Virus record (IMG/VR): IMGVR_UViG_3300037961_000543 | Span: 1-31,974 of that record | Origin: a virus | Strand: one strand, 5' to 3' | Length of the DNA: 31,974 nt | Shown: one piece after another, positions 1 to 31,974 of the stretch | Layout: each line of letters begins with the position of its first letter | How positions within the stretch are numbered: the stretch's first letter is position 1 | The notes under the pieces: model-generated | The model's database searches: none | Told to the model about the DNA's origin: nothing | The model's input: only the letters and a program-made list of their open reading frames with translations | Translations under genes and position numbers: made by a program

Positions 1-570
1 ACAATGCCGAATAGGTGTCTAAGTTTCCAAGTAATATTTACTGGATGTGAGACAGATGACACAGATGAACCAAACGTGCATGGTGGAGCCATGTGGGCTA
101 GGATGCCTATAACAGCGTTGGTTGCTGATACCAGTTACGAAGAGTGGCCCACAGAGATGCCGACTTATGTAACACAGCCGTGGGATTGTATGTCTCACGA
201 CCACTCAGTTTATGTATTGAATAGAGCCACACCTGCCCCTTGGATAGCCAAGGTAGACGGAGAGTTCTATCCTGCGAAATACTATTTTACTGTGGACTAT
301 ACAAACAGTGAAGTAGCGGACGATCCTGCCCAACACAAACAGAGTCATGTTCTTGAACTGTTAGATGCAGGAGAGTATACAGGCAACATAGTAGCGTTGC
401 CTAACAATCGGGTTCGTGTCACACACCCTGCGTGGTTTGAGACTGGAGAAGGCGCACCAGACTTCAGACCGAATCAACATACTTTTCATTCTAAACAGAA
501 TCACGAATACGTTTGGGACACCCAACGTGTTTTTAACAATCTATACAAAGAGGAGCAAGAAGATGGCTAA
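1..570 (+). CDS. Conserved capsid-associated protein of marine phages, 5' end probably cut
   Basis: The frame is open to the first base of the window, so the ATG at 4 may be internal and the true start may lie to the left. The visible 188 residues have a mixed, soluble composition with no membrane segment. Blocks such as GGAMWARMPITALVAD, QPWDCMSHDHSV and GNIVALPNNRVRVT match, from memory, a family encoded near the major capsid gene in many uncultured marine phages. Its biochemical role is not known to me. The stop overlaps the start of the next gene, and a Shine-Dalgarno-like AGGAG for that gene lies inside this one, so the two are probably co-translated. A head decoration or minor capsid role is inferred from position only. 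Confidence 0.75.
   Translation, partial: TMPNRCLSFQVIFTGCETDDTDEPNVHGGAMWARMPITALVADTSYEEWPTEMPTYVTQPWDCMSHDHSVYVLNRATPAPWIAKVDGEFYPAKYYFTVDYTNSEVADDPAQHKQSHVLELLDAGEYTGNIVALPNNRVRVTHPAWFETGEGAPDFRPNQHTFHSKQNHEYVWDTQRVFNNLYKEEQEDG
551..555 (+). promoter_or_regulatory. Ribosome binding site fixing the start at 563
   Basis: AGGAG sits 7 nt before the ATG at 563. It supports that start over the in-frame ATG at 416, which would lie deep inside the preceding gene. Confidence 0.6.
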
Positions 571-985
571 GATGAAGAAGAAGATGATGGCTGGCGGCAA
601 AGGAGTCAAAAAGAAGATGATGGCTGGCGGTAAAATGGTTAAGAAGATGATGGCTGGTGGTAAAACCAAAAAAGGTTATGCTATGGGCAAGACAATCAAG
701 AAGATGTCTGGAGGAGGCGCAGCGAAGCCTGACTTTTTAGATATTGATAAAGATGGTAATAAAACAGAATCTATGAAGGAAGCTTCACAAGATAAGAAGC
801 AAACTCAAGGTAATGCTAAAGGTGGAGCTATCAAGAAAATGGCTGGCGGTAAAATGGTCAAGAAGATGATGGCTAAAGGCAAGATGGTCAAAGGTGGTGC
901 TAAAGGCGGTAAGAAGAAGGCTAAAGCCAAGGTAAGAGGCGCAGGTATAGCACGAAAAGGTGTAAGACCAGCAAAAATGAGGTAA
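563..985 (+). CDS. Lysine/methionine-rich repetitive small protein with DxDxDG loop
   Basis: The protein has 140 residues, of which about 40 are Lys, 4 Arg and 18 Met, with only seven acidic residues, so it is extremely basic. Residues 1-50 and 88-112 are built from copies of a KKMMAGGK-type unit. A central non-repetitive block, PDFLDIDKDGNKTESM (56-71), contains a DxDxDG calcium-loop-like motif. It lacks the usual Glu at the last loop position, so calcium binding is uncertain. Similar blocks occur in other marine phage proteins (established from memory). The C-terminus, GAGIARKGVRP, resembles the tails of the proteins encoded at 1165 and 1433. Binding packaged DNA or RNA is a reasonable inference from charge, but the sequence does not prove it. 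The start at 563 is chosen for its AGGAG site. Confidence 0.8.
   Translation: MAKMKKKMMAGGKGVKKKMMAGGKMVKKMMAGGKTKKGYAMGKTIKKMSGGGAAKPDFLDIDKDGNKTESMKEASQDKKQTQGNAKGGAIKKMAGGKMVKKMMAKGKMVKGGAKGGKKKAKAKVRGAGIARKGVRPAKMR
581..664 (+). repeat. Short imperfect repeat encoding KMMAGGK units
   Basis: Three near-identical 21-nt copies begin at 581, 614 and 644. Each reads AAGATGATGGCTGG followed by CGG or TGG and a CAAA/TAAA ending, and they differ only at silent third positions. A further degenerate pair lies at about 833-880. The copies are in frame and account for the low complexity of the protein. Confidence 0.8.
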
Positions 986-988
986 GGC

Positions 989-1165
989 ATGGCGTTACGT
1001 AGGTATTACAAAAAAGGAGGTAAGATTTGTCCTGCTGGTAAGGCGTGGGCAAAACGTACCTTCGATACATACCCTTCAGCGTACGCCAACCTTGCGGCTT
1101 CTAAATACTGTAAAGACCCTAACTACGCAAAGGGTGCAAAAGGTAAAAAGAAAAAGAAGAAGTAA
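989..1165 (+). CDS. Small basic conserved phage protein (58 aa)
   Basis: This is a 58-residue gene starting MALRRYYKKGGKICPAGKAW and ending in a lysine run (KGKKKKKK). It has two cysteines (CPAG and YCKDP). The central TYPSAYANLAASKYCKDP block is a recurrent motif in small marine phage proteins encoded next to head genes. The ATG lies 3 nt after the preceding stop, and the stop shares one base with the next start (TAATG), which indicates translational coupling. The family has no known function that I can name. Charge and position suggest a nucleic-acid- or capsid-interior-associated protein; that is inference. Confidence 0.8.
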   Translation: MALRRYYKKGGKICPAGKAWAKRTFDTYPSAYANLAASKYCKDPNYAKGAKGKKKKKK

Positions 1166-1440
1166 TGGGTGAACTTAAGAAGTGGTTAGATCAGAAGTGG
1201 GTTCGTATAGGGACAGACGGAAAGATCAAAGGTCCTTGCGGTACATCTAAGGATAAAAAGAATCCTGACAGATGCTTACCTGCCGCAAAGGCTAGGAGTC
1301 TGTCCCAGAGCCAACGAGCCACCACAGCCAAGAAAAAGAAACGAGAAGGCGCAAAAGGGAAAACTGTAGTAAAAAATACTAAACCTGCTACAGTAAAACT
1401 ACGAACGGGCGGACTTGCAAGGAGGAGAAGACATGGATGA
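1165..1440 (+). CDS. Small basic protein of the WVRI...GPCG...RCLPAAKA type (DUF5872-like)
   Basis: The protein has 91 residues. The N-terminal half, with KWLDQKWVRIGTDGKIKGPC and then NPDRCLPAAKARSLSQSQRA, is a recognisable conserved module with two invariant-looking cysteines. I associate it with the DUF5872-type family, with moderate certainty. The rest is Lys/Arg-rich linker ending in GGLARRRRHG, a tail nearly repeated in the next protein. The start shares a base with the preceding stop (TAATG), and the 3' end overlaps the next gene by 8 nt. Function unknown. The pattern of two Cys plus a basic tail would suit nucleic-acid binding, but no zinc site is complete. Confidence 0.8.
   Translation: MGELKKWLDQKWVRIGTDGKIKGPCGTSKDKKNPDRCLPAAKARSLSQSQRATTAKKKKREGAKGKTVVKNTKPATVKLRTGGLARRRRHG
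1421..1427 (+). promoter_or_regulatory. Strong ribosome binding site fixing the start at 1433
   Basis: GGAGGAG ends 5 nt before the ATG at 1433. It lies inside the end of the preceding gene and argues against the upstream in-frame ATG at 1415. Confidence 0.7.
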
Positions 1441-1672
1441 AGAAGAAAAAAGATTAAGAGAGAAATACTTTGACGATGATGCGCTTCAAAACACCATAAG
1501 CTTACAACAGTTTTTTATACAGCAAGGTCGACCTGACTTAGCAAAAGACAAGAAGAAAAAAGGTGGACCTATCAAACTAAAAGGCGGTGGGCTTGCTCGA
1601 CGTAAACGAAGCATTGCACGAGGTTGCGGTGCTGTAATGGCAAACAGAAGAAAGAAGACACAGTATATATAG
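1433..1672 (+). CDS. Small conserved protein with acidic N-terminus and GGLARRKRS...RGCGAVM tail
   Basis: The protein has 79 residues. Residues 1-35 are acidic and helical (MDEEEKRLREKYFDDD). Residues 39-79 are strongly basic and glycine-rich, with GGGLARRKRSIARGCGAVMA followed by NRRKKTQYI. That C-terminal signature is widespread in marine phages. The two-sided charge suggests an adaptor between a basic partner and nucleic acid or capsid, which is inference only. The start is set by the GGAGGAG at 1421. The gene overlaps the previous one by 8 nt, and its stop abuts the AGGAGG of the next gene. Confidence 0.8.
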   Translation: MDEEEKRLREKYFDDDALQNTISLQQFFIQQGRPDLAKDKKKKGGPIKLKGGGLARRKRSIARGCGAVMANRRKKTQYI

Positions 1673-1680
1673 GAGGCAGT

Positions 1681-1980
1681 ATGGAACTTATACAGAACGG
1701 TACGTTTGCAACAGGAGAACCTGTGTACCAAATAGCAGAAAAGAATAGCGACGGGACACACACCACTGTTGTGTTTGACCCGATGACAAAAGAAGAGGCT
1801 GAAGCAAGACTAAAGTCTATGGGAGGCACGACAGTATCTGATGACTCTCCCAATTACAAGTCCATGACAAAGCTAGAATTAGAAGCCATGATGCGTGAGC
1901 ATGGTGTAGAGTTAGATAGACGTAAATCAAAAGGTGAGTTGTTAAAAGAAGTAGACGCTTATTTTGCTGACGAGGATTAA
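1681..1980 (+). CDS. Small head-region protein with C-terminal HeH/LEM (SAP-like) helix-extended-helix
   Basis: The protein has 99 residues. The N-terminal 50 contain a short beta-rich segment (GEPVYQIAEKNSDGTHTTVVF). Residues 62-95, with MTKLELEAMMREHGVEL followed by DRRKSKGELLKEV, fit the helix-extended-helix fold of the HeH/LEM and Rho-N-like domains that are common in phage head and head-tail proteins and often bind nucleic acid. AGGAGG at 1671-1676 is well placed for the ATG at 1681, so the longer in-frame start at 1624 is rejected. It sits directly before the adaptor gene, consistent with a head completion role. That role is inferred. Confidence 0.75.
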   Translation: MELIQNGTFATGEPVYQIAEKNSDGTHTTVVFDPMTKEEAEARLKSMGGTTVSDDSPNYKSMTKLELEAMMREHGVELDRRKSKGELLKEVDAYFADED

Positions 1981-1982
1981 TT

Positions 1983-2690
1983 ATGGCGACATCGGGTACT
2001 ACAGCATTCAACATGGACTTCACGGAGATCGCTGAAGAAGCGTGGGAACGTGCAGGTCGTGAAATGCGTTCTGGGTATGACCTAAGAACTGCCCGTAGAT
2101 CCATGAACTTGTTGACTATAGAATGGCAAAACAGAGGCTTAAATCTTTGGACAATAGATAGCGCAATACAAGCTGTGACCGCAGGCACGGCACAATACAC
2201 ACTTGCTGCAGACACTATAGATCTATTAGATCAAGTTATACGAACGGGTGACAGTGGTTCTGGAGGTCAGTATGGTGACGGAGGATCTACACAATCTGAT
2301 CTCACCATAAGTCGTATTGGTGTGACTACCTTCGCGTCTATCCCTAACAAGTTAATACGCGGTAGACCTATTCAAGTGTGGGTTGAAAGACTACGTGATG
2401 CACCACGGATAAACCTATGGCCCGTACCTGACAAGTCCTATAGCTTTGTATACTGGCGACTACGACGTATAGAAGACGCAGGAAATGGTATAGAAACAGC
2501 AGACATGAACTTCAGATTCTTACCTTGTCTAGTGGCAGGGTTGGCATATAATATAGCTATGAAAACACCTGAACTATCGGGCAGGGTACAGATGTTAAAA
2601 GCTGACTACGACGAACAATATAATCTCGCTGCTGGTGAAGACAGAGAGAAAGTATCTGAGCGTTTTGTCCCACGAGTAGGGAGGATCTAG
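1983..2690 (+). CDS. Head-tail adaptor / P22 gp4-like head completion protein
   Basis: The protein has 235 residues. The N-terminal part, EEAWERAGREMRSGYDLRTA followed by RRSMNLLTIEWQNRGLNLW (about 18-56), is characteristic of small podovirus adaptors that bind under the portal and extend the channel (P22 gp4 and related families). The middle is beta-rich with a Gly/Ser loop (about 88-105), followed by a typical INLWPVPDKSYSFVYWRLRR strand pair and C-terminal helices that end in VPRVGRI. The length is larger than P22 gp4 but usual for marine relatives. It lies two bases after the preceding stop and is coupled to the next gene through TAGTG. The adaptor role rests on motif and position, not on a structure. 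Confidence 0.7.
   Translation: MATSGTTAFNMDFTEIAEEAWERAGREMRSGYDLRTARRSMNLLTIEWQNRGLNLWTIDSAIQAVTAGTAQYTLAADTIDLLDQVIRTGDSGSGGQYGDGGSTQSDLTISRIGVTTFASIPNKLIRGRPIQVWVERLRDAPRINLWPVPDKSYSFVYWRLRRIEDAGNGIETADMNFRFLPCLVAGLAYNIAMKTPELSGRVQMLKADYDEQYNLAAGEDREKVSERFVPRVGRI
2678..2684 (+). promoter_or_regulatory. Ribosome binding site for a GTG start
   Basis: AGGGAGG ends 5 nt before GTG at 2690. This GTG shares its first base with the preceding TAG stop, and the strong site supports this non-ATG start. Confidence 0.6.
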
Positions 2691-3037
2691 TGGCATTTGC
2701 ATCCAGCAGAAAGGCAATAGCTGAATGTGACATTTGCGGGTTTCGTTTTAAACTACGTGAGTTACGAAACATAATTACCAGAGGCAGAGATACAAACATC
2801 AAAGCATGCCCACAATGCTTTAGTCCTGACCATCCACAAAACAAACAAGGGTTATATCCTGTGCGTGACCCCCAGGCGATACGTGATCCACGTCCTGATT
2901 TTGCAGGGTACGAACAAAGCAGAAACTATGCGTGGGGTTGGAATCCTGTTGGTGATGGGCAGAACAACTATGGACTAAGTAAGAGTAGTAGTTTAAAAAT
3001 GATTAGTGGTGTAGGATCGGTAACGGTGACAACATGA
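2690..3037 (+). CDS. Zinc-ribbon-like small structural protein
   Basis: The protein has 115 residues and starts at GTG. Four cysteines in two pairs, C13-x2-C16 and C40-x2-C43 (CDIC and CPQC), form a probable zinc ribbon. The tail is Pro/Asp/Tyr-rich (RDPQAIRDPRPDFAGYEQS) and then Gly/Ser-rich with a short GSVTVTT end. Proteins of this kind are encoded between the adaptors in many marine phages. Their exact role is not known to me, and a connector or head-closure accessory is inferred from position. The stop overlaps the next start (ATGA). Confidence 0.75.
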   Translation: MAFASSRKAIAECDICGFRFKLRELRNIITRGRDTNIKACPQCFSPDHPQNKQGLYPVRDPQAIRDPRPDFAGYEQSRNYAWGWNPVGDGQNNYGLSKSSSLKMISGVGSVTVTT

Positions 3038-3666
3038 ATTATACAGACTTAAAAACAAACATAGCGGATATATGTGAAACGACGTTTACAGACGCACAGG
3101 TAAACATGTTCATACAACAAGCTGAACAAAAAATATATAATACTGTTCAGATACCTGCGTTACGTAAGAATGTGTCTGCCACGACTACATCAAGCAACAA
3201 ATATTTAGCTTTACCTACAGACTTTCTTTATGCGTACAGCATGGCTATATACACCACATCAGGTAACACATACTCTTATCTACTATATAAAGATGTTAAT
3301 TTTATGCGTGAGGCGTACCCAAACCCTAGCACAACAGGCACACCAAAGCATTATTCACAATGGTCAGATGGGTTTTTTATATTAGGACCTACACCTGATG
3401 CCGCGTACAACGTAGAACTTTATTATGGTCACTATCCGACATCTATCGTTACAGCTACTAACACTTTCTTGGGTGATGATTTTGATTCAGCCTTGTTAAA
3501 TGGAGCGTTGATAGAAGCTGTGCGGTTTCAAAAACAAGAGCCAGATGTTATACAGAACTACGAGAAATTGTACCTCCAATCAATTACGTTGCTTAAAAAC
3601 GCATATGAGGGTAGAAATGTTACAGATAACTACAGATCTGGAACGTATAAGGTAGAGGTTAGTTAA
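3034..3666 (+). CDS. Head-tail adaptor protein (phage SU10-type adaptor family)
   Basis: The protein has 210 residues. The N-terminal helix YTDLKTNIADICETTFTDAQ, the following NMFIQQAEQKIYNTVQIPAL, a short beta region with YLALPTDFLYAYSM, and the GFFILGPTP and VELYYGHYPTSI strands match the adaptor family that joins portal to nozzle in podoviruses such as SU10. The C-terminal helices (LLNGALIEAVRFQKQEPDVI onward) complete the usual pattern, and the length is typical. It overlaps the previous gene by 4 nt and the next by 1 nt. Two adaptor-type genes close together suggest a two-layer connector; this is inference. Confidence 0.75.
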   Translation: MNYTDLKTNIADICETTFTDAQVNMFIQQAEQKIYNTVQIPALRKNVSATTTSSNKYLALPTDFLYAYSMAIYTTSGNTYSYLLYKDVNFMREAYPNPSTTGTPKHYSQWSDGFFILGPTPDAAYNVELYYGHYPTSIVTATNTFLGDDFDSALLNGALIEAVRFQKQEPDVIQNYEKLYLQSITLLKNAYEGRNVTDNYRSGTYKVEVS

Positions 3667-3959
3667 TGTTAACAAACGCGATACAAATGGGAGAAAACTT
3701 TAATGTGAATGTCATAACTACCGATAATAGAGGTCTGACTCCCGAAGAAGTAACATCCCTATGTTTAGATAAAATTATATCCGTAAGTGACACAGCACCA
3801 CCTGCTATAAGAGATCAGGCGCAAGCATTCCGTGGTCATTTAGAGCGTGTCATACTAGAGTATATGAAACAAGCTATACAGCATGATAGAATAACAATAT
3901 ACAATGCAATAAAAGACGCAGGATACGATAAACTTGCAGAACACATAAGGAGAATATAA
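3666..3959 (+). CDS. Small conserved helical protein of marine phages (MGENFNV...TTDNRG)
   Basis: The protein has 97 residues with no membrane segment. The N-terminus has MGENFNVNVITTDNRGLTPE. The remainder is helical, with conserved-looking ISVSDTAPPAIRDQAQAFRG and KQAIQHDRITIYNAIKDAGY segments. I recognise this family as common in uncultured marine phages between adaptor and fibre genes, but know no demonstrated function. It is coupled on both sides by TAATG, so it is probably made in step with virion proteins. Confidence 0.75.
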   Translation: MLTNAIQMGENFNVNVITTDNRGLTPEEVTSLCLDKIISVSDTAPPAIRDQAQAFRGHLERVILEYMKQAIQHDRITIYNAIKDAGYDKLAEHIRRI

Positions 3960-4432
3960 TGGCTTTTTCAGGCAACGCATTATGTAATTCATTCAAGCAA
4001 GAGTTACTAGAAGGTGTACATAACTTTAAAGCTACTGGAGGAAATACTTTTAAGCTTGCTATGTATACAAACTCTCAGGCGGGTAACGACAGTTTAGGAG
4101 GAACTAGCAGCACTATGGATGCTACAGTCACAGCCTACAGTAGTTCGGCTTCTAATGAAGTGTCTTCCAGTGGTTATACAGCAGGAGGTGGCGAATTAAC
4201 TAATGTTGATCCTTCATTAAAATCTACCTCGACAGCCACAACGCAGTTTAGCCCTTTAACATTCTCTGGGGTTACTTTGACTGCAAGAGGAGCGTTGATA
4301 TATAATGATACAAATAGTGATAAAGCAGTATGTGTCTTGGATTTTGGAACAGATAAATCTGCATCAAGTGGGGCGTTTACAATAAACTTTCCAACTAACG
4401 ACGCGAGTAACGCACTGATAAGGATAGCATAA
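3959..4432 (+). CDS. Minor virion structural protein, beta-rich (CNSFKQELL...HNF family)
   Basis: The protein has 157 residues. It starts with AFSGNALCNSFKQELLEGVH and continues with TFKLAMYTN, a Ser/Thr/Gly-rich beta region (EVSSSGYTAGGGELTNV) and a C-terminal hydrophobic strand with ALIYND and AVCVLDFG. This architecture recurs in small structural proteins of many marine tailed phages and is usually annotated as tail or virion protein. Placed just before the first fibre gene, it may link fibres to the tail. That is inferred. TAATG coupling joins it to both neighbours. Confidence 0.75.
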   Translation: MAFSGNALCNSFKQELLEGVHNFKATGGNTFKLAMYTNSQAGNDSLGGTSSTMDATVTAYSSSASNEVSSSGYTAGGGELTNVDPSLKSTSTATTQFSPLTFSGVTLTARGALIYNDTNSDKAVCVLDFGTDKSASSGAFTINFPTNDASNALIRIA

Positions 4433-5856
4433 TGGCATTTAAACTTGCAGATAGAGTAAAAGAATCAACTATAACAACAGGCACAGGTAATATAGCTCTT
4501 GGTGGGGCGATAACAAATTTTGAAACATTTTCCGCAAATCTTAGCAACAGTGATACTACGTATTACGCCATAGTAGATAATACAAATGGGGCGTTTGAGG
4601 TTGGTCTAGGTACATACAATTCTTCAGGTAACACGTTATCACGATCTGTCATAGCAAGTTCAAATAGCAATAGTGCTGTCAATCTTGGTGTGGGGACTAA
4701 AGAAGTCTTTATAACAGCTATCGCGGACAAGATTGTCATGGAAGATGGTAGCAACAATGTATCCATTGGAGGCACAGTAACAGCTACAGCTTTTAGTGGT
4801 AGCGGTGCAAGCTTAACAGCGTTGAATGTATCAACAGACTCGACACCTCAGTTGGGTGGTAATTTAGACATGAATGGTAACGATATTGTTACTACTTCAA
4901 ATGCAGACCTAGAGTTAGCTCCAGATGGAACAGGTAGAGTGGTGGTTAAAGGAGGTACAAATCCAGGAGCCATAGTTTTAAATTGTCAACAAAACACTCA
5001 TGGTCAAACTTTGAAAAGTCAGGATCACGACCAAGCCGCAAGTAATACATTGTTATTACCAGACAGTGGTGATACTGGCTCTCAAGACTTGGTGGCTGTT
5101 AATATATCACAAACACTTACAAACAAAACCCTAACAAGTCCTGTCATAGAAACAGTAACTGGATCAACGATTACATTAGATTCAGCAGGAGACATAAACC
5201 TAGATGCAGGTGGAGCCGATGTAACTCTTAAAGACGATGGCACTACATTTGGTAGCTTAACAAATAGCAGTGGTGAGCTTGTTATAAAGTCAGGTTCAAC
5301 CCCCACGACAGCCATGACGTTTAGTGGAGCAAATGTAACATTAGCAGGTAATCTAACAGTTAGTGGCACAACTACAACAGTTAACAGCACGACAGTAACT
5401 TTAGACGATCATAACCTTGTGTTAGACAGCAACAACAGCGGAAGTGCTGTGGTAAACGGAGCAGGAATAACGATAGAAGGTGGTAGTGGAGATGATGCCA
5501 CTTTTTCTTACAACACAACAGGCCCCAAGTTTGAGTTGAAGCTAGGCTCTAATCACGAATCCTTGCAAGTAGACCAACTAATAGCAGATTCTTTAGATAT
5601 TGAAAATGATGTAGATATTAATGGCAACATGGAAGCTGATACCATGACGTTAAATGGTGCGTCGATTACATCAACAGCAACACTATCAACAGGTATATCA
5701 AATGGAAATGTTTTGGTAGCAACAAGTGGTGTTGTCGATAATGATTTTTTACGGGTTGATGGAACAAGTGTTGAAGGCAGGAGTGCATCAGAGGTTGCTG
5801 ACGATATAGGAGCAGCCACTAAAGGTTTTGCCACAGCAATGGCGATAGCATTGTAA
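4432..5856 (+). CDS. Tail fibre protein 1 (474 aa)
   Basis: The N-terminal domain (about 1-105; LADRVKESTITTGTGNIALG ... GTKEVFITAIADKIVM) is a recognised attachment-type module of marine phage fibres. It is followed by a long beta-repeat shaft rich in Thr, Ser, Asn and Gly. The shaft includes SAGDINLDAGGADVTLKDDG and TTTVNSTTVTLDDHNLVLDS, typical of trimeric fibres. The C-terminus, after VDNDFLRVDG, is short (GRSASEVADDIGAATKGFAT) and lacks a large receptor-binding head, so the tip may be supplied by another fibre. The predicted role is host attachment. Composition and module order are seen directly; trimerisation is inferred. Confidence 0.85.
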   Translation: MAFKLADRVKESTITTGTGNIALGGAITNFETFSANLSNSDTTYYAIVDNTNGAFEVGLGTYNSSGNTLSRSVIASSNSNSAVNLGVGTKEVFITAIADKIVMEDGSNNVSIGGTVTATAFSGSGASLTALNVSTDSTPQLGGNLDMNGNDIVTTSNADLELAPDGTGRVVVKGGTNPGAIVLNCQQNTHGQTLKSQDHDQAASNTLLLPDSGDTGSQDLVAVNISQTLTNKTLTSPVIETVTGSTITLDSAGDINLDAGGADVTLKDDGTTFGSLTNSSGELVIKSGSTPTTAMTFSGANVTLAGNLTVSGTTTTVNSTTVTLDDHNLVLDSNNSGSAVVNGAGITIEGGSGDDATFSYNTTGPKFELKLGSNHESLQVDQLIADSLDIENDVDINGNMEADTMTLNGASITSTATLSTGISNGNVLVATSGVVDNDFLRVDGTSVEGRSASEVADDIGAATKGFATAMAIAL

Positions 5857-5866
5857 AGGAGAATAT

Positions 5867-6193
5867 ATGGCACAGGACTTTGAACGAAACATAGCTAACG
5901 GTGTAGGCACAGGAGAAACGACTTTACGAACAGCAGACTCAGATGACGCTATAGTTGGTATAATGATATCTAACGTAACAACCTCTCAGATAAATGTTGA
6001 GGTTTACATCACCGTAAGTTCTGTTGATCATCATCTAGTTAAAGATGCCCCCATACCTGTAGGCTCTTCTTTGCAGGTCTTAGATGGTGGTGCGAAGATA
6101 GTGATGCAAAGTGGTGACGCACTCAAGGTTAAGAGTGACACCGCTAGTTCCGCAGATGTGTGGGTATCTGTTGTGGACGCAATTAGTACATAG
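5867..6193 (+). CDS. Small beta-rich virion accessory protein (108 aa)
   Basis: The protein starts MAQDFERNIANGVGTGETTL and continues as alternating strands (AIVGIMISNVTTSQINVEVY, DAPIPVGSSLQVLDGGAKIV, DALKVKSDTASSADVWVSVV). It looks like a compact beta sandwich and is similar in size and strand pattern to the protein encoded at 16549. Such proteins accompany fibre genes in marine phages. Function is not established; fibre base or decoration is a guess from position. AGGAG in the 10-nt gap before the ATG provides a good ribosome site. Confidence 0.75.
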   Translation: MAQDFERNIANGVGTGETTLRTADSDDAIVGIMISNVTTSQINVEVYITVSSVDHHLVKDAPIPVGSSLQVLDGGAKIVMQSGDALKVKSDTASSADVWVSVVDAIST

Positions 6194-6201
6194 GAGTAAT
6201 A

Positions 6202-7479
6202 ATGCCGTATATTGGAAATGACCTAGCTACACAGTTCCAAGCCTTTGCTACACAAACCATAACAGGTGACGGAAGCACAGGCTATACGCTTGATAGAGCT
6301 GTAGCAAACGGCAAAGAGATACTCGTGTATATAAACAACGTAAAACAAGAAGAAGGCTCTGGTAAGTCTTATACAGCGTCTGGTACGACAATTACATTCT
6401 CTGAAGCCGTAGCAAGTGGTGACTCATGCTATCTTGTGTATATGGGTTCTGCACAACAAACAGTGACAGCACCTGATGGAAGTATTGTGTCAGGACAAAT
6501 AGCTAACGCTAATCTTGAGATGCCAAACTCTTTGGATATGAATGGTAAAGAGTTAATCCTTGATGCTGATGGGGATACGTCCATTACGGCTGATACTGAT
6601 GACCAGATTGACATAAAAATAGCAGGGTCAGATAGTCTACGTATAAAGGCTAATGAGATAGAGAATGTGTCAGGTGATTTAACACTTGATGTAGCAGGTA
6701 ATATTATTCTTGATGCTGATAGTACAGACATTTTACTAAAAGATGGTGGCACAACTTATGGTCAATTTTTTAAAGATGGTAACAATTTTAAAATTGTTGC
6801 AGGTGTTCAAGATGGTGACATAGTTTTTAGAGGTAATGACGGTGGTTCTGGTGTAGATGCTGCATTTTTTGATATGTCTGATGCAGGAACATTTAGAACT
6901 GGTAGTCAGGGAAGTGCTAATCCAGGTTCAGGGTCAAATGGGGTTATAATTGTAAACGGAGAAGGTGGAATATTAATTACTGGTGGTTCATCTGCACTTA
7001 GAATATATAGTACTAGTTCTGGTGTACCAACAGCACAGATAAGTGCTGCAGGAGCTTTAGCAAAAACATCTGGCTCTTTTAAGATTGACCATCCTCTTGA
7101 GTCTAAAAAAGATACACACTATCTAGTACACTCATTTATAGAAGGACCACAAGCAGATTTAATTTATAGAGGTAAAGTAACTTTGTCATCAGGGACAGCC
7201 ACTGTAAATGTAGATACAGCGACTGGAATGACGGAGGGAACTTTTGTTGCTTTGAATAGAGAGACCCAATGTTTTACAACAAATGAAACAGGTTGGACAG
7301 CAATAAAGGGAAGTATATCTGGTAACATACTAACAATTACAGCACAAGATAACTCTTGCACAGATACAATATCTTGGATGGTTATTGGTGAAAGACATGA
7401 CCCACATATGAAAGATAGTGGTACAGATTGGACTGACAGTGATGGTAAAGTTATTCTTGAACCAGAGAAAGAGAGTTAG
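6202..7479 (+). CDS. Tail fibre protein 2 (425 aa)
   Basis: The N-terminus MPYIGNDLATQFQAFATQTI and the following domain (GDGSTGYTLDRAV, EILVYINNVKQEEG, FSEAVASGDSCYLVYMGSAQ; about 15-90) form a common phage fibre attachment domain. The shaft has LDADGDTSITADTDDQIDIK (about 122-141), which is repeated in the next protein, and a VAGNIILDADSTDILLKDGG block related to fibre 1. The C-terminal part (about 290-425; FKIDHPLESKKDTHYLVHSF, then a beta domain ending DSDGKVILEPEKES) looks like an intramolecular-chaperone or tip region: similar 'hPL...k.L.HS..Egp..d..YrG' segments occur near the ends of phage fibre proteins. An AGGAG site precedes the start. The role is receptor binding. Confidence 0.85.
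   Translation: MPYIGNDLATQFQAFATQTITGDGSTGYTLDRAVANGKEILVYINNVKQEEGSGKSYTASGTTITFSEAVASGDSCYLVYMGSAQQTVTAPDGSIVSGQIANANLEMPNSLDMNGKELILDADGDTSITADTDDQIDIKIAGSDSLRIKANEIENVSGDLTLDVAGNIILDADSTDILLKDGGTTYGQFFKDGNNFKIVAGVQDGDIVFRGNDGGSGVDAAFFDMSDAGTFRTGSQGSANPGSGSNGVIIVNGEGGILITGGSSALRIYSTSSGVPTAQISAAGALAKTSGSFKIDHPLESKKDTHYLVHSFIEGPQADLIYRGKVTLSSGTATVNVDTATGMTEGTFVALNRETQCFTTNETGWTAIKGSISGNILTITAQDNSCTDTISWMVIGERHDPHMKDSGTDWTDSDGKVILEPEKES
6583..6611 (+). repeat. 29-nt exact repeat, copy 1 (fibre module)
   Basis: This stretch, beginning ATTACGGCTGATACTGATGA, is identical over 29 nt to 7878-7906 in the next fibre gene. Both encode part of the same LDADGDTSITADTDDQ shaft segment. The flanks are similar but have diverged at silent sites. 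Confidence 0.9.
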
Positions 7480-7481
7480 TA

Positions 7482-8540
7482 ATGCCGTATATAGGAAAAA
7501 GCCCATCAGCAGGGGTTAGACAACGCTATCAGTACACAGCGACTGCAGGGCAAACTACATTTAGTGGTACTGACTTAGGCAATCTCACATTGACCTATAC
7601 AGATAATAACTTCTTAGATTGTTTTCAGAACGGAGTCCTCTTAAAAGGTGGTGGCACAGACTACACAGCTACATCAGGCACATCTGTTGTGTTGACTACA
7701 GGTGCATCTGTAAGTGATGTCATAGAGATAATAGTGTATGATGTGTTCTCTGTTGGTAATTTTTACAATAGAACAGATAGTGACTCACGCTATGCCTTAA
7801 CCACAGGTGCAACAATGTCAGGTGCTTTAGACTTAAATGGTCAAGAGTTAGTGCTTGACGCTGATGGAGATACATCTATTACGGCTGATACTGATGACCA
7901 GATTGATATTAAAATTGCAGGGACTGACGTTGGAACTCTTACACAAAACAGTGGCAAGTTAACTGTTAACTCTACTGGTTCAAATTTATCTTTCGCAGTT
8001 GGTGGCACTGTAGAATTAAATACAGATGGCACACAGTTTTATCCACAAACAGATGATTCACATAACTTAGGAACTTCAAGTCTTAGATTTAAAGATTTAT
8101 ATTTGTCAAGTGGTGTTTTTTTAGGTGGAACTGGGGCTGCAAATGAACTCCACGACTACGAAGAGGGAGATAGGTCATCAGGTTCAGTAACTGGAGTAAC
8201 AGCATCAACTAACACAGTAACAGGATACTACACTAAAGTGGGTAGACAAATAGTTGAGCATATTAAAGTAGTTCTTTCAGGAGTAAGTGGGGGAAGTGGC
8301 AACCCATATATAGGTTTAAGTTTTACGCCAACTAAAAGTGTAGGAGCTTCACTTGTGCAAGGTGGCTCCATAGGGATGAATACTGTTATAACCAATTCTA
8401 CTTTTCTGAATACAGGCTTTATGGGTGTATACGGAGGTAATCCCCAAGTTTACGCAAATGACTATCAACAAGGTTACTATAGTTACTCAAATTGGACTGA
8501 TGGAACTTTGGCATTTACAGTAATATATGAAGCAGATTAG
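7482..8540 (+). CDS. Tail fibre protein 3 with DYEEG module (352 aa)
   Basis: The N-terminus MPYIGKSPSAGVRQRYQYTA and the domain to about residue 95 (FLDCFQNGVLLKGGGTDYTA, VIEIIVYDVFSVGNFYNRTD) are standard in marine phage fibres. A shaft segment shared with fibre 2 follows. Next come the module DDSHNLGTSSLRFKDLYLSS and GGTGAANELHDYEEG, with DYEEG at 225-229, well known upstream of exchangeable receptor-binding tips in cyanophages and other marine phages. Residues 230-352 form a unique beta-rich tip with several Tyr/Gly clusters. The gene starts 2 nt after the previous stop. The role is host recognition; receptor unknown. Confidence 0.85.
   Translation: MPYIGKSPSAGVRQRYQYTATAGQTTFSGTDLGNLTLTYTDNNFLDCFQNGVLLKGGGTDYTATSGTSVVLTTGASVSDVIEIIVYDVFSVGNFYNRTDSDSRYALTTGATMSGALDLNGQELVLDADGDTSITADTDDQIDIKIAGTDVGTLTQNSGKLTVNSTGSNLSFAVGGTVELNTDGTQFYPQTDDSHNLGTSSLRFKDLYLSSGVFLGGTGAANELHDYEEGDRSSGSVTGVTASTNTVTGYYTKVGRQIVEHIKVVLSGVSGGSGNPYIGLSFTPTKSVGASLVQGGSIGMNTVITNSTFLNTGFMGVYGGNPQVYANDYQQGYYSYSNWTDGTLAFTVIYEAD
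7878..7906 (+). repeat. 29-nt exact repeat, copy 2 (fibre module)
   Basis: Identical to 6583-6611 and in the same reading frame relative to its gene, within the second MPYIG-type fibre. It marks duplication of, or recombination between, neighbouring adhesin genes. Confidence 0.9.
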
Positions 8541-8549
8541 GAGAACTAG

Positions 8550-9161
8550 ATGACACGAAGTAAAATCAGAACAAGTGGTGCAGAGGGACTGACACTATCT
8601 AGTACATCACTTACTATAGCAAATGGTCTGACGCTTACAGATGGTAACGTGACATTTGCTGATGGTCACGGTATTGATTTTGGAAGCACAGGCAATGCTA
8701 GTGTATCAGGTGCAAGTATGTCTAATGAATTATTTGCAGACTATGAAGAGGGTATATGGACAGTAAGTTTTCCATGTACCACCTCTGGGTCTTATACTGT
8801 AAGGAGTGGCTATGCAACTGGATATTATAGAAAGATTGGTAACACAGTTACAGTTGCATTAAGATTTGAAACACAGGGTGAAAGTAGTCCAAGTGGTAAT
8901 ATACAAATTGGAGGTTTTCCTTTTGCTTTCACTAATACTAACCCAAGTGGAGGACTTCAATCTTTTCACTATCCTATCTTACTAAGAGGGGTTAGTGCGA
9001 ATGATGCTAACATGGGAGGTTTTGCAAATCCTCAAGGGGGAACAAGTAATGCTCTTTTATACATGCAACACAGCACAACTGATACTGGATTCACAGCTAT
9101 AGACAAAGATTCTGTTGCAAACTTTGAAGGTTCAGTGTGTTTTACTTATGTTACAACTTAA
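8550..9161 (+). CDS. Short tail fibre / receptor-binding tip protein with DYEEG module (203 aa)
   Basis: This is a compact adhesin. A short shaft (SGAEGLTLSSTSLTIANGLT, then HGIDFGSTGNASVSGASMSN) leads to DYEEG at residues 64-68. A tip domain follows (about 69-203; YATGYYRKIGNTVTVALRFE, IQIGGFPFAFTN), a fold commonly placed after DYEEG in marine phage fibres. Compared with fibre 3 it lacks the MPYIG attachment domain. It may therefore assemble on another fibre or represent a swapped-out tip. AGGAGA before the ATG gives a ribosome site. Role inferred: receptor binding. Confidence 0.8.
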   Translation: MTRSKIRTSGAEGLTLSSTSLTIANGLTLTDGNVTFADGHGIDFGSTGNASVSGASMSNELFADYEEGIWTVSFPCTTSGSYTVRSGYATGYYRKIGNTVTVALRFETQGESSPSGNIQIGGFPFAFTNTNPSGGLQSFHYPILLRGVSANDANMGGFANPQGGTSNALLYMQHSTTDTGFTAIDKDSVANFEGSVCFTYVTT

Positions 9162-9174
9162 TGGGAGATAAATA

Positions 9175-9435
9175 ATGGCGATAACAAAAGAAATAGTGCA
9201 AGATAAAATAGAAGTCGTAGGTGACTTCAAGCACATACAAGTGCGAACAGCAACGGTAATAAAAGAAGATGGTGTAGAAATATCACGTTCTTTTCATCGC
9301 CATGTTGTAGCACCAGACAGCGACAGCACAAATGAAAGTGCAGATGTAAAAGCAATGGTGGCACAGTTTCATACAGATGCAGTGAAGAAAGCATATGCTG
9401 ATCATCTAGCAAAGCTAAAAGAACAAGCAAGTTAA
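9175..9435 (+). CDS. Small fibre-associated conserved protein (MAITKEIVQDKIEVVGD family)
   Basis: The protein has 86 residues. The N-terminal beta segment KEIVQDKIEVVGDFKHIQVR, with TATVIKEDGVEISRSFHRHV, is a strongly conserved motif in small proteins encoded beside fibre genes of marine phages. The C-terminal half is helical (VKAMVAQFHTDAVKKAYADH). No function has been shown that I know of. A fibre-assembly or attachment accessory role is inferred from the constant gene neighbourhood. GGGAGA upstream serves as ribosome site. Confidence 0.8.
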   Translation: MAITKEIVQDKIEVVGDFKHIQVRTATVIKEDGVEISRSFHRHVVAPDSDSTNESADVKAMVAQFHTDAVKKAYADHLAKLKEQAS

Positions 9436-9436
9436 A

Positions 9437-10546
9437 ATGAGCAAAGCGGCAGATTTAGCAAACCTTATAGGCAACATCAACGCAGGGGGTGGTGGGGTTA
9501 ATAGGAATGTCATCATCAATGGTGCAATGAACGTCAGTAAATATGCAACCACAGCTACAGGAGTAGGTGCTTCAGATGGGTATTTTACCTGTGACAGATG
9601 GCATCTTGATAGTGGAGCAACCACAGCAGGACGTTTAACAATGACACAAGACATAAATGATGCTCCTTCAGGATTTGGTAATAGTCTTAAATTAGATTGC
9701 ACAACTGCTGATACATCTATAGCATCAGGTGAGATTCTTAAAATTGAACAAAGAATAGAGGGTCAAAACTTACAGACATTTAAAAAAGGCACATCAGATG
9801 CCAAACCTTTTGCTGTTTCTTTTTATGTAAAAGGTAATGCTAGTGCGACTTATGTATGTGAATTATTTGACCAAGACAACTCAAGACAATGCTCTAAGAC
9901 ATTTAATGTAACAACAGATTGGACACGAGTAGAGCTTACATTTCCTGCTGATACTACAGGTGCTTTTGATAACGATAACGCTCATAGTCTAAGTCTTAAT
10001 TTTTGGTTACACGCAGGAGCTTCATTCACAAGTGGCACACTTAACTCAAGTGGTTTTGCAGCAAATAATGGACCTGATAGAGCTGCAGGTATATCCTCAT
10101 TTTTTGACAGCACAGACAGAACTTTCTTTCTTACAGGTGTTCAGTTAGAGGTAGGGCAGAACCCAACAGAATTTGAACATGAAAATATAAAAATTACAGA
10201 AGAAAAATGTAGAAGATATCTTATTGCATATGGTGGGGAGAAGAACTATGAGACTATTGTGGGTTCAGGCATAGCCGCCTCAACAACACGATGTTGGTTT
10301 TTGTATACTCCTGGTCAAATGAGAGCTATTCCAACATTAACGCATGCAAATATTCAAGTAGACCATCCAGGCGTTGCAGGTTATGGGCTAAGTAGCTATA
10401 CGCTAGATAGTGCTGCTTCATCAAAAGGTATATTCTCATATGCAGACGTTTCAAGTGGTCTTACAGCAGGGAAACCTTACGCTCTGATAGGCACAAATGC
10501 GTCAGATGCAGGTAGAGGTTATGTAAGATTAAGTGCTGAACTATAG
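9437..10546 (+). CDS. Tail fibre protein with carbohydrate-binding-like domain (369 aa)
   Basis: After a 20-residue leader with GGGGVNRNVIINGAMNVSKY, residues about 45-245 form a beta-sandwich-like domain (DGYFTCDRWHLDSGATTAGR, FAVSFYVKGNASATYVCELF, TDWTRVELTFPAD, FFLTGVQLEVGQNPTEFEHE). This pattern is familiar from phage adhesins and resembles carbohydrate-binding modules. A hinge, ITEEKCRRYLIAYGG, related to the usual E..L..CQRY hinge, precedes a C-terminal tip (about 260-369). The ATG begins one base after the previous stop and has only a weak ribosome site, so it probably depends on coupling. Glycan binding is inferred. Confidence 0.8.
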   Translation: MSKAADLANLIGNINAGGGGVNRNVIINGAMNVSKYATTATGVGASDGYFTCDRWHLDSGATTAGRLTMTQDINDAPSGFGNSLKLDCTTADTSIASGEILKIEQRIEGQNLQTFKKGTSDAKPFAVSFYVKGNASATYVCELFDQDNSRQCSKTFNVTTDWTRVELTFPADTTGAFDNDNAHSLSLNFWLHAGASFTSGTLNSSGFAANNGPDRAAGISSFFDSTDRTFFLTGVQLEVGQNPTEFEHENIKITEEKCRRYLIAYGGEKNYETIVGSGIAASTTRCWFLYTPGQMRAIPTLTHANIQVDHPGVAGYGLSSYTLDSAASSKGIFSYADVSSGLTAGKPYALIGTNASDAGRGYVRLSAEL

Positions 10547-10553
10547 GTAAAAC

Positions 10554-10730
10554 ATGAAAATAACAGATGCTCAATATATGAAAAGTCCAATAAAAAACGA
10601 AATTTGTGCTGTTAATTGCACTATAGATGGAGAAAAATCATCTGTACCACTAGACCCTGACAACAGACACTACGCAGAGATACTAAAACAAGTAAAGGAA
10701 GGCACACTGACAATCAAGGACGCTGACTAA
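10554..10730 (+). CDS. Small conserved protein (58 aa) in the fibre region
   Basis: Translation gives MKITDAQYMKSPIKNEICAV ... SVPLDPDNRHYAEILKQVKE, ending GTLTIKDAD. The 'VPLDPDNRHYAEI...G.LTI.DAD' pattern recurs in small proteins next to fibre genes of marine phages. It is short, soluble and acidic at the end. The stop shares one base with the next start (TAATG). No function is known; a fibre accessory role is inferred from neighbourhood. Confidence 0.8.
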   Translation: MKITDAQYMKSPIKNEICAVNCTIDGEKSSVPLDPDNRHYAEILKQVKEGTLTIKDAD

Positions 10731-11083
10731 TGCTTGGCTTTAATGCCATATCAGAAACAGCGATTGCTGAACAGCCAGGGGTTACATTATTCTTATCAGG
10801 GGTAAGTGGAACCACAGCTATAAACGGAGTTACAATCGAATCTGAGGGGGCTGTCAGTGTAACAGGTGTTGCAGGAACGTCAGCTCTAGGAAACATAACA
10901 GTTGCAGGATCAGCAGTTCTAAGTGTAACTGGATTTTCTACTACACTTTCACAGGGTAATGTATTAATATGGGGAGAAATTATTACTGGCGTAACAACTG
11001 AGTATACAAATATAACCACAGGAGCGTCACAGACGTGGACAGAAATATCAACAGGAGCTTCACAAACGTGGACAGAAATATAG
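10730..11083 (+). CDS. Beta-repeat structural protein with terminal STGASQTWTEI repeat (117 aa)
   Basis: The N-terminus LGFNAISETAIAEQPG belongs to a frequent small structural family of marine phages. The middle is a string of short beta repeats (VTGVAGTSALGNITVAGSAV). The end is a perfect in-frame duplication of an 11-residue unit, TTGASQTWTEI/STGASQTWTEI, finishing exactly at the stop. No membrane segment or catalytic motif is seen. It may coat or cap a fibre; this is only a positional inference. Confidence 0.75.
   Translation: MLGFNAISETAIAEQPGVTLFLSGVSGTTAINGVTIESEGAVSVTGVAGTSALGNITVAGSAVLSVTGFSTTLSQGNVLIWGEIITGVTTEYTNITTGASQTWTEISTGASQTWTEI
11015..11080 (+). repeat. 33-nt tandem duplication encoding GASQTWTEI
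   Basis: Two adjacent 33-nt units (11015-11047 and 11048-11080) encode TTGASQTWTEI and STGASQTWTEI. They differ at only a few, mostly silent, positions, which is consistent with selection on the protein. Confidence 0.85.
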
Positions 11084-11092
11084 AGGTGAAAC

Positions 11093-12424
11093 ATGGTATC
11101 TACGTATACAACTAATGGTGGTATTGAGAAGATCGGTTCAGGCGAACAGTCTGGTACATGGGGGGATACCACAAATACAAACTTCGATATTATAGATAAA
11201 CTAACTAATGGTGTTATCGATATAACACTTTCAGGCACTACGCACACACTCACAACCAGCGATGGCGCAGTTTCTGATGGTATGTCAAAAGTCTTGGTTC
11301 TAGGAGGATCACCTTCAGGCACAAACACTATAACGATATCCCCAAATGATGCTCAAAAATTATACTTTGTTAAGAACGGTACGAGTCAAATAGCCACTTT
11401 CACTCAAGGGTCAGGTAGTGACGTTAGTGTAGCCGCAGGTGCAGGTGCGATCATTTTTGCTGACGGAGCGGGGTCAACAGCGGCAGTAACAGATTTAACC
11501 GCGTTGTTTCCTAATGTAAACACAGGTGGAGCAGGAGTTTTTACTACTGTAACAGCGAATGGCGGCTTGAAGGCAGATGACATAACGATTGATGGTACAG
11601 AGATAGACCTGAGTTCTGGCGATCTTACAGTGGATGTAGCAGGTGATATTGACTTAGACGCAGGTGGGGGAGATTTTAAATTTTCTGTCGGTGGTACAGA
11701 GATACTAAGAATTACTAACTCATCAAGTGACGTAATTATTAGACCTGTTGCCGATGCCAAAGATATAATATTTCAACAAAGAGATGGGACAGAAGTCGCT
11801 AGGATAGAAGACAATGGCACGTTTAACGTGGTTACAGACAAGTTTGCTATAAATGGCACGGCTGTAACGTCCACCGCTGCTGAGTTAAATATACTAGACA
11901 CCGCAACTGTAACCGCTGGGGAACTAAACCTGTTAGACGGAGACACATCAGTCGGTAGCTCCATAACCGTAGCAGACTCAGATGGCATAATTGTTAACGA
12001 TGGTGGAACAATGAAGACCATACCTGCCAGTGCTGTGAAAACATATACGACTGCAGGGGCTACAAGTGGGACTGTTACAAGTGTAGCTACAGGCAACGGC
12101 TTGACAGGTGGTACGATAACAAGTTCTGGTACGTTAGCCATGAAAAATAGTTGGATGTCCACTTCCTCTGCTGTTTTTTCAATCGGCAGCACGACAAGTT
12201 TTACAAACAGCAGGTCTTACCCCGTCTTTATAACGGGAAGAAGTGCAGCGGGTGGAGGTAGTTTTACATTTTCTGTTAACAATGGTAGCGGTGGGACTGG
12301 CACTATTGATATGGCAGATGGCGACAGTGGTACTAATGACCCATTTGTATTTATATTGCCTGTAGGGGGATCAATATCTGGTTCTACTTTTACAGGAGTA
12401 GGAATAGAACTAAGACCAGGTTGA
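11093..12424 (+). CDS. Tail fibre protein (443 aa)
   Basis: The N-terminal domain (STYTTNGGIEKIGSGEQSGT ... TNFDIIDKLTNGVIDITLSG, about 1-50) is a typical attachment module of marine phage fibres. Next come a beta domain (TITISPNDAQKLYFVKNGTS) and shaft blocks VAGDIDLDAGGGDFKFSVGG and KDIIFQQRDGTEVARIEDNG, related to fibres 1 and 2. Two copies of the AELNxLD motif follow (TAAELNILD and AGELNLLDG, about 262-283). The C-terminal tip is about 310-443 and ends FTGVGIELRPG. Role: host attachment. It is the last adhesin before the lysis genes. Confidence 0.85.
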   Translation: MVSTYTTNGGIEKIGSGEQSGTWGDTTNTNFDIIDKLTNGVIDITLSGTTHTLTTSDGAVSDGMSKVLVLGGSPSGTNTITISPNDAQKLYFVKNGTSQIATFTQGSGSDVSVAAGAGAIIFADGAGSTAAVTDLTALFPNVNTGGAGVFTTVTANGGLKADDITIDGTEIDLSSGDLTVDVAGDIDLDAGGGDFKFSVGGTEILRITNSSSDVIIRPVADAKDIIFQQRDGTEVARIEDNGTFNVVTDKFAINGTAVTSTAAELNILDTATVTAGELNLLDGDTSVGSSITVADSDGIIVNDGGTMKTIPASAVKTYTTAGATSGTVTSVATGNGLTGGTITSSGTLAMKNSWMSTSSAVFSIGSTTSFTNSRSYPVFITGRSAAGGGSFTFSVNNGSGGTGTIDMADGDSGTNDPFVFILPVGGSISGSTFTGVGIELRPG

Positions 12425-12426
12425 CC

Positions 12427-12591
12427 ATGACAAAAGCAGATATTACAACAATACTAACTCAGTTAGCTGTTTTACAGCAACAGATGCGGGCCGTAGAATC
12501 AAGGGTCAGACGTTTAGAACACCTTGTTATATGGGCATTTGGTATATACACCACAGCAACATTAGGAGTCATCTTCAGTGGAATTATATAA
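12427..12591 (+). CDS. Small coiled-coil protein with C-terminal membrane segment (XhlA/holin-accessory-like)
   Basis: The protein has 54 residues. Residues 3-32 form an amphipathic helix or short coiled coil (TTILTQLAVLQQQMRAVESR VRRLE). Residues 34-54 are a single hydrophobic segment (VIWAFGIYTTATLGVIFSGI). The size and order, coiled coil then one transmembrane helix at the C-terminus, are those of XhlA-like proteins that help holins. It opens the lysis cassette, two bases after the fibre stop, and abuts the next gene. A lysis function is inferred from architecture and neighbours. Confidence 0.7.
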   Translation: MTKADITTILTQLAVLQQQMRAVESRVRRLEHLVIWAFGIYTTATLGVIFSGII

Positions 12592-13089
12592 ATGTTTGAT
12601 CCCGTCACTATATCCGCTGCTGTAGCTACAGCCAGCACGGCATTTAATGGCATAAAGAGAGCCTTTCAGGCAGGACGTGACCTTGAAAGCATGTCACAGG
12701 ATCTATCGCGTTGGATGGGTGCTGTTAGTGACGTGGATGCAGCGCATAAATCTGCTAAGAATCCAACCATGTTTCGTAAAGTGTTTAGCGGTGGTAGTAT
12801 AGAACAAGAGGCAATCGAAGCGTTCACGGCAAAAAAGAGACTAGAAGAGCAACGATACGAGCTACAACAGTTTATTAAGTTTACTCACGGAACAGCGGCA
12901 TGGGACGAACTGCTAAGAATGGAAGGGCAAATACGCAAGCGTAGGCAGCAGGAAATTTATGATAAAAAGATATTTAGGGAAAAGGTTATCGGTGTTGTGG
13001 TACTCACTATTGTGCTTGCTGTTGGCTTGGCTGTTCTTGGTCTCTTTGTCTACTCCCTTATGGGACTCGACAGGGGCTGGTTCGGCTAA
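12592..13089 (+). CDS. Membrane-anchored helical protein of the lysis region (165 aa)
   Basis: The N-terminal 130 residues are helical and rich in charge. They include DPVTISAAVATASTAFNGIK, an Ala-rich amphipathic stretch, and the KKRLEEQRYELQQFIKFTHG coiled-coil-like segment. Residues about 131-157 are a single hydrophobic helix (VIGVVVLTIVLAVGLAVLGL FVYSLM), and the protein ends DRGWFG. Similar proteins with one C-terminal membrane helix precede holin genes in other marine phages. The function is unproven. The last 131 nt also encode, in the +1 frame, the leader of the next protein, an arrangement reminiscent of Rz/Rz1 spanin gene pairs although the proteins are not recognisably spanins. 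Confidence 0.75.
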   Translation: MFDPVTISAAVATASTAFNGIKRAFQAGRDLESMSQDLSRWMGAVSDVDAAHKSAKNPTMFRKVFSGGSIEQEAIEAFTAKKRLEEQRYELQQFIKFTHGTAAWDELLRMEGQIRKRRQQEIYDKKIFREKVIGVVVLTIVLAVGLAVLGLFVYSLMGLDRGWFG

Positions 13090-13465
13090 CTGTGTACGCA
13101 AACAGGGCGGTCAAGAAACGTTTGAATGGTTATGTGTAGAAGGAGATACGATATATTTAGCTAAATCAGAGAACATAAAGCAGTGTTTTACGTGTTTTCT
13201 TAAAAAATTTAGCGACTGGACATGGGAACAAGAGATACGCAAAGGGGTTAGAGAGGACCCGAAATACGTGACATGTAGACGATATAAAAGAAGAAAGGCA
13301 AGAAACGGGCAACAAGTTTGCCTATACAAAGGCGCAAATGATACATATACTCTGGTTGTAGAAGGTGAATGCCCCGTAGAGTTCCAATGTCGGTACGACC
13401 CAGGGGGGCAAGAGCCTAATATAGACAGCGTAGTGGATTCACTAAATGATAGTTTTAAAAAATGA
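12959..13465 (+). CDS. Cysteine-rich, probably exported protein whose 5' end overlaps the preceding gene
   Basis: The protein has 168 residues. Residues 1-8 are basic (MIKRYLGK) and 11-31 hydrophobic (SVLWYSLLCLLLAWLFLVSL). A possible type I signal-peptidase site follows GAGSA at 40-44. The remaining part has eight cysteines (45, 59, 76, 79, 106, 121, 138, 144), an even number that fits disulfide bonding in the periplasm, and the conserved-looking FLKKFSDWTWEQEIRKGVRE with YVTCRRYKRRK. The start at ATG 12959 has AGGA 5 nt upstream and lies inside the previous gene, 131 nt before its end. I recall relatives in marine phages but no function. It sits between lysis-type membrane proteins, so a periplasmic or envelope role at lysis or superinfection is inferred. 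Confidence 0.75.
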   Translation: MIKRYLGKRLSVLWYSLLCLLLAWLFLVSLSTPLWDSTGAGSANCVRKQGGQETFEWLCVEGDTIYLAKSENIKQCFTCFLKKFSDWTWEQEIRKGVREDPKYVTCRRYKRRKARNGQQVCLYKGANDTYTLVVEGECPVEFQCRYDPGGQEPNIDSVVDSLNDSFKK

Positions 13466-13686
13466 CACCAGAAACACTTAACAGATGGCAAATAGTTCCT
13501 AGATTCATGATGATTGTTATGACTCTTGTATATATACGGTGCATAGAGTATGCGTTAGCACAACCAGAACTCAGCACACAGATGGCATCTCTGATATCGG
13601 TTGTAACAGGAGCGATGACAGGGAGTTTTGCCGTATTCATAAACAAAGAATCAAAAGGAGGGGGTAATGATAAGTCAGATCCTTAG
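13462..13686 (+). CDS. Small two-transmembrane protein, holin candidate (74 aa)
   Basis: The N-terminus is MTPETLNRWQIVPRF. A first hydrophobic helix spans about 11-32 (MMIVMTLVYIRCIEYAL) and a second about 41-61 (MASLISVVTGAMTGSFAVFI), followed by a polar, Gly/Lys/Asp tail. Size, two helices and a charged tail are as expected for class II-type holins, and this family sits in lysis cassettes of marine phages. It overlaps the previous gene by ATGA and the next by 20 nt, so the whole cassette is translationally coupled. With a 3TM holin-type protein encoded next, one may be holin and the other antiholin or pinholin. That assignment is inference. Confidence 0.75.
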   Translation: MTPETLNRWQIVPRFMMIVMTLVYIRCIEYALAQPELSTQMASLISVVTGAMTGSFAVFINKESKGGGNDKSDP

Positions 13687-14020
13687 TTCTATAGTTGGGT
13701 TAGGCACTAGCTTTCTAGACTCAAAAGCAGAGATTCAGAAGGCAAAAGCTATGAAAGAGCAGAAGATAGCAGAAGGTACAGCAAATTGGGAAACAATCGC
13801 GATGGATGCGTCTAAAAACTCGTGGAAAGACGAGCTGTGGACTATTGTGTTTGTAGCCATACTTATTGCTAACTTTATACCTCTGTGGGGTATACAAGAG
13901 TATATGGCAAAAGGCTTTGAGAACCTTGAGAAATGTCCTGAGTGGGTGACATACGGCATGTATGCAAGTATTGCTGCTAGCTTTGGGTTACGATCATTTA
14001 CTAAATTAAGGAGGAAATGA
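13667..14020 (+). CDS. Holin, 3TM-type family
   Basis: The protein has 117 residues. An N-terminal glycine-containing hydrophobic stretch (ISQILSSIVGLGTSFL) is followed by a charged helix (SKAEIQKAKAMKEQKIAEGT), then NSWKDE (51-56) leading into a hydrophobic helix (57-75, LWTIVFVAILIANFIPLWG). A third hydrophobic segment lies at 94-109 (VTYGMYASIAASFGL), and the end is basic (TKLRRK). The SWKDE-before-helix pattern is characteristic of the 3TM holin family used for virion or gene-transfer-agent release. AGGAGG at 13656-13661 is well placed. It directly precedes the endolysin gene, which supports the holin call. Confidence 0.8.
   Translation: MISQILSSIVGLGTSFLDSKAEIQKAKAMKEQKIAEGTANWETIAMDASKNSWKDELWTIVFVAILIANFIPLWGIQEYMAKGFENLEKCPEWVTYGMYASIAASFGLRSFTKLRRK
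14008..14014 (+). promoter_or_regulatory. Ribosome binding site deciding the endolysin start
   Basis: AAGGAGG ends 2 nt before ATG 14017 but 5 nt before the adjacent ATG 14020. The spacing favours the second ATG as the main start. Confidence 0.55.
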
Positions 14021-14472
14021 TGGCGTTTAAATTATCACAGAGAAGTTTAGGACGATTAGATGGAGTAAAAGCAGAAATGCACTCAGTTGTTACGCATGCC
14101 ATCACAGTGAGTAACGTCGACTTCGGAGTGATCTGTGGTCTCCGTACCGAGGCAGAACAGGCTGACCTCGTAGCCCGTGGGGCATCGCAGACGATGAAGT
14201 CTAAACACCTTACAGGAGATGCCGTCGACTTAATGGCGTATGTTTCTGGACGGGCGAGCTGGGAGTTGAACCTGTACGATGACATAGCCGATGCAATGAA
14301 AGAAGCAGCTGTGCGAGAAGGCGTTAAAATTAGGTGGGGCGCGGCATGGCATATAGATGATTTTCGTGACTGGGAAGGTACATCAGAAGAAGCTATGAAT
14401 GCCTATATAGACTTACGTCGTTCTCAGGGTCGTCGCCCGTTTATAGATGGACCACATTTTGAGCTGATGTAA
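14020..14472 (+). CDS. Endolysin, M15-family L-alanyl-D-glutamate-type peptidase
   Basis: The protein has 150 residues, the usual size for single-domain M15 endolysins such as that of phage T5. The zinc-site motif S61-K-H63-L-T-G-D-A-V-D70 and the C-terminal GPHFEL (His146) supply the expected metal ligands and catalytic surroundings. The preceding VICGLRTEAEQADLVARGAS and the IRWGAAWHIDDFRDW segments are also typical. It would cut the stem peptide of peptidoglycan in the periplasm after holin action. No signal peptide is present, which fits holin-dependent release. Start 14020 is preferred over 14017 for ribosome-site spacing. The stop shares a base with the next start. Confidence 0.92.
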   Translation: MAFKLSQRSLGRLDGVKAEMHSVVTHAITVSNVDFGVICGLRTEAEQADLVARGASQTMKSKHLTGDAVDLMAYVSGRASWELNLYDDIADAMKEAAVREGVKIRWGAAWHIDDFRDWEGTSEEAMNAYIDLRRSQGRRPFIDGPHFELM

Positions 14473-16355
14473 TGCCTCTAAAGAAGATAACATTTAAACC
14501 TGGAGTCAATAGAGAACGTACTCGATACACCAATGAGGGTGGATGGTTTGACTGTGATAAGATACGGTTCAGGCAGGGTAGTCCTGAGAAGATAGGTGGG
14601 TGGACACGTATATCTGATAACACGTTTGACGGAAAAGCTCGTTCCATACGTGCATGGACAACGCTTGGTAGCATACCTTTGGTAGGTATTGGCACACACA
14701 AGAAGTTTTACATAGAGGAGGGGGGCAGATATTACGACATTACCCCCGTGCGTAAAACTACAACAGCTAGTGTTAGTACAATTAATCTTGCCAGAACTGA
14801 CGGGTCAACAACTATAACAGTAACCGATACTGGACACGGAGCAGAAATAGGAGATTTTGTAACTTTCGCAGGGTTTACCACGTTAGGAGGTGGGATAACA
14901 GCAGACGTGCTTAATACGGAGCATGAAATAACGGCTGTTACGTCAGCAAATGTATACACGTTTACAGCTTCAGCTACTTCTACAGGTGCGGCTAACACTG
15001 ATTACACTGGTTCAGGTCAAACAGCACAATATCAAGAAAACATAGGAAAAGAAGGGCAAGCCGCATTAACAGGTTGGGGTGCAGGGGCTTGGAACGAAGC
15101 AGGTACAGCTTGGAATCAATCAGGTACAACCACATTCGGTATTCGTTTATGGCATCAACAAAACTTTGGTGAGGATTTAGTTTTAGGGTTTGATGGTGGC
15201 AAGTTATACACATGGGATGTTACCAATGGCAAAACTACACGCGGTGTGCTTGTGTCCAGCTTGGCAGGTGCATCAGGAGTTCCTACCGCGCATAACAACA
15301 TAGTCGTGTCTGATGTGAGTCGTTTTGTTTTTTGCTTGGGTGTTAACGCATTTGGAAGCTCCGATCTAGATCCTTTGTTGATTAGATGGTCTGACCAAGA
15401 AAGTCTGGTGGACTGGACACCTGCGGCTACAAATCAAGCAGGTAGCTTACGCCTATCTCAAGGCTCAAAGATTATCACAGGGGCAAACTCACGACAATCC
15501 GTGTTAATTTGGACAGACGCTGCGTTATACAGCTTGCAGTATGTCGGTGCGCCCATAGTATGGGGGGCTAATCTTGTTGGTGAAAACATATCCATAGCCT
15601 CTAAAAACGCTGTGGCGTACGCAAATGGTATAGCTTACTGGATGGGTACAGATAAGTTCTATAAGTATGATGGTAGAACAGAAACACTAAAGTGTGACCT
15701 ACGTCGTTACGTGTTTAACGATTTTAACGAAAACCAATACGAGCAAGTGTTTGCAGGTACAAACGAGTCGTTCAACGAGATATGGTGGTTCTATTGTGCA
15801 ACAGGGTCAGATGTGCCGAATAGATATATAATATATAATTATTCTGAAGATGTGTGGTATTTTGGCAACTTAACACGCACAGCGTGGGTAGATTCAGGGG
15901 CAAGAGATAATCCACTTGCAGCGACTACATCAGGTAAATTAGTAGAGCATGAGCAGGGGCTAGATGATAACGAGACAGGCACACCTGCAGCGATAACTGC
16001 GTTTATAACGTCTGCGGACTTCGATCTTGATGATGGACATAGGTTGTTCTTAGTAAACAGAATCATGCCTGATGTGACTTTTGATGGCTCTACCATAGAT
16101 AATCCGTCTGTCACGTTGACATTAGACCCGCTAACGAACTCTGGGTCGGGTATCAAGTCTACCCCGTCGGAAGGTGGAAATAGTAGTGGTACAGTAACAC
16201 GTTCTGCTACGACCCCCGTAGAAGCGTTTACCAGTCAACTTGACGTACGTGTTAGAGGACGACAGCTTAATTTAAAGATACAATCCAACGCCACAGGAGT
16301 ACAATGGCAGCTTGGCTCTCCTAGGTTGGACATGCGACCTGATGGGAGACGCTAA
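14472..16355 (+). CDS. Tail nozzle / packaged-DNA stabilisation protein (P22 gp10-like)
   Basis: The protein has 627 residues. The opening block KKITFKPGVNRERTRYTNEG with GWFDCDKIRFRQGSPEKIGG is typical of the large nozzle or stabilisation proteins that close the tail channel below the adaptor in podoviruses (P22 gp10 class). The body is beta-rich with propeller-like repeats (ALYSLQYVGAPIVWGANLVG, IAYWMGTDKFYKYDGRTETL, EIWWFYCATGSDVPNRYIIY). A Thr-rich insertion at about 95-175 (TTASVSTINLARTDGSTTIT) looks like an extra beta domain. The C-terminus is GVQWQLGSPRLDMRPDGRR. Role: virion tail channel; evidence is motif, size and position. Confidence 0.75.
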   Translation: MPLKKITFKPGVNRERTRYTNEGGWFDCDKIRFRQGSPEKIGGWTRISDNTFDGKARSIRAWTTLGSIPLVGIGTHKKFYIEEGGRYYDITPVRKTTTASVSTINLARTDGSTTITVTDTGHGAEIGDFVTFAGFTTLGGGITADVLNTEHEITAVTSANVYTFTASATSTGAANTDYTGSGQTAQYQENIGKEGQAALTGWGAGAWNEAGTAWNQSGTTTFGIRLWHQQNFGEDLVLGFDGGKLYTWDVTNGKTTRGVLVSSLAGASGVPTAHNNIVVSDVSRFVFCLGVNAFGSSDLDPLLIRWSDQESLVDWTPAATNQAGSLRLSQGSKIITGANSRQSVLIWTDAALYSLQYVGAPIVWGANLVGENISIASKNAVAYANGIAYWMGTDKFYKYDGRTETLKCDLRRYVFNDFNENQYEQVFAGTNESFNEIWWFYCATGSDVPNRYIIYNYSEDVWYFGNLTRTAWVDSGARDNPLAATTSGKLVEHEQGLDDNETGTPAAITAFITSADFDLDDGHRLFLVNRIMPDVTFDGSTIDNPSVTLTLDPLTNSGSGIKSTPSEGGNSSGTVTRSATTPVEAFTSQLDVRVRGRQLNLKIQSNATGVQWQLGSPRLDMRPDGRR

Positions 16356-16549
16356 TGAGTGTAGATTTAACAGATTATGACGTGCTATTTCGCGCTCCTG
16401 CGTTACCACTACCAAGGGCAGAGTACAGTCGGGAAGAAGCTATGAAGCTAAATGATGCGCTACGTCTGTATTTTAACCAAATAGACGAGCAGTTTAGGAA
16501 GAATACGTTGAAAGAACAATCAGATGCACAGGCGTGGTTTATTAGCTAA
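16355..16549 (+). CDS. Small conserved protein (64 aa) next to the nozzle gene
   Basis: After a Pro/Leu-rich start (FRAPALPLPRAEYSREEA) comes an amphipathic helix, KLNDALRLYFNQIDEQFRKN. The NALRLYFNQxD-type helix is widespread in small proteins of marine phages and may mediate oligomerisation. TAATG couplings on both sides bind it tightly to the nozzle gene and the next small gene. Function is not known to me; a tail accessory is inferred. Confidence 0.8.
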   Translation: MSVDLTDYDVLFRAPALPLPRAEYSREEAMKLNDALRLYFNQIDEQFRKNTLKEQSDAQAWFIS

Positions 16550-16869
16550 TGGCAAATAACTATAAAAACTCTAAAGTAGACCTCACAAGCACCAGTATAA
16601 CCACGTTATATACATGTCCTGCAAGCACCACAGCTATCATGAAATCTATCTTGGTATCTGATGACTCAGGCAGTGGAGATACAATAACATTGACCATAAC
16701 AAGTGGGTCAGACGTATTTAGCCTATATAAAGTAAAAGCTGTAGGTGCAAATGGCACAGTAGAGCTTCTAACAGCCCCTCTTATTGTGCAAGCATCAGAG
16801 ATACTAAAGGTAACAGCGGCAACAGCAAATAGACTACACGTGGTAGCAAGTTATCTGGAGATTACGTAA
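16549..16869 (+). CDS. Small beta-sandwich virion accessory protein (106 aa)
   Basis: The protein consists of short alternating strands: YKNSKVDLTSTSITTLYTCP, TAIMKSILVSDDSGSGDTIT, LLTAPLIVQASEILKVTAAT and RLHVVASYLEIT. Size, strand order and the late 'I...L.V....A..l.V...' pattern resemble the protein at 5867, although identity is low. Such proteins occur in many phage structural modules; the exact role is unknown. It is coupled by TAATG at both ends. Confidence 0.75.
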   Translation: MANNYKNSKVDLTSTSITTLYTCPASTTAIMKSILVSDDSGSGDTITLTITSGSDVFSLYKVKAVGANGTVELLTAPLIVQASEILKVTAATANRLHVVASYLEIT

Positions 16870-17345
16870 TGAAGCTGGTGGATAGTAAAGAACAGAAACT
16901 AAGCTATAACCAAGTGTTGTTCGGTGCTATAAATAACGCTAAAAGTTCAAGACAAATACCAGAGAATGTTACCATGCGGCAGGCTGTGGCTACAGTGCTT
17001 GAAGAAATAGGACGTAAAAACGTGCAAACTGTGCAAATAGGTAACACCATATTTTTAGGAGTATATAATAAAGAAAAAAATAACATGTACGTTAGGATAT
17101 ATAATATGGATGTAGGGCGTAACGTAATAGACAACATGTATAGATACGGAGCGCATCTGCAAAAAAAGGGCATACAACACATGAGCGCACAGATCAGAAG
17201 TGAAAGACTGTTACCTGCACTGCGGGTAATACAAAAACGACTAGAAAAGTTAGATACAAACTTAGAATTTGTAGATTTAGAGAATACAGATGGCTATGCT
17301 ATGTTTTTAAAATTTGGCAAGGAGCCGTTGATGGAGGCTGCGTAA
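16869..17345 (+). CDS. Conserved protein of unknown function ahead of the ejection genes (158 aa)
   Basis: The N-terminal part is helical (SYNQVLFGAINNAKSSRQIP, MRQAVATVLEEIG). A central two-strand unit follows (VQTVQIGNTIFLGVYNKEKN, MYVRIYNMDVGRNVID), then a helix-strand end in FVDLENTDGYAMFLKFGKEP. The last part has the feel of an acetyltransferase-like (GNAT) C-terminus, and podoviruses often carry such a small protein before the internal proteins. I see no clear acetyl-CoA loop, so this remains a guess. It is coupled to both neighbours by TAATG. Confidence 0.7.
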   Translation: MKLVDSKEQKLSYNQVLFGAINNAKSSRQIPENVTMRQAVATVLEEIGRKNVQTVQIGNTIFLGVYNKEKNNMYVRIYNMDVGRNVIDNMYRYGAHLQKKGIQHMSAQIRSERLLPALRVIQKRLEKLDTNLEFVDLENTDGYAMFLKFGKEPLMEAA

Positions 17346-20300
17346 TGGTAAATGCTGTAAAAGAGGTAGCTGATTTTGCAGGGGATGTCATACGTCCTGT
17401 GGCTGACGCTGCTGCTGACGTGTTACGTCCCGTGGGTGAAGCCATATTACGTAGTGATGAGGTAAAAACGGTTGTAAATGTAGCAGCGGTAGCAACAGGT
17501 AACTCGTGGGCTGTACCTATAATTAACGGTGCAGACGCTATAGATGAAGGAGCTGACCCTGAAGATGTACTAAAAACTATTGTTGTATCTACTGTAGCCG
17601 CAGGTGCAGCAGACGCTGTAGGAGAGGTAGCTGCGGAAGCTTTAACAGACACAGTCGGGTCTACTGTGGCTAACTTTGTGGCTGATACAGGTGTGAATGT
17701 AGTAACAAACGGTGGTGATATAGGGGCTGCTGTCTTCGATGCAGGATTAAAAGGCTCTAAAATAGTTTCTAATACAACGAACACCATAGTGGATTCTTTG
17801 GGTATAGATACTTCTACTGATTTAGGTAAATCATTAGATAAATCCCTAAAAACAGGTATATCGGCAGAGATTATGGGTGAAGATGGTGTAAAAGCTGCAT
17901 CTATAGCTGCCATATCAGACACAATTATTAACCCTGTGTTAGAAAAAGGAGACGAACTAACTCCTGAAGCTCTTGGAGACGTATCTAAACTTGTTTCTAC
18001 AGCGTTGGTTGCAGGTGCAAAGGGCGAGAATGTTTACGATGCCATAAATCAAGAGCTGGGCAACACAGCCACAGCTGACCTACGCGATCTTGTAAAGACA
18101 AAAGTTAAAGACTTCATAGACCCCGTAGAAGAACTGCCTATGGATACAGGAGAGTTCTTAACTGAAGCAGTGTTACCTGGCAAAGAAACACTAGATAAGT
18201 TTAGAGACACGAGCGTCACAGAGAAAGATTTACCCTATTCGCCACAAAACTTGTTATCCCCTGGGGTATTGTCAGATGAAATGAGACAGGAGTTGTTAAG
18301 AAACACAGGGATAGAATTAGGTAAGTCTTCTGACATAGCTAGACTTATAGCTGAATATGAGAAAAGAGTAGCTCCTACTGGCTCTTTATCTGAACAAGAA
18401 ATATTAGATGACCCAAAGAGATTTAAAGGACCTGTGGGAGCAGGTATAGGACCTGAAGTAACGGATGAAGATTATCAGAGTCAATTAGCAGGTATATTAG
18501 GAGAAGAAACTCCTAAAGTAAGTCAAGTTAGTAAAAGAATAATAGATGACGCAAAGAAAAACTTGGCGGGAGTCGGTTATAGTGTGTCTTCAGGAACTTT
18601 AGAGGCGATTGCTTTGCAAGTAGAAGGCACTGCAAATATTGGTGACGCTACTGTAAATAAATTTAGAGAGTTATTTGATAAAGATCCCACTAGATTTCTT
18701 AGAGATAAAACAGGTAAAGTGGTTGCTTGGTTAGACGGTGCAAGTGAAGACCAAAAAGAAAAAATTAGTGGAGATTTACTAAGAAGAAGACGTGATGCTT
18801 TACCTGCTGAAGGTATGGAATTTACCACAGCTCTCCCTGGAGGTGAAAAAGCGTTAGATATGAAAGGGAGACCTTATGGCACAGACAAGTTTGCCACATT
18901 TTTAAATGCTTCTGAAGAGTTTGGTGATGTATTTACAGATATGGCAGTTCTCTATCTGACTGGTCCCGTGTTAGGACCTGCAATAACTCTTTCTCTTGGT
19001 GTAGCGGAGGGACAAGCGGACTCATCACGAAGATTAGACCAAGAAATACAAAAAGCAATTGATGACGGGACGTTAGCAGAAAATGTGGGGTGGCAAACCA
19101 TGTTAGCTGATGCAAAAGGGGATACTTTTGAAGAGAAGTCAGAAAATGCCAAAGAAGCTTTAAAGAAACAATTTTTTAAATATACTGTAGCAGCAGGTGG
19201 CTTAGAAGCTGTTGGAGATTTGGTAACTGCAAAAGCAGCTCTTGGAACCTTAAACATAAAGACTATTGGTGACTTATATACCAAGTTAACTCCAAAACAA
19301 CGAAAAGCAATAGGGATACCCGTAAACATAACCGCAGCGACTGGGGTTGGTGGACTTACCGAGGCAGGTCAAACAGCAATAACTGAAAAAGCTCTAAGAG
19401 ATTTTGATATATATCCAAAAACAGAGGCAGGAGCATCGTTTCTTTTAGGTGCAGCAGGGCAAGGAGGAGCTGTTACAGTAGCTAACACCCTAGACGGCAT
19501 AAACAACGCACTAAAATCAAAATATGAAAAAGGCACGTTAAGCCTACAAGACAGAAATTACGTAGAAAATGAGATATTAGCTCCTGAAGGTGAGTTTGTA
19601 GGCACTCCAACCGCGCCAACCAGTGTGGCAGAAACAACACAAGTTGATACTATAAGTAAAGATATATCTCCTGCAGACAAAGAGGCTTGGATACGCACGA
19701 TAATAGGCGAAGCCGCAGGTGAGTCTGATGCAGGGCAGGCAGCAGTGGCGCACACTATACTAAACAGATATAAAGATGGTGGTTTTGGTAAGTCTTTACA
19801 AGATGTCGTGTATGCTGACAAACAGTTTTCTACATTTAACCCCTTAGATCAAGGTGGTAATTTGTTGCATAAAAAAAGTAAGAGTAGTCCTGAATATAAA
19901 AGAGCTGAGAAACTTGTAAATGACATATTAAATGGCAAGATTAAAGATCCTACAGAAGGAGCCACACACTATTGGAACCCTGATGTGGCTAATCCGTCTT
20001 GGGGGAACGAAATACTATCCCAACATAAGTCTGGCGGTAAAAAGATAGACAGTCATATATTTGGGGGTAACACAGGTGCAGTAGATACTGTAGATGTAGC
20101 AGAAGTTGCTGATAACATAGATAAAAAACCTACAACTCCCACAAAAAAATTTACCACCCCTACAGTTACTACGGACACGTTAGGCACAGGGCAGATAGAC
20201 GCTAAACCCACACCTGACATAGCAGCTGAAGTTGTAGCTGACATATTAAACAAACCAACAAACTTTGTCACTGATGCCGATATAGCAGCGGTCACAGATG

Positions 20301-20668
20301 TGGCAAATTTGGTTGACACAGCCACAGATACAGCCACAGACACCGCTATAGATACCGCTACAGACACGGCAACAGATGTTACTCCTTTTAATGTTCCCAT
20401 AAGTCCCACTCAGGGGATAGCACAACTTGCGGGTCTTCAACAAGTGCGGGTAGACCCTCCAGAGACCGCAGATATAGAGTATTTTTACGATTTTGAAGAT
20501 ATTTTTGCGACTCCCGAACAAAGAAGAATGTTGCGTACTCCATACGAAGATAGTATAAATAGAAGTATTGACGAAGATATGGAAGAACTTTTAGAACCTA
20601 GTCCAGTTAACAGAACAGGTGGAGATAGCACTGATAACTTACTCAAACTACTTAGGAACATCGGATAA
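17345..20668 (+). CDS. Large internal virion protein with SleB-type cell wall hydrolase domain (1107 aa)
   Basis: Residues 1-190 are Ala/Val-rich (VVSTVAAGAADAVGEVAAEA). A further hydrophobic stretch lies near 538-560 (MAVLYLTGPVLGPAITLSLG). Residues about 778-895 form a SleB/Hydrolase_2 domain: AWIRTIIGEAAGESDAGQAA with candidate catalytic Glu789, then VAHTILNRYKDGG, DKQFSTFN and THYWNPDVANPSWGNE. After it come a Thr/Pro linker, five DTAT units (991-1010), and an acidic, Arg-containing end. Podovirus internal proteins with lytic domains open a hole in peptidoglycan during DNA entry (T7 gp16 is the precedent). This one probably does the same, with a different hydrolase fold. It starts at TAATG and leads the ejection module. 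Confidence 0.85.
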   Translation: MVNAVKEVADFAGDVIRPVADAAADVLRPVGEAILRSDEVKTVVNVAAVATGNSWAVPIINGADAIDEGADPEDVLKTIVVSTVAAGAADAVGEVAAEALTDTVGSTVANFVADTGVNVVTNGGDIGAAVFDAGLKGSKIVSNTTNTIVDSLGIDTSTDLGKSLDKSLKTGISAEIMGEDGVKAASIAAISDTIINPVLEKGDELTPEALGDVSKLVSTALVAGAKGENVYDAINQELGNTATADLRDLVKTKVKDFIDPVEELPMDTGEFLTEAVLPGKETLDKFRDTSVTEKDLPYSPQNLLSPGVLSDEMRQELLRNTGIELGKSSDIARLIAEYEKRVAPTGSLSEQEILDDPKRFKGPVGAGIGPEVTDEDYQSQLAGILGEETPKVSQVSKRIIDDAKKNLAGVGYSVSSGTLEAIALQVEGTANIGDATVNKFRELFDKDPTRFLRDKTGKVVAWLDGASEDQKEKISGDLLRRRRDALPAEGMEFTTALPGGEKALDMKGRPYGTDKFATFLNASEEFGDVFTDMAVLYLTGPVLGPAITLSLGVAEGQADSSRRLDQEIQKAIDDGTLAENVGWQTMLADAKGDTFEEKSENAKEALKKQFFKYTVAAGGLEAVGDLVTAKAALGTLNIKTIGDLYTKLTPKQRKAIGIPVNITAATGVGGLTEAGQTAITEKALRDFDIYPKTEAGASFLLGAAGQGGAVTVANTLDGINNALKSKYEKGTLSLQDRNYVENEILAPEGEFVGTPTAPTSVAETTQVDTISKDISPADKEAWIRTIIGEAAGESDAGQAAVAHTILNRYKDGGFGKSLQDVVYADKQFSTFNPLDQGGNLLHKKSKSSPEYKRAEKLVNDILNGKIKDPTEGATHYWNPDVANPSWGNEILSQHKSGGKKIDSHIFGGNTGAVDTVDVAEVADNIDKKPTTPTKKFTTPTVTTDTLGTGQIDAKPTPDIAAEVVADILNKPTNFVTDADIAAVTDVANLVDTATDTATDTAIDTATDTATDVTPFNVPISPTQGIAQLAGLQQVRVDPPETADIEYFYDFEDIFATPEQRRMLRTPYEDSINRSIDEDMEELLEPSPVNRTGGDSTDNLLKLLRNIG
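20315..20374 (+). repeat. 12-nt tandem repeat encoding DTAT x5
   Basis: Five in-frame 12-nt units (GACACAGCCACA and variants) encode DTAT, DTAT, DTAI, DTAT, DTAT. Third positions vary while the protein unit is kept, so the repeat is maintained at the protein level rather than being a recent slippage product. Confidence 0.85.
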
Positions 20669-21501
20669 TGGCTAGCTGGTGGCAGAATCTCGGTGGTATT
20701 GGCGTACCTAAAAACCCCTCTAGCGGAGGTACACCCTATTCAAACCTTGGTACGCCTGATTTTGTTACTTCAACGGGTGGCACGTCTGCCCCAACACCAA
20801 GTAGGTTTGGCGTTCCTGATTTTGTTCAACAACCCATAGACTTTGTGCAACAATTTTTTCCGTCTCAAACAAGCACAAAATCAACCCCTTCTACTTCGGA
20901 CTATATAAATCTCGCTGCTATGGGTATAGGAGGGTTAGGCTCTTTAATTGCCCCTGGACTTTTTATGGGAGAACCCCCCGTTTCGGGTTATCAGGGCAGT
21001 ATACCCAGATACAGAGGCATACGATCACAAGTTCCTGGGACATTTGACCCCACAAGAAGACCTGGAAGTGGAGGACAAAGATATTTTACAGATATGCAAT
21101 TTGTTCCTGAAGCAGATAAAGAAGCCGCGATGGCAGCCGCTGCAACTGAAGCAAAAGGGTTACAGTCTGTTAATTTAGCTAACCCTGCTCAAGAGCGTAC
21201 AGCGACAACGTTTATGGCAGAGGGTGGTATTGCTACTGCTAAAAAACAAGGTATGTATTTAGATGGAGCTACAGATGGTATGGCAGATGAAATACCCGCT
21301 ATGATAGACGGGGAACAACCTGCTATGTTAAGTGATGGTGAGTTTGTAATCCCTGCGGATGTTGTTAGTCATTTAGGTAATGGTAACTCTGATGCGGGCG
21401 CGAAAACATTAGAAAACATGATGGATGAAGTGCGAATGGCAAGGACAGGGACTAAGAAACAAGCCCCCGAAATTGATCCAGAAGACTTTCTTCCAACGTA
21501 G
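20668..21501 (+). CDS. Virion protein with GMADEIPAMIDGEQPAMLSDGEF motif (277 aa)
   Basis: The N-terminal third is Pro/Gly/Ser/Thr-rich with a repeated short unit (LGTPDFV and FGVPDFV). A hydrophobic segment (INLAAMGIGGLGSLIAPGLF, about 75-97) follows. The C-terminal 80 residues hold TDGMADEIPAMIDGEQPAML and SDGEFVIPADVVSHLGNG, a motif that recurs in internal and tape-measure-like proteins of marine phages, ending in an acidic EIDPEDFLPT. Its function is undefined. Its place among ejection genes and its membrane-capable segment suggest an ejected protein. It is coupled to the preceding gene by TAATG. Confidence 0.75.
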   Translation: MASWWQNLGGIGVPKNPSSGGTPYSNLGTPDFVTSTGGTSAPTPSRFGVPDFVQQPIDFVQQFFPSQTSTKSTPSTSDYINLAAMGIGGLGSLIAPGLFMGEPPVSGYQGSIPRYRGIRSQVPGTFDPTRRPGSGGQRYFTDMQFVPEADKEAAMAAAATEAKGLQSVNLANPAQERTATTFMAEGGIATAKKQGMYLDGATDGMADEIPAMIDGEQPAMLSDGEFVIPADVVSHLGNGNSDAGAKTLENMMDEVRMARTGTKKQAPEIDPEDFLPT

Positions 21502-21510
21502 GAGAATATT

Positions 21511-22365
21511 ATGGCAAGTGCTGGACTATCAAGTATTGAATTAACTGAGCCAAACGTAGGTAATTTTACGGGTGTAGAGTCTAACTTGTCACCCTATGTA
21601 GGTCCATACGTAACAGAAATGTTAGGTAGAGGCGCAGGTATAGCTAGCGAGCCTTATCAGGCGTATATGGGTCCTCTTACTGCAGGTCCATCGGACTTAC
21701 AAACAAAAGCATTTGAGGGTATTGGTAGCATCAACATACCAACAAGCGATATGGGTACGTTTACCCCCCAAAGTTTTACAGGTGGTATAGCCACGCAGTA
21801 CATGAACCCATTTCTAGAAGCTGCCCTAGCACCGCAACTAGCTGAAGCAAGAAGACAATCAGAAATATCTGCTCTTGCTGATGCTTCTCGTTTAACCAAA
21901 GCAGGAGCTTTTGGAGGCGGTAGACAAGCCATAATAGATGCAGAAAGAGACAGAAATCTACAACAAAATTTAGCCGCTATCACAGGAAAAGGCTACACAG
22001 ACGCTTTTGACAGAGCTATGGGGCAGTTTAACGTAGAACAAGATAGAGCTAGAGGCGTACAAGAAGACATAAATAAGTTTGGGTTAGCTGCTCTAGCTAG
22101 ACAGGCTAATCTAGGCGCAGTGCAACGAGATATAGACGCTGAAGGTATAACAGCTGACAGACTTCAGTTTGAAGAAGAGCGGGACTTTCCATATAAGCAA
22201 GTGCAATATATGCAGTCGTTACTACAAGGACTACCACTAGCTACCAAGTCATATACATATGCACAACCTTCACCATTAAGCACCTTTGCAGCTGGGGCAG
22301 GTAATCTTGCGTCTCTAACAGATGCGTTTACTGATTACTACAAGAAAACGTTTGGAGAAGTCTGA
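21511..22365 (+). CDS. Internal/ejection virion protein, helical (284 aa)
   Basis: A low-structure N-terminus (SPYVGPYVTEMLGRGAGIAS) leads to TQYMNPFLEAALAPQLAEAR (96-115). A long helical part follows with GAFGGGRQAIIDAERDRNLQ (132-151) and NLAAITGKGYTDAFDRAMGQ. Proteins with this YMNPyl...GAfGGgRQA pattern are found in internal modules of many podoviruses infecting proteobacteria. The end is DAFTDYYKKTFGEV. AGGAG upstream marks the start, and TGATG couples it to the next gene. An ejection role is inferred from neighbours. Confidence 0.75.
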   Translation: MASAGLSSIELTEPNVGNFTGVESNLSPYVGPYVTEMLGRGAGIASEPYQAYMGPLTAGPSDLQTKAFEGIGSINIPTSDMGTFTPQSFTGGIATQYMNPFLEAALAPQLAEARRQSEISALADASRLTKAGAFGGGRQAIIDAERDRNLQQNLAAITGKGYTDAFDRAMGQFNVEQDRARGVQEDINKFGLAALARQANLGAVQRDIDAEGITADRLQFEEERDFPYKQVQYMQSLLQGLPLATKSYTYAQPSPLSTFAAGAGNLASLTDAFTDYYKKTFGEV

Positions 22366-23765
22366 TGAGCTTGATGGACATAAATAGAACTATGAACAAG
22401 AAAGCGGACGCTTTTAGTCTGTTACCCGAACAACAGCTCCAAGGCATGAATATGAGAGGTATGCAGTCGCTACAAAAGGGAGTAAGTCCTGATTTGGTGG
22501 AGCTACTAGCCGTACAAGATGCGATAAAAAGAAAAAATGACTCTAAAAATGCGCTAATGTTGGCGCAAGAAGAAGACCCTAATACTATAAAAAGTCAAAA
22601 AGCAAATGAATTAGTAGAACAAAGTCGGCAAGAGCTAGGACTACCCAGTCAACAAGAAAAAGCGATGGCTGTGGCACAGGTGTTGGCTAATAGGCAAAAA
22701 ACAGCAAATAAAAACCTACAACAAGTTATGAGTAAAGGACTAGGGGGCATGAAAAGACCCAATATGTCTGTTCCTATGGCTCAAGGTGGAGTTGTAGGGT
22801 ATCAAGAGGGTGGAGGCGTAAAAGATTTTCTATTTGGTGACGAGTATAGTGTTTTAGGTATGTCACCTGCAGAACTTGCGTCTCTAGGTCTTATACTTGT
22901 CCCTGGAGGTGGATTGGTAAGAGCAGGATTAGGAGCGTTAAAATTAGGCGCACCCGCTGCAAAAGGTCTAGCAGGTATGGCACAGAGAGGTATTAGATCA
23001 TTATATAGTAAACCAAAGTTTGATCCAAAAATGCAAGGACCCCTGCCAGCAGGAGCTAAATTTACCGATAGAGTGTTCTCTCCAGCTAGGACAGCTAGAA
23101 GCCTAGGTGTGGCAGGTCTTCTTGGTTCACAGATGTTGAAAGATGAAGAGCCAAAACCAAAGAAGGAAGAGCCTAAAAAAGAAGATAAAAAGCTAGATTT
23201 AGATAAAGATACTACACCACAAACAACCACAGTTCCTACTGTTGACAAGGGAGCAACAGAAAAAGAGAAGAATGATGCGTTTCAACGGCTTGTTAATATA
23301 GCTACAGCCCCAGGTGGTTTTAAGAATATGGCTAGAACAGACCTACGTAGATCACAATTACTACTACTAAACGACCAGAAAGACAGACAGCTTGATATAC
23401 AAGAGCAAACTGCTAAAGCGCAGCAAACCATAGCTGCAGTTACCAAAGATAGTGCTGCGTACAATAAGTTGTTAACACAAGCAGAGAAACTCCAGAAACA
23501 ACTAAAAGAGATTACTGATGAGGTTATGAACACACCTCTAGGACAGAAATACTCAATATTAGAGATGGAAGCGGCTGAAGATGAGTCTTTACAAGAGGAA
23601 CTAGAGGCGCATAGACAGCTTATAAGAGCTGCCATTGAAGAGCGAGCGCAGTCATTTAAGTCTGAAGATAATATAGGGTTGATAGCGCAGCTAAAAGCCA
23701 TACAGAACAGACTATATTCAGAGTCCACGGGGATAGATAGAACTAAAGCTCCTAAAATAGTATAG
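22365..23765 (+). CDS. Internal virion protein with membrane-capable segment and coiled coil (466 aa)
   Basis: Residues 1-130 are helical and polar (LLAVQDAIKRKNDSKNALML, AMAVAQVLANRQKTANKNLQ). A QGGVVGYQEGGGVKDFLFGD region precedes a hydrophobic Gly/Leu stretch at about 165-205 (LASLGLILVPGGGLVRAGLG). A Lys/Glu/Pro linker follows (KPKKEEPKKEDKKLD), then a long coiled-coil C-terminal half (AKAQQTIAAVTKDSAAYNKL, EAAEDESLQEELEAHRQLIR). The layout suits a protein packed in the head and threaded into the envelope, but no enzymatic motif is visible. Function is inferred from module membership. Confidence 0.75.
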   Translation: MSLMDINRTMNKKADAFSLLPEQQLQGMNMRGMQSLQKGVSPDLVELLAVQDAIKRKNDSKNALMLAQEEDPNTIKSQKANELVEQSRQELGLPSQQEKAMAVAQVLANRQKTANKNLQQVMSKGLGGMKRPNMSVPMAQGGVVGYQEGGGVKDFLFGDEYSVLGMSPAELASLGLILVPGGGLVRAGLGALKLGAPAAKGLAGMAQRGIRSLYSKPKFDPKMQGPLPAGAKFTDRVFSPARTARSLGVAGLLGSQMLKDEEPKPKKEEPKKEDKKLDLDKDTTPQTTTVPTVDKGATEKEKNDAFQRLVNIATAPGGFKNMARTDLRRSQLLLLNDQKDRQLDIQEQTAKAQQTIAAVTKDSAAYNKLLTQAEKLQKQLKEITDEVMNTPLGQKYSILEMEAAEDESLQEELEAHRQLIRAAIEERAQSFKSEDNIGLIAQLKAIQNRLYSESTGIDRTKAPKIV

Positions 23766-23773
23766 GAGAGGCA

Positions 23774-26700
23774 ATGCCTACTTACGAGATATACAAAAAA
23801 GACGGCACTCCGATAAGGGTAGAAGGCCCAGAGGGAGCAACCATTGACGATCTTATAGGTATACTTGCGTCAGGACAACCTGAAAGAGAAGAAGATACAC
23901 TAAGCCCCACACAAAGAGCTTTTGCTGCCATACGCGAGGCTAAAAGAAAGAGACCTGGAACTATAGCTGACCAAGCAGGTGAGGTAGTAAAAGGTCTTGG
24001 TAGTGGCATAGCAGGTATATTAGAAAGTGGTGCGTTAGGTGCTGCGGCTATCTTGCCTGAAGTTTTAGAAGACCCTGTGCGTAGAGGCATAAAATCTGTT
24101 GGGGAGGGAGTACAGGACTATCTTGCTCCTGATGCAAATATAGGGTATGGGGCATCAGCCGTGCCACGTAAGTTTGCAGAAGCCCTAGGATCTTTTGGTG
24201 GCATTCTTGGCACAGCCGCAATAAACCCCCTTGCAGCGGCAGGTCTAGCGGTTACAGCGGGTGCAGGTGAAGCCAGTGAGCGAGCCAGAGAATCAGAAGC
24301 CACAGAGGGTGAAAGAACAAAAGCCGCTGTGCTGGGGGCAGGAGTAGGGCTATCAGAGCTTATATCTCCTACAAGAATACTCAACAAGTTAAGAGGTGGC
24401 TTGGGTAAGACTGCTGCTGACGATATATACGATAAGGGAGGACGTATACTACAGGAAGCAGGTGTTGAGGGTCTGCAGGAATATGCAGCTGCGATAGGAC
24501 AAAATTTAATTGAACGTGGTATATACAACCCAGAACAAGGCACATTTGAGGGGTCTGGAGAAGCCTTTGGGTACGGTGCAGGTGTTGGTGGTTTTGTGCA
24601 AACTATCGTAGAAATGATTGCACCTAGAAGAGGAGCTAAAGCAGATGTTACAAAGACTGACGACGACGGAAGTGGAGAAGGCACTGAAGCTGATTTACGA
24701 GGCGAACGAGAAACAGGAAGACGTGTTGATCCCTCCAAATCTAAGAAAACTGGAACCACTAGAGTGGATTCTGCTAGAAAACTTGCTACAGATGATATTA
24801 CAAGAAAAAGAAAGAAAGACGCTACACTAACAGAAGACTTTAAAGCAGGTATACAAGACCCTGATGCTGATATGGACGCTTTAGAAATACAACAACAACA
24901 AAGCGTTTTACAAGAAAAAGGGTTTCCTAGATCAAGAATGGGACCAGATGTTACAGGAGTGCCAAAAAACATTGAAGCTGCTAATATAGATGAGGCTGCT
25001 GCTGCACTAGATGAGGAGTACGGAGGTGAGTTAGTCGAGGCTATAAAGAAGGTAAAAGAACGAGAAAAAGAAGGGCTAGATCGGCTTGGTAGAGGTGATA
25101 GAGAGTTTCTAAATATAACTCCAGCAGGTGAAATTTTCTTAAAAAGAGTGAACCGTGTAGATCAAACTCCTGACCAATACTATGCTAACTTATCAGAAAA
25201 GATTGACCCTGAAACAGAGTTAATACTTAAAAGTAATGAAATACCTGTTTCTGACGGTATGACAATAGGAGATGCTAGAGATAAATTATCTGAAAAAGCA
25301 GGTAAAGATGTTGTTAAGATACCTCCTAAGTTTTTAAGAGGGTTTCAACCTAAAGAGACGAAAGAGGCAAATGAAAAAGCAGAGTCTGTATACAAGAAGA
25401 ATCTAGAAACAAAATATTACCTTGAGGCAGGGCAAAAACCTAGAGATTTAGAACAGTTTAATCTTTCAAAAAGAACTTCTTCGTTAGATATGGATGATCT
25501 ACCCTTGCAAGATAAAAACAAGATAATAGCTTTGATAGAGTCAAAACCTCCACGAGAAAGAGGAAAGTTTGAAGGAGATCCTAAAGAAGATCTAGACGCA
25601 GATTACCCTAATATGGATTTTCTTGTAGCTCAAACTCTTAGTAAAGACCCTAGTATAGAAAACGCTTTAGATGAAGCAGCTTATCAGATGCGGTTTCCTG
25701 AAAGAGAAGCGGAAATACCTGACAATGCTACACCTTTACAAAAATTGAAAGCCATAGAAAAAGCTAAAACTAAAGAGATAAAAAAGTTTAAAGCAAAACC
25801 AAGAGCAATAATAAATCCTGATGTAGCTCCATTTAATCGTGCCGTAGACGGAGATTATGACACTTACATAGAAAAGTTAGTGAAAAGAGAGGAAGCAGGG
25901 GAGAAAATATTTATGTACGGCAAAGAGCAAGATGTTGGAGGAGTTTACTATAAGGGGATGAGAAAAAAGATTGGGCCTTCTACCCCAAAAGCAAAGGATG
26001 CGTATTTCTTAGATAATACAGGGCAGGAAGCTGCGTTAAGAGTAGCGGTTTGGGTAGATAATAACTTGTCCCCAGAAGGAAAGGCTTGGTTTAACAACAG
26101 AGTAGAGTTTTACAGTAAAGACAAACCCATAGGTACTAAAGCACAACAAAACATAGTTAGAACAACAAAACCTGCAGAAGTTGAAAAAGAAGCCGAGAAA
26201 GACAGAGAACAGAGTAAAAAAGATGAAAAACTTTTTAAGAAGCAAGTGGTGGACCCCACAACAGGAAAGCGGTTTGATGAAGACCTAGTAGGAGACCTTG
26301 GTTTTTACAGCATAAAACAAAATAGAATAATACCTATTACAGACAAACAAAGGCAGTTTAATAAAAAAGAAAAAGAAACAATAAGAAAAGATTTAGCTGA
26401 CCTTTTAGGCATGTCCTATCTTGACATGAAAAGGTATGACCGCTACGCACCTGGAGTTGACCCTATAGGTACTGAAGAAAAAAAACAAAAGGCTTGGAAG
26501 AAGTCGGTTCAGGAAGCAAAAAAATATTTAGAAAACACACTTAATCTTGTACCAACTTTTTCTGATACTAGACCATCACTTGACTTGTTAACAACCACTA
26601 GCTTAACAAAACCAGCCTACACCAAAAACGATCTAAAAGATGTGGCAAAAGACCTGTACTACTTCAGATATAAAGCAGAATACGTGGGTACAGGTAGAGG

Positions 26701-29700
26701 GTCAGCAGAAGCAGAAACAATTAAGAAAAGAAAAGAGTTGGAGAAGTTTGGGGCTAAAGCTGTTGAACGTAAGAAAGAGGAACGTTTTTTAAAACAAAGA
26801 AAAAAGAAAACAGCGTTAACATCTGAAGAAGCTGTAGCTATAGCCATGAAATATGCTCGTGAGAACGGCATGCTAATAAGAAAAGAGGTAGACGCTAGAA
26901 AAGGGGAGGAACTTCTACTGCCAATAAAGGCTGTTATGGACCTTGAATATTCATTATCTACCATAGCTGTAGATCATTTAGCTAACAATAGACTATTTGA
27001 AGCTTTAAAAGTATTAGCCTTAGATACTGATAACAGAATAGTAGCCCAAGTTGCTAACAAGTTTGCTGACTTAGTAGGCACAACTGAAGTTGTTATCGTA
27101 AAGAATTTAAAGGTTGGTAGAAGAAAAGCAGCAGGGTTGTTTGACCCTAAAACTAACACTATAAAATTAGACGCAGAATCTGGTATGACACCTCACGTGT
27201 TACTGCACGAGATGGGACACGCCTTGGCTTCTGCAGAACTAGCCAACCCGTCAAGTGCGTTTGCTAATCAGATAAAAACTATATTTGACCAAGTAAAAGA
27301 CAGGTTAGGCACAGCATATGGCACAAAGAATGTAGACGAGTTTGTATCTGAAATATTAAGTAATCATCTTTTCCAACAAGAACTAAGTCGTATAAATATA
27401 CAAGGGGAAAAGATAACAGCTATGCAAAGAATTAGAAACTTCTTTGGCAATCTGTGGAGACGTTTAACCAAGCAACCCAGGGTAAACATAGATGCCCTCT
27501 CTATAACAAGTGATATTATAGACAGTTTACTAGCTCCTGCGCCAAAGTATCGTGATGCGGGTACGTACTTTATGAGTCCATCAGACATGAAAAAAAGTTT
27601 TAATTCTTTCTTAAACGGTCCTCAGAAACGTAAAAAGTTTATGAACAATCAGGAACAAGACACGTTTATAGACCGTGCTGTTGAAACTCTAGCTAGAGGA
27701 GGGGTAACTAATTTTGCAAAAGACTTGTTTATGGGGGTAAGTGACCTGTTAACGGCAACTACCATAGCAGACAGAGCAGGGTTTAATGGTTTGGGCAATA
27801 AACTAAACATACTTGTGCAGAAACAAAGAGGTGGTTTGGAACGAGCAGGACAGGAGTTTGACGAAGTCGTACAAAAACTAAAACCTTATATGACAAGTCC
27901 TAACTCAGATAAAGCTGTGCTTGATGACGTGATATACAGCTTAAAATACGGAGCCACCATATATCAAGTAGACCCGTTGAAGAGAGAAAAAGATTATATT
28001 GATAAAGATGGTAACGACATCTTAGATCAGAGTGGTAACAATCTGCGAGAAAAATGGAAAGAAAATCAAAAAGTATGGAGAAAGTTAAGCCCTGCAGGTA
28101 AACAGGCGTATAAAGACATGCTTAACTACTATAAGAAAGAGTATGGTAAGTTAAAGAAGTCAATAGAAACAGAACTTAGTCGTTCGATGGATAAAAAGCA
28201 GGTTGACGCTATGAAGAAAGGTCCACTTGCCAAGATATTTAACCCAAGAAATTTAGACGTATATTTTCCTCTCATACGTGAAGGAGACTACGTAGTAACA
28301 TATCAACTTAAAACACCAGAAAAAGATGGTGATCCAAGAGTCACACTTCTAACAAAAACGCAAACCGCTGCTGATAATCTTGCCCGAAAGCTAGACGCGG
28401 ATGATACGGTGGTTGCGAACTCTGTACGTGTATACAGCCAACAAGATGCCACTTCTGACTTTGTTAACTCACCACCGACTGGGTTTGTAGGAGATATACT
28501 TACAGCTATAAACGAAGGCAAACTACCCGCAGAAGAGAAGAAAGCTGTAAAAGATGAGATTGTAAAGCTGTATATAAACACGTTACCAGAAACATCATTT
28601 GCTAAATCACTCACCGCCAGAAAAGGTGTTGTAGGTTTTGACCCTGACTCTTTTGCAGCATTTAAAGATAAGGGTTTTAGTCTTGCTCGTCAGGTTGTGC
28701 AGTTAGAAAAAGGCAGAGAACTTAGAAATATAGAGAACGACATACGTGCAGTTATAAAAAAGTCCAAAGACGAAAAAGCTTACCAAAACAACTCTTTCTT
28801 AAGAGACTTAGGTATAGGATACCCAAGTGTGAAAAGGATAGGTGATGATCTTCTAAAAAGATCTAAGTTTGCAAGACAAGGTCCTGACTATAAAGGGGTA
28901 GAGAAGATAGCAAAAACAGCAAACCAGACAGCGTTTCTTTACACCATTGGTTTTAACATATCGTCAGCACTTGTTAACTTGTCTCAGATACCCTTATTTG
29001 TGTACCCCTATTTCGGTGCAGAGTATGGGTATGGTAGGACATACGGTACGATAATGGAAGCTGCGAAGATTGTTGGTAACGGTAAAGTTGATATAACATC
29101 TTACTACGACATCAAAGACGGAGAGTACACCGTTAGAGATAAGATAGGTAACAGGCAACTTCGTGAAGGAGAGAAGTTGAAAATGAAGGCGTTTGCCCCT
29201 CTCATAAAAGAGGCAGATGAAAGAGGGCAGCTCACGCGGTCTTGGATACTAGATGCCCTAGGACTAGGAGAGACAGGACGAGATACGCGAGGAGACTACA
29301 ACATGATAGATAAGGTGGCAGGATTTTCTGCAGCCATGTTTAACTTTGCGGAACGTGCTAACCGTCAAGCAACACTTCTAGCTTCTTATGAGTTAGCCCT
29401 CAGAAAGTCTGTAGACCCAAATAACACTATGTTCAAAGAGGGTGAGTACTCTTTTAGTAAGCTAGCCGATGCAGCCACTGACAAGCAAGTACAAGATGCT
29501 GTAGAGCTGGCACTTCGTAAAACACAAGAAACTAACGGAGGTACGGTGTTGGAGACGGCTCCACGTATAGCACAGCAGAATATTGGTCGTGTGGCTATGA
29601 TGTATAAAAGTTACGGGATACGTATGTATACAACCATGATACAGTCTGTGCGAGAGCTTATAAGAAGAGACAAAGATCTAACTGATCCTGACAGGATAAT

Positions 29701-30565
29701 AGCTTTGAAACAGTTGGCAGGTATACATTTAAGTGCATTGTTCTTTGCAGGTATACAAGGTCTTCCTTTGTATGGGGCTATAACTATGATATGGGATTTG
29801 TTTCTAGATGATGAAGAAGACGACGCAGACACCATTGTAAGAAAAACAGTTGGAGAAGAATGGTACAAAGGGGCTGTAAACCTTATTACAGGTATGGATA
29901 TCGCATCCAGAACTCGTCTCACAGGGTTGTTGATACAAGAAAATCGTTATAACAAAGACGCTTCATTCGAGGAAAACTTACTGTTCTATCTGGGAGGTCC
30001 TGCGTTAAGCACAGTTGACAGACTATTACGAGCCACCAACGACTTTAAAGAAGGTAACTTCGAAAGAGGCGTAGAAAATGCTTTACCTGCCGCATTGGCT
30101 AACGCATGGAAAGCAGGTCCGTTTGGTAGAACAACCAGAGAAGGTTATCTTACACGTAGAGGCGATGCCATATACGGAGATCCTACTTTCGGAGACCTAC
30201 TTGGTCAGTTCGCAGGGTTCCCTCCCGTAGAGTACACACGGCAAATGGAAAAGAACAACATCAAAAAAGGTATAGACACATCTATAAATCGAAAGAAGAC
30301 GCAACTAACAAAGAAACTTTATGTAAGTATGCGTCAAGGTAATTTAGAATTGTACGAGGAAGCATATAAAGAGTTGATAGCCCACAACAAACGACACCCT
30401 CTATCTACCATAACAGGTGAGGACATAATGAGATCTATGAAACGACATAGAGAGACATCTAAAGATATACGTATGAATAATGGTATAAACATATCTTCAG
30501 CAAATAGGATGCTCTTATTGATGAATGAGAGCGAGTACGACAAAGACTATAGATTTTTTGGGTAA
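23774..30565 (+). CDS. Giant internal virion protein with HExxH metallopeptidase motif (2263 aa)
   Basis: The N-terminal domain MPTYEIYKKDGTPIRVEGPE with GATIDDLIGILASG (1-35) heads large proteins in several marine phages. Residues about 60-200 contain hydrophobic, Gly/Ala-rich helices (GSGIAGILESGALGAAAILP). The middle is charged and helical. HEMGH at 1145-1149, followed by candidate third ligands E1189 or E1193 in VDEFVSEIL, indicates a zinc peptidase domain. The C-terminal third includes TAFLYTIGFNISSALVNLSQ (membrane-capable) and the ERANRQATLLASYELALRKS block common to such proteins. Multi-domain ejected proteins of this size are known from marine podoviruses and overlap with 'polyvalent' proteins. 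Entry with DNA and cleavage of a host or phage target are inferred. It is the last rightward gene. Confidence 0.85.
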   Translation: MPTYEIYKKDGTPIRVEGPEGATIDDLIGILASGQPEREEDTLSPTQRAFAAIREAKRKRPGTIADQAGEVVKGLGSGIAGILESGALGAAAILPEVLEDPVRRGIKSVGEGVQDYLAPDANIGYGASAVPRKFAEALGSFGGILGTAAINPLAAAGLAVTAGAGEASERARESEATEGERTKAAVLGAGVGLSELISPTRILNKLRGGLGKTAADDIYDKGGRILQEAGVEGLQEYAAAIGQNLIERGIYNPEQGTFEGSGEAFGYGAGVGGFVQTIVEMIAPRRGAKADVTKTDDDGSGEGTEADLRGERETGRRVDPSKSKKTGTTRVDSARKLATDDITRKRKKDATLTEDFKAGIQDPDADMDALEIQQQQSVLQEKGFPRSRMGPDVTGVPKNIEAANIDEAAAALDEEYGGELVEAIKKVKEREKEGLDRLGRGDREFLNITPAGEIFLKRVNRVDQTPDQYYANLSEKIDPETELILKSNEIPVSDGMTIGDARDKLSEKAGKDVVKIPPKFLRGFQPKETKEANEKAESVYKKNLETKYYLEAGQKPRDLEQFNLSKRTSSLDMDDLPLQDKNKIIALIESKPPRERGKFEGDPKEDLDADYPNMDFLVAQTLSKDPSIENALDEAAYQMRFPEREAEIPDNATPLQKLKAIEKAKTKEIKKFKAKPRAIINPDVAPFNRAVDGDYDTYIEKLVKREEAGEKIFMYGKEQDVGGVYYKGMRKKIGPSTPKAKDAYFLDNTGQEAALRVAVWVDNNLSPEGKAWFNNRVEFYSKDKPIGTKAQQNIVRTTKPAEVEKEAEKDREQSKKDEKLFKKQVVDPTTGKRFDEDLVGDLGFYSIKQNRIIPITDKQRQFNKKEKETIRKDLADLLGMSYLDMKRYDRYAPGVDPIGTEEKKQKAWKKSVQEAKKYLENTLNLVPTFSDTRPSLDLLTTTSLTKPAYTKNDLKDVAKDLYYFRYKAEYVGTGRGSAEAETIKKRKELEKFGAKAVERKKEERFLKQRKKKTALTSEEAVAIAMKYARENGMLIRKEVDARKGEELLLPIKAVMDLEYSLSTIAVDHLANNRLFEALKVLALDTDNRIVAQVANKFADLVGTTEVVIVKNLKVGRRKAAGLFDPKTNTIKLDAESGMTPHVLLHEMGHALASAELANPSSAFANQIKTIFDQVKDRLGTAYGTKNVDEFVSEILSNHLFQQELSRINIQGEKITAMQRIRNFFGNLWRRLTKQPRVNIDALSITSDIIDSLLAPAPKYRDAGTYFMSPSDMKKSFNSFLNGPQKRKKFMNNQEQDTFIDRAVETLARGGVTNFAKDLFMGVSDLLTATTIADRAGFNGLGNKLNILVQKQRGGLERAGQEFDEVVQKLKPYMTSPNSDKAVLDDVIYSLKYGATIYQVDPLKREKDYIDKDGNDILDQSGNNLREKWKENQKVWRKLSPAGKQAYKDMLNYYKKEYGKLKKSIETELSRSMDKKQVDAMKKGPLAKIFNPRNLDVYFPLIREGDYVVTYQLKTPEKDGDPRVTLLTKTQTAADNLARKLDADDTVVANSVRVYSQQDATSDFVNSPPTGFVGDILTAINEGKLPAEEKKAVKDEIVKLYINTLPETSFAKSLTARKGVVGFDPDSFAAFKDKGFSLARQVVQLEKGRELRNIENDIRAVIKKSKDEKAYQNNSFLRDLGIGYPSVKRIGDDLLKRSKFARQGPDYKGVEKIAKTANQTAFLYTIGFNISSALVNLSQIPLFVYPYFGAEYGYGRTYGTIMEAAKIVGNGKVDITSYYDIKDGEYTVRDKIGNRQLREGEKLKMKAFAPLIKEADERGQLTRSWILDALGLGETGRDTRGDYNMIDKVAGFSAAMFNFAERANRQATLLASYELALRKSVDPNNTMFKEGEYSFSKLADAATDKQVQDAVELALRKTQETNGGTVLETAPRIAQQNIGRVAMMYKSYGIRMYTTMIQSVRELIRRDKDLTDPDRIIALKQLAGIHLSALFFAGIQGLPLYGAITMIWDLFLDDEEDDADTIVRKTVGEEWYKGAVNLITGMDIASRTRLTGLLIQENRYNKDASFEENLLFYLGGPALSTVDRLLRATNDFKEGNFERGVENALPAALANAWKAGPFGRTTREGYLTRRGDAIYGDPTFGDLLGQFAGFPPVEYTRQMEKNNIKKGIDTSINRKKTQLTKKLYVSMRQGNLELYEEAYKELIAHNKRHPLSTITGEDIMRSMKRHRETSKDIRMNNGINISSANRMLLLMNESEYDKDYRFFG

Positions 30566-30592
30566 AAAGAGTGACCACCCGAAGATGGTCAC
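30565..30592 (-). terminator. Rho-independent-like terminator of the leftward operon (second hairpin)
   Basis: Read leftward, the RNA has arms GTGACCATC and GGTGGTCAC around a TTCG loop: nine pairs including one T-G wobble, closed by C(TTCG)G, an unusually stable tetraloop. TCTTTTT follows directly. In the rightward RNA the wobble becomes a C-A mismatch and no T run follows, so the element is oriented leftward. Confidence 0.65.
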
Positions 30593-30637
30593 ATAAGAGA
30601 AAGAGAGTGACAAGTGTAACCTGTCACCCTACATTTA
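30566..30637. other. Convergent intergenic region
   Basis: About 70 nt separate the last rightward gene from the leftward replication genes. This is the only clear gap in the window. It holds two hairpins and no promoter-like sequence that I can see. Confidence 0.8.
30608..30628 (-). terminator. First hairpin of a possible tandem terminator, leftward
   Basis: In the leftward RNA, GTGACAGG and CTTGTCAC pair over eight positions with one G-T wobble around loop TTACA, followed by TCTCTTTCTCTT. The rightward RNA would have an A-C mismatch instead. The U tract is interrupted, so it may be a weak terminator or an RNA 3' end protector. Confidence 0.5.
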
Positions 30638-30871
30638 TCACAAAATTCTCCAAATGCGAACACCTAATTTATTATCTTCTACACGCACATGCGTTTTTAT
30701 GTCCCAACCTTTTGTTTTTGCTATATTTTTTATTTGTTGTATAGCCGCCTGGGTATTGATACATAGGATAAATACAGAAGAACTTGTTACCATATTATCC
30801 CAATCTACTATAATTCTCACACCATCTGGGTTCAAATCATCAGACTTCAATATGCCTTGTCTTATTCTCAT
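30638..30871 (-). CDS. Small conserved replication-module protein (77 aa)
   Basis: The protein starts MRIRQGILKSDDLNPDGVRI and continues with IVDWDNMVTSSSVFILCINT, a helix (AAIQQIKNIAKTKGWDI) and an ending with KLGVRIWRIL. This MRIRQGxLKSDDLxPDGVRI pattern is one I recognise from small genes beside phage replication ATPases in marine phages. The alternating strands and single helix suggest a compact alpha/beta fold. Its start lies 32 nt inside the end of the upstream ATPase gene, so it is co-translated with it, and the two hairpins end the transcript. Function is unknown. Confidence 0.75.
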   Translation of the reverse strand: MRIRQGILKSDDLNPDGVRIIVDWDNMVTSSSVFILCINTQAAIQQIKNIAKTKGWDIKTHVRVEDNKLGVRIWRIL

Positions 30872-31973
30872 TCTCTATAGAGCAGTCTACAGCTATAACT
30901 CTCGTTACAGGCAGGTTCATGTGTGTGCCTTTGCTTAGACGCATGGTGGTGTTTGTTGCACCCAGTTTAGTTTTAAGGTCCTGCATGAAAGATGTATAGT
31001 CTATCTGCTGTTGTCCACACCATGCTTTCAAAGGTTTTGGTATCAGATAGGCACGTTTTAGATCAGTTTCATAACGTGCAACTAATTTACCTCTTGGTAA
31101 CGCTTCAGGTATGACAATATTAGTAACACCATCTTCTTGCTTACGTAGGTCATCAGTGCTTTTTATCCATAACACGTTGCTCCAATGTTCGTGTATGTAA
31201 TCATTAAGTGTTTCTTCTACAGATACACTCATGTCTGATACCTCGTTCTTGCTCTCTTTCAAACGATCTATCGCCCACTTAAACACTTTCTTTGGATCAT
31301 AATCCACAAGCCCCAACCGATTTGCCAGTATAACACCTGTCATACTAGCCGCTACCAGAGCAGACCAAAATCTATTCTCTGCTTTTAACCCTGCTTGAAT
31401 ATCCACTCTGACCTGTACCTTCTGTAGAAGCTTCTGCACCTCTTCCAAATGGTTGATAATGTATTTTATGTATATCCTACCTGCATGCCCGTGGTTACGC
31501 TGTAGCTGTAAGTTAAACTTGTCTGTTTCTTCTTTTGAACCAAACTTCATATTTGGAACACGTATCTCCATAAGTCTCTGCGCTTCAGCTTTTGGCATGG
31601 CTTTGGCTGTGCTTATCTTTTCTATCAAACTACGGTTTGCACTTGTGACTGCTATAAGTTTCCAAGGCTTACCCCGCTTTCGTTCTACGTTTCCACCTTG
31701 AGACATTCTGTTTCTTTGTTTACCGCTTGTAAGCTGATACACAAGGTCAGACAATTCTCTAGCCGAAGCGTTCGTAAGTTCGTCCATATATAATGGTAGA
31801 CTGTGATATAGCTCTCCTCTGTTCATCATAGAGTTATGCGTGTCCTTCTCAAATATTAACAAGTCAGCGTGATTACCCCATACAGACAAAGCTGTGTTCA
31901 TAGCCGTAGTCTTACCAACTCCTGACCCACCATTTAGATGTAATCCTGCACAGTTTATTGGTAAAAGAGACAT
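30840..31973 (-). CDS. DUF927-type P-loop ATPase/helicase, N-terminus cut by the window edge
   Basis: The visible 377 residues include a Walker A motif GGSGVGKT (15-22) after CAGLHLNG, a Walker B-like LPLYMDE (59-65), and an IAVTSAN sensor-like strand (107-113). Together with VWGNH and the later helical domain they fit DUF927 proteins, which accompany phage and plasmid replication primases and helicases. Family members are usually longer, and the frame is open to the right edge, so the Met shown is probably internal and the start lies outside. Likely role: ATP-driven helicase or loader in phage DNA replication; activity is inferred. Its 3' end overlaps the small gene at 30638. Confidence 0.8.
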   Translation of the reverse strand: MSLLPINCAGLHLNGGSGVGKTTAMNTALSVWGNHADLLIFEKDTHNSMMNRGELYHSLPLYMDELTNASARELSDLVYQLTSGKQRNRMSQGGNVERKRGKPWKLIAVTSANRSLIEKISTAKAMPKAEAQRLMEIRVPNMKFGSKEETDKFNLQLQRNHGHAGRIYIKYIINHLEEVQKLLQKVQVRVDIQAGLKAENRFWSALVAASMTGVILANRLGLVDYDPKKVFKWAIDRLKESKNEVSDMSVSVEETLNDYIHEHWSNVLWIKSTDDLRKQEDGVTNIVIPEALPRGKLVARYETDLKRAYLIPKPLKAWCGQQQIDYTSFMQDLKTKLGATNTTMRLSKGTHMNLPVTRVIAVDCSIENENKTRHIEV

Positions 31974-31974
31974 G

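What the first reader, a model, noticed from the sequence alone, without database searches (positions are those of the whole stretch)
23774..30565. 2263-aa ejection-type protein with a buried HEMGH metallopeptidase
One gene fills a fifth of the window. It combines a short N-terminal conserved domain, membrane-capable helices, a zinc-peptidase motif at 1145-1149 and a conserved C-terminal third. The target of the peptidase is unknown. It could process virion proteins, cut itself on entry, or inactivate a host defence factor, as proposed for multi-domain polyvalent proteins of phages and conjugative elements.
Basis: partly seen in the sequence, partly recalled or inferred. Interest (0 to 1): 0.55.

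Follow-up and report, generated by a model that had tools for sequence, protein, structure and literature searches.

The report
Phage ejection protein carrying a peptidase
This is a very large protein of a marine virus of bacteria that is probably packed in the virus head and shot into the cell with the DNA; it carries a protein-cutting enzyme that its own family has kept intact, and related domains sit in ejected proteins of well-studied phages.

Summary
In detail: 23774-30565 (+) encodes 2263 aa with one HExxH motif, HEMGH at 1145-1149. The motif is real. Among relatives found through C-terminal patterns alone, 60 of 60 testable proteins keep HExxH 1076-1151 aa from their C-end. In a dereplicated set of 33, both histidines and the catalytic Glu are invariant and the presumed third ligand, E1189, is kept in 32. 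AlphaFold2 (pLDDT 81) gives a zincin core. Its best structural matches are the C1 domain of phage N4's ejected RNA polymerase (Z 9.1) and the tetrameric ejection protein of phage PhiM1 (Z 9.6); anthrax lethal factor's protease domain follows (Z about 5). The C-terminal 900 aa are the LPD39/PLxRFG module of polyvalent proteins, and also resemble podovirus internal core proteins. The gene ends a conserved ejection-type cassette. I read it as a PhiM1-TEP-like ejection protein with a latent metallopeptidase that acts after delivery, most likely cutting its own linkers. The substrate is unproven. By-product: PhiM1's published "endolysin-like" domain is better read as this zincin. In the wider PLxRFG superfamily most proteins (54 of 80) lack a zincin at this place.

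The parts
23774..30565 (+). gene of the 2263-aa ejection-type protein
23774..24598 (+). residues 1-275: N-terminal conserved domain (beta hairpin with the MPTYEIYKKDGTPIRVEGPEGAT start, then a Gly/Ala-rich helical bundle)
   Evidence: pLDDT mostly 75-94; phmmer matches to 37-69 of 111 relatives' N-parts over roughly 1-300
24602..26962 (+). residues 277-1063: variable, mostly low-confidence linker region; 3 of 45 N-parts scanned carry an ADP-ribosyltransferase domain (none in this protein)
26963..27466 (+). residues 1064-1231: zincin metallopeptidase domain
   Evidence: AlphaFold2 model, VIA-align matches to 9pnt C1, 8vb2 and anthrax lethal factor, profile matches
27206..27220 (+). HEMGH (1145-1149), presumed zinc ligands H1145 and H1149, general base E1146
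27338..27340 (+). E1189, presumed third zinc ligand (EF motif on the second helix)
   Evidence: E in 32 of 33 dereplicated unbiased rows, D in one; the E of EF is also kept in 5 of 5 PhiM1-type proteins, whereas E1193 is replaced by Q there
27848..28204 (+). LPD39 domain, residues 1359-1477
   Evidence: PF18858, E 5e-7
28259..30562 (+). residues 1496-2263: tail-700/PLxRFG module, mostly helical C-terminal body
   Evidence: NF032893, 280.5 bits, model
22365..23765 (+). 466-aa gene directly upstream, variable (similar gene in 10 loci), possible ejection protein
21511..22365 (+). 284-aa gene, weak match to a PHROG of DNA ejection proteins, upstream in 62 relative loci
20668..21501 (+). 277-aa gene, upstream in 41 relative loci
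17345..20668 (+). 1107-aa protein with a Hydrolase_2 (cell wall hydrolase) domain at residues 792-906, a possible source of wall-opening activity
30840..31973 (-). convergent DNA primase/helicase-like gene; similar gene downstream on the opposite strand in 133 relative loci

Best explanation
The protein is the large ejection protein of a marine podovirus, comparable to the tetrameric ejection protein of PhiM1, to podovirus internal virion protein D and, in layout, to N4 vRNAP without the polymerase. It has three parts: an N-terminal helical domain that probably contacts the envelope, a flexible variable middle that in some relatives carries an effector, and a C-terminal body of zincin plus helical LPD39/PLxRFG module. 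It is probably packed folded and uncut in the head core, unfolds to pass the narrow tail, and refolds in the cell. The metallopeptidase would then become active only on arrival, so that passage through the tail acts as its timer. Its most likely first substrate is its own flexible linkers on either side of the zincin, which frees the N-terminal part or payload from the body. Shown here: gene, motif, conservation, predicted fold, family links and gene order. Inferred: packaging, ejection, zinc binding, activity, timing and substrate.
For: HExxH in 60 of 60 testable relatives found without using the motif, with 15 different middle pairs. H1141, H1145, E1146, H1149, G1183, F1190 and E1193 in 33 of 33 dereplicated unbiased rows, E1189 in 32. 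Zincin core in a model with pLDDT 81.1, pTM 0.70. VIA-align Z 9.1, rmsd 4.2 A over 175 residues to N4 gp50 2124-2368, and Z 9.6 to PhiM1 TEP 289-864. Profile-profile P 2.8e-12 to PhiM1-type proteins and 3.2e-15 to N4-type C1; reversed controls 0.19 and 0.05. Foldseek matches to podovirus internal core proteins, E 1.3e-10 (phage Ab05), 5.5e-8 (RSB3) and 3.9e-7 (internal virion protein D of CRP-5). HExxH-to-C-end distance sd 21 aa in the unbiased set against 152 aa for the N-part: the zincin belongs to the C-terminal body. Low-confidence linkers on both sides of it (model 195-246; 1034-1063). Gene order. In N4 the vRNAP is packaged unprocessed and its MPTase region is needed for encapsidation (PMC5512222, section 8 read).
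Against: No virion or activity data. Foldseek found no PDB match at E<=0.001, and the PhiM1 alignment has rmsd 15 A over 274 residues, so beyond the zincin it is loose. N4's C2 and this C-terminal body are not detectably homologous by profile (P 0.036; reversed controls 0.043-0.057). Most of the wider PLxRFG superfamily lacks a zincin here (54 of 80 loci), so the delivery module can do without it. No cleavage site was identified. The PDB sequence-profile matches are weak (E 9e-4 and 0.004; best single stretches 0.053 and 0.036).
Confidence: 0.5

Rival explanations
1. The peptidase is an effector: after ejection it cuts a host protein (defence factor, envelope or periplasmic protein), and self-cleavage is incidental or absent.
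For: Catalytic residues strictly kept; nearest cellular fold match is anthrax lethal factor, a protease acting on host proteins (its action is recalled knowledge); relatives and a crAss-type giant carry an ADP-ribosyltransferase upstream of the zincin, so effectors do travel in such proteins. Proposed as one option in PMC5512222 (section 8 read).
Against: Fixed position in the C-terminal body rather than in the variable part where payloads sit; spread over phages of very different hosts, which suits a shared internal task better than one host target.
Confidence: 0.27
2. The peptidase processes this or neighbouring proteins during head assembly, as proposed for P1 DdrB.
For: P1 DdrB is cut before packaging and has a C-terminal MPTase (PMC5512222, section 8 read).
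Against: N4 vRNAP, with the same zincin family, is packaged as an unprocessed protein (PMC5512222), and no degradation was seen in N4 (passage of PMC12633501). The PhiM1 virion chain aligns to the model across the zincin and beyond (289-864).
Confidence: 0.15
3. The domain is no longer a peptidase: a structural zinc site, a relic, or another HExxH enzyme.
For: The N4 preprint notes that HExxH also occurs in other enzymes (PMC12633501, section 6 read). No activity has been reported for any member in the passages read.
Against: The general-base Glu is invariant in 33 of 33, more than a structural metal site needs; the predicted fold agrees with the zincin definition in PMC5512222.
Confidence: 0.1
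4. The domain opens the cell wall, as the published 'endolysin/exotransglycosidase-like' label of the PhiM1 counterpart suggests.
For: PMC11440229 (section 7 and part 1 of section 9 read) gives this label to TEP 268-528, and many phage records call the protein 'internal virion protein with endolysin domain'.
Against: Pfam finds no glycosidase in PhiM1 TEP or in this protein; the same stretch holds HEAAH and matches the zincin profile. This phage has a separate cell wall hydrolase domain in the 1107-aa protein.
Confidence: 0.05

Closest known systems
Polyvalent proteins of phages (Iyer et al. 2017, PMC5512222) with MPTase, LPD39 and the NF032893 'PLxRFG' tail-700 domain
   Same: zincin metallopeptidase, LPD39, tail-700 score far above cut-off, place next to virion genes; ART-PolyVal in 3 of 45 N-parts scanned
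   Different: no methylase or helicase as in the DarB-like members; 2263 aa, where 8 of the 12 relatives other than the Itty13 fragment run from 3000 to 4400 aa or more; zincin in constant position; the motif itself reads PLIREG
PhiM1 tetrameric ejection protein (PDB 8vb2, PhiM1_43, 1263 aa)
   Same: zincin with HExxH and EF motif, part of the following helical body (Z 9.6), gene after other core proteins
   Different: about half the length; loose superposition; published as endolysin-like
N4 virion RNA polymerase gp50 (PDB 9pnt)
   Same: N-terminal domain, flexible linkers, zincin C1, about 1100-aa helical C-terminal part; HExxH 1273 aa from the C-end
   Different: no RNA polymerase domain found here; C2 homology not shown
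Internal virion/core proteins of T7-like podoviruses (RSB3, Ab05, Drael01)
   Same: predicted fold (RSB3, Ab05), zincin in the Drael01 protein
   Different: 1250-1340 aa; T7 gp16 itself carries a lytic transglycosylase (PMC11440229, introduction passage)

Membership tests
Zincin-like metallopeptidase (as defined in PMC5512222) | three-stranded sheet, N-terminal helix, HEXXH helix, second helix with Glu | tested here: met
   model elements: helix 25-36, strands 42-46, 58-61, 66-70, helix 77-94 with HExxH at 82-86, helix 124-133 with E126 (add 1063 for protein numbers)
Zincin-like metallopeptidase (as defined in PMC5512222) | zinc binding and proteolysis | not testable with these tools
   needs purified protein
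Polyvalent protein | several disparate domains in one chain | tested here: met
   zincin, LPD39, tail-700
Polyvalent protein | encoded beside late/virion genes | tested here: met
Polyvalent protein | transferred into the host with DNA | not testable with these tools
   inferred only
NF032893 tail-700 | score above curated cut-off | tested here: met
   280.5 bits against 100
NF032893 tail-700 | the literal PLxRFG string (gives the family its name; the score is NCBI's criterion, so this row is not used to exclude it) | tested here: not met
   PLIREG in this protein (alignment A1)
LPD39 (PF18858) | score above gathering threshold | tested here: met
   30 against 27 bits
Podovirus tetrameric ejection protein / internal virion protein D | fold of the zincin-plus-helical body | tested here: inconclusive
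   8vb2 Z 9.6 but rmsd 15 A, 274 of 1200 residues; BFVD core proteins E 1e-10 to 4e-7 with TMq 0.23-0.38
Podovirus tetrameric ejection protein / internal virion protein D | tetramer in the virion core | not testable with these tools
   needs virions
N4-type virion RNA polymerase | single-subunit RNA polymerase domain | tested here: not met
   no polymerase among Pfam or PHROG matches; middle region mostly low confidence
DarB-like antirestriction protein | DNA methylase and helicase domains | tested here: not met
   none found in this protein, present in Parlo

The most novel reading that the evidence does not exclude
A zinc metallopeptidase is a widespread built-in part of the podovirus DNA-ejection machine, shared by N4-, PhiM1/Drael01-, crAss- and marine PLxRFG-type phages. 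It is carried silent in the head, passes the tail unfolded and is switched on by refolding in the host, where it takes the ejected machinery apart (or cuts the envelope or defence proteins around it).
Probability: 0.3. Interest if true: 0.75.

Novelty: new variant of a known kind. Interest (0 to 1): 0.5.

Why it matters
Zincin domains of polyvalent proteins have been predicted since 2017 (PMC5512222) and I found no known substrate in what I read. Linking this one by fold and profile to the solved ejection proteins of N4 and PhiM1 moves the question to laboratory phages in which a single active-site change can be tested. It also suggests that a published functional label (endolysin-like domain of PhiM1's ejection protein, seen in many records) should be revised.

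Tried and rejected
Homology of N4's C2 domain with this C-terminal body looked plausible by eye and aligned in one register, but the profile score did not beat reversed controls; not claimed. Sequence searches of PDB with single proteins gave nothing or only chance matches, and profile A1 gave only chance matches. Foldseek against PDB gave nothing at E<=0.001; T7 gp16 was not among the rows shown of the VIA list, which shows nothing. A scan of bacterial and archaeal genomes found no relative; the patterns chosen there were few, so this does not prove absence of prophages. No near relative among phage isolates by DNA. tRNA and composition scans added nothing. Paper searches for a metallopeptidase in podovirus ejection proteins: searches found none; one search gave the N4 preprint; one search gave the N4 preprint and PMC8472413, which report the N4-type zincin; one search was too broad to be useful; one search found none. 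None showed a statement for PhiM1-type proteins; only open-licence papers were searched. The N-part model (mean pLDDT 60.9) was not used for a fold search because most of it is low confidence.

Rows left out: A6 has 75 of the 77 sequences prepared (L145 and L160 omitted); 41 of its relatives were found through the motif itself, so conservation is quoted from the 33 others. A7 has 45 of 46 prepared (L212 omitted); 20 of 80 loci were not testable (under 1300 aa). The 60 testable include near-identical copies and the same contigs fetched twice; the dereplicated figure is 33 of 33. Itty13 (630-aa fragment) was left out of the 9-of-12 count.
Full report
The finding is correct as an observation. The reading frame 23774-30565 (+) gives 2263 aa without a stop. 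HEMGH is at 1145-1149, the only HExxH of the protein, where composition predicts 0.003. The window is a 31974-base virus record of IMG/VR; the stretch 8001-31974 has no near relative among 50,697 phage records by DNA.

What the parts are. Pfam finds LPD39 at 1359-1477, just above its gathering score. NCBIfam's tail-700 'PLxRFG' model matches from 1496 on with 280.5 bits against a cut-off of 100, although the naming string reads PLIREG here. By tblastn the C-terminal part matches giant proteins, mostly of 3000-4400 aa, in phages such as Parlo, LASTA, PEp14 and douglas 12A4, several annotated as DarB-like antirestriction proteins. Parlo's carries helicase and methylase domains; none were found in this protein. 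A separate region around the motif matches an internal virion protein of Pseudomonas phage Drael01 and a giant protein of the crAss-type phage cr116.

Is the motif kept? In 12 proteins with the stretch (this one included), 9 have an HExxH 1066-1235 aa from the C-end. In 80 loci of the wider PLxRFG superfamily (of 210 found) only 26 do at 900-1450 aa, in 12 of 28 clusters, with several different motif types. So the zincin next to this module is a recurring option and not a rule there. In the protein's own family the picture is sharp. A scan with the zincin motif found 207 relatives in viral contigs. To avoid circularity a second scan used only C-terminal patterns; it found at least 485 relatives, of which 80 were kept. 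Of these, 60 were long enough to test and all 60 have HExxH 1076-1151 aa from the C-end, with 15 different residue pairs between the fixed ones. After dereplication, 33 of 33 keep H1141, H1145, E1146, H1149, G1183, F1190 and E1193, and 32 keep E1189.

Fold. AlphaFold2 on residues 1064-2263 with 75 sequences gave pLDDT 81.1 and pTM 0.70. The first 170 residues show an N-terminal helix, three strands, the HExxH helix and a second helix with E1189, which is how PMC5512222 (section 8 read) defines the zincin-like peptidases of polyvalent proteins. Foldseek found nothing in PDB at E<=0.001. The VIA-align re-ranking put two phage ejection proteins on top: PhiM1's tetrameric ejection protein 8vb2 (Z 9.6; 274 residues; rmsd 15 A, so loose) and N4 vRNAP 9pnt (Z 9.1; 175 residues; rmsd 4.2 A) over its C1 domain, followed among peptidases by anthrax lethal factor (Z 4.4-5.2). 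Against predicted viral structures, 96 matches had E<=0.001; besides polyvalent proteins they include internal core proteins of phages Ab05 and RSB3 and internal virion protein D of CRP-5.

Family links of the zincin. A profile of this family finds the domain in TM29, cr116, Drael01, Parlo (its first HExxH) and PLxRFG loci L082 and L098. Profile-profile comparison gives P 3.2e-15 for nine N4-type C1 domains and P 2.8e-12 for five PhiM1-type proteins, with reversed controls at 0.052 and 0.19. All nine N4-type proteins examined (of 451 records found) have HExxH 1064-1313 aa from the C-end, and all five PhiM1-type proteins examined have it (of 57 records found). PMC11440229 (abstract, section 7 and part 1 of section 9 read) calls residues 268-528 of the PhiM1 protein endolysin/exotransglycosidase-like; Pfam finds no such domain, and residues 385-389 within it are HEAAH. 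I read it as the zincin. The E1193 position is Q in PhiM1-type proteins while the Glu of EF is kept, so E1189 is the likelier zinc ligand.

Layout. The distance from HExxH to the C-end varies little (mean 1120, sd 21, n 64) while the N-part varies much (mean 1041, sd 152, n 37). Residues 1-300 match 37-69 of 111 relatives' N-parts, 320-1060 fewer. The N-part model is confident mostly to residue 275 and poor beyond. Pfam on 45 N-parts found ART-PolyVal in 3 and nothing in this one. This is the order described for N4 vRNAP (PMC12633501, section 6 read): N-terminal domain, linker, payload, C1, helical C2. Homology of C2 with the C-terminal body could not be shown.

Neighbourhood. The two genes of 277 and 284 aa lie upstream in 41 and 62 relative loci, the convergent primase-like gene downstream in 133. 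The 284-aa protein has a weak match to a DNA ejection PHROG (E 0.0047). The 1107-aa protein further upstream has a cell wall hydrolase domain, so wall opening need not be the giant's task.

Mechanism. I commit to a core ejection protein with a peptidase that is silent in the virion and active after delivery, most likely on its own flexible linkers, because the zincin is fixed to the body and flanked by low-confidence linkers, and because its N4 relative is packaged unprocessed (PMC5512222). Packaging, ejection, zinc, activity and substrate are inferred. A host target is the main rival.

Novelty. The kind (zincin-bearing polyvalent proteins, with N4 included) is known from PMC5512222, and the N4-type zincin also from PMC8472413 (passages read). 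New here, as far as the searches named under Tried and rejected show, are the large family in viral contigs with constant zincin-PLxRFG layout, the fold and profile link to PhiM1-type ejection proteins, and the proposed correction of the PhiM1 domain label. That the phage is marine is inferred from the recalled nature of such contigs and was not looked up.

Noticed in passing
L267:12198-15989 (PhiM1_43): The domain published as endolysin-like holds HEAAH and an EF motif and matches the zincin profile; records of related phages carry the label 'internal virion protein with endolysin domain' over the same stretch.
   Followed up: yes
L009:6340-17634 (Serratia phage Parlo): One giant protein has two HExxH sites of different type, one like this family at 1195 and one of another type (HEAFH) at 2557 before the LPD39/PLxRFG module.
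   Followed up: partly
L008:6477-14000 (crAss-type phage cr116_1): Giant protein with an ADP-ribosyltransferase domain and three HExxH motifs, the first of this zincin family.
   Followed up: partly
window 4432-5856 and 11093-12424: Two genes both match PHROG 31104, perhaps duplicated tail or fibre-related genes.
   Followed up: no
window 4-570: First ORF matches a PHROG labelled ferredoxin, E 2e-17.
   Followed up: no
window 17345-20668: 1107-aa protein with a Hydrolase_2 cell wall hydrolase domain at residues 792-906 in front of the ejection-type genes.
   Followed up: partly
window 27194-27196 (H1141): A histidine four residues before HExxH is invariant in 33 of 33 unbiased relatives but is not seen at that place in the PhiM1-type or N4 sequences shown; role unknown.
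   Followed up: no
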